From: an uncultured Ruminococcus sp. | GTDB lineage: Bacteria; Bacillota; Clostridia; Oscillospirales; Acutalibacteraceae | Direction of reading: 5' to 3' | DNA: 46,710 bases | Assembly: GCA_902794395.1 (NCBI GenBank) | Contig: CADBHB010000011.1 | Location: 1 to 46,710 of the forward strand | Shown here: positions 1 through 46,710 of the stretch, piece after piece | Layout of the letters: each line of letters starts with the position of its first letter | Numbering within the stretch: the first letter of the stretch is position 1 | Notes under the pieces: generated by a model | The model's input: the letters and a program-made list of their open reading frames with translations, nothing else | What the model was told of the DNA's origin: nothing | Database searches by the model: none | Position numbers and translations under genes: made by a program

Positions 1-295
1 CTCCCTTATTGTTTGTCTGAGCAACTACAATTATGGAGCTTCCTATGCTCTTTTTCAATATTTAATTTTCGTTATCCCACATTTTTCCGTGATGAGGCAG
101 AAAACAGATGATTCTATGACGATGAACACACCGCAGCAAGCGAGGCAGGTGTTTTTCGGCATATAAAACGGATGTTACCCGCACCAAAACAGGACCGGCA
201 CAAAACCATTTCGGGTTTTGTGTCGGTCCCTTTGTGTAATCGGTTTTGATATATCTTCCACAAAACGCCTTTCGTATTTTCTACGAATACGTGCA
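1..295. other. Non-coding stretch, no convincing gene
   Basis: No reading frame here has a ribosome binding site or recognisable protein. The first 110 bases are AT-rich and may be the tail of something outside the window. The only structured element seen is the hairpin at 192-229, listed separately. Confidence 0.5.
192..229. terminator. Hairpin, probable intrinsic terminator
   Basis: A 16-bp stem (GGACCGGCACAAAACC against GGTTTTGTGTCGGTCC, one G.T pair) closes a 6-nt loop. A short T stretch follows on the plus strand, and TGTTTTGG follows when read on the minus strand. It probably ends a transcript entering from the left edge; orientation is not certain. Confidence 0.55.
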
Positions 296-324
296 TTTAT
301 AGTCGGCTGAAGTCGTAGTATAAT
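296..324 (+). promoter_or_regulatory. Probable promoter for the hydrolase gene at 370
   Basis: A perfect TATAAT (319-324) lies 17 bp after a weak -35 (TTTATA, 296-301), 46 bp before the start codon. The context GTAGTATAATA is the same as in the promoter at 4476-4504. Confidence 0.55.
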
Positions 325-369
325 AGTATCTGAAAGTTACAGTCAAAACTATCATAAAAGGAAAAGCAT

Positions 370-1134
370 ATGGAACACAAGTATTTTTACATCAACGCGT
401 CCGGCAACAGCATACACTGCAAGCTGTACTGCACCGACATTCACGCCGTGAAGCGGGCAGTGGTGTGCCTGCACGGATTTACCGGGCACATGGACAACAA
501 GGCGGTGGAGCGCTTTGCGGACTTTGTGCTTAAAAAGAACAAGGACATCGGAGTGGTCATTTACAACGCGCCCTGTCACGGCGACGACGTAAAAAAGAAG
601 CTGACGCTCGGCGACTGCGACAGCTACATCACTCTGGTCACGGAGTATGTCAAAAAACGCTTCGGCACCGAGGAGCTTTACGCTTACGCCAACAGCTTCG
701 GCGGATACCAGGTGCTGAAATACATTTCGGAGCACGCAAGCCCGTTTAGAAAGCTGGCGCTGCGCTGCCCTGCGGTGAATATGTACAACGTCATCTCGGA
801 GCAGATAATATCGCACGACGATCAAAAGTTGTTCAAGCGTAACAAACCGGTGCAGGTCGGCTTTGACCGCAAGGTCAAGATAACTCAGGCGTTTCTTGAC
901 GAGCTGCGCGCGGCGGATATAAGCGGCGCAGACTACGGAGCGCTTGCCGACAGCATCCTCATTTTGCAGGGCACGGCGGATGAGATAGTTTCTTTCGATT
1001 TCGTAAAAAGCTTTGCGGAGAAGAACGGCATCGCCTTTGTGCCTGTGGAAAAAGCCGACCACCGCTTTGTGGACCCGCTGAAAATGGACCTCGCCATCAA
1101 AACGATAGCCGAGTTTTTCGACTTTAATGTATGA
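370..1134 (+). CDS. Alpha/beta hydrolase (serine aminopeptidase S33-like)
   Basis: A 254-residue cytoplasmic alpha/beta-hydrolase-fold protein with no signal peptide. Visible elements are the oxyanion-type strand VVCLHGFTG (about residues 32-40), a nucleophile elbow reading ANSFGG near residue 109 (the first Gly of GxSxG is replaced by Ala), an acid in QGTADE, and a late His in KADHRF. Together these form a plausible Ser-Asp-His triad. The size fits lysophospholipase/esterase-like hydrolases of family S33; substrate cannot be told. The ATG is preceded by AAAGGA at a good distance. The lipoprotein gene follows 46 nt downstream in the same direction and could be co-transcribed. Family call is firm; enzymatic role is inference. 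Confidence 0.85.
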   Translation: MEHKYFYINASGNSIHCKLYCTDIHAVKRAVVCLHGFTGHMDNKAVERFADFVLKKNKDIGVVIYNAPCHGDDVKKKLTLGDCDSYITLVTEYVKKRFGTEELYAYANSFGGYQVLKYISEHASPFRKLALRCPAVNMYNVISEQIISHDDQKLFKRNKPVQVGFDRKVKITQAFLDELRAADISGADYGALADSILILQGTADEIVSFDFVKSFAEKNGIAFVPVEKADHRFVDPLKMDLAIKTIAEFFDFNV

Positions 1135-1180
1135 ACGAGAACGACAAATATCAAGAATAATGATTTAAGGAGCGTCACGG

Positions 1181-2422
1181 ATGAAACGTGTATTATCGGT
1201 CATTTTAGCGGCGGCGCTGCTGGCGTTACTGCCTGCGGCGTGCAAAGCGGAAAAATCAAAGGAAAAAAGCGAAGCGTCGGCATCGGAAGCTGCCACGACG
1301 CAGGCGGCAGCCACGGAAGCGCCCGCGGAGGACAGCGGCGGCACACATCCCTTGTACTTTAAGGACAGCACAAAAAGCGAAAAGGCGGTAGCCACCTTCT
1401 TCAATTCACTCAGCGGCGAAAGCACGGATGTGGAAATGGTAAAAACCGGCGAGGACGACAGCGGCGTGACCTTCCGCTGCGAGGGCGATTGCTCCGCCTA
1501 CAACATGGTCTATGTGACTTGCGGCGACAAAAAGAGCAAGCGTTTTGCCTTCAACAAATGCGTAAGCGGCTGGTATCAAACCGAGCCCGAGCTGATGCCT
1601 TACATAGAGGGCGGCTCCGTAGACCCCAATCCGAAGTATGATGACATAACCCTCCCCTACGGCGAGGATGAAAAAACCGTCCACATCTGGAAGCCGGCGG
1701 ATTACGATCCCGCCTCAGCCGAAGCCTACGACACTATCTATGTGCTCGACGCCCAGAGCCTTGTGATTTCCTGGGCGGAAAGCATTGAAAACAAGGACTG
1801 TCCCATAATCACCGATGTTCAGGCGATGACGGCTGTCACCGGCAGAAAGGCGATAGTTGTCGTGGTGGAGACCCTGCGCCGCAATTATGAGCTTGTACCC
1901 AAGATAGCCGATTTTTCACCCGAGAGAACAGGCGAAAACGAGTTTGAGGCGCCTGAGGGCGAGCAGCTTTCGGCGTTCTTTGTCAATACGCTGGTGCCCT
2001 ACGTGCGGTCCAACTACAATGTTTCCACCGAAGCGGTCCACACCTCTGTACTGGGCGCTTCGCTAAGCGGCATCACGTCATTTTATCTGGCGCTGGAGAA
2101 TCCCACCGTGTTTGGCACGGCGGGCGCCATGTCGCCTTCCTTCCCGATTTATGAGAGCGCGGGACTGGACGCGTACATCGCGCAAAAAACCTTTGACAGC
2201 AGCGCGCCGCTGATGTATTTTTACACCGGACCCGCGGAATTTGACACCGAGCCCTTTGTTACCGAGATGGCGCAGAGGTTGAAAAGCAACGGCTATCCGG
2301 CTGACAAGATCGTGCTGCACTACGACAGCGACGGCGCCCACGGCGGCTTTTTCTGGCGCGGCACCTACTCGGAATTCTTGACCGCGATGGTGTTTCGGCA
2401 GGTTAAGCCCTTGCAGGGGTAA
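1181..2422 (+). CDS. Exported esterase-like protein (putative esterase, PF00756-type fold), probable lipoprotein
   Basis: 413 residues. The N-terminus is a short basic segment, a hydrophobic run and LLPAAC at residues 16-21. This resembles a lipobox, though Pro at -3 is unusual. A Glu/Ala/Ser/Thr-rich linker of about 30 residues follows. The C-terminal half (about 165-405) resembles the esterase D/enterochelin-esterase family: a YVLDAQ strand, then GASLSG near residue 290 as the nucleophile elbow, and an acid/His-rich end (YDSDGAHGGFFW) supplying a candidate His. The middle region (65-150) is not recognised. RBS AAGGAG sits 8 nt before the ATG. Probably anchored outside the membrane and acting on an ester or glycan substrate; substrate unknown. 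Confidence 0.75.
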   Translation: MKRVLSVILAAALLALLPAACKAEKSKEKSEASASEAATTQAAATEAPAEDSGGTHPLYFKDSTKSEKAVATFFNSLSGESTDVEMVKTGEDDSGVTFRCEGDCSAYNMVYVTCGDKKSKRFAFNKCVSGWYQTEPELMPYIEGGSVDPNPKYDDITLPYGEDEKTVHIWKPADYDPASAEAYDTIYVLDAQSLVISWAESIENKDCPIITDVQAMTAVTGRKAIVVVVETLRRNYELVPKIADFSPERTGENEFEAPEGEQLSAFFVNTLVPYVRSNYNVSTEAVHTSVLGASLSGITSFYLALENPTVFGTAGAMSPSFPIYESAGLDAYIAQKTFDSSAPLMYFYTGPAEFDTEPFVTEMAQRLKSNGYPADKIVLHYDSDGAHGGFFWRGTYSEFLTAMVFRQVKPLQG

Positions 2423-2435
2423 ACCGAGAAAAACA

Positions 2436-2476
2436 CAGCACACACGCAACAATCGCCGAGCGTGTGTGCTGTTTTT
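2436..2476 (+). terminator. Intrinsic terminator after the esterase gene
   Basis: A perfect 12-bp stem, CAGCACACACGC (2436-2447) with GCGTGTGTGCTG (2460-2471), is followed at once by TTTTTGATTT. It lies 14 nt after the stop codon. Confidence 0.9.
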
Positions 2477-2483
2477 GATTTGC

Positions 2484-2519
2484 AGAAAACCGCGTGTCCT
2501 TGGGACGACAACGCGGTTA
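2484..2519 (-). terminator. Palindromic terminator-like hairpin (AACCGCG family)
   Basis: AACCGCG (2488-2494) pairs with CGCGGTT (2512-2518), with further pairing inside. Read on the minus strand it ends CGCGGTTTTC, so it would terminate the flavoprotein gene that converges from 3255. Both arms recur at 11681-11730, including an identical 13-mer GACAACGCGGTTA, so this is also a member of a small repeat family. Confidence 0.65.
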
Positions 2520-2565
2520 TGCGGAGTTAACGCGACAGATGTCAAAGACTCTATTGAATATAGTA

Positions 2566-3255
2566 TTACTTCCACGGCCGCTTTTTGTCAAGCCAGCCTT
2601 GCTCCCTCCAGTACGCGACGTCCCTTTTGTTCCAGCCGTTTTTTTGCAGCCGAAGCATAAGGTAAAAGAAGCCCTTGGTTTTAAGCCCGGGCTTTGCCCT
2701 GCCCTGCCGCTTGAGGATGCCCGCGGCGATGCGGTCGGTAGCTTTTTCAATGGCTTTTCGCTTCTTTTCGGAAACGCCGCTCCAGTCTGTCGCCTTGACC
2801 GCGCAGCCGTAGCGGTAGATTTTGGCGACACCCCAGAAAAACAGACTGTCCGCCATATCCTTGTTTGTACTTTTCATTCCGGCACCCGCGGCGGTCGAGA
2901 TACACACTCCCTGCTTTCCGAACATAGAGGGTTCGGGCGAGTGCACCATCCACCGATAGCCGTAGTGGTCCAAAAACGCCTTCATCGCGCCGGCGGCGTG
3001 GTATACATAGACAGGGCTGGCAAGGATAATAACATCCGCTTCGTCCATAGCCCGGGTCAGCGGCGCCAACCGACTGTAGTGCGGGCACTTGGTCTCGCTT
3101 TCGGTAAAGCACTGCGTACAGCCCAGACAAAAATCTCCGAAGTCGCGCGGCAAAAAGAATTCGCTGATGTCACCGCCGAGCTTTTCCGCCAGTCCGCGCG
3201 CTATGTGATAGGTAGAACCCCTGTGGTTCTGCCCGCAGATCAGTACAGTTTTCAT
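2566..3255 (-). CDS. Flavodoxin-fold NAD(P)H-dependent oxidoreductase, iron-sulfur flavoprotein-like
   Basis: 229 residues. The N-terminus MKTVLICGQNHRGST is the FMN phosphate-binding loop of the flavodoxin-like fold, and SPVYVYHAAGAMKAFLD (about 90-106) is the second FMN-contact region. C43, C46, C49 and C57 form a CX2CX2CX7C motif, matching the compact 4Fe-4S motif described for archaeal/clostridial iron-sulfur flavoproteins (CX2CX2CX4-7C). The C-terminal 60 residues are basic and family-poor. RBS AGGAGG is ideal. It is the last gene of a three-gene minus-strand unit, 27 nt after tcdA. Likely an FMN-dependent electron carrier or reductase; partner unknown. Confidence 0.8.
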   Translation of the reverse strand: MKTVLICGQNHRGSTYHIARGLAEKLGGDISEFFLPRDFGDFCLGCTQCFTESETKCPHYSRLAPLTRAMDEADVIILASPVYVYHAAGAMKAFLDHYGYRWMVHSPEPSMFGKQGVCISTAAGAGMKSTNKDMADSLFFWGVAKIYRYGCAVKATDWSGVSEKKRKAIEKATDRIAAGILKRQGRAKPGLKTKGFFYLMLRLQKNGWNKRDVAYWREQGWLDKKRPWK

Positions 3256-3282
3256 CGTAATAACCTCCTGCAGAGAAATCGC

Positions 3283-4005
3283 CTACCGCTGCTCTGTCCC
3301 GCTTATCAGATCCTTTATCACCTCGCCGGCGAGAACCAGACCCGCCGCCGAAGGAACAAAAGAGACCGACCCCGGAATGCTGCGGCGCGGGCTGCCGTCC
3401 TCCGCTGCCTGCGCGGGACTAAGCGCAGGCTCCTGCGAGTATACCACCTTCAGCCGTCTGATCCCGCGTTTTCTGCACTCATAACGCATGACGCGCGCCA
3501 GCGGACATACCGAGGTTTTGTAAATATCCGCCACTCTAAAGGCGGTAGGGTCGAGCTTGTTGCCTGCGCCCATAGAGCTGATGATGGGCGTATTCGTCTG
3601 CTGAGCGCGCATAACCAGCTCCAGCTTGCCCTTGACCGTGTCGATGGCGTCCACCACATAGTCGTAGCAGGTGAAGTCAAAGTCATCGGCGGTTTCGGGC
3701 AGGTAGAACATGCGGTATGCCCGCACCTCGCAGTCGGGATTGATGTCGAGCACACGCGCCTTGGCGACGTCCACCTTGTATTGTCCCAGGGTGCTGTGCA
3801 GAGCTATGATCTGCCTGTTGAGGTTGCTAAGTGCCACAGTGTCGCTGTCGATCAGATCCAGCGCGCCCACACCGGCGCGCGCCAGAGCTTCCGTCACATA
3901 ACCGCCGACGCCGCCGACGCCGAATACCGCGACGCGCGCCCGACTGAGGCGACGCAGCGCCTGTTCGCCCAATAATAATTCTGTACGAGAAAATTGTTCG
4001 TTCAT
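3283..4005 (-). CDS. tcdA: tRNA threonylcarbamoyladenosine dehydratase (TcdA), ThiF/E1-like
   Basis: 240 residues, normal for TcdA/CsdL. An adenylate-forming E1-like enzyme that cyclises the N6-threonylcarbamoyl group of A37 in ANN-decoding tRNAs to ct6A. Seen are the nucleotide-binding loop VFGVGGVGGYVTEALARAG (about 31-49), the DSDTVALSNLNRQI segment typical of the family (about 55-68), and the VDAIDTVKGKLEL strand (about 116-128). Its ATG overlaps the stop of the upstream gene in an ATGA junction (4002-4005), implying translational coupling. Confidence 0.92.
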   Translation of the reverse strand: MNEQFSRTELLLGEQALRRLSRARVAVFGVGGVGGYVTEALARAGVGALDLIDSDTVALSNLNRQIIALHSTLGQYKVDVAKARVLDINPDCEVRAYRMFYLPETADDFDFTCYDYVVDAIDTVKGKLELVMRAQQTNTPIISSMGAGNKLDPTAFRVADIYKTSVCPLARVMRYECRKRGIRRLKVVYSQEPALSPAQAAEDGSPRRSIPGSVSFVPSAAGLVLAGEVIKDLISGTEQR

Positions 4006-4373
4006 AGCAACTCACCCAGCAAGGCTACGGCGTTTGCCACGCAGTTGTCGCAGGAGCAGAGCATCCTGCCGGTGGTGACGCCCTTTAAGTCGATACAGAC
4101 TGTCGCGCCGCAGCGGTCGAGAAAACCGCTGTACAGCCCGCGCGCCTTGCTCATGGCGGGCTTGCCCTTGTTCATCAGTCCCAAAACTATCTGCGCGCCG
4201 CAAAGCGCTCCGCAGGTGGCGCCCATCGTGCCCATGCCTGCTCCGAAGCCCGCGCCCAACGCTCGGGCGGTTTCCGTGTCGATGCCCAACTCGTCGGCAT
4301 AGGCGGCTATTACCGCCTGGGCGCAGTTGAAGCCGCTGTGCTTCAACTGCACGGCTTTATCCTGTTTGGTCAT
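4002..4373 (-). CDS. C_GCAxxG_C_C family small redox-type protein
   Basis: 123 residues from the ATG at 4373. That start is chosen because GGGAG lies 5 nt upstream, and the longer frame to 4409 has no RBS. The pattern matches the putative redox-active C_GCAxxG_C_C family: FNCAQAV near the N-terminus, GATCGALCGAQ in the middle, and C-terminal cysteines CGATVC and CSCDNC. Function in the family is not established; the Cys array suggests metal or thiol chemistry. It opens an operon with tcdA and the flavoprotein, from the promoter at 4442-4470. Confidence 0.85.
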   Translation of the reverse strand: MTKQDKAVQLKHSGFNCAQAVIAAYADELGIDTETARALGAGFGAGMGTMGATCGALCGAQIVLGLMNKGKPAMSKARGLYSGFLDRCGATVCIDLKGVTTGRMLCSCDNCVANAVALLGELL

Positions 4374-4441
4374 ATAACCACTCCCATATATGCTTTTTGG
4401 TTTGCGCAAGGCGCGGCTTTGTGCGCGCCCTTTCCGTTTAA

Positions 4442-4470
4442 ATTATACTCTATCCGAAAAACATTTGCAA
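4442..4470 (-). promoter_or_regulatory. Sigma-A type promoter for the 4373-2566 operon
   Basis: Read on the minus strand: TTGCAA (4465-4470), 17-bp spacer, TATAAT (4442-4447). The start site would lie about 60 nt before the ATG at 4373. It is back to back with the plus-strand promoter at 4476-4504, with only 5 bp between the two -35 boxes. Confidence 0.85.
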
Positions 4471-4475
4471 TACAT

Positions 4476-4504
4476 TTGCCATTCTTCACAATTTGTAGTA
4501 TAAT
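4476..4504 (+). promoter_or_regulatory. Sigma-A type promoter for the PHP phosphatase gene
   Basis: TTGCCA (4476-4481), 17-bp spacer, TATAAT (4499-4504). The predicted start near 4511 coincides with an upstream in-frame ATG, which argues that translation begins at the ATG at 4532 instead. Confidence 0.85.
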
Positions 4505-4531
4505 AGATAAATGAAGGGCTGTGATGAAAAA

Positions 4532-5320
4532 ATGACATACAACTTACACACGCACACCAAGCGGTGCAATCACGCAAACGGTGAGGACAGGGAATATGTT
4601 GAAGCCGCGATCGAAGCGGGGATGGAGGTGCTGGGCTTTGCCGACCACTGTCCGCAGTTTTTTCCCGACACCGACTACTACAGCTTTTTCAGGATGCTTC
4701 CCGAGCAGGCGCATGAATACGCCGAAAGCGTGCGCGCCCTGCAAAAGGAATACCAAAACGACATACGCATCCTTCTGGGATTTGAAACGGAGTACTATCC
4801 AAAAACCTATGACGCTCTTGAGGCGTTTATGCAGACCCTTCACCCCGACTACCTTATAATGGGACAGCACTTTGTGGGCAACGAATATGACGAGGGCTCC
4901 TTTTACGCCGCCGAAATGGGCAAGCGCGAGGGCTATTTGAGGCACTATGTCCGCCAGGTCAAGGAGGGGCTTTCCAAGGGCACCTTTACCTATCTCGCCC
5001 ATCCCGATATAGTGTGGTACTGCGGCAGCGCGGCGTATTATAAGCATAAAATGACCGAGCTGTGCCGCTTTGCTTTAGAGCACGATATCCCTCTGGAATT
5101 CAACATGCTGGGGCTTGTGAACGGCAGAAACTACCCCGAACCCGCATTTTGGGATATAGTTTCAGAGGTGGGCAACAAGGTAGTCATCGGCTGCGACGCG
5201 CACGACCCGAGGGCGCTGCTGCAAAACGATGTATACGAACGCTGCAAAACCATTTTGAAGGGACACGGCATAACGCCGGTACCGTTCGAGGAGATTGTAT
5301 TACGGAATGAAAAGCTTTAA
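4532..5320 (+). CDS. PHP-domain histidinol-phosphatase family protein (HisJ/HisK-like)
   Basis: 262 residues from the ATG at 4532. The in-frame ATG at 4511 lies at the predicted transcription start and so cannot be used well. Metal-binding PHP motifs are in order: NLHTHTKRCNHA near the N-terminus, GFADHC (about 40), GFETEYY (about 90), a LAHPDIVWY segment (about 155) and GCDAHDP (about 230). HisJ/HisK enzymes dephosphorylate L-histidinol phosphate with a trinuclear metal site. No other his genes are in the window, so the substrate is inferred from the family only. The next gene starts inside its last 14 nt. Confidence 0.88.
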   Translation: MTYNLHTHTKRCNHANGEDREYVEAAIEAGMEVLGFADHCPQFFPDTDYYSFFRMLPEQAHEYAESVRALQKEYQNDIRILLGFETEYYPKTYDALEAFMQTLHPDYLIMGQHFVGNEYDEGSFYAAEMGKREGYLRHYVRQVKEGLSKGTFTYLAHPDIVWYCGSAAYYKHKMTELCRFALEHDIPLEFNMLGLVNGRNYPEPAFWDIVSEVGNKVVIGCDAHDPRALLQNDVYERCKTILKGHGITPVPFEEIVLRNEKL

Positions 5321-6065
5321 GATATTATGCCTTACGGTGCTGTTATGTCTGAGCTTCTGCGCCTGCCAGGGCAAGGGCGGCAAGGCTGCCGACGCGTCGG
5401 AGCTCACCCCGGAGCTAACGGTGCCCTCCACACAGCCGTCAACCGCTTCAAACGCCGGTGACGCGGTCGTTGTGGGACGCGAGGAGACCTATAGCTACAC
5501 CGATCAAAACAACAGTACCCACACCACGGTGTACCGTATACCCGCGCTCAATTTCGACACCGCCGAAGCGCGTCAGATAAACGGCATCATAAACTCGATG
5601 TACAGCGACGCCTTCAATACCGCCGAACACGCGCAGGCTACGCAGCAGCAGCTTCCGCTGGCGTCGCTCGACTACAGCGCCAACCTCAACGATGACGTTA
5701 TTTCGCTGCTCATCAAAAGCGAGGATCAGACGCACACCGTCACCTACGCCGTTTTCAACTACAACAAGACGACGGGTCAGCACATGGACAACACGGCGCT
5801 GCTTGAGTATTTGCAGCTCGACTACGACCAAACCTTCGCGCAGCTTAAGGCGGCGCTTGAGGATGATTACTATTCAAAATTCAAGTACGAAAACTTTCCC
5901 GACGACTACTACTACCAGCTTGAATTGACGGTCGGGGACACCGCCGTGCAGGCATCCTCGCTCTATCTGAATGAAAACGGCGAGCTGTTTGCCGTATGCA
6001 CCGAACGCGCCAGCGTGGGCAAAGGCGAGTTTCAGGTGCTGCTCAAGGTGCAGACCGATAATTGA
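5307..6065 (+). CDS. Hypothetical lipoprotein (possibly DUF3298/DUF4163-like)
   Basis: 252 residues from the ATG at 5307; GAGGAG lies 12 nt upstream, and the in-frame TTG at 5295 abuts that SD and is rejected. The signal peptide ends in FCAC, a lipobox with lipidated Cys at about residue 20. A short Ser/Thr/Pro linker precedes a single domain rich in Tyr and Asp. The pattern EARQINGIINSMY followed by alternating strands and a DYDQTFAQLKAAL helix recalls DUF4163/DUF3298 extracytoplasmic domains, but I cannot confirm this. It overlaps the PHP gene by 14 nt and is surely co-transcribed; the terminator at 6185 closes the unit. Confidence 0.7.
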   Translation: MKSFKILCLTVLLCLSFCACQGKGGKAADASELTPELTVPSTQPSTASNAGDAVVVGREETYSYTDQNNSTHTTVYRIPALNFDTAEARQINGIINSMYSDAFNTAEHAQATQQQLPLASLDYSANLNDDVISLLIKSEDQTHTVTYAVFNYNKTTGQHMDNTALLEYLQLDYDQTFAQLKAALEDDYYSKFKYENFPDDYYYQLELTVGDTAVQASSLYLNENGELFAVCTERASVGKGEFQVLLKVQTDN

Positions 6066-6184
6066 CAGATCGCCCTTGTATCGGCAGACTTTCGCTGCCG
6101 CCACAAAAAGCACTTGCAAGAAAAAGCAGGATCGCGCGTTTCTGATGAAACCACAGAAGATTTAAAAAAGACAAGCACAGAAAA

Positions 6185-6229
6185 ATCCGAACCCTTCTAC
6201 TAAAGGAGAGGGGTTCGGATCATTTTTTT
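6185..6229 (+). terminator. Intrinsic terminator
   Basis: A perfect 10-bp stem ATCCGAACCC (6185-6194) with GGGTTCGGAT (6211-6220), followed by CATTTTTTT. It ends the PHP/lipoprotein operon. Confidence 0.9.
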
Positions 6230-6252
6230 CGCCTGACAGGACTTGAACCTGC
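6229..6252 (-). other. tRNA T-arm-like fragment
   Basis: Read on the minus strand, GCAGG-TTCAAGT-CCTGT is a 5-bp stem (one G.T) with a canonical 7-nt T-loop (TTCRANY), followed by a 7-nt stretch where a 3' acceptor strand would sit. No matching 5' acceptor strand, D-arm or anticodon arm could be assembled in the next 100 nt, so this is at best a tRNA 3'-end remnant or attachment-site scar, and may be chance. Confidence 0.3.
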
Positions 6253-6351
6253 ATGACAGAGCGCCAAAGCTAACGGTAACGCTCCATTGAAAAAACAGCT
6301 TGCTGCTTCAAACCGCCAAAACATTCAATTGCTTCGGGAACGGTTGCCGGA

Positions 6352-8325
6352 TCATTCCGCGGCGGACTTGGAAAACACTTCAAACAGAGAATACTTTCCT
6401 GCATTCCCAACGCGCCTGATTTCGATTTCTTCTCCGTCTTCGGCGTAATGATTGTTATAGTACGTTGTCAGGAATGAATTGAAGACGTCGTTTTCGGACG
6501 ATTCCGGAAGATCTTTTTCATAGATAATTATCTGCATATGGCTGTCGATCGAGTCTTTAAATATATTTTCGATCCCGTTTTCCGCCTGAGCTTTTTTAAA
6601 GCACTTTGCTTTGGGAAGCCACAGTCCGTAATTGACAAGATTTGGTTTTTCGCTCGGCAAAACCAGCGGATCGTAGTATCTCCTTGTCAGCATGATTTGA
6701 TTCACCAAAAAAACCGTATCGGGATGGTCTTCGATATATTGGTTCAGTTTTTGGTTGCTTTTAGCATCAAAGGTGAAAACCTGTTGTTTAAATACATAGA
6801 TGCCTGTATTGACCGATACCGCGACAAACGCCAACGCGACAGCGGACAACGCGATGCCGGCGATGCGCGGGCGTTTTTGGAACGTGATAAGATTTTCCGT
6901 ATCGATGCCGAAAACGATCATGACAAAAGCAGGGAAAATGACCGACATTGACGCGCGGAACACAAACCGGATGGTGACCAAATACGAAAAGGGGATCAAC
7001 ATGGCGGCAAGAACCGATAAGGTGATAATTGCCTGCCGCGCGTGGCAGCGCAGCGTGATCAACAAGGAAACCGCCATAAGCGGGAACAGAAGGATCCACT
7101 CAAGCAGCTTCGACTCCGAGATCATTGTCAAAGAAATTCCGATATACAGGCTGCATATCAGGGCAAGTAAAAGCAGCTTGATTAGCGTTCCCGCGTTTTT
7201 CGGAAACAGGATAGAACCGATGACTACGCCGAAAACCGCCAAAGCAAGAACAAACAGGAATAAAAACATCGATCCGTTTTCCAGCATTTTTTCCGATGTT
7301 TTTTTAAAGGCGAAAAGAACTTTTTCAAAAACGCTTTTATTGTCGATCCCGTCGTCGATATCCTCACGAATGACTGCCGACAGGCGGTTAAGCTTTTCGG
7401 AAGTATAGAAATGGTCGTCGATAAACCACATTCTGAGCGTCATAAAATCATCATGCGCATCCATCCCAAGCTCCTTGAATTTTTCCGGATTCTTGTAAAA
7501 CGGATTGATCCTTGTGTCAATGACAGAAGACAACGATTCATAGTAGTGCGACAACTCACGGTAATCCTCCGATGAGTTTTTGATCGCCTCGGAAACGGCG
7601 TTGACTCCAACGGCAGAGGCAATAGCTGCAACAAGCATAATACCCGTTGTCAAGTATTTTTTCAGCGCTTGAGCACAGGCGGTTTTGAAGCCGCTGTTTT
7701 TTCGGTTTTTAACGATGAACGCGGCTAACGCGGCAACGGCATAAACGAGCGCTATACCACAGCACGCCGCAAAAGGCTGAAATCTCATCTGAGAACCGAT
7801 AAGAACCAGTGCAAAACCACCGATGAGCTGAAGCCGTTTGCGCCATTTGCACTGTTCATAACAGCAGGCGTAAAACAGGCACAAAAAGCCCGCCGTTGAA
7901 GCGACTACCGCCGTATATGTATACAGGATCTCCACGATAAGAAACGAGAAAAAGACGGTATCAAATATCACCGCGTAAAAAAGTCCGCGCTTCGCACCTA
8001 GCTTTGCCAGCAGAAAATAGTCGATCGCCGTCAACGAAAAAAAGCAGATCAGCTCTTGGAGTATCATGTAAATATTCAGCTTGCCGAACAGCGGTTGGAT
8101 AAGCGCGCAAAATGACGTGACGAAGTATCCCACACACGGAACTGCCGTATTGCCGCCGAGAAACGTCTTAAACACACAGTAATCGTCATTTCCGCTCGTA
8201 ATCATGAATCCGTTTGCCGCGATATATACAAACGCAAAAGCGGCGCACATTATGACAGAAGTCACAAAAGCGTGCCGTGAGATCCAAGCAAAAAAGCCAA
8301 TGCTCTTTTTTGAAACACCTTTCAT
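6352..8325 (-). CDS. Large polytopic membrane protein, possibly GT-C-type glycosyltransferase
   Basis: 657 residues with about 12 hydrophobic segments and a soluble C-terminal tail of about 130 residues. After the first membrane span comes SGNDDYCVFK; an acidic DD-type motif in the first extracytoplasmic loop is typical of GT-C glycosyltransferases that use lipid-linked sugars, which is the main hint to function. A second large loop (about 245-340) is hydrophilic. CGGAG lies 8 nt before the ATG. Codon use is more AT-rich than in most neighbours (many AAA, TTT, ATA, GAT), and the gene stands alone, suggesting acquisition by transfer. It could instead be an uncharacterised multispan protein without enzyme activity. 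Confidence 0.7.
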   Translation of the reverse strand: MKGVSKKSIGFFAWISRHAFVTSVIMCAAFAFVYIAANGFMITSGNDDYCVFKTFLGGNTAVPCVGYFVTSFCALIQPLFGKLNIYMILQELICFFSLTAIDYFLLAKLGAKRGLFYAVIFDTVFFSFLIVEILYTYTAVVASTAGFLCLFYACCYEQCKWRKRLQLIGGFALVLIGSQMRFQPFAACCGIALVYAVAALAAFIVKNRKNSGFKTACAQALKKYLTTGIMLVAAIASAVGVNAVSEAIKNSSEDYRELSHYYESLSSVIDTRINPFYKNPEKFKELGMDAHDDFMTLRMWFIDDHFYTSEKLNRLSAVIREDIDDGIDNKSVFEKVLFAFKKTSEKMLENGSMFLFLFVLALAVFGVVIGSILFPKNAGTLIKLLLLALICSLYIGISLTMISESKLLEWILLFPLMAVSLLITLRCHARQAIITLSVLAAMLIPFSYLVTIRFVFRASMSVIFPAFVMIVFGIDTENLITFQKRPRIAGIALSAVALAFVAVSVNTGIYVFKQQVFTFDAKSNQKLNQYIEDHPDTVFLVNQIMLTRRYYDPLVLPSEKPNLVNYGLWLPKAKCFKKAQAENGIENIFKDSIDSHMQIIIYEKDLPESSENDVFNSFLTTYYNNHYAEDGEEIEIRRVGNAGKYSLFEVFSKSAAE

Positions 8326-8344
8326 TTTATCCGCTCCGTTTGTA

Positions 8345-8418
8345 ATACTGATCTCAAATAAAAAGCGGACAAAGATTTGCGGAAAACAGACCGCAAAGAT
8401 TGTCTGCTTTTATTTGAG
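8345..8418. repeat. Palindromic repeat element, short form (bidirectional terminator-like)
   Basis: A near-perfect inverted repeat of about 30 nt per arm: CTCAAATAAAAAGCGGAC... on the left and ...GTCTGCTTTTATTTGAG on the right. The stem ends in T-rich sequence on both strands, so it could terminate the lipid kinase gene ending at 8426. A long form of the same element lies at 46568-46710. Confidence 0.8.
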
Positions 8419-8425
8419 TAAAATA

Positions 8426-9274
8426 TTAAACATTCACTTCATATTCCAAAACGTTCAGCACGGTCTCGCCGTCGATTTGCAGGGCTACAGGGCGGTCGAA
8501 ACGCACCTTTACATGCTTGCCCTTCATTACGTGGACGATCTTCTTTTTTACATGCTCGCCCTTGAAGATGGTAGGAAAGGCGATGAGGGTGTGCAACTTG
8601 CCCGCACCGTTCATCACCATGCAGGTGACCTTGCGCTCGGGGTCAAGTCTGTCCTGATGCGGAGTTGCCATCATGCCGCCCCCGTAAAAGCGTCCCTTCA
8701 TGGTGGGCGCCAGCCACGCCTTTTTAAAAGTGAAGCGGTCGCCGTCCACCTCTACCTCGGCGTTGGTAGGCTTATAGCGGAACAGCAGACCCTTTATAGC
8801 TATTGAAGTGTAGTTGATGGGCTTGTCGCTCTGCTCGCGCAGTCTGTCGCCCTCCTCGCAGCAATAGCCGTCGATGCCGTAGCCTATGCCGTTTATGAAC
8901 TTGCTTGTCCTGCCGTTAACGGTCACAGTGGGCAGGCGCTTGATGTACTTGTTGATCTGCTCGGGAGCATCGCCCTTCTTTTTGTTGAGATCGTTCCAGA
9001 AATCGTTGCCGCTGCCTGTCGGGAAGTAGAACACCTTGTTTGTCAGCGCGTCGCAGTCCACATGGTTGATAAAGTAATTCAGCGTGCCGTCGCCTCCGCA
9101 CAGGCACACCTCGTCGTCCTTGTCAAGTCCCGAGAAGAACCCTGCATAGTCGTCCAGCGACGGCGCGTCGATAAATTCCGGATCGCGGGACTTCCATATC
9201 TCCCTGAGCTGCTCGGCTTCCGCCTTGCCGCAGCCGTTGTTTGAGCTTTGATTGTAAAGTACATAGGTTTTCAT
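8426..9274 (-). CDS. Diacylglycerol kinase/lipid kinase family protein (DagK/YegS-like)
   Basis: 282 residues. The catalytic-domain signatures are GGDGTLNYFINHV (about 59-71) and TGSGNDFW (about 88-95), the nucleotide-binding motifs of the DAGK_cat family. A C-terminal beta-sandwich half contains PTMKGRFYGGGM. The enzyme would phosphorylate diacylglycerol or a related lipid with ATP at the inner membrane face. GGGGGAG is 7 nt before the ATG. The start overlaps the stop of the acyltransferase gene (ATGA at 9271-9274), so the pair makes and recycles phosphatidic acid together, by inference. A normal dagK is 290-300 residues. Confidence 0.9.
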   Translation of the reverse strand: MKTYVLYNQSSNNGCGKAEAEQLREIWKSRDPEFIDAPSLDDYAGFFSGLDKDDEVCLCGGDGTLNYFINHVDCDALTNKVFYFPTGSGNDFWNDLNKKKGDAPEQINKYIKRLPTVTVNGRTSKFINGIGYGIDGYCCEEGDRLREQSDKPINYTSIAIKGLLFRYKPTNAEVEVDGDRFTFKKAWLAPTMKGRFYGGGMMATPHQDRLDPERKVTCMVMNGAGKLHTLIAFPTIFKGEHVKKKIVHVMKGKHVKVRFDRPVALQIDGETVLNVLEYEVNV

Positions 9275-10008
9275 TGCTGTTCTCCCCCATCTAAATGTGA
9301 AAGCATCTGCTCTCTGACCTTATCTCCCAGTATCGCGGTCTTTGTTCCCTTCACCTCGTCCGCGGGTATAACGTCCACCACGTCGATATAGACATGGCTG
9401 CGGTGAAGCGGAAAGTTTTTTTGTATTTCATACGTGCCTTTGACAGTTACGACCGCCACGGGCACGTTGGCTTTTTGAGCTATTTTGAACATCGCGTTGT
9501 GGAACGGCAGCAATCCCGCCTCAAAGTTGCGCGTGCCCTCGGGATATACCGCTACGCAGGCGACGTCACGGTTGATAAGGTCGATAGCGCGGTTTATGGT
9601 TTTTACGGCGTTGCGCGGGTTTTCACGGTCGATCGCCATGAAACACAGCCGGTGGATTATCCTGCCGTATACAGGCACCTTGAAGTTTTCGGGCTTTGAG
9701 ATGAACGCCAGCTGACAGTCGCCGAACACCAGCCACGACAGGATAGGGTCAAACTTTGAGCGGTGATTGCTGACCAGCAGGAACCGCCCCTTGGGCAGCT
9801 TTTCGGCGCCCGTTACATGGAGCTTTATTCGCAGCAGCTTTGACGCCAAAAAGGTGGAGCTGTTCAGCAGGAATCGGTAGTATCTGCTTTCGCAGGGATA
9901 CTCCTTTTTCATATTAACAAACAGGGAGCTGATAACAATAAGCAAAATGTACGCGAAAAACAGCGCCACTATGCCCAGCAGCACCCACAATATGATAACC
10001 CAAACCAT
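9271..10008 (-). CDS. plsC: 1-acyl-sn-glycerol-3-phosphate acyltransferase (PlsC family)
   Basis: 245 residues from the ATG at 10008. The upstream GTG at 10017 sits within the Shine-Dalgarno sequence AGAGGTG, which is placed 6 nt before the ATG, so the ATG start is preferred. An N-terminal membrane anchor (about 1-27) precedes the acyltransferase motifs: SNHRSKFD (HX4D), a middle SKPENFKVPVYGRI block, and YPEGTRNFEAG (EGTR substrate motif). It acylates lysophosphatidic acid to phosphatidic acid at the membrane. Coupled by overlap to the lipid kinase gene. Several paralogues usually exist, so the symbol is by family. Confidence 0.88.
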   Translation of the reverse strand: MVWVIILWVLLGIVALFFAYILLIVISSLFVNMKKEYPCESRYYRFLLNSSTFLASKLLRIKLHVTGAEKLPKGRFLLVSNHRSKFDPILSWLVFGDCQLAFISKPENFKVPVYGRIIHRLCFMAIDRENPRNAVKTINRAIDLINRDVACVAVYPEGTRNFEAGLLPFHNAMFKIAQKANVPVAVVTVKGTYEIQKNFPLHRSHVYIDVVDVIPADEVKGTKTAILGDKVREQMLSHLDGGEQQ

Positions 10009-10031
10009 AAAATACACCTCTTTTTATCATT

Positions 10032-10060
10032 ATTATACATTTTTCTGCACAAAACGTCAA
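10032..10060 (-). promoter_or_regulatory. Sigma-A type promoter for the acyltransferase/lipid kinase operon
   Basis: Minus strand: TTGACG (10055-10060), 17-bp spacer, TATAAT (10032-10037). The start site would lie about 17 nt before the ATG at 10008, giving a short leader that still contains the RBS. Confidence 0.88.
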
Positions 10061-10082
10061 TAATAATATTCAAAAATACTTT

Positions 10083-10113
10083 AGGCAACACCGCGCGATT
10101 CACGGTGTTGCCT
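10083..10113 (-). terminator. Hairpin terminator after ydcF
   Basis: A perfect 11-bp stem AGGCAACACCG/CGGTGTTGCCT with a 9-nt loop lies 10 nt beyond the ydcF-like stop. The T tract on the minus strand is imperfect (TAAAGTATTTTTG). Confidence 0.75.
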
Positions 10114-10122
10114 TGGCTTTCT

Positions 10123-10902
10123 CTATTTCCACAAAAGTGTCGGGATGGCGAACCACTCCCGAACGATGTAGGTCGGAACAAATATCCATTCGGTGTCAGC
10201 GCATACACTGCCTATGTCGGTGGCTATGCCCTGCTTTTCGGCGATCAACTTGGCGCGCGGCTGATGAAAGCCGTCGGTGATGACGGCGAGGCTCCTGTTA
10301 AGCCCCTGCTCCTCAATAAGCTGCCAGGAATATTTGAAGTTCTCCGCCGTGTCGGTCGCCTTATCCTCGAGGACAAGACGGTCGGGAGCGATGCCGCGCC
10401 GCGTCAGCTCGCGGTACATACACTCAGCCTCGCTGATGAGCTCGTCGCTGCCCTTGCCGCCTGTTAGCACCGCCTTCGCCTCGGGGTTGTCCTTCAAGTA
10501 TCTCTCGGCTGCCTCGATGCGTTTGTTGAGCACCCGCGAGGGAGCGCCGCTCGGCGTGACCTGAGCGCCGAGCACCACCGCCGTCGCGTTTTTCTGCGGC
10601 GGGCGCGCGTTTGAAAAGACGATAGCCGCCGTGACTATCATCCCGTAAGCCACAAATGCCGCCAAACAAAGCGTTGCGGCGCGGTATATAACCCATGTCC
10701 AGCCCCGCTTTTTAAAGACACCGCGCACGGCGCGCTGTACGGGAGCGATGCAAAGGCACAGCAGCCACAGGCAGAGCACGATGCCCGTCAGATTTCCGAT
10801 ATTTACAAGCCTGTATTTACAGATGGGCGCGATAAACCAAACCATCATACCAGCGGCGAACACCGCGCCGACTATCCTCAATACAAAAATCAGTTTTTTC
10901 AT
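10123..10902 (-). CDS. YdcF/SanA family protein (DUF218), membrane anchored
   Basis: 259 residues. Three hydrophobic segments fill the first 100 residues (about 5-27, 37-55, 68-92). The DUF218 domain then begins with TAVVLGAQV and has the family's TGGKGSDELISEAECMYREL block and the LEDKATDTAENF motif, ending in ITDGFHQPRA. The family includes SanA/YdcF, linked to envelope integrity and vancomycin exclusion at high temperature in E. coli, with no firm biochemical role. AAAGGG precedes the ATG at 8 nt. It lies 15 nt after comF and shares its promoter. Confidence 0.88.
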   Translation of the reverse strand: MKKLIFVLRIVGAVFAAGMMVWFIAPICKYRLVNIGNLTGIVLCLWLLCLCIAPVQRAVRGVFKKRGWTWVIYRAATLCLAAFVAYGMIVTAAIVFSNARPPQKNATAVVLGAQVTPSGAPSRVLNKRIEAAERYLKDNPEAKAVLTGGKGSDELISEAECMYRELTRRGIAPDRLVLEDKATDTAENFKYSWQLIEEQGLNRSLAVITDGFHQPRAKLIAEKQGIATDIGSVCADTEWIFVPTYIVREWFAIPTLLWK

Positions 10903-10917
10903 CCCGTTATCCCTTTC

Positions 10918-11598
10918 TCACACCACGACCGCACACACCACCGCGCAGTCTACGCTTTGGCAGCCGCCGCGCTTGAGGATACGCGCGCACTCGCCGAGCG
11001 TGTTTCCTGTGGTGATAATGTCGTCCACCAACAGTATCTTTTTGCCCTTTACCGACTCCGCGTCGCGCAGGCGGAACACCCCGCGCACATTTTTCTCTCG
11101 TTCGCTGCGCTTAAGCGAATGTTGCGGATCGTTTTTCTTATGCTTTTCCAGCGCTTCCGCGTAAGGGACCCCGGTGGCTCGGGACAGCTCCCTTGCCAGC
11201 AGCTCCGACTGATTGAAGCCGCGCCTGCGCATATCCTCGCGCCGCATAGGCACGCAGGTGACAAAATCAAAGCTTTCAACGTCATAACACTCCCGCGCCG
11301 CCCTGACCATAACCACCGCAAGCGATGGCGCGAAGTACGCCCTTTCGCCGAATTTGAAACGCTTGATCGCCTCGGCGTACTCATCCAGATAGGGCAGCGC
11401 TGCCGAGCACGGCACTCCTCCTATGGCAAAAATGCGGTACGCCTTGGCGGGCAGCTTCTTTTTGCAGACCTTGCAGGCGTACTCGTCCGGCATTATGACC
11501 TTCATGCAATACGGGCAGCGGTTGGGGAACAACCACGTTAAGGCTCTGTTTTTTACGGCGCGCAGGGCGCCCCTTATGTGTGACTTTTTCATGGGCAT
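10918..11598 (-). CDS. comF: ComF family amidophosphoribosyltransferase-like protein
   Basis: 226 residues. An N-terminal zinc-binding double CxxC (CPYCMK at about 24-29 and CKVC at about 38-41) precedes a type I phosphoribosyltransferase domain. The PRPP loop KILLVDDIITTGNTL (about 185-199) and the family RRGFNQSELLA motif (about 127-137) are both present. ComF is needed for DNA uptake in competent Firmicutes, and the homologue is widely kept in non-competent species. No other com gene is nearby. Two Met codons (11598 and 11592) are possible starts and neither has a clear RBS, so the N-terminus is uncertain by two residues. Confidence 0.88.
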   Translation of the reverse strand: MPMKKSHIRGALRAVKNRALTWLFPNRCPYCMKVIMPDEYACKVCKKKLPAKAYRIFAIGGVPCSAALPYLDEYAEAIKRFKFGERAYFAPSLAVVMVRAARECYDVESFDFVTCVPMRREDMRRRGFNQSELLARELSRATGVPYAEALEKHKKNDPQHSLKRSEREKNVRGVFRLRDAESVKGKKILLVDDIITTGNTLGECARILKRGGCQSVDCAVVCAVVV

Positions 11599-11639
11599 AT
11601 CTATAGCATCAAATCATCAGGTATTTAGTCTATAGTACT

Positions 11640-11668
11640 GTTATACCACATCACGACCGCGATTGCAA
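11640..11668 (-). promoter_or_regulatory. Promoter for comF/ydcF
   Basis: Minus strand: TTGCAA (11663-11668), 17-bp spacer, TATAAC (11640-11645), with a TG one base before the -10 (extended -10). Confidence 0.8.
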
Positions 11669-11680
11669 GATTATCAGGCA

Positions 11681-11730
11681 AAAACCGCGCCCTTAGCGGC
11701 TGCCGCCCTGCGGGGGAGACAACGCGGTTA
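11681..11730 (-). repeat. Palindromic repeat of the AACCGCG family, terminator-like
   Basis: Arms AAAACCGCG (11681-11689) and CGCGGTTA (11723-11730) enclose a GC-rich inner region. On the minus strand it ends CGCGGTTTTTG, as a terminator would. Both arms match the element at 2484-2519. It lies beyond the LCP terminator, upstream of comF. Confidence 0.6.
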
Positions 11731-11741
11731 AAAACAGGTTA

Positions 11742-11777
11742 AACAAAAAGCAGAGAGTGAATTTGCACACTCTCTGC
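11742..11777 (-). terminator. Intrinsic terminator of the sortase/LCP operon
   Basis: A perfect 10-bp stem GCAGAGAGTG (11750-11759) with CACTCTCTGC (11768-11777). Read on the minus strand it is followed by TTTTTGTTT. Confidence 0.88.
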
Positions 11778-11848
11778 CATCGGTAAAATCATTTTTTGCG
11801 GCAGCTTCCGCTTTGCCCCGCGGTCAGCTTTAATTCCGCTTTTTTAAA

Positions 11849-13144
11849 TCAATCTTTGATATAGTAGACGCTCAGGAACTGTTCAAAAAACGCCTTTTGG
11901 TCAATGGTGTACACGGGCGTTTCGCCGTCGGCGTCAAGCCCCTGACTTCCGGGTACAGTGACTATATCTGTCGACATTCCGCCGCCGAACATAAACTCCT
12001 TGGCAAGATACGAAACCTTGGCGGCGTTGAGGTTTGTGCACGAATACGGCGAGGACTGATTGAACAGCTTGATCGCCGAGGTGGGGTTCTTCTTCAAAGA
12101 CGACTGCATCGTAGCTAAAAAGCTGCGCGCGTATACCTTTTGCCGTTCCAGACGCTTCAGGCTTGCGTCGACCTCGGTGTGCGTTCTGTCGCGCACAAAT
12201 AGCTCAGCCTGCTTGCCGTGCAGGAAATAGGTTTGACCCTCTTTAAAATCTCCGATAGTCTCGGGCGCAGTCACGCTGATTCCGCCGACCGCGTCGTTCA
12301 TCGCAGAGATACCGCGCAGATCAAGCGCGTAATAGGTCTGGATGGGAACATTAAAGAATATTCTCCTCACTGAGGAAAGGGTGTTCTCGCAGCTTCTGCG
12401 CTTGCCGTCGCCGTAGGCGTACGCCTTACATATCTGCATATTCTCAATGCCGTAATAATCGTACTTGCCGTCGGAGGTCGTGTAAAGCGCGACCTCGGTG
12501 ACCGTATCACGCGGCAGCGCGATCATAGTCATTTTGTGATACTTCACGTCAATGGCGATCGCCACGATAACGTCGGACTGACCGCCTGTGCCCATTTCGT
12601 TGAGGCCTTCAAGGTCTTGCTTGTCCACGCCCAAAAACAGCAGCGTTGTCACATCGTGATTGTAGCGGTACCTGCTGCCTTCATATATTATGCTGTCGCC
12701 GTCGTCCTGCACGTCAGCGGAGATCTCCTCCGGAACTACCACCTGCAGATCGACGTCAAACAATTCCCGTCTGCCCTTGTACACCAAGAACACCGTTACC
12801 GCCGAAATAAGGATCGCGATCGTCAAGATAACGCTGACCACGATAAGAACGACCTTTTTCCATGTCTTCATCTTCTTTTTGCGGTGCTTGCGGTGATGGT
12901 GCTTTTTTCCGTCGGACGAAGATGAATGATGGTGGTGCCTGCTCTTTTTCGGCTTCAGGAATTTGTAGTTAGAGTAGTCGTCCTCAACCGAAATGACATC
13001 CTTTTTTACGGGTATCTTCTCTCCGGTAGGGCGCACATCCTCGCTCGCTATGACCACGTCACGGACTTCATAGCTGTCATCCCAAGTACTTCTTTTCTTT
13101 TTTGGGGTATGCTGTGAGGTGTTTTCCTCATTGGGTTGGCTCAT
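11849..13144 (-). CDS. LCP (LytR-CpsA-Psr) family glycopolymer transferase
   Basis: 431 residues. The cytoplasmic N-terminus (about 97 residues) is highly charged with His clusters (70-73, 82-84). One membrane span at about 98-121 precedes the extracellular LCP domain (about 165-365), recognisable from LLFLGVDKQ, SDVIVAIAIDVKYHKMTMIALPRDT and the later FVRDRTH segment with its Arg pair. LCP enzymes transfer undecaprenyl-linked glycopolymers such as teichoic acids or capsule to peptidoglycan. The ATG lies inside the last codons of the sortase gene (17-nt overlap), so the two are coupled. The His-rich tail is unusual for the family and could bind metal. Confidence 0.92.
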   Translation of the reverse strand: MSQPNEENTSQHTPKKKRSTWDDSYEVRDVVIASEDVRPTGEKIPVKKDVISVEDDYSNYKFLKPKKSRHHHHSSSSDGKKHHHRKHRKKKMKTWKKVVLIVVSVILTIAILISAVTVFLVYKGRRELFDVDLQVVVPEEISADVQDDGDSIIYEGSRYRYNHDVTTLLFLGVDKQDLEGLNEMGTGGQSDVIVAIAIDVKYHKMTMIALPRDTVTEVALYTTSDGKYDYYGIENMQICKAYAYGDGKRRSCENTLSSVRRIFFNVPIQTYYALDLRGISAMNDAVGGISVTAPETIGDFKEGQTYFLHGKQAELFVRDRTHTEVDASLKRLERQKVYARSFLATMQSSLKKNPTSAIKLFNQSSPYSCTNLNAAKVSYLAKEFMFGGGMSTDIVTVPGSQGLDADGETPVYTIDQKAFFEQFLSVYYIKD

Positions 13145-14000
13145 CTTTTATTAAAACTCCTTGCACTATATAACGCCCGATGTTGTTGTTTTGGCAGGTG
13201 CTGAGCACCAGCATTTTGCTGTTGAGATCAAGCCGGACCTCGTCCCTGACATTGTACGTCAGAGAATACTGCGGATTCTTCGCGTTATCCAGCCACTCCT
13301 GAAACACCTTGTCGTCGTTGAAGTCATAGGAATTAAGGATGTGCTTATCATCATAATCCTGCGCTACGACTACCTCGTATGTCAGCTTTCTGGTCGGCGT
13401 ATAGATATAAATATACTTGTGTGTGTCAAAGAAATTCCTGTCCGAAAAATAATGCAGGTTGGCAAACATAGAGCCGTTAGCCATATTGTGACCGTACAGC
13501 ACCGTGACCCTGTCCGAATAATCCTTTTTATTCATAGACTGCGAGTAGATCGCGCCCGGGAAGCTGTAGTTTTTGTTTACATCATGGTCCAGATAGAAAT
13601 TATCGTCCTCGGCGCTCTGCATAACAGGCAGCGAGATTTGCGTGTCGGGAATGTATATCCACGAGTACGCCTCGGGATTTTGCTGCTGCAGCGTAGCGAA
13701 ATCAACCTTGTTCTCCACAGGCTGCTGTGTGTATCCGCCGTTGCCGCCGTTGCCGCCGCTGTCACCCTGAGGATAAGTTTCCACATCGGGCTCTACCACA
13801 TACACGCCGTCGGGATTTGTCGTACCCATTGGCAGGTCGGGCGCCACTGAGGACTGCAGATTTTGAATGTATTTTTTATTGGAAAAAGCACAGCCCTTCA
13901 GCAACACAAGATAAGTCACTGCGAGTACCAAAGTGATACCAAACACAATGATAAGTGAGATAAGGACTGTTTTTTTCTTTTTTGTGCTCATTTTACTCAT
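13128..14000 (-). CDS. srtB: Class B sortase
   Basis: 290 residues. A basic N-terminus and membrane span (about 11-33), a Gly/Asn/Gln linker (about 75-95), then the sortase domain. Catalytic residues are visible: His in VLYGHNMANGSMF (about 168), Cys in VLSTCQNN (about 269) and Arg in NIGRYIVQG (about 277). The FFDTHKYIYIYTP insertion between His and Cys is typical of class B. It would cleave a sorting signal and attach the protein to the wall or to another protein. The nearby small SPKTG protein (14173-14433) is the obvious candidate substrate. The start at 14000 has GGTGAT at 7 nt. Confidence 0.93.
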   Translation of the reverse strand: MSKMSTKKKKTVLISLIIVFGITLVLAVTYLVLLKGCAFSNKKYIQNLQSSVAPDLPMGTTNPDGVYVVEPDVETYPQGDSGGNGGNGGYTQQPVENKVDFATLQQQNPEAYSWIYIPDTQISLPVMQSAEDDNFYLDHDVNKNYSFPGAIYSQSMNKKDYSDRVTVLYGHNMANGSMFANLHYFSDRNFFDTHKYIYIYTPTRKLTYEVVVAQDYDDKHILNSYDFNDDKVFQEWLDNAKNPQYSLTYNVRDEVRLDLNSKMLVLSTCQNNNIGRYIVQGVLIKDEPTQ

Positions 14001-14024
14001 ATAAACATCACCATATACACCATA

Positions 14025-14053
14025 ATTGTATCATTTGAGGCGCACAAAGTCAA
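14025..14053 (-). promoter_or_regulatory. Promoter for the sortase/LCP operon
   Basis: Minus strand: TTGACT (14048-14053), 17-bp spacer, TACAAT (14025-14030), with an extended -10 TG. The start codon is about 25 nt further on. Confidence 0.85.
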
Positions 14054-14121
14054 TGCACTTTAGGCGAATCTATTTCGGCAATTCCTTGTTTTTTTTGTTT
14101 AGAATCACCACAAAACCGCAA

Positions 14122-14154
14122 AACAACAAAAAGCCCCTGTTGATACAGGGGCTT
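14122..14154 (-). terminator. Intrinsic terminator after the SPKTG gene
   Basis: AAGCCCCTGT (14131-14140) pairs with ACAGGGGCTT (14145-14154) around a 4-nt loop. The minus-strand continuation is TTTTTGTTGTTTT. It separates this gene from the sortase operon. Confidence 0.9.
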
Positions 14155-14172
14155 AAAACTGCAAATCAACAA

Positions 14173-14433
14173 TTATTTCTTCGCGGTTTTAACAAGCGCA
14201 ACAGAAGCAGCGCCGCAACCGATAACAGAGAGAGCAATCAACGAGTATACGAGAATATCGTTGGAGCCGGTCTTAGGAGATTTATTACCATTATCGGGGG
14301 TGGGCACATTTGTTGTAGCCTGTGTCTCGGGAACCGTGGTGGCAACAGGGCTGGTCTCCGAAATCGCATAAGCAGAAACGGTAGAGAAGGCCATAATCAT
14401 CACAGCGATCACGATTGTAACAATCTTCTTCAT
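14173..14433 (-). CDS. Small secreted protein with SPKTG-type sortase sorting signal
   Basis: 86 residues. The start at 14433 is chosen for a perfect AGGAGGA 6 nt upstream; the longer frame to 14613 has no RBS. Residues 1-23 are a signal peptide ending AYA, 24-51 are Ser/Thr/Pro/Ala-rich, SPKTG is at 52-56, a hydrophobic span runs to about 80, and the tail is KTAKK. This is the full layout of a sortase substrate, but cleavage would leave only about 32 residues on the wall. It has its own promoter and terminator, next to the class B sortase operon. Role unknown: a minimal surface peptide, spacer, or pilus-tip/base piece are all possible. Confidence 0.85.
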   Translation of the reverse strand: MKKIVTIVIAVMIMAFSTVSAYAISETSPVATTVPETQATTNVPTPDNGNKSPKTGSNDILVYSLIALSVIGCGAASVALVKTAKK

Positions 14434-14462
14434 AATTTTCCTCCTGATTGACAAAATTTCAG

Positions 14463-14476
14463 CACAATTAATTGTG
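14463..14476. promoter_or_regulatory. 14-bp perfect palindrome in the leader of the SPKTG gene
   Basis: CACAATTAATTGTG lies about 16-30 nt downstream of the predicted transcription start and 30 nt before the ATG. Such symmetry at this place fits a repressor operator, but no cognate regulator is known here. Confidence 0.45.
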
Positions 14477-14499
14477 TGATTTTCTTTCTTGGTAACTTG

Positions 14500-14528
14500 A
14501 TTATAACACACTGTTTTGGAAATGTAAA
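14500..14528 (-). promoter_or_regulatory. Strong promoter for the SPKTG gene
   Basis: Minus strand: TTTACA (14523-14528), 17-bp spacer, TATAAT (14500-14505), preceded by TG at the extended -10 position. This near-consensus promoter suggests high expression. Confidence 0.88.
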
Positions 14529-14621
14529 GACTTTTTTTGTATTCTTTTTCGATTTTACACAAAAATTTCATTACGTGTCCGTCATTCTGTAAAAAATCGA
14601 CAGAATAATACAAGATTTCTA

Positions 14622-14650
14622 TTGCATATCTGCCGCGCTGAATGTATAAT
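14622..14650 (+). promoter_or_regulatory. Promoter for nadA
   Basis: TTGCAT (14622-14627), 17-bp spacer, TATAAT (14645-14650). The start site would be about 27 nt before the nadA ATG. Confidence 0.88.
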
Positions 14651-14683
14651 TAATAATGAAAAAGTATGGAAAGGAAATGCACT

Positions 14684-15601
14684 ATGAATATCGCTCAACT
14701 CCAGCAGGAAATAATCAAGCTAAAAAAAGAAAAGGACGTCTGCATCCTCGCCCACAGTTATCAGGCGCGAGAGATCTGCGAGATCGCCGACTTCACCGGC
14801 GACAGCTACAAGCTCAGCGTAGACGCCTCCAAGGTGTCGAACCGAAACATCCTGATGTGCGGCGTGCGCTTCATGGCGGAAACCTGCAAGATACTCTCCC
14901 CCGAAAAAACCGTTTTGCTCGCCCAGCCCTTTGCCGGCTGTGCCATGGCGGATCAGATGGATAAGCCGCTGATAGCCCAGGTAAAGGAGCGCTGCCCCGA
15001 CCACACCGTAGTAGCCTACATCAACACCACCGCCGCGCTCAAGACCATCTGCGACGTCTGCGTCACCAGTTCCTCGGCGGTAAAGATAGTCAACAACATC
15101 GAAAACAAGAACATCCTCTTCATCCCCGACTGCAACCTCGGCGCCTATGTCGCCGCGCAGTGCCCCGATAAAAACATCAAGCTGCTCAACGGCGGCTGTC
15201 CCATACACGCCTGCGTGACCCCCGAGGACGCGCAAAAAGCCAAGTCGCTGTATCCCGAAGCGGAGCTGCTGGTGCACCCCGAATGTGTGCCTGCGGTCTG
15301 CGAACTGGCGGACTACATCGGCTCTACCTCCGGCATAATGGACTACGCGGTAAAGTCCGACAAAAAGGAATTTATCATCGGCACCGAGATCAGCATAGCC
15401 GAGCACCTGCAATACATGTGCCCCGACAAGACCTTCCACATTCTGAGCCTAAAGCTTATTTGCCCCAACATGAAGGCCACCACCCTTGTCGACGTCTACA
15501 ACTGCCTCAACGGCACGGGCGGCGAAGAGATCGTTCTGGATGACGACACCCTCCGCGACGCCAAGCGCTGCATCGACGAGATGATACGCCTGGGTGAGTG
15601 A
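14684..15601 (+). CDS. nadA: Quinolinate synthase NadA
   Basis: 305 residues from the ATG at 14684, with AAGGAA 8 nt upstream; the in-frame ATG at 14666 sits too close to the transcription start. NadA condenses iminoaspartate with dihydroxyacetone phosphate to quinolinate using a 4Fe-4S cluster. Seen are AHSYQAREICEIADFTGDSY at the start, the cluster-cysteine context LMCGVRFMAETC, TSSSAVKIV, HPECVPAVCELAD, GSTSGIM, and the C-terminal Cys in VYNCLNG. It is the short, three-module form. nadB and nadC are not in the window, which is unusual since they commonly sit beside it. mnmA follows after 1 nt. Confidence 0.95.
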   Translation: MNIAQLQQEIIKLKKEKDVCILAHSYQAREICEIADFTGDSYKLSVDASKVSNRNILMCGVRFMAETCKILSPEKTVLLAQPFAGCAMADQMDKPLIAQVKERCPDHTVVAYINTTAALKTICDVCVTSSSAVKIVNNIENKNILFIPDCNLGAYVAAQCPDKNIKLLNGGCPIHACVTPEDAQKAKSLYPEAELLVHPECVPAVCELADYIGSTSGIMDYAVKSDKKEFIIGTEISIAEHLQYMCPDKTFHILSLKLICPNMKATTLVDVYNCLNGTGGEEIVLDDDTLRDAKRCIDEMIRLGE

Positions 15602-15602
15602 T

Positions 15603-16673
15603 ATGTCACAAAAAGCCCTGATAGCCATGAGCGGCGGTGTAGACAGCTCGGTAGCCGCCTTTTTGATGAAGGAGCGCGGCTGCGACTGCACAGGCATCAC
15701 CCTCAAGCTTTACGACAACAACGACGACGAACAGCGGGAAAAAACCTGCTGTTCGCTTGACGACATAGAGGACGCCCGCAGCGTCTGCCGCAGACTGGGC
15801 ATACCTCATTACGTATACAATTTCAAGGACAGCTTCGGCGACACAGTGATCGCCCGCTTCATCCGCGCCTACGAGGAGGGCAGAACGCCCAATCCCTGCA
15901 TCGACTGCAACCGCTTCATAAAATTTGAAAAGCTGCTGTCGCGCGCGGAAGCGCTGGGAATGGACTTTGTGGTCACGGGTCACTACGCCCGTGTGGTATA
16001 TGACGAAGCTTCGGGCAGATACCTGCTTAAAAAAGCCCTTGACCTCAGCAAGGATCAAAGCTATGTGCTCTACTCCCTCACGCAGCGGCAGCTTTCCAAA
16101 ACCGTCCTGCCCTTAGGTGAGATGACCAAGGAGGAAACGCGCGCGCTTGCCGAACGCCTCGGTCTTATCAATGCGCGCAAGCGCGACAGCCAGGACATCT
16201 GCTTTGTGCCCGACGGCGACTACGCCCGCTTTATCGAGCAGTACACGGGCAAAACCTATCCGCACGGTGACTTCGTAGACGAGAGCGGCAACGTGCTGGG
16301 CGAGCATAAGGGGATCATCCGCTACACGGTCGGGCAGCGCAAGGGTCTGGGACTGTCGCTGCCCCACCCCATGTATGTCAAGGAAAAAGACCTGGCGGAA
16401 AACAAGGTGATCCTCTGCGACAACGACGCGCTCTTTTCAAAGGAGCTGCTCGCCGACGACCTCAATCTTATTTCCGTTGAAGAACTAAAAACCCCCGTTC
16501 GCGTATACGCCAGAGTGCGCTACAATCAAAAAGAACAGCCCGCCACCGTCTACCCCGTGGACAGCGACACCATCCGCGTCGTGTTTGACGAGCCGCAGCG
16601 CGCCATTTCAAAGGGACAGGCAGTAGTGCTTTACGACGGCGACACCGTTTTGGGCGGCGCGACCATCATTTAA
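15603..16673 (+). CDS. mnmA: tRNA-specific 2-thiouridylase MnmA
   Basis: 356 residues from the ATG at 15603; GGGTGAG just upstream favours it over the GTG at 15594. MnmA makes 2-thiouridine at wobble U34 of Lys, Glu and Gln tRNAs. The PP-loop AMSGGVDSSVAAFLM is at the N-terminus. NPCIDCNRFIKFE holds the first catalytic Cys (about 102-105). TGHYARV, DQSYVLYSL and the second Cys in SQDICFVPDGDY (about 200) follow, with the C-terminal barrel GQRKGLGLS onward. It is tightly coupled to nadA; a cysteine desulfurase, the usual sulfur donor, is not nearby. Confidence 0.95.
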   Translation: MSQKALIAMSGGVDSSVAAFLMKERGCDCTGITLKLYDNNDDEQREKTCCSLDDIEDARSVCRRLGIPHYVYNFKDSFGDTVIARFIRAYEEGRTPNPCIDCNRFIKFEKLLSRAEALGMDFVVTGHYARVVYDEASGRYLLKKALDLSKDQSYVLYSLTQRQLSKTVLPLGEMTKEETRALAERLGLINARKRDSQDICFVPDGDYARFIEQYTGKTYPHGDFVDESGNVLGEHKGIIRYTVGQRKGLGLSLPHPMYVKEKDLAENKVILCDNDALFSKELLADDLNLISVEELKTPVRVYARVRYNQKEQPATVYPVDSDTIRVVFDEPQRAISKGQAVVLYDGDTVLGGATII

Positions 16674-16735
16674 ACGGCGCTGCCGTTCAATAAATACTAT
16701 AGTCTATTTTGAATACAAACAGAAGGAGTACCCTT

Positions 16736-18724
16736 ATGCTATGCTATCACTGCATGAAAGAGCTTAATGCCGAAAACGTCAAGTTTTGTCCCTTCTGCGG
16801 CAAGGCGCCGCATGAGCAAAACCCGCCGCATCACCTGCCCGAGGGCACCATCCTGCACGGCAAGTACATTGTGGGCAACGCCCTGGGCGAAGGCGGCTTC
16901 GGCATAACCTATGTCGGCTTGGACAACACCCTTGACCTGAAGATCGCCATAAAGGAATTTTTCCCTTCCGGCTACGCCAACCGCAACGCCACGGTATCCA
17001 AGGAAGTTTCCCTCAACTACAACAACCAAACCGAATACTTCAAGCACGGCAAGGAAAGCTTTCTGCGCGAGGCAAAAAGCATAGCCAAATTCTCCAGCGA
17101 GGACGGCATCGTAGACGTCAGGGACTACTTCACCGAAAACAGCACCGCCTACATCGTCATGGAATACCTCGACGGCGAAACCCTAAGCAGCTATACCCGC
17201 GACAAGGGCAAGCTCGACGCCGAGGAGCTGTTCCGCATGATGCTTCCCATCATGCACTCGCTTGAAAAAATGCACAACGAGAAGGTCATTCACCGTGACA
17301 TCTCTCCCGACAATATCATGTACCTAAAATCGGGCTCCCTAAAGCTGATGGACTTCGGCGCGGCGCGCTATTTCGCGGGCTCCGAGCAAAAGACTATGTC
17401 CGTCATGCTCAAGCCCGGCTTCGCGCCGTATGAGCAGTACAGCTCCAACGGCAAGCAGGGTCCCTGGACAGACGTCTACGGCATGTGCGCGACCATCTAT
17501 AAATGTATAACGGGCGTAACGCCGCCCGATTCTCTCGACCGCGCGCAGAACGACACCCTTAAAAAGCCCTCCGAGCTGGGTGTTTCAATCTCTCCCGCGC
17601 TGGAAAACGTGCTGATGTACGGACTCGCTATCTACCACGAAAACCGCTGCCAGGACATGAATGAGCTGCTCCGCATCACCGAAAAGGCGCTGCGCAAAGA
17701 AGCCGTCGCCTTCCAAAGCAACGACAGCTCCGTCAATGAAAACATCGACCGCGTTAAAGCCGCGGATGAACGCTATAAAACCATGTTTGCCGAGGACAGC
17801 TTTGAGCCCGCATCTCAAAACGCCGCGCCCCCGCAGCAGCGCCGGCAACAGCCGCAAGCTCCGCAGCAGCCTCCGCAGCAGCAGCCTCAAAACAACTGGG
17901 GCTATCCCCCCTATGTCCCGCAGCAGCCTCAGCAGCCTCAGCCGCCTCAGAAAAAGAGCAATACCGCCGTGATAATAGCAGTGATCTCCGTATCACTGGT
18001 GATACTTTTGGGCTGCGGCGCTTTTGCCTTCATGATGTTCAACAACAAAAGCGATTCCTCCGACAACGAGGAAACGACCGCCGCGTCCTTGTCGGCTGCT
18101 GTTACGGACACGACCTTGACAGTCGGCTCTACCCAAGCGTCCGCCCCCGACGCGGACAGCACCGCGATTCCGACTCCTCCGCCCGAGGTCACCACTGACT
18201 CGCCTGTTGAAACTACGACAGAGCTGCCCCCTATCACTCCTTATGTGCAGCCCACCACAGAGAAACGCGCTGTTTCCGACGCCACCTATTTCTCCTCCGC
18301 GTCTGCCAGCTCCACGCTTCCCAACCAACAAACCTACAATTACTCTCCGTCAAATGTACTGAAAAACGACAGCTCGTGCTGGTGCGAGGGCGCGTCCGGC
18401 TCGGGCGTGGGCGAATGGATCCGCCTTGATCTTCCCGAAACGCAGAACCTTTACGGAATAACCCTGTTAAACGGCTATGTCGGCACCGACGATCAGTACA
18501 ATAATAACGGAAAGATCTCAAAGGTGACCTTAGAGTTTTCCAACGGTCAGACCCTGACATGTGACCTTTCGGTTTACCCCGCAAAGCAGCGCAGCACCGT
18601 CCAGCTTATCAAATTCAATCAAGCTATCGAGACCGATTATGTAAAAATCACGATTGACGACGTTGTCGACGGACAAAAATTCGACGATACCTGTCTTACC
18701 TATGTTGCTCCGTACACCGAATAG
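16736..18724 (+). CDS. Zinc-ribbon transmembrane Ser/Thr-type kinase 1 with discoidin-like (NADase-type glycan-binding) ectodomain
   Basis: 662 residues; AGAAGGAG 7 nt before the ATG fixes the start, and the in-frame TTG at 16709 is rejected. Order: zinc ribbon (C3, C6, C18, C21), linker NPPHHL, kinase domain about 44-320, Gln/Pro-rich linker 360-408, one membrane span about 410-434, Thr-rich stalk, and a C-terminal domain 515-662. Kinase landmarks are GEGGFG (51-56), K73, E112, HRDISPDN (186-193), DFG (206-208) and APYEQY. The catalytic-loop Lys of HRDxKxxN is Ser here. The ectodomain (GEWIRLDLP, LLNGYVGTDDQYNNNGK, DDTC) matches my knowledge of the discoidin-related NADase-type glycan-binding domain. 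The catalytic side faces the cytoplasm and the sensor faces outside. First of the seven-gene cluster. Confidence 0.9.
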   Translation: MLCYHCMKELNAENVKFCPFCGKAPHEQNPPHHLPEGTILHGKYIVGNALGEGGFGITYVGLDNTLDLKIAIKEFFPSGYANRNATVSKEVSLNYNNQTEYFKHGKESFLREAKSIAKFSSEDGIVDVRDYFTENSTAYIVMEYLDGETLSSYTRDKGKLDAEELFRMMLPIMHSLEKMHNEKVIHRDISPDNIMYLKSGSLKLMDFGAARYFAGSEQKTMSVMLKPGFAPYEQYSSNGKQGPWTDVYGMCATIYKCITGVTPPDSLDRAQNDTLKKPSELGVSISPALENVLMYGLAIYHENRCQDMNELLRITEKALRKEAVAFQSNDSSVNENIDRVKAADERYKTMFAEDSFEPASQNAAPPQQRRQQPQAPQQPPQQQPQNNWGYPPYVPQQPQQPQPPQKKSNTAVIIAVISVSLVILLGCGAFAFMMFNNKSDSSDNEETTAASLSAAVTDTTLTVGSTQASAPDADSTAIPTPPPEVTTDSPVETTTELPPITPYVQPTTEKRAVSDATYFSSASASSTLPNQQTYNYSPSNVLKNDSSCWCEGASGSGVGEWIRLDLPETQNLYGITLLNGYVGTDDQYNNNGKISKVTLEFSNGQTLTCDLSVYPAKQRSTVQLIKFNQAIETDYVKITIDDVVDGQKFDDTCLTYVAPYTE

Positions 18725-18741
18725 CAGGGAGGTCGATTCAA

Positions 18742-19647
18742 GTGCCAAAGAAAAAAGCGATACAAAAAGCATTTCTTATCCTCTTGTTGATGATCTCGGT
18801 GCTTTGCGCCTGCACGTCTAAGCAAAGCGAGCCGACCGCTTCTTCCGCGGCGGCAACCACCGCGCCGGCGACCTCAGCGGACTCAACGTCAGAAGCTGCG
18901 GCAGCGCCGACGACCTCGACCGACGCCCCCGCGAGCAGCGTTCCGCTCTCCGCCACCGTTGAAGAATACACTTCTCCTTCGACCGCGGTGTCCGTCGACT
19001 CGGCGCAGTCCGACCCCAATGACATCTATGACAGCACGGGCTTTGTATCTGTCAGCGAGGTCATCCCGGATGTCATTCTTGAAATACGTTACTACTCCAC
19101 CTATAATTTCATCGGCGACCGTATCAACGGATACGAAGAGCCCGTGGCGCTGCTGACAAAGGAAGCGGCAACGGCTTTGTCGGGCGCCGCGGATGAACTG
19201 CGCGAAAAAGGCTACCGACTGAAAATATTCGACGCCTACCGCCCGCAAGTCGCCGTTGAGCACTTTGTAAGCTGGGCGTCCGACCTGAGCGACACCCGCA
19301 TGAAGCCGTATTTTTACCCCGAGGTGGACAAAAGCCAGCTGTTCAACTACGGCTACATAGCCCAATACTCGGGACACAGCCGCGGCTGTACACTCGACCT
19401 CACCCTCTTTGACATGAACACCGGCAAAGAAGTGGATATGGGCGGTCCGTTCGACTACTTCGGCACGCTCTCTCACCCCGATTACACAGGGATCACCGAC
19501 GAACAGTATCAAAACCGTATGCTGCTGCGCGAAGCTATGACAAATAACGGCTTCCGCCCCTGCGGCACGGAATGGTGGGATTTTACTCTTATCAACGAGC
19601 CCTATCCCGCCACCTACTTCTCCTTCCCCGTCAAAAGCCTCTCCTGA
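18742..19647 (+). CDS. VanX-like D-alanyl-D-alanine dipeptidase, lipoprotein (M15D)
   Basis: 301 residues. The GTG start is supported by GGGAGGT 8 nt upstream. The signal peptide ends in the lipobox LCAC (C24), and a Ser/Thr/Ala stalk runs to about 95. The VanX domain shows DAYRP (R167 region), the zinc motif SGHSRGCTLDLTLFD (H212, D219) and a C-terminal TEWWDFTL with the catalytic Glu E277. In VanX the third zinc ligand is the His of EWWH; here the aligned residue is D280. VanX enzymes hydrolyse D-Ala-D-Ala, but resistance VanX is cytoplasmic and sits with vanH/vanA, both absent. This secreted form more likely trims wall or muropeptide material. It lies 17 nt after kinase 1 and 30 nt before kinase 2. 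Confidence 0.87.
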   Translation: MPKKKAIQKAFLILLLMISVLCACTSKQSEPTASSAAATTAPATSADSTSEAAAAPTTSTDAPASSVPLSATVEEYTSPSTAVSVDSAQSDPNDIYDSTGFVSVSEVIPDVILEIRYYSTYNFIGDRINGYEEPVALLTKEAATALSGAADELREKGYRLKIFDAYRPQVAVEHFVSWASDLSDTRMKPYFYPEVDKSQLFNYGYIAQYSGHSRGCTLDLTLFDMNTGKEVDMGGPFDYFGTLSHPDYTGITDEQYQNRMLLREAMTNNGFRPCGTEWWDFTLINEPYPATYFSFPVKSLS

Positions 19648-19677
19648 CGACCGACCCGCTGCTTAAAGGAGCTTTCT

Positions 19678-21969
19678 ATGCGCTGTTTTCACTGTATGAA
19701 AGGACTGAAGAACGAAGCAAGGTTTTGCCCCTTTTGCGGCAAAAAGCCCTGCGAAGCCAACCCGCCTCACCATTTGAAGGCGGGCACGGTGCTGCACGGG
19801 CGTTACCTGATAGGCAACGCGATAGGCGAGGGCGGCTTTGGCATCACCTATGTCGGACTTGACCAAACGCTGAGGCTGAAAGTCGCGGTCAAGGAGTATT
19901 TCCCCTCGGGTTACGCCAACCGCAGTCACAGCGTTTCAAACGACGTGACCCTAAACTACACAAACAAAGCTGATTTTTACCGCCACGGCAAAGAGAACTT
20001 TTTGCGCGAGGCGCGAAATATCGCCGCCTTTTCAAAGGAGCACGGCATTGTTGACGTGCGCGACTTTTTCGAGGAAAACAACACCGCCTACATCGTGATG
20101 GAATTTCTTGACGGCGATACCCTAGGCAAATATGTCCGCGAAAACGGCGCGTTTTCGGCGGAAAAGCTCATTCAACTTATGCTGCCGCTGATGCGGGCGC
20201 TCGAGAGAATGCACGCTCAAAACGTCATCCACCGCGACATAGCGCCCGACAACATCATGCTGCTCGACGACGGCAGCCTTAAGCTCACCGACTTCGGCGC
20301 GGCGCGGTATTTTTCGGGCGAGGAGAGCCAAAGCCTCTCGGTCGTACTAAAGCCGGGCTACGCGCCCTATGAACAGTACAGCCGGGAGGGACATCAGGGG
20401 CCGTGGTCGGATGTCTACGCCCTCTGCGCCACTATCTACCAATGCATTACGGGCGTAACTCCGCCCGATTCCATCGACCGCAGCATGGGAAAGCCCTTAA
20501 AAGCTCCCTCTTCTCTGGGCGTCGCCATCTCGCCGACACTGGAGGCTGCTCTGTTGAAAGGTCTGGCGCTGCTGCCCAAAGACCGCTGGCAAAGCATGGG
20601 CGAGCTGCAAACCGCCGTCAAAGCCGCGCTGTCAGCAAAAGCTGCGGCGACAAACACAACGCCTGTAAATCCCGAGCGGCACGCTGCCGCTGACATCGAC
20701 AAAACCCAAGACGCCAACGCGGGCACCGTCAACTTTATTCTTGTCGATATGAACAAGACCCAAAAGGCGGACGACGCTTACGACAGCTCCTCCGAAACCC
20801 CGAACTGGCGCCGCGTTGCCCAAAGCGACAAAAGCGACCGCGAACACAAGGCAGCGCCGCCTGAGAAAATGGCTGATTCCTCATCATCCGGCGATACAGG
20901 CGGTCAACATACATCCGGAACGCAAAAGAAATCATCCTTTGACATCGGACTGTTTTTCAAGCGCGCCTTTATCCTGCTGGCGGGATTTGCCGTTTTTGTG
21001 CCCATTTACATGAATGTCAAAGGCTGCCTCTTCAAAAAGAAAACATATTCCGTTGCGCAATTTGACGCCGCCGCCAAAGCAGCAGGCACCTTCGCCTGCG
21101 ACGAAAAAGCCTTTTATTGCATTGACGACTCCGGCACGGCGCACCGCTACGCGCTCGACTTCAACAAGGGCACTGTAAAAGATGACACCGCACAATTGCG
21201 CGACAATACCAACCTCATCAAGCTGTCAATGGACAACCTCTCCGATGATGTGTTCGGCATCACCTCAGACCACCGCGCCGTATATATTTACGGCAATACA
21301 TACGCTGCCTACACAAGCGAGATCTCCGCGTGGACAGGTATACAGGACATCACAAGCTACGATAACCACATCATCGGCTTGAAAACCAACGGTACTGCCG
21401 TCACGGCGGGCACAAACGAAAACGAAGGCATGACGCCGCTGGCTGTTGACGGATGGACAGATTTGAAAAGCATAAAAACAGGTTTATCTACCTTTGGATT
21501 AAAAAAGAACGGAACTGTTGTGACGACAGAATCCGACATACAATTATCCGATATTGCCGCCCTGCCCACAGGAAACGATGACGTTGATTATTTCCTCAAA
21601 AAAGACGGCACGTTAGTTGACATATACGGCAAACAGGCAGGTAAAAATACCTCGGACGCCGTCTATGCTTCTATCAAGGACTGGAAAGATTTGGTGTCTG
21701 TCAGTGTAAGCCAACATTGGGAAGCAAACGGCGAATCCTTTAGCTATTCCACCGCCTACATCGGTCTTAAAAAGAACGGCATCGTTGTCGCGGCAGGCGC
21801 TAACCGTTACGGTGAATGCAACGTGGCGAAATGGACGGATATACAAGCTGTCATCACCAACGGATATTACACTGTCGGCAAAAAGAAAGACGGCACCTAT
21901 GTGATAGCCACCGATAACCACAAACTCGAGGAAGCGTTCGGCAACGCCGTCAACGGCAACAGATTATAA
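19678..21969 (+). CDS. Zinc-ribbon transmembrane Ser/Thr-type kinase 2 with RCC1-like ectodomain
   Basis: 763 residues, RBS AAAGGAG. Zinc ribbon C3, C6, C17, C20; kinase domain about 43-320 with GEGGFG (50-55), K72, E111, HRDIAPDN (185-192; Ala where HRDxK has Lys) and DFG (205-207). A disordered Asp/Ser/Lys-rich linker (330-420), a membrane span about 426-445, then an ectodomain to the end. This shows repeated units of the type GLKTNGTAVTAGTN..GW.DL, resembling RCC1/alpha-tubulin-suppressor-like propeller repeats as found in Clostridia. The final unit has GLKKNGIVVAAGANRYGECN. The propeller probably binds an extracellular ligand. Very similar to kinase 3 downstream, consistent with tandem duplication. 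Confidence 0.9.
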   Translation: MRCFHCMKGLKNEARFCPFCGKKPCEANPPHHLKAGTVLHGRYLIGNAIGEGGFGITYVGLDQTLRLKVAVKEYFPSGYANRSHSVSNDVTLNYTNKADFYRHGKENFLREARNIAAFSKEHGIVDVRDFFEENNTAYIVMEFLDGDTLGKYVRENGAFSAEKLIQLMLPLMRALERMHAQNVIHRDIAPDNIMLLDDGSLKLTDFGAARYFSGEESQSLSVVLKPGYAPYEQYSREGHQGPWSDVYALCATIYQCITGVTPPDSIDRSMGKPLKAPSSLGVAISPTLEAALLKGLALLPKDRWQSMGELQTAVKAALSAKAAATNTTPVNPERHAAADIDKTQDANAGTVNFILVDMNKTQKADDAYDSSSETPNWRRVAQSDKSDREHKAAPPEKMADSSSSGDTGGQHTSGTQKKSSFDIGLFFKRAFILLAGFAVFVPIYMNVKGCLFKKKTYSVAQFDAAAKAAGTFACDEKAFYCIDDSGTAHRYALDFNKGTVKDDTAQLRDNTNLIKLSMDNLSDDVFGITSDHRAVYIYGNTYAAYTSEISAWTGIQDITSYDNHIIGLKTNGTAVTAGTNENEGMTPLAVDGWTDLKSIKTGLSTFGLKKNGTVVTTESDIQLSDIAALPTGNDDVDYFLKKDGTLVDIYGKQAGKNTSDAVYASIKDWKDLVSVSVSQHWEANGESFSYSTAYIGLKKNGIVVAAGANRYGECNVAKWTDIQAVITNGYYTVGKKKDGTYVIATDNHKLEEAFGNAVNGNRL

Positions 21970-21978
21970 GGAGCAACT

Positions 21979-24471
21979 ATGCGCTGTTACCACTGTATGA
22001 CACAACTGAATGTCAAAACGAACCGCTGCCCTGTGTGCGGCAAGCCGCCGTTTGAGGAAAACCCGCCCCATCACCTGAGGGCGGGCACCATCCTCTGCGG
22101 AAAATTCCTCATCGGCAACGCGCTGGGCGAGGGCGGCTTCGGCATCACCTATGTCGGCTATGACAGGACGCTGCGTCTTAAGGTCGCCATCAAGGAGTTT
22201 TTCCCGACAGGCTTTGCCAACCGCAACAACAACGTATCAAACGAGATCTCGCTCAACTACACCAAGCAGGGCGAGTACTTCAAAAACGGCAAAGAAAACT
22301 TTATGCGCGAGGCTCAGAGCATCGCGAAGTTCTCCAGCGAACGCGGCATTGTGGACGTGCGCGAGTACTTCACCGAAAACAACACCGCCTACATAGTGAT
22401 GGAATACCTCGACGGCATCGCGCTAAGCACATACATCACCGAGCGCAGCATTTTCTCAGCCGAAAAAATCGTCGCGCTGCTGCTGCCCGTGATGCAGTCG
22501 CTTGAAAAAATGCACGCGGCGGGCATAATCCACCGCGACATCTCACCCGACAACATTATCTATCAGCGCAACGGCAGCCTAAAGCTCACCGACTTCGGCT
22601 CCGCGCGCTACTTCTCCACCGACGAAAAAACCAAATCGCTCTCGGTGGTGCTCAAGCCGGGCTACGCGCCCTATGAACAATACGGACGCAAAAGCGGCCA
22701 GGGCCCGTGGACGGACGTCTACGCCCTCTGCGCCACTATATATAAATGTATAACGGGCATAACACCGCTTGACGCCTTCTCACGCAATCAAAAGGACGAG
22801 CTGCAGCCGCCCTCGGCGGCGGGCGCTAAGCTTTCCCCCGAAATGGAAGCAGTGATCATGCGCGGGCTTGAGGTACAGCCCGACAAGCGCTATCAAACCG
22901 TGGGCGAGCTTATCGTTGACGCGCAGGCAGCGCTGGCATCAAGCGACCATCCGCATACCATCGTGTTTCACAATAAAAATGAAAGAGCGGACGACTCCTC
23001 GGTAACAGTGGTCGCCGAGGGCTCGGGCGACCCGCCTCTGCCGCCGGCTCCGCCCGAGGAAAAGAACCTAACCTACGGCGACAGCAAGGATTTTCTGAAA
23101 ATACTCTCGGAAGAAAAACGGATGGAACGCCTCAGGGCTCCGCTGCCGTCCTCCGAGTATCCGCCTCAGGCCAAATCGCCGCTCGGCGCGCCGCCCGAGA
23201 AAAAAATCAAAGGCAGCAACACGCGCGCCATCCTAAAGGCGATAATCGCCACTCTTTCCCTGCTGCTGGCGGTGATAATCGCGGCGCAGGTAATAACCGT
23301 ATTCCAGCAAAGGTCATCCTCTAAAAAAGAAAAGAGCTCTCAGACCTCGGCGCCGAGCGAAACGAACTACACCGCCGAGATACGCGCCGCCGCGGCAAGC
23401 GCGAAGACCCTGGCCTGCTCCAAGGGCGAATTTATCCTGCTGGGCAATAACGGAAAAGCGGAATACTACAACATCTATCTCTACAGCCTTTCGGGCACCA
23501 GGATAAGCCGCGAAACCGACACGCTGATAAACAACGAGCGCCTTGTTTCCGTAAGCGGCAACTCACGCATAGGCTACTACGGTCTGCGCGACGACGGCAA
23601 GGTGGTCACCATAAAAAAGGTAGTTGAAACCCAGGGCAACCGCTTTGTATACGCGGAAAAATTCGGCGCTGAAATAGTCGGCTGGAAAAACATAACCTCC
23701 ATCACCTCCGGCACCGATTTCCTCGCCGCCCTCAAAGAGGACGGCACCGTAGTCACCGCGGGCGAAGCGCCCGACGTTTCGGGCTGGAGCGACATTATCG
23801 ACATAGCCGCCGGCGGCACCACTCTGGCGGGGCTGTCCAAGGAAGGGGTAGTACGCTACACCGACACCGAGATGGGCTGGTACTCCGTAGCCGCCATCTG
23901 CGACGACAACAACTCCTTCTGCGTCAAGTCAGACGGCACGCTCGCACGCGACTCCTCCGACACCCGCTATGTCGAGGCGGACAACTGGAGCAACATCCTC
24001 AGCGTGACGGAAAGCGACGGCAACCTCATCGCGCTTACACGCGACCGCACCGCCGTGGCTATAGGCAGCAACGAAAACGGTCAGTGCGACGTAGGCGACT
24101 GGACAGAGCTTTCCGCTGTAAAAACCACCCCCGAATACACCATAGGCAAAAAGACCGACGGCACCTACGTCATAGCCTGCAGCGACGCCGACCTGTCCGC
24201 AAGCTTCAACGAGGTAGTCAACGGCGTCACTCCGTCCTCTACCGCCGCGTCAGCGCGCACCTTCCGCGTAAAGTTCCTCAACTACGACGGCTCGCTGCTG
24301 GAGGAACAGCAGGTTGAGGAGGGCAAGGCGGCGCGCGCGCCGGCAACACCCAACCGACCCGAGGACAAATACTACCGCTACCGCTTTACGGGCTGGAGCC
24401 AGAATTTCAGCCGCGTGACTTCCGACATGATAATCGTCCCTGTTTTTGAACCTGTATCCAAATCGGAATAA
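21979..24471 (+). CDS. Zinc-ribbon transmembrane Ser/Thr-type kinase 3 with RCC1-like repeats and C-terminal InlB-type repeat
   Basis: 830 residues; the ATG is 9 nt after kinase 2's stop, with RBS AAGGAG overlapping that stop region. Zinc ribbon C3, C6, C17, C20, then a kinase domain with GEGGFG, IKEFF (Lys71-72), HRDISPDN and DFG. A charged, Pro-rich linker spans about 325-412 and a membrane span about 418-437. The ectodomain has RCC1-like units (ALKEDGTVVTAGE, GLSKEGVVR, ALTRDRTAVAIGSNENGQCDV). The last 65 residues (FLNYDGSLLEEQQVEEG...YRFTGWS) match the InlB B-repeat/List_Bact family of secreted repeat domains. It is the longest ectodomain of the set. HRDxK Lys is again Ser. Confidence 0.9.
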   Translation: MRCYHCMTQLNVKTNRCPVCGKPPFEENPPHHLRAGTILCGKFLIGNALGEGGFGITYVGYDRTLRLKVAIKEFFPTGFANRNNNVSNEISLNYTKQGEYFKNGKENFMREAQSIAKFSSERGIVDVREYFTENNTAYIVMEYLDGIALSTYITERSIFSAEKIVALLLPVMQSLEKMHAAGIIHRDISPDNIIYQRNGSLKLTDFGSARYFSTDEKTKSLSVVLKPGYAPYEQYGRKSGQGPWTDVYALCATIYKCITGITPLDAFSRNQKDELQPPSAAGAKLSPEMEAVIMRGLEVQPDKRYQTVGELIVDAQAALASSDHPHTIVFHNKNERADDSSVTVVAEGSGDPPLPPAPPEEKNLTYGDSKDFLKILSEEKRMERLRAPLPSSEYPPQAKSPLGAPPEKKIKGSNTRAILKAIIATLSLLLAVIIAAQVITVFQQRSSSKKEKSSQTSAPSETNYTAEIRAAAASAKTLACSKGEFILLGNNGKAEYYNIYLYSLSGTRISRETDTLINNERLVSVSGNSRIGYYGLRDDGKVVTIKKVVETQGNRFVYAEKFGAEIVGWKNITSITSGTDFLAALKEDGTVVTAGEAPDVSGWSDIIDIAAGGTTLAGLSKEGVVRYTDTEMGWYSVAAICDDNNSFCVKSDGTLARDSSDTRYVEADNWSNILSVTESDGNLIALTRDRTAVAIGSNENGQCDVGDWTELSAVKTTPEYTIGKKTDGTYVIACSDADLSASFNEVVNGVTPSSTAASARTFRVKFLNYDGSLLEEQQVEEGKAARAPATPNRPEDKYYRYRFTGWSQNFSRVTSDMIIVPVFEPVSKSE

Positions 24472-24483
24472 GGAGGTAAAGAT

Positions 24484-25239
24484 ATGTACTGTTATCACTG
24501 TAAGCGAGAGATAATTGCGCAGGCGAAGTTCTGCCCATACTGCGGCAGCGATCTCACCGCGCCGCCTGCTCAAAAAGCCCCGGAAGCTCCCGAGCCGCGT
24601 TTTCGGGACGCCCTGCAAGCACAGGTACCCATCCCCGACCGGCAAGCGCCCGTTTCGCAGCCTCAAAAAGCTTTTGAGCGCAAGGCGCCGCGCCTTTGGA
24701 TACCCATAGTCATCCTCTCCTGCCTTGTTATAATAGCGGGCGGCATTTTGGCTGCGGTTTTTCTTATCCCGCACAACGGCGAAAAGACGCCGGCATCATC
24801 CACATCCAAAGCCGCTTCCACCGCATCAACACAGCGCGGCGCCCTTAAGGACAACGCCAAGCTGTTCTCAGCCGAGCAAACCGAGCAGCTGCAGCAGCAG
24901 CTCGACACCGCTTCGGCTCAGACGGGCTGGCAGTTCATAATCCACACCTCAGAGGACAATGTGGCAAGCGAGGACATGCAGACAACGTATGACAATTACT
25001 TCGCCTCACATCCCTTTGCCTTCGATTCCATCATGCTGGTTATTGACAACGCCTCAAATAACCGCATCATCCTTTCCTACGGAGATGTCCCCGATTATTT
25101 CAATGACGGCGGCGAACGCTACAACGCTATCATCGACGCCATGAGACCCTCGCTCTCGTCCGGCGATCTGTTCCGCGCGAGCGAGATCTTCATTGAAAAA
25201 GCCTCTGCCGTACACGACATGGGCAAACCGAAGCAATAA
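24484..25239 (+). CDS. Zinc-ribbon membrane protein with extracellular TPM domain (kinase-less)
   Basis: 251 residues, RBS AGGAGG. Zinc ribbon CYHC/CPYC (C3, C6, C17, C20) is followed by a Pro/Ala-rich cytoplasmic linker (25-70), a membrane span about 71-95, a short Thr/Ser stalk and a TPM domain at about 118-245. The TPM region (LKDNAKLFSAEQTEQLQQQL, TGWQFIIHTSEDN, IMLVIDNASNNRIILSYG) is closely related to that of kinase 4. The protein is kinase 4 without the kinase. TPM domains occur in extracytoplasmic proteins, including a plant thylakoid phosphatase and bacterial membrane proteins; activity here is unproven. Possibly an adaptor or dominant-negative partner of the kinases. Confidence 0.85.
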   Translation: MYCYHCKREIIAQAKFCPYCGSDLTAPPAQKAPEAPEPRFRDALQAQVPIPDRQAPVSQPQKAFERKAPRLWIPIVILSCLVIIAGGILAAVFLIPHNGEKTPASSTSKAASTASTQRGALKDNAKLFSAEQTEQLQQQLDTASAQTGWQFIIHTSEDNVASEDMQTTYDNYFASHPFAFDSIMLVIDNASNNRIILSYGDVPDYFNDGGERYNAIIDAMRPSLSSGDLFRASEIFIEKASAVHDMGKPKQ

Positions 25240-25263
25240 TATTACCAATGAACGGAGCTGTTT

Positions 25264-25641
25264 ATGCGCTGTAACCGCTGTCAAAAAGAACTTAAAACCG
25301 AAGCGAACTTCTGTCCCTACTGCGGAGAAGACCTGCGTGACCTCGACCGCACCCTTGCCGCCGAGGATGTTCCTGCCGCCTATCCGCCGCCCGACAGATA
25401 CCCCTCTCCTCTGCCCTATGACGAAGCGGAGGAAGAAATTTCCGATGACGAGGTATATGAGCGCTCCGCCGAGAAAAAAGCCTTCCTCATTATAGAGTCC
25501 GTTTTGATAACTCTCGGCGTGATTTTGATACTCGCCATTCTGTTTGTGCTGGGACGCGACTATTTGTTCCCGGGCAACGACACCGCCGAAACATCGGCTT
25601 CCGCCGTCATCCACGCCGTTTTTTCCCACCTGACGCCGTAA
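25264..25641 (+). CDS. Small zinc-ribbon single-pass membrane protein
   Basis: 125 residues; the ATG at 25264 has GGAG only a few nt upstream. Zinc ribbon CNRC/CPYC (C3, C6, C17, C20) and an acidic, Pro-rich cytoplasmic linker (24-72) precede a membrane span about 75-97 (AFLIIESVLITLGVILIL) and a 27-residue extracellular tail. No kinase or sensor domain remains. It has the same N-terminus as its neighbours, so it is a reduced member of the same family, either a kinase remnant still translated or a small regulator. Its linker is rich in Glu/Asp/Tyr and has few Ser/Thr. Confidence 0.8.
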   Translation: MRCNRCQKELKTEANFCPYCGEDLRDLDRTLAAEDVPAAYPPPDRYPSPLPYDEAEEEISDDEVYERSAEKKAFLIIESVLITLGVILILAILFVLGRDYLFPGNDTAETSASAVIHAVFSHLTP

Positions 25642-25672
25642 AGCTACACCTACTGTCAAAGGAGCCCCTTCC

Positions 25673-27379
25673 ATGCGCTGTTACCGCTGTATGAGAGAAC
25701 TGAAGCAAAAGGCGAAGTTTTGCCCCTACTGCGGCAAAAAAACGCTTAAAAGCAACCCGCTTCACCAGTTGAAGGCGGGTACGGTTCTGCATCACAAATA
25801 TCTCATAGGCAACGCCATAGGCGAGGGCGGCTTCGGCATAACCTATGTAGGCTTTGACCAAACCCTCGACCTCAAGGTCGCCGTCAAGGAGTATTTTCCC
25901 TCCGGCTGCGCCAACCGCAACAACGCCATGTCAAACGACGTGACCCTAAACTACACCGGAAAAAACGATTATTTCATCCACGGCAAGGAAAGCTTTCTGT
26001 GCGAAGCCAAAAGCATCGCCAAGTTCTCGCAGGAGCGCGGTATAGTCAATGTGCGCGATTACTTCACCGAAAACAACACTGCCTACATCGTCATGGAGTT
26101 TCTGGACGGCGTCGATTTGGGCAGCTATGTGCGCGCGCACGGAGCGTTTGAGCCGAACGCGCTGTTTCGGCTTCTGCTTCCGCTTATGCGCTCGCTGCAA
26201 AAGATGCACGCTGCGGGGGTCATCCACCGCGACATCTCACCCGAAAACATAATGTTCGTCAACGGCGAAAGCCTGACGCTCACCGACTTCGGCGCGGCGC
26301 GCTACTTCTCCACCGAAGAAAAAAGCAAATCGCTCTCGGTGGTGCTCAAGCCGGGCTACGCGCCCTATGAACAATACACCCGCAAGGGGCGCCAGGGACC
26401 GTGGACAGACGTTTACGCGCTCTGCGCCACCGCCTATTACTGCATAACAGGCGTAACGCCGCCCGACTCTCTGGGAAGGAACTTTGAGGACGACCTCAAA
26501 AAGCCCTCCGAGCTGGGCGTGAACATAACTCCGCGGCTGGAAAGCGTGCTGCTGTCGGGGCTAAGGCTGCGCAGGCAGGAACGTCTGCAAAACATGGACG
26601 AGCTTATCGCGGCAGCAAAGGCGGCGCTCTCGGCTGAGGGCGACTCAGAGCCAATTCCCCATCCCGCCGAACCACCCCTGACCCTTGAGGAGGAAAACCT
26701 GACCCGCGTCGCAGACGACACCGCCGCTCTCACCCGATTTCAGATACAGGGCAGCATACCGACCTACGGCGAAAGCGATCTATACCGCAGCGAGCCCACT
26801 GAGCCGCGCCACGCCAAAAAGCGGCGCGGCGGCAAAAAGCTGACTCTGCTTATCATGGTTTTCTCAATCATCCTTTTGGTGCTGGGCGCTATAGCCATTT
26901 CGGTAGCTGTTTCACAGCGAAAGGCAGCCGCACCAAAAAGCGGCGCGCTGAAGGACGACGCGCTGGTATTCACCGCAGCGCAGTCCACCGAGCTGCGGCA
27001 AAAGCTTGATGAGGCAAGCCGTGAAACCGACTGGCAATTAATTATCCACACCTCAAAGGACGGCGTCACTGCCGACAACGCGGCGGAGCATTACAACAAC
27101 TACTACGCCGACCGCGACTTTGCCGACGACGCCATTATGCTCGCCATCGACAACACCTCCGGCGAACACGTCATCCTGTCCTACGGCACAGCCATGAGGT
27201 ACTTTCAAAACGGAAGCGAAAACTACCAAACCCTCATTTCCGCCGTCAAGCCGTATCTGGATAACGGCGAGATATACGAGGCGTCCAAGGTATTTATAGA
27301 CCGGGTAGTCGCCATACATCAGGCGGGAGAGCCGACCACCGCGGAGTCATCCGTACAAAGTGTCCCGACAGCCGTCTAA
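25673..27379 (+). CDS. Zinc-ribbon transmembrane Ser/Thr-type kinase 4 with TPM ectodomain
   Basis: 568 residues, RBS AAAGGAG. Zinc ribbon CYRC/CPYC (C3, C6, C17, C20). The kinase domain (about 43-320) has GEGGFG, VKEYF, HRDISPEN and DFG; the HRDxK Lys is Ser as in the other copies. A Glu/Pro/Thr-rich linker leads to a membrane span about 389-411 and a TPM domain about 420-555 (LKDDALVFTAAQSTEL, WQLIIHTSKDG, IMLAIDNTSGEHVILSYG). The linker to span region is very basic (KKRRGGKK), consistent with the cytoplasmic side. It is the last gene of the cluster; the terminator stem begins inside its final codons. Confidence 0.9.
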   Translation: MRCYRCMRELKQKAKFCPYCGKKTLKSNPLHQLKAGTVLHHKYLIGNAIGEGGFGITYVGFDQTLDLKVAVKEYFPSGCANRNNAMSNDVTLNYTGKNDYFIHGKESFLCEAKSIAKFSQERGIVNVRDYFTENNTAYIVMEFLDGVDLGSYVRAHGAFEPNALFRLLLPLMRSLQKMHAAGVIHRDISPENIMFVNGESLTLTDFGAARYFSTEEKSKSLSVVLKPGYAPYEQYTRKGRQGPWTDVYALCATAYYCITGVTPPDSLGRNFEDDLKKPSELGVNITPRLESVLLSGLRLRRQERLQNMDELIAAAKAALSAEGDSEPIPHPAEPPLTLEEENLTRVADDTAALTRFQIQGSIPTYGESDLYRSEPTEPRHAKKRRGGKKLTLLIMVFSIILLVLGAIAISVAVSQRKAAAPKSGALKDDALVFTAAQSTELRQKLDEASRETDWQLIIHTSKDGVTADNAAEHYNNYYADRDFADDAIMLAIDNTSGEHVILSYGTAMRYFQNGSENYQTLISAVKPYLDNGEIYEASKVFIDRVVAIHQAGEPTTAESSVQSVPTAV

Positions 27380-27404
27380 GCCTCGGCTGTCGGGATATGT
27401 TTTT
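27364..27404 (+). terminator. Strong intrinsic terminator closing the kinase cluster
   Basis: A perfect 11-bp stem CCCGACAGCCG (27364-27374) with CGGCTGTCGGG (27384-27394) is followed by ATATGTTTTT. The left arm encodes the last residues of kinase 4 and the stop codon lies in the loop. Confidence 0.9.
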
Positions 27405-27489
27405 GCGAAAACGCCCTGTTTATCCCGTATATAGGAAACTTTTCCATAAACAAAAGAGCTAAGGTAAAAAGATTGTTACATAATAGAGA

Positions 27490-27519
27490 TTGACAGGATG
27501 CGACAAAATCCGCTATAAT
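27490..27519 (+). promoter_or_regulatory. Promoter for the L,D-transpeptidase gene
   Basis: Consensus TTGACA (27490-27495), 18-bp spacer, TATAAT (27514-27519). A second TATAAT lies at 27531-27536 without a clear -35. Confidence 0.88.
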
Positions 27520-27567
27520 AAAAAATAGTATATAATTGATAAAATATCATAAAAAGGAGATCTTCCA

Positions 27568-28974
27568 ATGAATCGGAGTAGAATGACTGTATCCATTCTG
27601 GTCGGTATCGCGGCGATCATTCTCGCCATTTCGGTAGTCAGCTTTTCCGCTGCCAACGAAAAACCGCCCACCGCGCCTTCCGCGCCGCAAACATCCGTGC
27701 CTGACAATACAAATTCACACCACATCCCGATGCCGGGTACGATAACCGGTGTAAAGAAAACCAGCAGCGAGGCAAACCTGATCTCTTTGAGCTGGTCGCC
27801 CTACGGCGGCGCCACAGGCTACTATGTATATATCTGCGAGCCGGCGGTTTCCGATAACTACGTTCTGATCTCCACTGTCACTCAGCCCAAGGCTGAACTG
27901 ATGAACCTCAAGGACACCACGGCTTACAAAATAAAGATCTCCGCTTTCAAAAACAGCAACGGTGCAATTTGCGAAAGCACTCCCGCCGTGTTATCCACCG
28001 CCACACAGGCGGCGGACGTCGCCTCGATCGACAGCCTCAGCTCGTCTTCGGTGCTGAAATTCTGCTGGCCCAGAACCGACGGCGCTGTCGGCTACGACAT
28101 CTACCGTGCCGACGAGCAGAGCAACACCAAGTACTCCATATACAAAAGCCTTGACAGCTCCACCACCTCGTTCGAGGACAAAAACGTAAAAGAGGGCAAC
28201 TTTTACAGCTACAAGGTATGCCCCTATCATATCGTAGACGACGTCAAGTACTCCGCCAAGGGCAAAGCCATCGACTTCATCAGCGGACTGGACGCACCCG
28301 AGGATCTGGTCGCCCGCAGCGGCAAAAACCACATCACCCTTCACTGGGCTGAGCAGGACATAGCGTCCGGCTACGACATCTACATCTCAAACTCCGAAAA
28401 CAGCGGCTTCAAGCTGCTCGGCTCCACCGACGAGAACTCCTTCTCTGCCGAAATGCCGGAAAAGGGCAAAACCTATTACTTCCGTGTTCAGCCCTTCAAG
28501 ATTCTTGAAAACAAATCGAAGGCTCACGGCAACTGGAGCCCCTGCAGCGTAAAGGCGTCCGATCCCTCGGACAAAAGCGACGGTTCTCCCAAGAGCAGCA
28601 TAAGCGGCAAGGGCACCTATATCGAAATAAGCATTGAGCAGCAGCATATGTGGTTCTATGAAAACGGCAAGCTGCTCCTCGAAACCGACGTAGTAACGGG
28701 CAACAATAACAGCTCCGACACCCCCACAGGCAACTACGGCATACAATCCCGCGCGAGAGATACCACCCTCACCGGTGAGGGATACTCCTCCTTCGTCAAC
28801 TACTGGATGGGCTTCTCAGGCGGCTACGGCATCCACGACGCGAGCTGGCGTTCCAGCTTCGGCGGCGAGATATACAAGGGCAACGGCTCACACGGCTGTG
28901 TAAACACCCCCTACGAAAAGGTCAAGATAATTTACGAGCACACCGACTACGGCACGCCCGTATACATATACTGA
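27568..28974 (+). CDS. L,D-transpeptidase (YkuD) with fibronectin type III-like repeats
   Basis: 468 residues, ideal RBS AAGGAG. An uncleaved-looking N-terminal anchor (about 8-29) and a short Pro/Ser stalk precede three FnIII-like modules (about 58-148, 150-238, 241-335, each with a W-x-x-x-x-G-A-x-G-Y pattern such as LSWSPYGGATGYYVY). A YkuD domain follows (about 345-468). The catalytic motif is GSHGCVNTP (Cys near 443) with the preceding YGIHDASW His. These enzymes make 3-3 cross-links in peptidoglycan or attach proteins to it, and are insensitive to most penicillins. It sits just after the kinase cluster with its own promoter, making it a candidate output of that signalling. Confidence 0.92.
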   Translation: MNRSRMTVSILVGIAAIILAISVVSFSAANEKPPTAPSAPQTSVPDNTNSHHIPMPGTITGVKKTSSEANLISLSWSPYGGATGYYVYICEPAVSDNYVLISTVTQPKAELMNLKDTTAYKIKISAFKNSNGAICESTPAVLSTATQAADVASIDSLSSSSVLKFCWPRTDGAVGYDIYRADEQSNTKYSIYKSLDSSTTSFEDKNVKEGNFYSYKVCPYHIVDDVKYSAKGKAIDFISGLDAPEDLVARSGKNHITLHWAEQDIASGYDIYISNSENSGFKLLGSTDENSFSAEMPEKGKTYYFRVQPFKILENKSKAHGNWSPCSVKASDPSDKSDGSPKSSISGKGTYIEISIEQQHMWFYENGKLLLETDVVTGNNNSSDTPTGNYGIQSRARDTTLTGEGYSSFVNYWMGFSGGYGIHDASWRSSFGGEIYKGNGSHGCVNTPYEKVKIIYEHTDYGTPVYIY

Positions 28975-28987
28975 TAACAAACTAAAA

Positions 28988-29023
28988 CGGCACAAGGCGC
29001 GTACACGCCCTGTGCCGTTTTTT
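28988..29023 (+). terminator. Intrinsic terminator after the L,D-transpeptidase
   Basis: CGGCACAAGGCG (28988-28999) pairs with CGCCCTGTGCCG (29006-29017), one mismatch, followed by TTTTTT. Confidence 0.92.
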
Positions 29024-29142
29024 GCGCGGTAAAGCGCCCCGCCGCCGAGCGGAGGGTGAAGCTGATTATACTTCAAAGCATTAATAAGATGTCAGCGGAT
29101 TTTGCGCGACACGCGACAATAGAATAAAACCCCCACCACACG

Positions 29143-29175
29143 TTAAAAGAGCGCCCTGCCGTGCAGAGCGCTCTT
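29143..29175 (-). terminator. Intrinsic terminator of the glmU-like/prs/pth/mfd/prsA-like/EPSYV run
   Basis: AAGAGCGC (29147-29154) pairs with GCGCTCTT (29168-29175), with inner CTGC/GCAG pairing. The minus-strand continuation TTTTAACG is a short T tract. Confidence 0.8.
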
Positions 29176-29185
29176 GTGTTTGAGC

Positions 29186-29989
29186 TTATTTATAACGTTT
29201 GCCGTTTTTCGGGGTTTTGGTTTTCTTCTTTCCGGCGTCGAAATCATCGTCATAGTCGTCGTTTGAACGATAGCGGTATGACGACGCGCCGGAAGCGCCG
29301 TGAGAAGCGGATCTTCCGCCCTGATTTGCCGCCGCGACCTGCTTTCTTCTGGACACCGTAGAAACTATCAGGTAGATAAAGCCCACCAAGCTAAGCAGCA
29401 CCAGCGCGAATCCGAGGATCAGCAGCTTTTGACCGTTGTTCTCGGTGCCGGTATCCCGCTTGATTGAGGAGAAGCTGTCGCTGTCCGAACCGCTCGATTT
29501 ACCCTGACTGCTTACGTCTGCCTTAATGGCTTCCCAATCACTGTCGGTCAGCGTAGGCGAATCGACCTTGCTGTTTGAAGTGTCGTAATGCCCTGCCGTG
29601 GTATCGGGAATACTTGCAGGCGGATCATATGTCTGCTCGCCGCCGACATAAACGTCCGAGGGGTTGGAGTACTGATTACCGTTGTCGTCGTAGTAAACTA
29701 TGTTGTTGTCGCTCGGCTCTACATAGCTGGGCTCATCATAGCTTGGCTCTACATAGCTCGGCTCAACATAGCTGGGCTCGACATAGCTCGGCTCTACATA
29801 GCTCGGCTCTACATAGCTGGGTTCTTCGTAGCTGGGTTCGACATAGCTGGGCTCAACATAGCTGGGCTCAACATAGCTGGGCTCATCATAGCTCGGCTCT
29901 ACATCCTCCGCAAAAACCGGGAGAACAGCCGCGGAAAGCAAACAGATCGCCGAAATGATCGCTGTGATAATCCTTGAATGTTTATTCAT
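29186..29989 (-). CDS. Exported membrane protein with tandem EPSYV repeats
   Basis: 267 residues. Signal peptide to about residue 27 (VFA|ED), then 12 tandem EPSY[V/D/E] pentapeptides (31-90) ending in EPSD, and an Asn/Asp/Ser-rich segment. A stretch at about 145-160 (LTDSDWEAIKADVSS) is followed by a membrane span about 189-212. The cytoplasmic tail is basic, Gly/Ser-rich and Lys-rich. The span is followed by RRK but there is no LPxTG. The repeat region should be extended and surface exposed. GGAAGG precedes the ATG. It lies 73 nt after the prsA-like gene. Function unknown; the wall-spanning stalk interpretation is inference. Confidence 0.82.
   Translation of the reverse strand: MNKHSRIITAIISAICLLSAAVLPVFAEDVEPSYDEPSYVEPSYVEPSYVEPSYEEPSYVEPSYVEPSYVEPSYVEPSYVEPSYDEPSYVEPSDNNIVYYDDNGNQYSNPSDVYVGGEQTYDPPASIPDTTAGHYDTSNSKVDSPTLTDSDWEAIKADVSSQGKSSGSDSDSFSSIKRDTGTENNGQKLLILGFALVLLSLVGFIYLIVSTVSRRKQVAAANQGGRSASHGASGASSYRYRSNDDYDDDFDAGKKKTKTPKNGKRYK
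29708..29899 (-). repeat. 15-bp tandem repeat (minisatellite) encoding EPSYV
   Basis: Twelve full 15-bp units plus a partial one, in frame, with unit consensus GAGCCCAGCTATGTC on the coding strand and scattered synonymous changes. Length change by slippage would keep the frame. Confidence 0.92.
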
Positions 29990-30062
29990 ATAAACACCTT
30001 CCTTTCAAGGCACTTATCCCTATCCTTAAAGCCAATTATTATTCCGTCCGCCTTGTTCAGCG

Positions 30063-31214
30063 TTAGCCGGTGATGACGGATGTGCCGGTGTTCTTGGGCT
30101 TCTCAAAGAACATAGAGGGCTGATACTTGCCTACATACTTGCTCTTTTCGTAGCCGATATCCTTGATGACGCCCGCGAGATACTCACGATATTCCTTCGT
30201 TTTCATCTCTTTTATAACTTCGCTGTCGTTAGCGCCGTCCTCGGTCAAATAGTCAGTCTTTGCCTTGGCGGTGCTGTAGCGGTACACACAGTAATACTGC
30301 GCGCTGTCTGCCTCGCCGACCTTCAGCGTGACAGCCTTGCCCTCTTCCAGGGTCTTGAGCGCCTCGTCCAGTTCATCGGTGCCGGTGTTGACCTTCTTCT
30401 GAACCGAGGTAGCTGTAGTGAGCGAATCCTCTGTCAAGCCGTTTGCGCTCATATATTCCGCGATAGCGGCAGCGAACGCCTCGTCCGCGGCAGCAGCGTC
30501 GGCAGACTTGTTGACGGTTTCCTTAACGGCGTCAACAGCGGTGGTCACCTTGTTCGCCTCTGCCTCAGACAGCGCTACCTTGCCGGTCGCCGCCTCGTCG
30601 GAGGTAGCCGTGAGCGCTACGGGCAGATAAGCGTACTCGATGTAGTTCTGCTCAAAATACTTGGTGATCTCGTCCTTGCCGGGTCTTTTGGTGCCTTCTT
30701 CGCCGTAGAAGAGGTCGAACAGCTTCTCGTACTCCACGGTGTATCTGGAGGTGTAGTACTTAAAGCTCTCAAGCGAAACGCCCTTGGGCTCGAGGGTCTT
30801 TTTCAGTCCCTGATACCAGTAGTTTTCCATGCTTTCGGCATATCTGTCGACAGTAGCCTCGTCTACGGTAGCGTCCATCTTCTTCAGCTCTGCCTCAATA
30901 GCCAGCAGCTCAAGGCACTTTCTCTCGGTGTTTTCCTTGATCCAGTCCTTGGCGACGGCGGTGTTGCCCTCGTCGTCGGTGATTTCAAGATCGAGCCACT
31001 TTGAGCTGGAAGCGTCGTAGTCGTCCAGCTTGGAGGCGTAGTTCTGTGCCTCTAAATAGCACTCATACATAGCTGTCAGATAAACACCGATAGCCAGAGT
31101 TTTGTCTTTTGTTTTGTAAGACCATTCCTTGTTGAGGGTGCAGCCCGACGCGAACACGGAGAACAGCATCAGCACAGCCAGAAACAAGGAGGCAAGCTTA
31201 ACCGTTGGTTTCAT
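30063..31214 (-). CDS. PrsA/SurA-like foldase lipoprotein
   Basis: 383 residues. The signal peptide ends in the lipobox FASGC (Cys25). The body is mostly helical, with an N-terminal SurA-like pattern (LEAQNYASKLDDYD, ELKKMDATVDEATVDRYAESMENYW) and a C-terminal segment with YYCVYRYSTAKAK. The central part (about 195-310) is where a parvulin prolyl isomerase would sit, but it is Ala/Asp/Glu-rich and I do not see a clear parvulin motif. Position directly downstream of mfd is where clostridia often carry a prsA-like foldase. It probably helps fold exported proteins, perhaps without isomerase activity. It has its own promoter at 31277-31305. Confidence 0.7.
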   Translation of the reverse strand: MKPTVKLASLFLAVLMLFSVFASGCTLNKEWSYKTKDKTLAIGVYLTAMYECYLEAQNYASKLDDYDASSSKWLDLEITDDEGNTAVAKDWIKENTERKCLELLAIEAELKKMDATVDEATVDRYAESMENYWYQGLKKTLEPKGVSLESFKYYTSRYTVEYEKLFDLFYGEEGTKRPGKDEITKYFEQNYIEYAYLPVALTATSDEAATGKVALSEAEANKVTTAVDAVKETVNKSADAAAADEAFAAAIAEYMSANGLTEDSLTTATSVQKKVNTGTDELDEALKTLEEGKAVTLKVGEADSAQYYCVYRYSTAKAKTDYLTEDGANDSEVIKEMKTKEYREYLAGVIKDIGYEKSKYVGKYQPSMFFEKPKNTGTSVITG

Positions 31215-31276
31215 TTTTTATACCGTCCTTATTTATTATTGCCCATTTAAGTTAGATTATGGGTACGTACCTTTTC

Positions 31277-31305
31277 ATTATACACACTTTTTTTGCGAAT
31301 GTCTA
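31277..31305 (-). promoter_or_regulatory. Promoter for the PrsA-like gene
   Basis: Minus strand: TAGACA (31300-31305), 17-bp spacer, TATAAT (31277-31282). A 10-bp palindrome GGTACGTACC (31262-31271) overlaps the predicted start site and could be an operator. Confidence 0.8.
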
Positions 31306-31353
31306 TATTTTATGAAAAATTTTAGTGCTTTTTCCGAAAAAATTCTCAAAAAA

Positions 31354-34300
31354 TCAGCTCGTAAGTCCGAAAACTCGCTTTAATGTCGGTATAGGCAAAG
31401 CTCCGTCGGAGCACTTGACCGCCAAATACGGCTTGCTTCCCGCGTTTAAAGTCGCCTTTCCGTTGAGCGAGATAAGCAGATCTGCCACCGCGGGCGAGCG
31501 CAGCTCCTTGACATACAGCAGGATGGAGCTGTCGTTCTGCCTTATCTCATACACGCCCATAGAGTGCGCCTTGTTGCGTATAAGGGCAATATCTATCAGC
31601 CCGTTGACCGCGGGCGGTATCTTGCCGAAGCGGTCCCAAAGCTCGTCCTTGACGTCCTCGCTGTCCTCCGCGCTGCGTATGTCCGCTATCCGGCGGTACA
31701 CGTCCAGCCGCAGGGTCAGGCTTTCGACGTAATCCTCGGGGATGTGCGCGTCCACAGCTATGTCTATAAGGCAGTCGAGGTCGTCCGTCTTGGGCGTTTC
31801 GCCCTTTTGCTCGCTGACCGCTTCTCCCAGCAGCTTTAGATACATGTCATAGCCCACGCTCTCCATGTGGCCGTGCTGCTGCGCGCCCATTATGTTTCCC
31901 GCGCCGCGAAGCTCCAGGTCGCGCATGGCTATCTTGAATCCGCTGCCGAACTCGGTGAATTCGCGGATAGCCTCAAGCCGCTTTTGCTGGATCTCGCTGA
32001 GCACCTTGCTGCGCCGGAAGGTGAAATAAGCGTAAGCGCGCCGCGCACTGCGCCCCACTCTGCCGCGAAGCTGGTGGAGCTGCGACAGTCCCATGCGGTC
32101 GGCGTTGTCGATGATGAGGGTGTTGGCGTTGGGCAAATCGACGCCCGTTTCGATGATGGTTGTGCACACCAGCACATCCACCTCCTGCGCTATCATCTGC
32201 CGCCAGACCTCGCTTAGCTCCTGCTCCTTCATTTTGCCGTGACCCACGGCGATACGCGCCTCGGGTACAGCCTCCGCTATGCGGTCCACTACCCCGCTTA
32301 TGCTCTCTATATCATTGTGCAGGTAAAACACCTGTCCGCCTCGGCGCAGCTCGCGCCTTATCGCCTCGTTGACGATAGCGTCGTCGTGCTCAAGCACATA
32401 GGTCTGCACGGGCTGTCGGTTCAGCGGAGCCTCCTCAAGCACGCTCATGTCACGCAGACCGCTCATCGCCATATTCAGGGTGCGCGGGATAGGCGTAGCC
32501 GAAAGCGTAAGCACATCGACGTTTTTCACCAGCTCTTTGAACCGCTCCTTTTGCTGCACGCCGAAGCGCTGTTCCTCGTCGATGATAGCCAGTCCCAAGT
32601 CGCGGAACACCACATCCTTTTGTACCAGCCTGTGGGTGCCGATGACCATGTCAAGCTCGCCGCGCCTCAGCTTTTCCAGTATCTCCTTTTGCTGCTTTGC
32701 CGTGCGGAACCGCGACAGCAGCTCTACGCGGATGGGATAGCCCTCAAAGCGCTTGCAAACGGTTTGGTAATGCTGCCACGCCAGAATAGTAGTAGGACAG
32801 AGCAGCGCGCACTGCTTGCTGTCCGAAACGCACTTGAACGCAGCGCGCAGCGCCACCTCTGTCTTGCCGAAGCCCACGTCGCCGCAGAGCAGTCTGTCCA
32901 TCGGCGCGGTGCGCTCCATATCGCGCTTGATCTCCCCTATGCAGGTAAGCTGGTCGGGGGTCTCCTCATACTCAAATTTTGCCTCAAAGTCGCGCTGCCA
33001 TTCATTATCGCGCGAAAAGGCGTAGCCCTTTGCCTTCATGCGGGCGGAATAAAGGGCTATCAGCTCCTTGGCGATGTCCTTTACCGAGGTCTTGACCCTC
33101 GCCTTAGCTTTTTGCCAGTCGCCCGAGCCAAGGCGGCTGAGGCGCACACGGCTGTTTTCCTGCGCGCCGATGTATTTCGCGACCATGTCAAGTTGGGTGA
33201 CGGGCACATAGAGCACGTCGCCCTTGGCGTAGTCGATTTTGATGTAGTCCTTGGTGACGCCGTGGGTGTCGATCTTGCGGATGCCGCCGAACACACCTAT
33301 GCCGTGGACGCTGTGTACCACGTAGTCGCCGGCGCTTAGCTCAGACAGGCTGTATATCTCCTGTCCCTCTTTTTTGCGCCTGCGCTTCTTTTCGGGGCTG
33401 TACGCCGCCTGACCGTACGAGATAAGGAAAAACTTCTCAGCCGGCAGCTCAAAGCCCGCGCTAAGCGCGCCGGGCATCACATAAAGCGTGCCTTTTTCAC
33501 AGCGCGGCAGCTCTTGCACATACGCCGCCCTAAAACCGTCCTCGCGCAGCTCGTCCGCAAGGTTACGCGCCGCCTTTTCGGTGCCCGCCAAAACCACTCC
33601 GCCGCTGTCGGCGGAGTACAGTCCGCGCAGATCCTCCTGAAGCTGATTGCGTGAGCCGTTCCACCGGCTGATCTGCTTAGCCGAAAAGCTGATGACGTCA
33701 CTCAGCGGCAGAGGGATGCTGCCGTGGACGAAGCTTTCGAGCACTATAACGCCGTGAGCCTCAAAAAACGACAGGCACTCGCTCCAGGTCAGCGAAAAGC
33801 GGTCGAAACCTCGGGCGAGCACGCCGTCCTCTGTCCCCTGTCTGAGCTGCTCGCTGTTGCGGAAGTCCATCGCCTTGCCGCGGTCGCGCACATTGTTGAA
33901 CTCCGAAACAAAGATAAAGCTGTCGCGCGGGATGTAGTCGAGCAGACAGGCGGGCTTGCCGTATATCTGGCTGATGAATTTGTCGGCGTTCGCTATCATG
34001 GCACCGCTGCGGATAAGCTCCGCCTCGCTGTAAAGCCGCTCGCGCGCCTTGGCTGCCGCCTTGCCGCGCAGCAGCCCCGCCTGACGGGTGATATTGTCCG
34101 CCAGCGCGTCGCGGTCGTCTATGACGATCTCGGTAGAGGGCGTAAGTCTTATGGTGCCCGCTTTTTCAAAGCGCCGCTGGGTCTCCAAATCAAAAAAGCT
34201 GAGGTCGCAGATCTCGTCGCCCCAGAACTCAGCGCGCACGGGATATTCGCTGTCGGGCATAAAAAAGTCCAAAATGCCGCCGCGCAGAGAGAACTGTCCA

Positions 34301-34824
34301 CTGCCGTCCACCGCGTCAAAGCGCTCATAGCCCAGCAGAGTAAGCGCGCGCACCGCCTTTTCAATGGGGATCTCCTTTCCCTCCTCAAGGGTCAGAGAGG
34401 TGTCGCGCAACACCTGCGGCGGCACGGTAAGCTGGCAGGCGGCGTCCGCGCAGGCGATGACCACGTCGCAGTCGCCCTCAATAAGCTTGAGCAGCGCCTT
34501 TAGCCGCCGGTGCTCGTACTCGTGCGAGCGCACGGCTATCTCCTCCAAAAAGTTGTAGTCGCGCACAGGGTATACAAGCGCCGAAAGCCCCATGCAGCAC
34601 AAATCGTTGCACAGGGTCTGAGCCTCGCGCTCGTCGGAGGCGACGCACAGCGCCGTTTTCTTCTTGGCACGGCAGAGCGCGTTGATTATATTTGCCTTGA
34701 CCACGGGGAAAAGCCCCGAAACGCAAAGCGATTTTCCCGTTTTGGCGCTGCGCAGCAGGTTTTTAAACGCCGCGTCGCGCCCAAACACTTCGGTTAGATA
34801 GGATGATTTTGTGACCGTATTCAC
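31354..34824 (-). CDS. mfd: Transcription-repair coupling factor Mfd
   Basis: 1156 residues, full length for the family. Mfd removes RNA polymerase stalled at DNA lesions and recruits UvrA. Domains in order: UvrB-like N-terminal module (1-about 330), RNA polymerase-interaction domain with GDYVVHSVHGIGVFGG (about 490), RecG-like translocase with Walker A GDVGFGKTEVA (about 648) and Walker B DEEQRFGVQQ (about 748). Motif VI-type RGRVGR follows, then the C-terminal D7 domain. The GTG start at 34824 lies 14 nt after pth and lacks a clear RBS (GAGAGTTGAGAGTTGA), so it may rely on coupling to pth or the start may be misplaced by a few codons. Confidence 0.95.
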   Translation of the reverse strand: MNTVTKSSYLTEVFGRDAAFKNLLRSAKTGKSLCVSGLFPVVKANIINALCRAKKKTALCVASDEREAQTLCNDLCCMGLSALVYPVRDYNFLEEIAVRSHEYEHRRLKALLKLIEGDCDVVIACADAACQLTVPPQVLRDTSLTLEEGKEIPIEKAVRALTLLGYERFDAVDGSGQFSLRGGILDFFMPDSEYPVRAEFWGDEICDLSFFDLETQRRFEKAGTIRLTPSTEIVIDDRDALADNITRQAGLLRGKAAAKARERLYSEAELIRSGAMIANADKFISQIYGKPACLLDYIPRDSFIFVSEFNNVRDRGKAMDFRNSEQLRQGTEDGVLARGFDRFSLTWSECLSFFEAHGVIVLESFVHGSIPLPLSDVISFSAKQISRWNGSRNQLQEDLRGLYSADSGGVVLAGTEKAARNLADELREDGFRAAYVQELPRCEKGTLYVMPGALSAGFELPAEKFFLISYGQAAYSPEKKRRRKKEGQEIYSLSELSAGDYVVHSVHGIGVFGGIRKIDTHGVTKDYIKIDYAKGDVLYVPVTQLDMVAKYIGAQENSRVRLSRLGSGDWQKAKARVKTSVKDIAKELIALYSARMKAKGYAFSRDNEWQRDFEAKFEYEETPDQLTCIGEIKRDMERTAPMDRLLCGDVGFGKTEVALRAAFKCVSDSKQCALLCPTTILAWQHYQTVCKRFEGYPIRVELLSRFRTAKQQKEILEKLRRGELDMVIGTHRLVQKDVVFRDLGLAIIDEEQRFGVQQKERFKELVKNVDVLTLSATPIPRTLNMAMSGLRDMSVLEEAPLNRQPVQTYVLEHDDAIVNEAIRRELRRGGQVFYLHNDIESISGVVDRIAEAVPEARIAVGHGKMKEQELSEVWRQMIAQEVDVLVCTTIIETGVDLPNANTLIIDNADRMGLSQLHQLRGRVGRSARRAYAYFTFRRSKVLSEIQQKRLEAIREFTEFGSGFKIAMRDLELRGAGNIMGAQQHGHMESVGYDMYLKLLGEAVSEQKGETPKTDDLDCLIDIAVDAHIPEDYVESLTLRLDVYRRIADIRSAEDSEDVKDELWDRFGKIPPAVNGLIDIALIRNKAHSMGVYEIRQNDSSILLYVKELRSPAVADLLISLNGKATLNAGSKPYLAVKCSDGALPIPTLKRVFGLTS

Positions 34825-34838
34825 TCAACTCTCAACTC

Positions 34839-35432
34839 TCAATTAAACCTGTTCATCGCGCGGTCGATTTTGCCGTCTACCATCAGCTCCACCGCCTCAA
34901 GCGCGTTGTCAAACATCTGCTCCAGCGTCTTTCGCTCGCTGTCGGTAAAGCGGGACAGCACCCAGTCCGCCAAGTCCCATTCGGGACCGGGCTTTGAGCC
35001 GATGCCGATCTTTATGCGCGGAAAGGCGTCGCTGCCGCTGAGATAAATGATGCTGCGCATGCCCTTTTGACCGCCGTCGCTGCCCTTTTGGCGGATGCGC
35101 ATTTTGCCTACATCGAGCGAAACATCGTCAAAGATAACGATAACGTTTTCGGGTTTTAGCTTGTAAAACGCCATCGCCTCCACCACCGCCATGCCGCTGT
35201 TGTTCATATAGGTGGTGGGCTTCATAAGCAGAGCGCGCCTGCCGCCCACGGTACACTCGCCCACATAGCTCTTGTATTTTATACGGTTGACCTTGGCACC
35301 CAGCTTTGAGGCGATGTGGTCAATAGCCAGCCAGCCGCAGTTGTGGCGGGTGTTTTCGTACCTGCGGTCGGGGTTGCCCAAGCCGACGATAAGGTATTCC
35401 ACACCGCCGCCGTAATTCTTTTTTCCAAACAT
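34839..35432 (-). CDS. pth: Peptidyl-tRNA hydrolase Pth
   Basis: 197 residues from the ATG at 35432, chosen for AGGAG 6 nt upstream; the frame continues to 35477 without RBS. Pth cleaves peptidyl-tRNA released from stalled ribosomes. Signatures are GLGNPDRRYENTRHNCGW with the catalytic His (H30) and Asn (N20), KPTTYMNNSGMAV with the second Asn, and FDDVSLDVGKMRIRQKGSDGGQKGMRSI with the catalytic Asp. Encoded between prs and mfd, the classic Firmicutes order. Confidence 0.95.
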   Translation of the reverse strand: MFGKKNYGGGVEYLIVGLGNPDRRYENTRHNCGWLAIDHIASKLGAKVNRIKYKSYVGECTVGGRRALLMKPTTYMNNSGMAVVEAMAFYKLKPENVIVIFDDVSLDVGKMRIRQKGSDGGQKGMRSIIYLSGSDAFPRIKIGIGSKPGPEWDLADWVLSRFTDSERKTLEQMFDNALEAVELMVDGKIDRAMNRFN

Positions 35433-35520
35433 CGTATTCTCCTGTTCACGCGCCGCAGGCGCGAGCCTTTGTATCACGGCGCGGATATGTCTGTCCTGTA
35501 AAACATATATACGCAGACAG

Positions 35521-35542
35521 GGCGGACTTTTGCAAGTCCGCC
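35521..35542. terminator. Hairpin between prs and pth
   Basis: A perfect 9-bp stem GGCGGACTT/AAGTCCGCC with a 4-nt loop. Extended pairing (ACAG/TGT) flanks it, but there is no good T tract. Possibly a processing site or partial terminator. Confidence 0.5.
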
Positions 35543-35577
35543 TGTGTAAGCATTATATCATTTTTGCCCTGTCGAAA

Positions 35578-36537
35578 TCAGCTGAACGCCGCGGTGAAGG
35601 GCTTGTCGTTGTAGATACGCGCGATAGCCTCCGCGAAGATGGGCGCGGTGGGCAGGATGGTGAATTTGTCGATCATCTTCTCCTCGGGAACGGGGATGGT
35701 GTCGAGCAGGATGACCTCCTTGATAGCGCTGTTCTTGATGCGCTCTACCGCGGGACCCGAGAGCACCGCGTGGGTCGCGCAGGCGTATACCTCGGTGGCG
35801 CCGCCCTTTTCCACTATGGCGTTCGCCGCGTTGCAGAGGGTGCCGGCGGTATCGATCATATCGTCCACAAGGATGACCTTTTTGCCCTTGGCGTCGCCGA
35901 TGATGTTCATTACCTCGCAGACGTTAGCCTTGGGTCTGCGCTTGTCGATGATGGCAAGACCCGTGCCGATCTTTGATGCGAAGTTTCTGGAACGGGTAAC
36001 GGAGCCGAGGTCGGGGGAAACCACGATAAAGTCGTCAAAGTTGCCGCCGATCTTCTCCTTCATATGGTTGGCAAGGATGCCCGCGCCGTGCAGATGGTCA
36101 ACGGGGATATTGAAAAAGCCCTGGATCTGGTTAGCGTGCAGGTCCATGGTCAGCACGCGGTCGGCGCCCGCCGTGGTGATGATGTCGGCGCAAAGCTTTG
36201 CCGAGATCGGATCTCTCGCCTTGGCTTTTCTGTCCTGACGGGCATAGCCGAAGTAGGGCATTACCGCAGTGATGCGCGCGGCGGAGGCTCTCTTCATTGC
36301 GTCGATCATAATGAGCATTTCCATCAGATTGTCGTTGACGGGAGTGCAGGTGGACTGGACGATGAAGCAATCGCTGCCGCGCACGGACTCGTGCAGCGAA
36401 ACGGCGATCTCACCGTCTGAGAAGTGAGTGCAGTCGCTTTTGCCGAGCTGTAAGCCAAGACAGCCGGCAATTCCCTGCGCAACGTCTACATTTGAGTTGC
36501 CTGAGAAGATTTTGATGTCTTTTCCGTGAAAATTCAT
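35578..36537 (-). CDS. prs: Ribose-phosphate pyrophosphokinase (PRPP synthase)
   Basis: 319 residues, the usual size. Makes PRPP from ribose 5-phosphate and ATP for nucleotide, His, Trp and NAD synthesis. Seen: IFSGNSN at the start, FSDGEIAVSLHESVRG, the ATP-binding YARQDRKAKARDPI loop, DLHANQIQGFF, and the PRPP-binding VILVDDMIDTAGTL motif near residue 222. AAGGAGAG precedes the ATG. Encoded 69 nt downstream of the GlmU-like gene. Confidence 0.96.
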   Translation of the reverse strand: MNFHGKDIKIFSGNSNVDVAQGIAGCLGLQLGKSDCTHFSDGEIAVSLHESVRGSDCFIVQSTCTPVNDNLMEMLIMIDAMKRASAARITAVMPYFGYARQDRKAKARDPISAKLCADIITTAGADRVLTMDLHANQIQGFFNIPVDHLHGAGILANHMKEKIGGNFDDFIVVSPDLGSVTRSRNFASKIGTGLAIIDKRRPKANVCEVMNIIGDAKGKKVILVDDMIDTAGTLCNAANAIVEKGGATEVYACATHAVLSGPAVERIKNSAIKEVILLDTIPVPEEKMIDKFTILPTAPIFAEAIARIYNDKPFTAAFS

Positions 36538-36606
36538 GGTTTCTCTCCTTTTCAGTATCTCTGTATTTATAATACTTTCAACTTTCTGTTTGTCAGGTCC
36601 CCGATC

Positions 36607-37356
36607 TCAGCAGGTGTAGCCCTTCGCCTTGGCGATTTGGTTGAGCTCCTCGAGCTGCTCGGGGTCGTTGGCGCCCAGCACCGCGTCGCTGCACTCGGCT
36701 GTGAACGCGCCCACGGTGTCGCCCTCGCTGAGCAAAAGCTTTATCGCGTCGGGCAGATAATACTCGCCTGCGGCGTTGTCGCTCTTTATCTTGTACAACA
36801 CGCTGAGCAGCTTTTGGCAGTCAAACCAGTAGCCGCCCGAATTTACCTCGCGTATCTTAAGGGTCTCCTCGTCGGCGTCCTTGTGCTCGACGATAGCCCT
36901 GAGGTTGCCGTTTTCGTCGCGGACTATCCTGCCGTAGCCGGAGGCGTCGTCAAGCTCCGCCGAGATAATGGTAGCCGCGCAGCCGGTATCGGTGTGCTGC
37001 TTCAGCGAGTCCCCTATTGTCTGCGCCGTCATAAAGGGCGCGTCGCCGTTGAGGATGACCACGTTGCCGTCGTGACGCTGCAAAAAGTCCTTTGCCATCA
37101 TCACCGCGTGGCCCGTGCCCAAACGCTCGCTCTGATAAACGCTCTCCACGGGGAAATCAAGCGTTTCCAAATATTCCTCGATGTACTCCTTGTGATAGCC
37201 CTTGACAACGCAAATGTCGTCTACGCCCGCCTGCCTGAGGGCGGAGATCACCCACTGCAGCATGGGCTTTCCGAGCACTAAAGACATGGGCTTGGGCTTG
37301 TCGGACTTCATCCGCTTGCCTTCGCCGCCCGCCAAAATAATAGCGCAGTTACTCAT
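36607..37356 (-). CDS. GlmU-like UDP-GlcNAc pyrophosphorylase domain protein (no acetyltransferase half)
   Basis: 249 residues. Matches the N-terminal uridylyltransferase of GlmU: ILAGGEGKRMKSDKPKPM, LGTGHAVMMA, ILNGDAPF, ASGYGRIVRD, EVNSGGYWFD. Bifunctional GlmU is about 450 residues with a left-handed beta-helix acetyltransferase; here the stop comes right after the linker helix, and no helix repeats follow in any frame before prs. Position before prs/pth/mfd is the classic glmU slot, so it most likely supplies UDP-GlcNAc with acetylation done by another protein. Promoter at 37438-37465. Confidence 0.88.
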   Translation of the reverse strand: MSNCAIILAGGEGKRMKSDKPKPMSLVLGKPMLQWVISALRQAGVDDICVVKGYHKEYIEEYLETLDFPVESVYQSERLGTGHAVMMAKDFLQRHDGNVVILNGDAPFMTAQTIGDSLKQHTDTGCAATIISAELDDASGYGRIVRDENGNLRAIVEHKDADEETLKIREVNSGGYWFDCQKLLSVLYKIKSDNAAGEYYLPDAIKLLLSEGDTVGAFTAECSDAVLGANDPEQLEELNQIAKAKGYTC

Positions 37357-37437
37357 ATAAAACCTCGGGTTTCTAATGTTTTTTGATAGAAAAATCGGGA
37401 TAAAAAGCCGTTTTTAAGCGCTTTATCCTATATTACT

Positions 37438-37465
37438 ATTATCGCACAAAAAATCCAAAATTCAA
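37438..37465 (-). promoter_or_regulatory. Promoter for the glmU-like/prs operon
   Basis: Minus strand: TTGAAT (37460-37465), 16-bp spacer, GATAAT (37438-37443), preceded by TG (extended -10). The roughly 75-nt leader contains a GGATAAA/TTTATCC hairpin (about 37399-37429) followed by a T run, which might attenuate. Confidence 0.7.
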
Positions 37466-37687
37466 GTGAAATTTACAAAAAAACGGCGTTTCTGCTCAAA
37501 TTAAACGATTTATACAATATTAATAAAATTTGCCTGTGTTTTTTATAAGAAAAAATTTTGCAAAATAGGTAGCTATTTTCGCCAAACTTTGGTATAATAT
37601 CTGTTAGGCTACAATATGCTGGCAGAATATTACAAGTGTGATTTTTGCCACAGCCACATAAAACTTTTTTATAGGAGGACTACCACT
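37466..37687 (+). promoter_or_regulatory. ppdK upstream region with extended -10 promoter
   Basis: AT-rich intergenic stretch. TGGTATAAT at 37590-37598 is a perfect extended -10 without a recognisable -35; the leader of about 83 nt ends with AGGAGG before the ATG. Nothing else identifiable is seen here. Confidence 0.65.
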
Positions 37688-40315
37688 ATGGCAAGAAAAT
37701 GGGTTTACCTTTTCTCGGAAGGTAACGCAAACATGCGTGAGCTCCTCGGCGGTAAGGGCGCTAACCTTGCTGAAATGACCAGCATGGGACTTCCCGTACC
37801 CCAGGGCTTCACAATTACCACAGAAGCTTGTACTCAGTACTACGAGGACGGCAGAAAAATCAATGACGAGATCCAGGGTCAGATCAACGAGTACATCGTA
37901 AAGATGGAAGAGATCACCGGCAAGAAGTTCGGTGACGAGAAGAACCCCCTGCTTGTTTCTGTTCGCTCCGGTGCCCGCGCTTCTATGCCCGGTATGATGG
38001 ATACTATCCTTAACCTCGGTCTGAATGAAACTGTTGTCAACACCATCGCTGAGATGAGCGGCAATCCCCGCTGGGCTTGGGACTGCTACAGAAGATTCAT
38101 CCAGATGTATTCCGACGTCGTTATGGAAGTCGGTAAGAAATATTTTGAAGAGCTCATCGACGAGATGAAGGCTAAGAAGGGCGTTACTCAGGACGTAGAG
38201 CTTGACGCTGACGACCTCAAGGAGCTCGCTGCCCAGTTCAAGGCAGAGTACAAGGCGAAGATCGGTGCGGACTTCCCCGACGATCCCAAGGAGCAGCTGA
38301 TGGGCGCCGTTATGGCGGTGTTCCGTTCCTGGGACAACCCCCGCGCGAATGTTTATCGCCGCGACAACGACATCCCCTATTCCTGGGGTACTGCCGTTAA
38401 CGTTCAGTCCATGGCATTCGGTAACATGGGCGACGATTGCGGTACCGGCGTTGCGTTCACCCGTGACCCCGCTACCGGCGAGAAAAAGCTGATGGGTGAG
38501 TTTTTGACCAACGCTCAGGGCGAAGACGTTGTTGCAGGCGTCCGCACTCCCATGCCCATCGCTCAGATGGCTGAGAAATTCCCCGAGGCGTTCGCGCAGT
38601 TCAAGGACGTTTGCGCTACCCTCGAAACCCACTACAGAGATATGCAGGATATGGAGTTCACCGTTGAGCACGGCAAGCTTTACATGCTGCAGACCAGAAA
38701 CGGTAAGAGAACCGCTCAGGCTGCTCTGAAGATCGCTTGTGACCTCGTTGACGAGGGCATGAGAACTCAGGAAGAGGCTGTTGCGATGATCGACCCCAGA
38801 AACCTCGACACCCTGCTCCATCCCCAGTTCGATACCGCTGCTCTTAAGGCTGCGACTCCCATCGGCAAGGGTCTGGGCGCTTCCCCCGGCGCTGCCTGCG
38901 GTAAGATCGTCTTCACCGCTGAGGACGCTGAGGCTTGGAACGCCAGAGGCGAGAAGGTCGTTCTGGTTCGTCTGGAGACCTCTCCCGAGGACATCACCGG
39001 CATGAAGGCTTCTCAGGGTATCCTGACTGTCCGCGGCGGTATGACCTCTCACGCTGCCGTTGTTGCGCGCGGTATGGGTACCTGCTGCGTATCCGGCTGC
39101 GGCGACATCGCTATGGACGAGGCGAACAAGAAGTTCACCCTCGGCGGCAAGGAATTTAACGAGGGCGACTACCTCTCCATCGACGGTTCCACCGGTAACA
39201 TCTACGACGGCGCTATCGCTACCAAGGACGCTGAGATCGCAGGCGAGTTCGGCAGAATCATGGAGTGGGCAGACGCTGCCAGAAAGCTTAAGGTAAGAAC
39301 CAACGCCGACACACCCGCCGACGCCAAGAAGGCAAGAGAGCTGGGCGCTGAGGGTATCGGTCTTTGCCGTACCGAGCACATGTTCTTCGAGGAAGACAGA
39401 ATCGCCGCGTTCCGCGAGATGATCTGCGCTGACACCGTTGAAGAGAGAGAAGCTGCTCTGGACAAGATCCTGCCTTATCAGCAGGGCGACTTCAAGGCTC
39501 TGTACGAGGCGCTCGAGGGCTGCCCCGTAACCATCCGCTTCCTTGACCCGCCGCTTCACGAGTTCGTTCCCACCGAGGAAGAGGACATCCAGAAGCTGGC
39601 TGACGCTCAGGGCAAGAGTGTTGAGGACATCAAGACCCTCATCGCTTCCCTCCACGAGTTCAACCCCATGATGGGTCACCGCGGCTGCCGTCTTGCTGTA
39701 ACTTATCCCGAGATCGCGAAGATGCAGACCAAGGCTGTTATCCGCGCCGCTATCGAAGTACAGAAAGAGCATCCCGATTGGAACGTTAAGCCCGAGATCA
39801 TGATCCCGCTGGTTTGCGAGCTTAAGGAGCTCAAGTATGTCAAGAAGTTCGTGGTTGAAACCGCTGACGCTGAGATCGCTGCCGCAGGCATCGACCTCGA
39901 GTATGAAGTAGGTACCATGATCGAGATCCCCAGAGCTGCTCTGACAGCCGACGAGATCGCTACCGAGGCTGACTTCTTCTGCTTCGGCACCAACGACCTG
40001 ACCCAGATGGCGTTCGGCTTCAGCCGTGACGACGCCGGCAAGTTCCTCAACGCTTACTATGACGCTAAGATCTTCGAGAACGATCCCTTCGCTAAGCTCG
40101 ATCAGACAGGCGTAGGCAAGCTGATGGAGATGGCTCTCAAGCTCGGCAAGCCCGTTAACCCCAACCTCCACGTTGGTATCTGCGGCGAGCACGGCGGCGA
40201 TCCCTCCTCTGTTGAGTTCTGCCACAAGATCGGTCTGGACTATGTTTCCTGCTCACCCTTCCGTGTGCCCATCGCCAGACTGGCTGCCGCTCAGGCTGCT
40301 ATCGCAGAGAAATAA
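37688..40315 (+). CDS. ppdK: Pyruvate, phosphate dikinase
   Basis: 875 residues from the ATG at 37688, which has AGGAGG at the right distance; the longer frame from 37616 lacks an RBS. Interconverts pyruvate, ATP and phosphate with PEP, AMP and pyrophosphate, saving energy in anaerobic glycolysis. Seen: LGGKGANLAEM (N-terminal nucleotide-binding half), the phosphohistidine motif GGMTSHAAVVARGMG (His near 455), RTEHMFFEEDR, GTNDLTQMAFGFSRDD and C-terminal CGEHGGDPSSVEFC with the catalytic Cys. Codon use is much more selective than in neighbours (mostly AAG, GAG, CTC, GGT/GGC, ATC), the mark of a very highly expressed gene. Single-gene transcript. Confidence 0.97.
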   Translation: MARKWVYLFSEGNANMRELLGGKGANLAEMTSMGLPVPQGFTITTEACTQYYEDGRKINDEIQGQINEYIVKMEEITGKKFGDEKNPLLVSVRSGARASMPGMMDTILNLGLNETVVNTIAEMSGNPRWAWDCYRRFIQMYSDVVMEVGKKYFEELIDEMKAKKGVTQDVELDADDLKELAAQFKAEYKAKIGADFPDDPKEQLMGAVMAVFRSWDNPRANVYRRDNDIPYSWGTAVNVQSMAFGNMGDDCGTGVAFTRDPATGEKKLMGEFLTNAQGEDVVAGVRTPMPIAQMAEKFPEAFAQFKDVCATLETHYRDMQDMEFTVEHGKLYMLQTRNGKRTAQAALKIACDLVDEGMRTQEEAVAMIDPRNLDTLLHPQFDTAALKAATPIGKGLGASPGAACGKIVFTAEDAEAWNARGEKVVLVRLETSPEDITGMKASQGILTVRGGMTSHAAVVARGMGTCCVSGCGDIAMDEANKKFTLGGKEFNEGDYLSIDGSTGNIYDGAIATKDAEIAGEFGRIMEWADAARKLKVRTNADTPADAKKARELGAEGIGLCRTEHMFFEEDRIAAFREMICADTVEEREAALDKILPYQQGDFKALYEALEGCPVTIRFLDPPLHEFVPTEEEDIQKLADAQGKSVEDIKTLIASLHEFNPMMGHRGCRLAVTYPEIAKMQTKAVIRAAIEVQKEHPDWNVKPEIMIPLVCELKELKYVKKFVVETADAEIAAAGIDLEYEVGTMIEIPRAALTADEIATEADFFCFGTNDLTQMAFGFSRDDAGKFLNAYYDAKIFENDPFAKLDQTGVGKLMEMALKLGKPVNPNLHVGICGEHGGDPSSVEFCHKIGLDYVSCSPFRVPIARLAAAQAAIAEK

Positions 40316-40352
40316 TTTGATACACAAAGCGTGATTTAAATTATAAATCATA

Positions 40353-40392
40353 CCTCCGCTTATCCTTATGATAGGCGGAGGTTTTTGTTTTT
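40353..40392 (+). terminator. Intrinsic terminator of ppdK
   Basis: CCTCCGC (40353-40359) pairs with GCGGAGG (40375-40381), with ATC/GAT pairing inside, followed by TTTTTGTTTTTG. Confidence 0.9.
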
Positions 40393-40514
40393 GTCGCTTT
40401 TTATTGGCGGAGGGCATTTGTACAATATTGCTAAATCCGGCTGCTGGTTTTTGATTACAGTCCTGAGATAAATATGCTTTGATTAAACTAAATAACCGCA
40501 AAGGAGCGTTATTT

Positions 40515-41095
40515 ATGTCAAAAATCTGCAAAAACTGTGGCGATGTACTCGATGACACATCTGTCTTCTGTTTTAAATGCAAGCACAATCCTGACGAAAT
40601 ATGGACGGCGGAGGATGAAAAAATGCGCAAAAGAGGGAAACCATCCGCGTGATCCTGATCGTGGTCAGCGTTCTGCTGGCAGCGGCGATCACGTTCGGTA
40701 TCATCTTTACGGTCAAAGGCTGCAACAGCATCTACCGCGATATTAAAGTGGGCGGCGCTACCGTCAAGCTGACGAAGTTTTCGCAGCACCTCGAAATGAT
40801 TGATGAAGAAAATGAGGATGCGGACAAGGTAACCGTCCCGAAAACAATCGTGACCCTGACCTTCAAAGTCAAAAAAGGACAGCTAAAAAAATCGGGAAAT
40901 ACGGAAAGTGCAGAGGGATATATCAGAAGTTTTGCAACTAACATCGAAGTCAAGGGCTGCGAACTCTATCAAACAAAGACGATCAAATCGGAGACGGGCG
41001 ATAAAATCACCGGCTTTAAGGTGCAGTTCATCGGTCCACCCGATTATAAGGTCAGCGAAAAGGACATCTTCATCGCGCCTTCCTCGACCTACTGA
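40515..41095 (+). pseudogene. Zinc-ribbon/TM protein gene, frameshifted
   Basis: The ATG at 40515 (AAGGAG 8 nt upstream) opens a frame with an intact zinc ribbon (CKNC/CFKC) that stops after 45 residues at 40650. The -1 frame then continues with RETIRVILIVVSVLLAA, a membrane span and an ectodomain to 41095. The neighbour at 41126 has the same order in one frame (zinc ribbon, basic KKEKKRR, span, IHRDIKYNDATVKLTK), so the two pieces are one gene broken by a 1-nt change in the run GAAAAAATGCGCAAAAGAGGGAAACC. A sequencing error or ribosomal slippage on the A-run are the alternatives. The downstream half could be translated from the ATG-like frame at 40649 but has no good RBS. Confidence 0.75.
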
Positions 41096-41125
41096 TGTGC
41101 CATACTGCTGTACGGAGGTTTTAAT

Positions 41126-41746
41126 ATGTCAAAGTACCGCATAAACTGCGGCGAGAAGCTCGACGACGAGTCGGTATACTGCTTTAAATGCAAACACGAC
41201 CCCAACGAGCTCTGGTCACCCGAAAAAGAGGATATAATTATCAAAAAAGAAAAGAAGCGACGGATCGCGGGAAAAATAGTCATCGCGGTCATCGCGGCAG
41301 CAGTTATAGTCGGCGTGGTGCTTTTGGTGAGAAGCTGTACAGGCATCCACCGGGACATCAAATATAATGACGCTACGGTGAAGCTCACTAAAGTGTCGCA
41401 GGTCGGCGATAATGTCATCCTGCACTTTGAGGTCAAAAAGGGCTCTCTGGATAAAACAGACGTTAAGCACTTTCAGGAAAAAGTCAAGGTCACGGTAGAT
41501 GACTGCACTTACTCGGAAGTCGCTTACGATGGAACCGGAGTGTGGTTGTCTCGTCGTCGCTCGCGGTGCTTGCTCGCAACGGTCAAGTGTGACCGTTGTC
41601 GTGCGCGCGTTGCGGCTCCTCCTCTCCCCACAACGCCAAAAGGCGCTGTGGGGTCCCGTGTTTGCCGTCAGGATTCCTGTGTCCTCCGCCTTGCTCTGCA
41701 AAATTTTCCGCTGACATCTGTTTTAAAGCGTTTTATCAGAAAATAG
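41126..41746 (+). CDS. Zinc-ribbon/TM protein, 3' end replaced by a repeat insertion
   Basis: 206 codons, RBS ACGGAGG. Residues 1-about 135 parallel the upstream paralogue: ribbon, basic stretch, membrane span about 49-70, and an ectodomain beginning HRDIKYNDATVKLTKVSQ. The first zinc ligand is lost: the paralogue's CKNC reads RINC here (CGC for TGC, a single transition). From about codon 137 the protein becomes Arg/Ala/Pro/Leu-rich junk coded by a GC-rich repeat with several hairpins (about 41537-41725), and similarity to the paralogue ends. Probably non-functional or truncated. A terminator follows at 41757. Confidence 0.65.
   Translation: MSKYRINCGEKLDDESVYCFKCKHDPNELWSPEKEDIIIKKEKKRRIAGKIVIAVIAAAVIVGVVLLVRSCTGIHRDIKYNDATVKLTKVSQVGDNVILHFEVKKGSLDKTDVKHFQEKVKVTVDDCTYSEVAYDGTGVWLSRRRSRCLLATVKCDRCRARVAAPPLPTTPKGAVGSRVCRQDSCVLRLALQNFPLTSVLKRFIRK
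41537..41725. repeat. GC-rich repeat insertion with three hairpins
   Basis: Contains CAACGGTCA/TGACCGTTG (41577-41598, perfect 9 bp), CCCCACAACGCC/GGCGCTGTGGGG (41626-41653, one mismatch, AAAA loop) and CAGGATTCCTG (41669-41679). The minus strand of its right half (TTTTGCAGAGCAAGGCGGAGGAC) resembles the core of the 46.6-kb repeat (TTTTCGCAAGACGAGGCGAAGGAC). Boundaries are approximate; the left one is where paralogue similarity stops. Confidence 0.6.
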
Positions 41747-41756
41747 TATTAGATAA

Positions 41757-41792
41757 AGGGGACAGCTCCCGTTGAGCTGTCCCCTATTGTTT
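41757..41792 (+). terminator. Intrinsic terminator after the zinc-ribbon gene pair
   Basis: A perfect 12-bp stem AGGGGACAGCTC/GAGCTGTCCCCT with a 5-nt loop, followed by ATTGTTT. Confidence 0.88.
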
Positions 41793-41800
41793 CAAAGCAT

Positions 41801-41834
41801 AAAGCAAAAGGGTCGGCACAATGTGCCGACCCTT
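41801..41834 (-). terminator. Intrinsic terminator of the pullulanase gene
   Basis: AAGGGTCGGCAC and GTGCCGACCCTT form a 12-bp stem with a tiny loop (41808-41834). The minus-strand continuation is TTTGCTTT. It converges on the terminator at 41757. Confidence 0.88.
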
Positions 41835-41860
41835 GTTGTTGCTATGATAGGAAACGCAAA

Positions 41861-44800
41861 CTAGATTATTCTGCCTACGTTGCCGATTTCGGTGGTGTAC
41901 TCTGCAAGATACTTCTGAACGAGAGTAACGTCCTTAATGGAAACTCTGTTGTCGTTGTTGCAGTCCGCAGCCTTAAGGCCGTCGCCCTTGAGCCACTTGA
42001 TCTCTGCGAGGTGCTCCTGGATAGCGGTAGCGTCAGTGATATTGATAACCGCGTCGAGGTTTACATCGCCGATGAGGATACCGTTGGGATTATCGGTAAT
42101 GGGCTCGGTAGTGGTGGGCTCGGTGCTTGTGGGAATGGGGTTCTCACCGCCGTTGGTGTAGAGGTAAACAACGTTGATGATACCGGGAGTATAGGTGCCG
42201 CTTGCGTTGCCGGGAACGATAGCGTCGTCTCTGCCCGCGAGTACCGAAGTGGTGTAGGTGCTGGAGGAGGTGACCTTGTCAGCAGTCTGTACTACGTCGG
42301 GGCTCAGCTTCTCGCCGGTGTTAACGTCGATGTGGCTGGTCTTAACGGTAGAGGTGTAGGTAACGCTCTTGTTCTTGATCCAAGCTTCGCCTGCTACGAG
42401 GTAGCCGGACTCGCCCATGCCGGGTTCCTGCTTACCGCCGCTGATGCGGAAGATAACGTAAGCGCTGCCCGAGGGGATGTTGCCGACCCACTCACCGTTG
42501 GTGAGGGTCATTCTCGCCTGAGAGCTCTTCAGAACGTCGTCCCACTTGCCAAAGACTTCAACGCCGTCCTCGGTGTAAGCGTACATCCAAACGTTCTTCG
42601 CGCTGGTGTTGTCCTGATAGTGGACCTTTGTGGTGGTGACCGCAAGCTTCTTATAGGTGAAGACGATGGTCTTGTCGTTGCCGTCGAAGGTACCGATGGT
42701 GCCCTGCGGGAACTTGGTGGTGTCGAGCTCGTAACCCTGGATAGCGGGAGCGGTAACGGTGTACTTGTCGCCCTCTTTGTAGTGGGTCTTGGTCTGCTCT
42801 TTACCGGAGATGTTCTGGTTGTTGGAATCAACATACTTAACGGTCAGATAGCCGTCCTTGACAGCCTGATCGCTGTAGGTGAATACAACAGTGTAGTTGC
42901 CGTTAGCCGCAACGGTGCCGGTGGTGGTACCGGTGGTGTTGACGAGTCTGCGGCTGAACAGGATGGTGTTGTCGGGAAGTGCGCGGTAGGTGTTGCCTGC
43001 GCGATACTTAGCGTTCTGAGTTCTCAGAAGCTGACCGCTCTCGGTGACGTGTCTTACGGTAAGGGTGCCGTAGCTGTCGTTTATGGTCTTGTTTCCGCTT
43101 GCGAGAACGATTGTGCCCTTGGCGGGAACCTTGATGGAAGTGCCGCTGTAGCTGGTAAGACCGTTGATGTTAGCGCCGGTCTGAGAGACGGAGCTGCCCG
43201 CAACGCTGTTGGCGATAACTTTCCAGTTGCTGTCGCCGAGACCCGCGATGGGATACTCCTCAGTGCCGTTGTTGTAAAGCACGCAAACCTTGCTCCACTC
43301 GCCGGAAGCGCCGCCGCTGTAGGTGTAAGCTACAACGTGACCCATAGCGGAAGGCCAGGAGGGAGAAGTAAAGGTGTTGCTCTTGATGGGTGTGAAGTTG
43401 CTGCGCAGCTGAACCATGGTCTTGTACCACTGGGGCAGTCTGTTCATGGTGTTGGCGCGTGACCAGTCGATCTGGTTGATGGCGTCGCTGGACTTGTAGC
43501 TGTTCTTATCGCCTTGCTTGGTGCGGCCCATTTCGGAGCCTGCGGTCATGAAGGGGATACCCTTGGAGGTGAGCAGCAGAGTCATTGTACCGATAACCTG
43601 GTTCTGAACGCCGTTGTCGGTGCTGGTGTAGGACTTGCCGTTGGAAACAGCCAGCTTATCCCAGAGGATGAGGTTGTCGTGCGCGTCAGCGTAAGCGATG
43701 GTCTGAGCGGGCGCCTTAGCGGCGAAGCTCTTGCCCTGGATACCGGTAACTATCTTGCCGGTGTCGGTCTCGCTGCCCTGGATGAAGTTGCCGTCGGTGC
43801 CGTCGGTGCTGCCCTTCAGAGCGTCGCGGTAGGTGTCGTTGAACATACCAACGCCATTGTCAAGAGAGGTAACTCTGGACTGTACCGCGGAGTTGGGGGT
43901 CTGAGAGGAACCGCCGGTCCAAGGCTCGCCGTACATCAGGATCTTGTTGCCGTTCTGGATCTTGTTGAGCTCAGTGCGGATAGCGTTCATGGTGGTGACA
44001 TCATGCAGACCCATCAGGTCGAAACGGAAGCCGTCGATGTGATACTCATTTGCCCAGTAAGCGCAGGACTCAACCATGTACTTACGATACATGATCTTAT
44101 CGGAAGCGGTCTCGTTGCCGCAGCCGGAGCCGTTGGAATAGGTGCCGGCGGAGGTCATTCTGTAGTAGTAGCCCGGAACGGTCTTGCTGAAGCAGGAGCC
44201 GTCGGAGAGGTAGGTGTGGTTGTAAACAACGTCCATAACAACGGTGATGCCTCTGTCGTGGAGAGCCTGAACCATCTGCTTGAACTCGGTGATTCTTACG
44301 TTACCGTCGTAGGGGTTGCTGGAATAGGAACCCTCGGGAACGTTGTAGTTGACGGGGTCATAACCCCAGTTGCGGTTGGCGGAGGAAGAAGCCATCGTCT
44401 CGTTTACGGAGCCGAAGTCATATACAGGCTGCAGCTGAACGGTGTTGATGCCTTTTTCTACAAGATAGTCAACGCAGGTAGACATGGTGCCGGCGCTGCC
44501 GTTGAGGGTGGTGCCGCCTTCGGTAAAGGCGAGGTATCTGCCCTTGTTTTCCTCGCTTACGCCGGAATTCTGGGCGATAGAGAAGTCACGTACATGAACC
44601 TCCCACACGACGGAAGCGGTGGGATCGCTCTGGAATACGTGATGGTCGTTTTCCCAACCGGCGGGGTCGGTGGAGTCAAGGTCAACTACCATTGAGCGGT
44701 TGCCGTTGACGCCGGTCGCCTTGGAGTAAACGTCCTGTGTTTCGTTTGTTTTGCCGTCGACGGTCACAAGATAGGTGTAGTACACGTTCTTGTAGTCGCC

Positions 44801-45136
44801 GGTGAGTGTGACAGACCAAATACCTGAGCTGTCCTTGGTCATCGCGTGCTCGCCGAGAACGCCTGAGCCTGTCTCGTTGTCGGAGCCGGTTTTGTAAAGC
44901 TTTACCTTAACGGCAGAAGCTTTAGGAGACCATGTTTTCCAGGTAGTGGATGCCTGGGAATAGGTCGCGCCAAAATCTTTGGTGTTTTGCGCTGTGCCTG
45001 CCTCGGATTCCAAGAAACTCTGGTTGTAATAGCCTACGGGTTCGCTCTCTGTCGTGACAGCGTTTGCCACGAAGGTAGCTGAGCCCATGACCATCACCGC
45101 GGAAAGCAGCAACGATAACGACTTTTTGAATTTCAT
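41861..45136 (-). CDS. Secreted type I pullulanase (GH13) with MucBP-like, starch-binding-like and dockerin domains
   Basis: 1091 residues. Signal peptide 1-26. A CBM48-like N-terminal beta domain (about 55-155, TWSPKASAVKVKLY) precedes the GH13 pullulanase barrel (about 160-600). Landmarks are NWGYDP (256-261, the type I signature), DVVYNH (302-307), GFRFDLMG with nucleophile D373, YGEPW with acid/base E404 and AHDN with D487. C-terminally: two MucBP-like repeats (about 690-830), a CBM26-like starch-binding segment (about 837-925), another MucBP-like unit, a Thr/Pro linker, and a type I dockerin at 1021-1082. The dockerin has two calcium loops, DVNLDAVINITD and DCNNDNRVSIKD. It debranches alpha-1,6 links of amylopectin/pullulan and should dock to a cohesin scaffold. 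No scaffoldin is in the window. AGGAG precedes the ATG. Confidence 0.95.
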   Translation of the reverse strand: MKFKKSLSLLLSAVMVMGSATFVANAVTTESEPVGYYNQSFLESEAGTAQNTKDFGATYSQASTTWKTWSPKASAVKVKLYKTGSDNETGSGVLGEHAMTKDSSGIWSVTLTGDYKNVYYTYLVTVDGKTNETQDVYSKATGVNGNRSMVVDLDSTDPAGWENDHHVFQSDPTASVVWEVHVRDFSIAQNSGVSEENKGRYLAFTEGGTTLNGSAGTMSTCVDYLVEKGINTVQLQPVYDFGSVNETMASSSANRNWGYDPVNYNVPEGSYSSNPYDGNVRITEFKQMVQALHDRGITVVMDVVYNHTYLSDGSCFSKTVPGYYYRMTSAGTYSNGSGCGNETASDKIMYRKYMVESCAYWANEYHIDGFRFDLMGLHDVTTMNAIRTELNKIQNGNKILMYGEPWTGGSSQTPNSAVQSRVTSLDNGVGMFNDTYRDALKGSTDGTDGNFIQGSETDTGKIVTGIQGKSFAAKAPAQTIAYADAHDNLILWDKLAVSNGKSYTSTDNGVQNQVIGTMTLLLTSKGIPFMTAGSEMGRTKQGDKNSYKSSDAINQIDWSRANTMNRLPQWYKTMVQLRSNFTPIKSNTFTSPSWPSAMGHVVAYTYSGGASGEWSKVCVLYNNGTEEYPIAGLGDSNWKVIANSVAGSSVSQTGANINGLTSYSGTSIKVPAKGTIVLASGNKTINDSYGTLTVRHVTESGQLLRTQNAKYRAGNTYRALPDNTILFSRRLVNTTGTTTGTVAANGNYTVVFTYSDQAVKDGYLTVKYVDSNNQNISGKEQTKTHYKEGDKYTVTAPAIQGYELDTTKFPQGTIGTFDGNDKTIVFTYKKLAVTTTKVHYQDNTSAKNVWMYAYTEDGVEVFGKWDDVLKSSQARMTLTNGEWVGNIPSGSAYVIFRISGGKQEPGMGESGYLVAGEAWIKNKSVTYTSTVKTSHIDVNTGEKLSPDVVQTADKVTSSSTYTTSVLAGRDDAIVPGNASGTYTPGIINVVYLYTNGGENPIPTSTEPTTTEPITDNPNGILIGDVNLDAVINITDATAIQEHLAEIKWLKGDGLKAADCNNDNRVSIKDVTLVQKYLAEYTTEIGNVGRII

Positions 45137-45455
45137 CTTATCACTCCTGTGTCATAAAATTTCATAGTTTCACATAATATGATAATTATATTTTATCAAA
45201 ATCGGCTCTCAATATATTTCCGATTTAGAATTATGGTTATTTGTACAATACAAAGTTTGTACCTCGTTTTTGGTGATAATGCCTAATAATTGGATTTTCG
45301 GCATGAATTTGAGCTCTTTTTTCTTTCCCGAAAAAACCTGATTTCCGCTTTGCCTAAGCTTTGGTTTCTATTATATAGGCGCGAAGACTTTTTCGCGCGT
45401 CTGCTGTCCGCTAAAAAGCCACCTCCCCTATTCTTTCTTGAATTTTATAAAAAAA
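45137..45455. other. AT-rich intergenic stretch between pullulanase and DUF2975 gene
   Basis: Must hold the pullulanase promoter; a minus-strand TTGATA at about 45195-45200 with AT-rich sequence after it is the only candidate, and the -10 is ambiguous. A GCGCGAA/TTCGCGC hairpin lies at 45379-45398. No gene is seen. Confidence 0.5.
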
Positions 45456-45472
45456 TTAACGTTTTTCGTAAA
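45456..45472. promoter_or_regulatory. Candidate operator O1, TTAACG-N5-CGTAAA
   Basis: Inverted repeat ending 7 bp upstream of the -35 box at 45480. It has the same half-site and spacing as O2 at 45512-45528, with one base different. Confidence 0.6.
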
Positions 45473-45479
45473 ATACCTA

Positions 45480-45507
45480 TTGACAAACGATTTATTTGTG
45501 CTATAAT
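45480..45507 (+). promoter_or_regulatory. Promoter for the DUF2975/XRE operon
   Basis: Consensus TTGACA (45480-45485), 16-bp spacer, TATAAT (45502-45507). It is flanked by two matching inverted repeats. Confidence 0.9.
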
Positions 45508-45511
45508 AGAC

Positions 45512-45528
45512 TTAACGCTAAACGTTAA
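45512..45528. promoter_or_regulatory. Candidate operator O2, TTAACG-N5-CGTTAA
   Basis: A perfect inverted repeat placed at the predicted transcription start, a classic position for repression. Its centre is 56 bp from that of O1, about five helical turns, so both sites lie on the same face of the DNA. Confidence 0.65.
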
Positions 45529-45559
45529 TTAATTAATTTTTAAGTTTCAGGAGGCTATT

Positions 45560-46243
45560 ATGGAAAACAACAGTATCAAAAGAAAAATCAATATATTCGG
45601 CAAGGTCGGAAAAATCATCAGCTCAGTCATAATCGTTTTGCTGCTTATTGCGGAGGGCGCCATGCTGATAGGCACGGTGGCAGTGGCGTTCATCCCCAAG
45701 GAGACCGTCAGCGCGGACGTTCAGGGCAAGGCTGACGTGAAAATAGACGCCGACTACTTCGGCTTGGACGACGGCGACGTCGCCGTTAAGGCGGGCAACA
45801 CCAACATCAAGATCGCGGATTTCGACGCAAAAAACGTACAGACCCACATTGAAAACGGCGTGGTCAATCTGAACGCGGAAAGCGGCATTATGCACTTCAA
45901 CCTGACGGACGCCATCAAGCTGCTGGTCATCGGCATGGTTAAGGTGGCGGCTCTGATTGTCGCGCTGTACTTCTTCAAGGCGCTGATGAAGGCATTTATG
46001 ACCTGCGACACCCCCTTTGCCGATGATGTCATCAAAAAAATGCGCGCCTTCGCCATCGCACTCATCCCCACCGTGGCGGTGTCCTCCATCGCGAGCGGCA
46101 TACTGGGCGGAATGTTCACCGACAGCTTCTCCTTCGGCAACACAAATCTTATCTCCGCCGCCTTTGTGCTGGTCATCTTTATTCTGACCGCTATCTTCAA
46201 ATACGGCGCGCAGCTGCAAAAGCAGTATGACGAAACGGTGTGA
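45560..46243 (+). CDS. DUF2975 family membrane protein
   Basis: 227 residues, RBS AGGAGG. Four hydrophobic segments (about 13-41, 115-138, 159-181 and 192-212) with an extracellular loop of about 70 residues after the first, and the DTPFADDVIKKMRAFA motif between spans 2 and 3. This motif and layout are typical of DUF2975 proteins, which are usually paired with a small XRE regulator, as here. Role in the family is unknown; a membrane sensor or immunity-like partner of the regulator has been proposed only by context. The regulator gene starts 7 nt after its stop. Confidence 0.88.
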   Translation: MENNSIKRKINIFGKVGKIISSVIIVLLLIAEGAMLIGTVAVAFIPKETVSADVQGKADVKIDADYFGLDDGDVAVKAGNTNIKIADFDAKNVQTHIENGVVNLNAESGIMHFNLTDAIKLLVIGMVKVAALIVALYFFKALMKAFMTCDTPFADDVIKKMRAFAIALIPTVAVSSIASGILGGMFTDSFSFGNTNLISAAFVLVIFILTAIFKYGAQLQKQYDETV

Positions 46244-46250
46244 GGCGCGT

Positions 46251-46469
46251 ATGGGACAAATAATCGTAAGACTTGACCGTGTGATGGCTGACCGAAAGAT
46301 CGGGCTAAACGAGCTGAGCGAACAGGTGGGCGTTTCCAACGTCAACCTCAGCAAGCTAAAAAACGGCAGAGTAAGCGCCATCCGCTTTTCCACCTTGATA
46401 GCCCTGTGCGAAGCGCTGCACTGCCAGCCGGGAGACATTTTGGAATATGATGGTGAGGCGGAAAGCTAA
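46251..46469 (+). CDS. Small XRE/YozG-like helix-turn-helix regulator
   Basis: 72 residues from the ATG at 46251, chosen for GAGG 5 nt upstream; an upstream in-frame ATG at 46227 lies inside the DUF2975 gene. The helix-turn-helix is GLNELSEQVGVSNVNLSKLKNGRVSAIRFSTL, followed by LCEALHCQPGDILEY, the hallmark C-terminal piece of this Cro/C1-type family. It likely binds the paired TTAACG inverted repeats upstream of its own operon and represses it. Confidence 0.9.
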   Translation: MGQIIVRLDRVMADRKIGLNELSEQVGVSNVNLSKLKNGRVSAIRFSTLIALCEALHCQPGDILEYDGEAES

Positions 46470-46482
46470 AGCCGCGCACAAG

Positions 46483-46513
46483 AGGGGCGACCGACGGTCG
46501 TCCCTTAGTTTTT
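46483..46513 (+). terminator. Intrinsic terminator of the DUF2975/XRE operon
   Basis: A stem AGGGGCGACC/GGTCGTCCCT around a GAC loop (one mismatch), followed by TAGTTTTT, 13 nt after the stop codon. Confidence 0.85.
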
Positions 46514-46567
46514 GGTTTTTGGTTTTCGTCGCCGTTCGTTAATTTGAAACCGTCCGCTCTGCTTTTC

Positions 46568-46710
46568 ATACTAATCTCAGATAAAAAGTGGACAAAGATT
46601 TGCAAGGATACTTTTCGCAAGACGAGGCGAAGGACGCCGCAAGGCTGGCGCCTTGCAAGGACGACAACGAAGTATTGCGGAAAATAGACCGCAAAGATTG
46701 TCTATTTTTT
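46568..46710. repeat. Palindromic repeat element, long form (cut by window end)
   Basis: Outer arms match the short element at 8345-8418 (left arm 33 of 36 bases identical, right arm similar). A 75-nt insert (46604-46678) replaces the short loop. The insert is itself palindromic, centred on GCAAGGC-TGGC-GCCTTGC, and contains GGACGACAACG, also found in the element at 2503-2513. The right outer arm runs past the end of the window. Confidence 0.75.

Follow-up and report, generated by a model that had tools for sequence, protein, structure and literature searches.

Described Systems and the Present Locus

The PASTA kinases (PrkC/Stk1/PknB) are single-pass Hanks-type kinases in which a cytoplasmic kinase is joined to an extracellular domain, and in Mycobacterium tuberculosis, the kinase PknF is paired with the FHA-ABC transporter Rv1747. 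Plant receptor-like kinases are found in tandem clusters. To our knowledge, few ligands have been identified for the Ser/Thr receptor kinases of bacteria. A further M. tuberculosis kinase, PknD, is described as a transmembrane kinase with an extracellular beta-propeller sensor (PMC6213207).

Here, we discuss a run of genes in a 46,710-nucleotide stretch of DNA (the window) from an uncultured Ruminococcus sp. The four kinases encoded in it have the overall plan of the PASTA kinases. Unlike them, the window kinases carry an N-terminal zinc ribbon, score only 159 to 181 bits against the PASTA kinase model NF033483 (cut-off, 450), and give no PASTA match in Pfam at an E value of 1 or below. A preliminary description of the window set the one conserved ectodomain of the PASTA kinases against the variable ectodomains found here; that contrast is not a sharp one, given that relatives within the same kinase clade carry PASTA domains. 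The layout, which that description did not know from any described system, is common: in an order-level sample with G000 included, 10 of 17 kinase-bearing genomes have at least two zinc-ribbon kinases within 5 kb. Both the architecture and the arrangement in tandem are widespread in Clostridia, and this system is therefore not one of a kind. Judged by titles and the openings of abstracts, no description of zinc-ribbon kinase arrays or their kin, or of the M15/discoidin pair discussed below, was found in the open-licence literature.

A Seven-Gene Array

Seven plus-strand open reading frames fill positions 16736 to 27379, with the boundaries originally proposed and with intergenic gaps as short as claimed (17, 30, 9, 12, 24, and 31 nt from the coordinates). 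Pfam agrees that the four kinases have unlike outer halves. Kinase 1 (16736..18724) consists of a zinc ribbon, a Hanks-type kinase, a transmembrane segment, and an NADase-type discoidin ectodomain, hereafter DISC (NADase_transloc/F5-F8 discoidin; 102 bits against a cut-off of 27). Kinases 3 (19678..21969) and 4 (21979..24471) have the same inner parts and an RCC1/BLIP-II-like ectodomain (RCC1_2, 27.0 and 28.7 bits; cut-off, 22), and kinase 7 (25673..27379) ends in a TPM ectodomain (38.4 bits; cut-off, 22.1). The second gene (18742..19647) encodes an M15 (VanX-like) peptidase, an exported lipoprotein and the partner of DISC in the neighborhood survey below; its export signal is lipobox-like. 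Both kinase-less zinc-ribbon membrane proteins are also where they were said to be, i.e., one whose TPM ectodomain aligns with that of kinase 7 at 46% identity (24484..25239) and one of 125 amino acids with only the zinc ribbon and transmembrane segment (25264..25641). We considered the latter as a conserved third component and rejected the idea, its counterpart in the relative G124, a 125-amino-acid zinc-ribbon protein before fn3-YkuD, having only weak similarity to it (27%; E = 0.004). The terminator that had been placed after kinase 7 can be read from the sequence as a GC hairpin and T-run on the plus strand (27363..27406) that overlaps the end of the gene; a shorter stem is also listed there.

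All four kinases match Pkinase with 99 to 123 bits (Pfam cut-off, 31.7), and the catalytic Lys, HRD, and DFG residues are invariant in seven of seven aligned kinases, including these four. A single hydropathy segment follows the kinase in each, that of kinase 3 being the weakest (2.05). By sequence criteria, kinases 1, 3, 4, and 7 are Hanks-type transmembrane Ser/Thr kinases, for which phosphotransfer is predicted.

The kinase 4 ectodomain was modeled from five sequences (pLDDT, 78.6; pTM, 0.72), and the model has BLIP-II proteins as its top Foldseek matches (E = 5e-12), with moderate superposition (TM score by target of about 0.6); a sequence profile that includes kinase 3 gives an E value of 1e-7. 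Both ectodomains are thus predicted to be RCC1/BLIP-II-like propellers, kinase 4 by the model and kinase 3 by the profile. The InlB-type repeat proposed for kinase 4 is weak when taken alone (Flg_new; E = 0.063; 13.8 bits against a cut-off of 27), and homologous segments in relatives speak for it as a Flg_new-type repeat. The BLIP-II match, together with an RCC1 kinase fragment on contig C15 that adjoins FHA-FtsW/RodA and penicillin-binding protein genes, had raised the idea of a pairing between the RCC1 ectodomain and a penicillin-binding protein. It was dropped, a related RCC1 kinase (L055) having no such neighbors.

The DISC Domain and Its M15 Neighbor

We searched 161 genomes for the DISC ectodomain and obtained 28 matches, 21 with an M15 gene directly downstream, 1 cut by a contig end, and 6 without M15. 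These six are weaker matches (80 to 130 bits), so that among strong, assessable DISC genes, M15 is next in 21 of 21. Approached from the other side, all 21 long M15 matches (those aligned from query residue 49 or earlier) come after DISC, and by coordinates, none of the 53 other M15 rows in the 161 genomes does. The DISC kinase at L089, in an uncultured Clostridia metagenome-assembled genome (MAG), is followed by a PP2C gene and not by M15. The inner half varies: the DISC protein has a kinase in 7 of the 21 pairs and only a zinc ribbon in 10, and in 4, one of them truncated, no zinc ribbon was detected. DISC and M15 distances correlate (r = 0.71), also when MnmA distance is held constant (partial r = 0.67; P = 0.0002; 20 pairs), and by this measure, the two co-diverge beyond species relatedness. 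Distance correlations among the kinase-bearing members were not used, the “kinase” match of G122 being 46 residues of zinc ribbon. Gain or loss of the kinase requires at least four changes on the DISC tree and at least five on the M15 tree; it requires only four on the MnmA tree, and the chassis pattern may therefore partly follow species descent.

Because M15 comes next after every strong, assessable DISC gene, only 7 of these 21 DISC proteins have a kinase, and the two domains co-diverge, we read the DISC ectodomain and the M15 gene, the sole pair surveyed genus-wide, as a conserved unit in sequence terms for which the kinase is optional. The array had been proposed as a modular sensor array: the differing ectodomains, the related kinase halves, and the cell-surface theme agree with this, but for DISC-M15, it is the kinase that is optional. 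With DISC-M15 as the constant part, the picture is nearly the inverse of that description's emphasis on the ectodomain as the variable part.

The M15 domain itself matches PF01427 with 135.6 bits (gathering score, 27) and aligns to VanX along its length (1r44; E = 8e-45). Unlike the D-Ala-D-Ala dipeptidase VanX, the window protein is an exported lipoprotein that falls below the VanX equivalog cut-off (NF033115; 195.9 bits against 320). It also has EWWDF where VanX has EWWHY, with Asp in place of a His that we take to be a zinc ligand, which makes its activity uncertain.

Kinase 1 offers a view of how a chassis might be exchanged. Its residues 1 to 441 align with a kinase of G124 (63% identity), and its residues 498 to 659 align with a kinase-less zinc-ribbon DISC gene of the same G124 array, locus L037 (52% identity); the switch point falls in the stalk. 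It looks as if two genes from the array of a relative had been fused in the membrane-proximal stalk to give kinase 1.

A Chromosomal Address

Upstream, the locus is bordered on the plus strand by open reading frames that we take to be nadA (quinolinate synthase; 14666..15601), named from its protein sequence, and mnmA (tRNA thiouridylase; 15594..16673), which ends 62 nt before kinase 1; mnmA was searched in the 161 genomes, and nadA homologues directly precede it in relatives. Downstream lies an fn3-YkuD L,D-transpeptidase recognized by Pfam (27568..28974, plus strand), with its own promoter-like site at 27490 to 27519 (a 12/12 sigma-70-like match at 27490). The locus makes most sense when these neighbors are considered along with it.

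We read the DNA 3' of mnmA in 19 genomes, picked mainly for a close mnmA. Zinc-ribbon kinases occupy it in 10, and partner or zinc-ribbon genes without a visible kinase in 4; in 3 others, a small gene, which is also the last one in several arrays, is the only one of these there; 2 have none of them. fn3-YkuD is on the mnmA contig in 12 of the 19, on the opposite strand in G106, G125, and G147. Most of the sequences compared come from MAGs, which have gaps and contamination of up to 8%. As far as these genomes can be read, the array has a fixed address 3' of nadA-mnmA, often before fn3-YkuD, at which relatives change the contents, down to none.

A second pairing is looser than DISC-M15. Genes with a YkuD-like ectodomain have a YkuD-like partner next in 10 of 12 cases (exceptions, G106 and G147), and at the mnmA locus of G006, G103, G147, G106, G149, and G125, the partner is present but such a receptor is not; a strict pair was rejected. 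The YkuD-like naming is weak for both members: the partners score 18.4 and 17.9 bits against Pfam YkuD (gathering score, 23.4), and the receptor ectodomain of L037 has no YkuD match in Pfam at an E value of 0.01 or below and cross-matches to the partner only. That the RCC1 and TPM ectodomains might also be cassettes with partners is an analogy to DISC-M15.

A Candidate Output

As had been stated, the window lacks PP2C: the three PF13672 (PP2C_2) matches of the host genome fall on contigs C5, C7, and C8 and none on C11, the contig of the window. On C8, a separate PASTA kinase adjoins the PP2C gene. On C7, PP2C belongs to a kinase-less FHA-ABC/ABC2/PP2C operon, whose FHA-ABC protein (L187, 5414-6958) joins two FHA stretches and ABC_tran in one chain, an Rv1747-like arrangement. 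FHA-ABC occurs in 37 of the 161 genomes. Of these 37, 36 belong to the 55 genomes that have an active zinc-ribbon kinase (Fisher P = 8e-21, uncorrected for phylogeny); 19 of the 55 lack it at the cut-off used. For 72 of 185 distinct kinases, a same-strand PP2C gene lies no more than 9 kb away. By association, the C7 operon is a candidate output of the kinases; since the array has no PP2C or FHA gene, their action on it would be in trans.

A Proposed Mechanism and Its Alternatives

In total, the architecture, the address, the DISC-M15 linkage, the chassis exchange, and the association with FHA-ABC and PP2C genes are read from the genomes; from these, we infer a recombination route, ligands, activation, targets, and a physiological output. 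On balance, we lean toward a receptor locus that recombines, of which the cluster is one form and in which a chassis and outer domains, some of them cassettes, feed a kinase/FHA/PP2C circuit. The inner chassis would be a zinc ribbon with a Ser/Thr kinase, a zinc ribbon alone, or neither, joined to the outer domain through one transmembrane helix and a flexible stalk. Outer domains may form cassettes with an exported neighbor (DISC with the M15 lipoprotein) or, more loosely, with a membrane partner (PASTA plus a YkuD-like domain with the YkuD-like protein). Recombination at the stalk would place the same cassette on different chassis, and species would thus differ in which surface cues they couple to phosphorylation and which they do no more than anchor. 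We speculate that the outer domain binds a ligand of the wall or surface that the partner enzyme probably makes or exposes; that clustering activates the kinase; that FHA domains, chiefly those of the double-FHA, Rv1747-like ABC exporter, recognize the targets once these are phosphorylated; and that PP2C resets the system. In its most specific form, to which we give somewhat less than an even chance, this is a combinatorial receptor locus: heritable cassettes of two genes, one for an ectodomain and one for its cognate exported enzyme, would be moved by recombination between zinc-ribbon membrane chassis with and without a kinase, partly at one address, and would connect surface cues, differently in each species, to a common kinase/PP2C/FHA-ABC circuit. 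Copies that lack the kinase would be co-receptors or forms of the same receptor that do not signal.

Could the four kinases instead be recent local copies whose ectodomains diverged without meaningful shuffling? The kinase halves, described as near identical, are 61 to 69% identical. All four fall within one 18-row clade of the kinase tree (support, 100/99), kinases 3 and 7 are sisters (88/83), the kinase 3 and 4 ectodomains are related (36% identity), TPM occurs twice, and ectodomain class is mostly kept along the tree (20 changes against a minimum of 13 for 14 classes). In a partial run of a check suggested earlier, whether the halves resemble each other more than scattered paralogues do, the array kinases are indeed nearer to kinase 1 than are three paralogues elsewhere in the genome (48 to 55% identical to it). 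However, kinases 3 and 7 are the only sister pair in the array, kinases 1 and 4 are closest to kinases of other species, the kinase tree needs four or more changes to account for DISC, and forcing the five DISC kinases into one group is rejected (p-AU = 4e-74; the group was named after the tree was seen). Together with the stalk switch point of kinase 1, this leads us to reject simple tandem duplication as the main story and to regard drift after duplication as improbable. We think it equally improbable that the locus serves self/non-self recognition or phage adsorption, with surface receptors diversifying under selection by phages or competitors. The contents of one address do vary strongly between species, and some ectodomains resemble binding folds, BLIP-II included, but the evidence is all between species, none within, and no phage, toxin, or immunity family is among the above-cut-off Pfam matches of the array genes.

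A less remote, though still unlikely, reading sees both the DISC-M15 and the YkuD-like pairs as ordinary complexes for wall modification, in which the zinc-ribbon transmembrane part is a mere anchor and kinase fusions are occasional, so that the array would be a set of wall enzymes under local control by kinases and not an array of sensors. The 14 of 21 DISC-M15 pairs without a detected kinase, the frequency of PASTA and SH3 domains among the ectodomains of relatives, and the bordering fn3-YkuD gene all fit. Against this, the same kinase chassis elsewhere carries RCC1, LRR, C-type lectin, MORN, solute-binding, and Bmp ectodomains, a variety in keeping with sensors for diverse cues; the four kinases of the window also retain their catalytic residues, and many relatives lie near PP2C or FHA genes.

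Comparison with Known Systems

What would a recombining receptor locus offer? Where a receptor domain retains its partner gene from one chassis and species to another, the search for a ligand becomes narrower; the company of DISC and an M15 peptidase directs that search toward a cue that contains D-Ala or is linked to peptidoglycan; and the cassette, existing both in kinase-bearing and in kinase-less versions, is a natural experiment on what the kinase contributes. The likeness to PknF-Rv1747 is that operons with relatives of kinase 1 include a double-FHA ABC ATPase, of which the host has one on C7. Unlike that system, the ABC membrane part is here a separate gene, the operon includes PP2C, the kinase carries a zinc ribbon and an exchangeable ectodomain, and the host has its array and its FHA-ABC on separate contigs. 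With PknD, the window kinases share an extracellular beta-propeller on a transmembrane kinase, but the propeller here is RCC1/BLIP-II-like. Plant receptor-like kinases such as CRINKLY4/ACR4 likewise come with diverse ectodomains, including an RCC1/BLIP-II-like propeller, and ACR4 ranks ninth among the fold matches of kinase 4. The analogy is one of logic only: here, the chassis is a bacterial zinc-ribbon one with the kinase N terminal, and we do not claim orthology. Our comparison also suggests that a gut-bacterial sensor repertoire evolves by recombination at the membrane-proximal stalk, following a logic like that of the plant receptor-kinase clusters.

The Array and Its Kinases

Seven plus-strand genes lie at 16736-27379, separated by 9 to 31 nt, just as the preliminary description had them, and the terminator that it placed at the end of the run is borne out by a T-run hairpin 3' of the last kinase; the gene 3' of the array has a promoter-like site of its own. 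Based on Pfam, the first of the four zinc ribbon (ZR) kinases, k1, has a NADase_transloc/discoidin (DISC) ectodomain, k3 and k4 have RCC1 repeats in theirs, and k7 has a TPM domain. Gene 2, which follows k1, encodes an M15 lipoprotein; genes 5 and 6 encode kinase-less ZR membrane proteins, the former with a TPM domain. The N-terminal ribbons of the kinases fall under the Pfam cut-offs; their four cysteines, like the catalytic residues, are invariant in 7/7 aligned kinases. The kinase halves had been called near-identical, which overstates an identity across the array of only 61 to 69%; the observation otherwise largely stands, and its interpretation as a modular sensor array is right in part. 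Just outside the locus, 29186-29989 (minus strand) encodes a secreted-looking protein with EPSYVEPSYV repeats, and a similar repeat protein is found near the G052 locus (L122 1345-2196).

In a kinase tree of 65 rows, the sister of k1 is a G124 kinase (L037) whose ectodomain combines PASTA with a YkuD-like domain (support 99/94), k4 pairs with a G052 kinase that matches it in ectodomain class (100/99), and k3 and k7 are sisters (88/83). The five DISC kinases in this tree require at least four changes, and constraining them to one group, which was named after the tree had been seen, is rejected (p-AU 4e-74). With 10 class-less rows left out, the tree requires 20 or more changes of ectodomain class against a possible minimum of 13 for 14 classes, so ectodomains mostly descend together with their kinase, with repeated exchanges superimposed.

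We posit that k1 is a fusion product. Because residues 1-441 match the G124 PASTA plus YkuD-like kinase (63% identity) and residues 498-659 match a kinase-less ZR-DISC protein of the same genome (52%), the switch point lies within the stalk, past the transmembrane helix. The ribbon, linker, and helix of the G124 ZR-DISC protein also match k1, more weakly. If this history is correct, the k1-M15 order would have arisen by deletion in a G124-like array. In G098, a k1-like kinase at the mnmA locus (L193 3371-5510) is present as two open reading frames, kinase and ectodomain, which we read separately as they stand.

A DISC-M15 Cassette on Changing Chassis

A DISC profile search of 161 genus genomes gave 28 matches in 26 genomes, 21 of them with an exported M15 gene directly 3'; in G085 the contig ends about 180 nt past the gene, and the six remaining matches (80 to 130 bits) have no M15 gene next downstream, although in G140 the contig end is too close for its presence to be judged. 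Two of these six proteins are kinase-less ZR proteins, and four are ZR proteins of 454 to 496 aa with weak kinase-profile scores (132 to 157 bits). Conversely, all 21 M15 matches whose alignment begins at or before query residue 49 stand after a DISC gene; by coordinates, 0/53 other M15 rows do so, and five of those read as well had no DISC.

The inner half, or chassis, of the 21 pairs is a kinase in 7, a kinase-less ZR protein in 10, and without a detected ZR in 4, one of which (G152) has a cut 5' end. DISC and M15 distances are correlated (r 0.71, 20 pairs, without G079, which has no MnmA match) and remain so once MnmA distance is controlled for (partial r 0.67, p 0.0002). The presence of a kinase switches at least four times on the DISC tree and five times on the M15 tree, several branches being weakly supported. 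Since the MnmA tree also needs only 4 such changes, species descent appears to account for part of the chassis pattern.

The M15 domain aligns end to end with VanX and retains HSRG...D and YRP; EWWHY of VanX, whose histidine is a zinc ligand, is EWWDF in the window, and the DISC-linked copies vary between EWWDF and EWWHF. Thus, the window M15 is a predicted peptidase whose activity is uncertain given EWWDF. At L089 (an uncultured Clostridia MAG), a DISC kinase is followed by a PP2C gene.

A second, weaker pair is suggested by YkuD-like ectodomain genes, in which the partner is the next real gene in 10/12 (eight within 20 nt, two about 335 nt apart; not so in G106 and G147). For both members YkuD is a provisional name: the partners match YkuD under its cut-off, the receptor domain has no YkuD match at E <= 0.01, and the two match each other's profiles. 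For these pairs, as for the two TPM proteins of the window (gene 5 and k7, 46% identity), the kinase's outer-domain type also occurs on a kinase-less membrane protein.

The Chromosomal Address and the Wider Family

We examined what lies 3' of mnmA in 19 genomes, picked mainly for an mnmA close to that of the window and hence not random. ZR kinases follow mnmA in 10 (G000, G052, G107, G098, G122, G124, G147, G106, G105, and G043, the last a contig-end fragment); partner or ZR genes, with no kinase visible, in 4 (G006, G103, G149, whose contig stops there, and G125); a single small gene of about 220 aa and nothing more in 3 (G013, G153, and G024); and none of these in 2 (G108 and G099). The small gene, whose G122 copy has no Pfam match, also terminates several arrays. 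The fn3-YkuD L,D-transpeptidase gene that borders the array downstream shares a contig with the mnmA locus in 12/19, lying in reverse orientation in G106, G125, and G147. The G124 order is RCC1 kinase, PASTA plus YkuD-like kinase, YkuD-like partner, kinase-less ZR-PASTA-DISC, M15, small ZR, and fn3-YkuD; that of G122 is kinase-less ZR-DISC, M15, YkuD-like partner, kinase, ZR signal-peptidase-like protein, and small gene.

ZR kinases (E <= 1e-85) occur in 55/161 genus genomes (21/81 of the high-quality ones) and, in an order-level sample, in 17/147 genomes and 11/88 genera, with at least two inside 5 kb in 10 of the 17. Among the best 80 of 574 relatives, the nearest named record is the uncultured Ruminococcus sp. 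RUG12253 MAG (L037; 73% identity to the k1 kinase half). MAGs of Ruminococcus or Clostridiales make up many of the rest, several being of ruminant origin judging from their titles, and named loci have up to five kinases in a row, some runs being cut by contig ends. For 167 distinct active kinases, 78/334 flanks have a further active ZR kinase as a same-strand neighbor no more than 200 nt away. The chassis bears PASTA, SH3, discoidin, RCC1, LRR, C-type lectin, MORN, TPM, YARHG, solute-binding, Bmp, beta-lactamase2, and DUF5050 ectodomains, and 29/168 have no class assigned. MORN repeats are usually intracellular; L105 3-10399 has three MORN-ectodomain kinases, two with a zinc ribbon and the third cut. 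A ZR kinase followed by a six-PASTA ZR pseudokinase recurs at three loci (L121 5807-10435, L099 9992-14672, and L114 1315-6023).

Other Host Kinases and Candidate Outputs

The 2.2-Mb host genome, of which the window is contig C11, has 12 PF00069 matches, array included. Two ZR kinases are on contig C18, and one on C5, with a solute-binding ectodomain, has its ORF start overlapped by a PP2C gene (L002 3831-7222), which suggests that their translation may be coupled. An RCC1 kinase divided between contigs (C28:21239-21693 and C15:1-5038; L004, L005) precedes genes for an FHA-FtsW/RodA protein and a penicillin-binding transpeptidase. Contig C8 has a PASTA kinase adjoining PP2C and a ZR pseudokinase with two PASTA domains and no HRD (C8:99215-100171; L003 4538-6178, minus strand). 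Its type is single copy in about 53/60 genus genomes, counted by score and frame length, and all 11 copies examined have two PASTA domains and no HRD; it may be a core family member.

Within 9 kb and on the same strand, PP2C accompanies 72/185 distinct kinases, FHA-ABC 26 to 28 (two seeds), and vWA-FHA 27, figures without a background rate from loci of unequal length that were fetched for their kinases. In G064, G111, and G046, k1 relatives (60 to 69% identical) are part of an FHA-ABC/ABC2/PP2C/kinase/partner operon; host contig C7 has FHA-ABC, ABC2, and PP2C together, with no kinase beside them in the stretch read. FHA-ABC occurs in 37/161 genomes, 36 of them among the 55 with ZR kinases (Fisher p 8e-21, phylogeny ignored); G139 is the sole exception, and 19/55 ZR-kinase genomes have no FHA-ABC.

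Comparison with Known Systems

In the titles and abstract openings of open-licence literature on ZR-kinase arrays or M15/discoidin, we found no description of a recombining locus in which the ectodomain-enzyme cassette is constant and the kinase optional. Receptor Ser/Thr kinases are themselves of a known kind. A model of the k4 ectodomain (five sequences, pLDDT 78.6) matches BLIP-II best and then RCC1-type proteins, at moderate superposition scores, for which reason we leave blade number unstated. The profile search agrees, and the modeled fold is consistent with an RCC1/BLIP-II-like ectodomain; among its matches is the ectodomain of another receptor kinase, ACR4.
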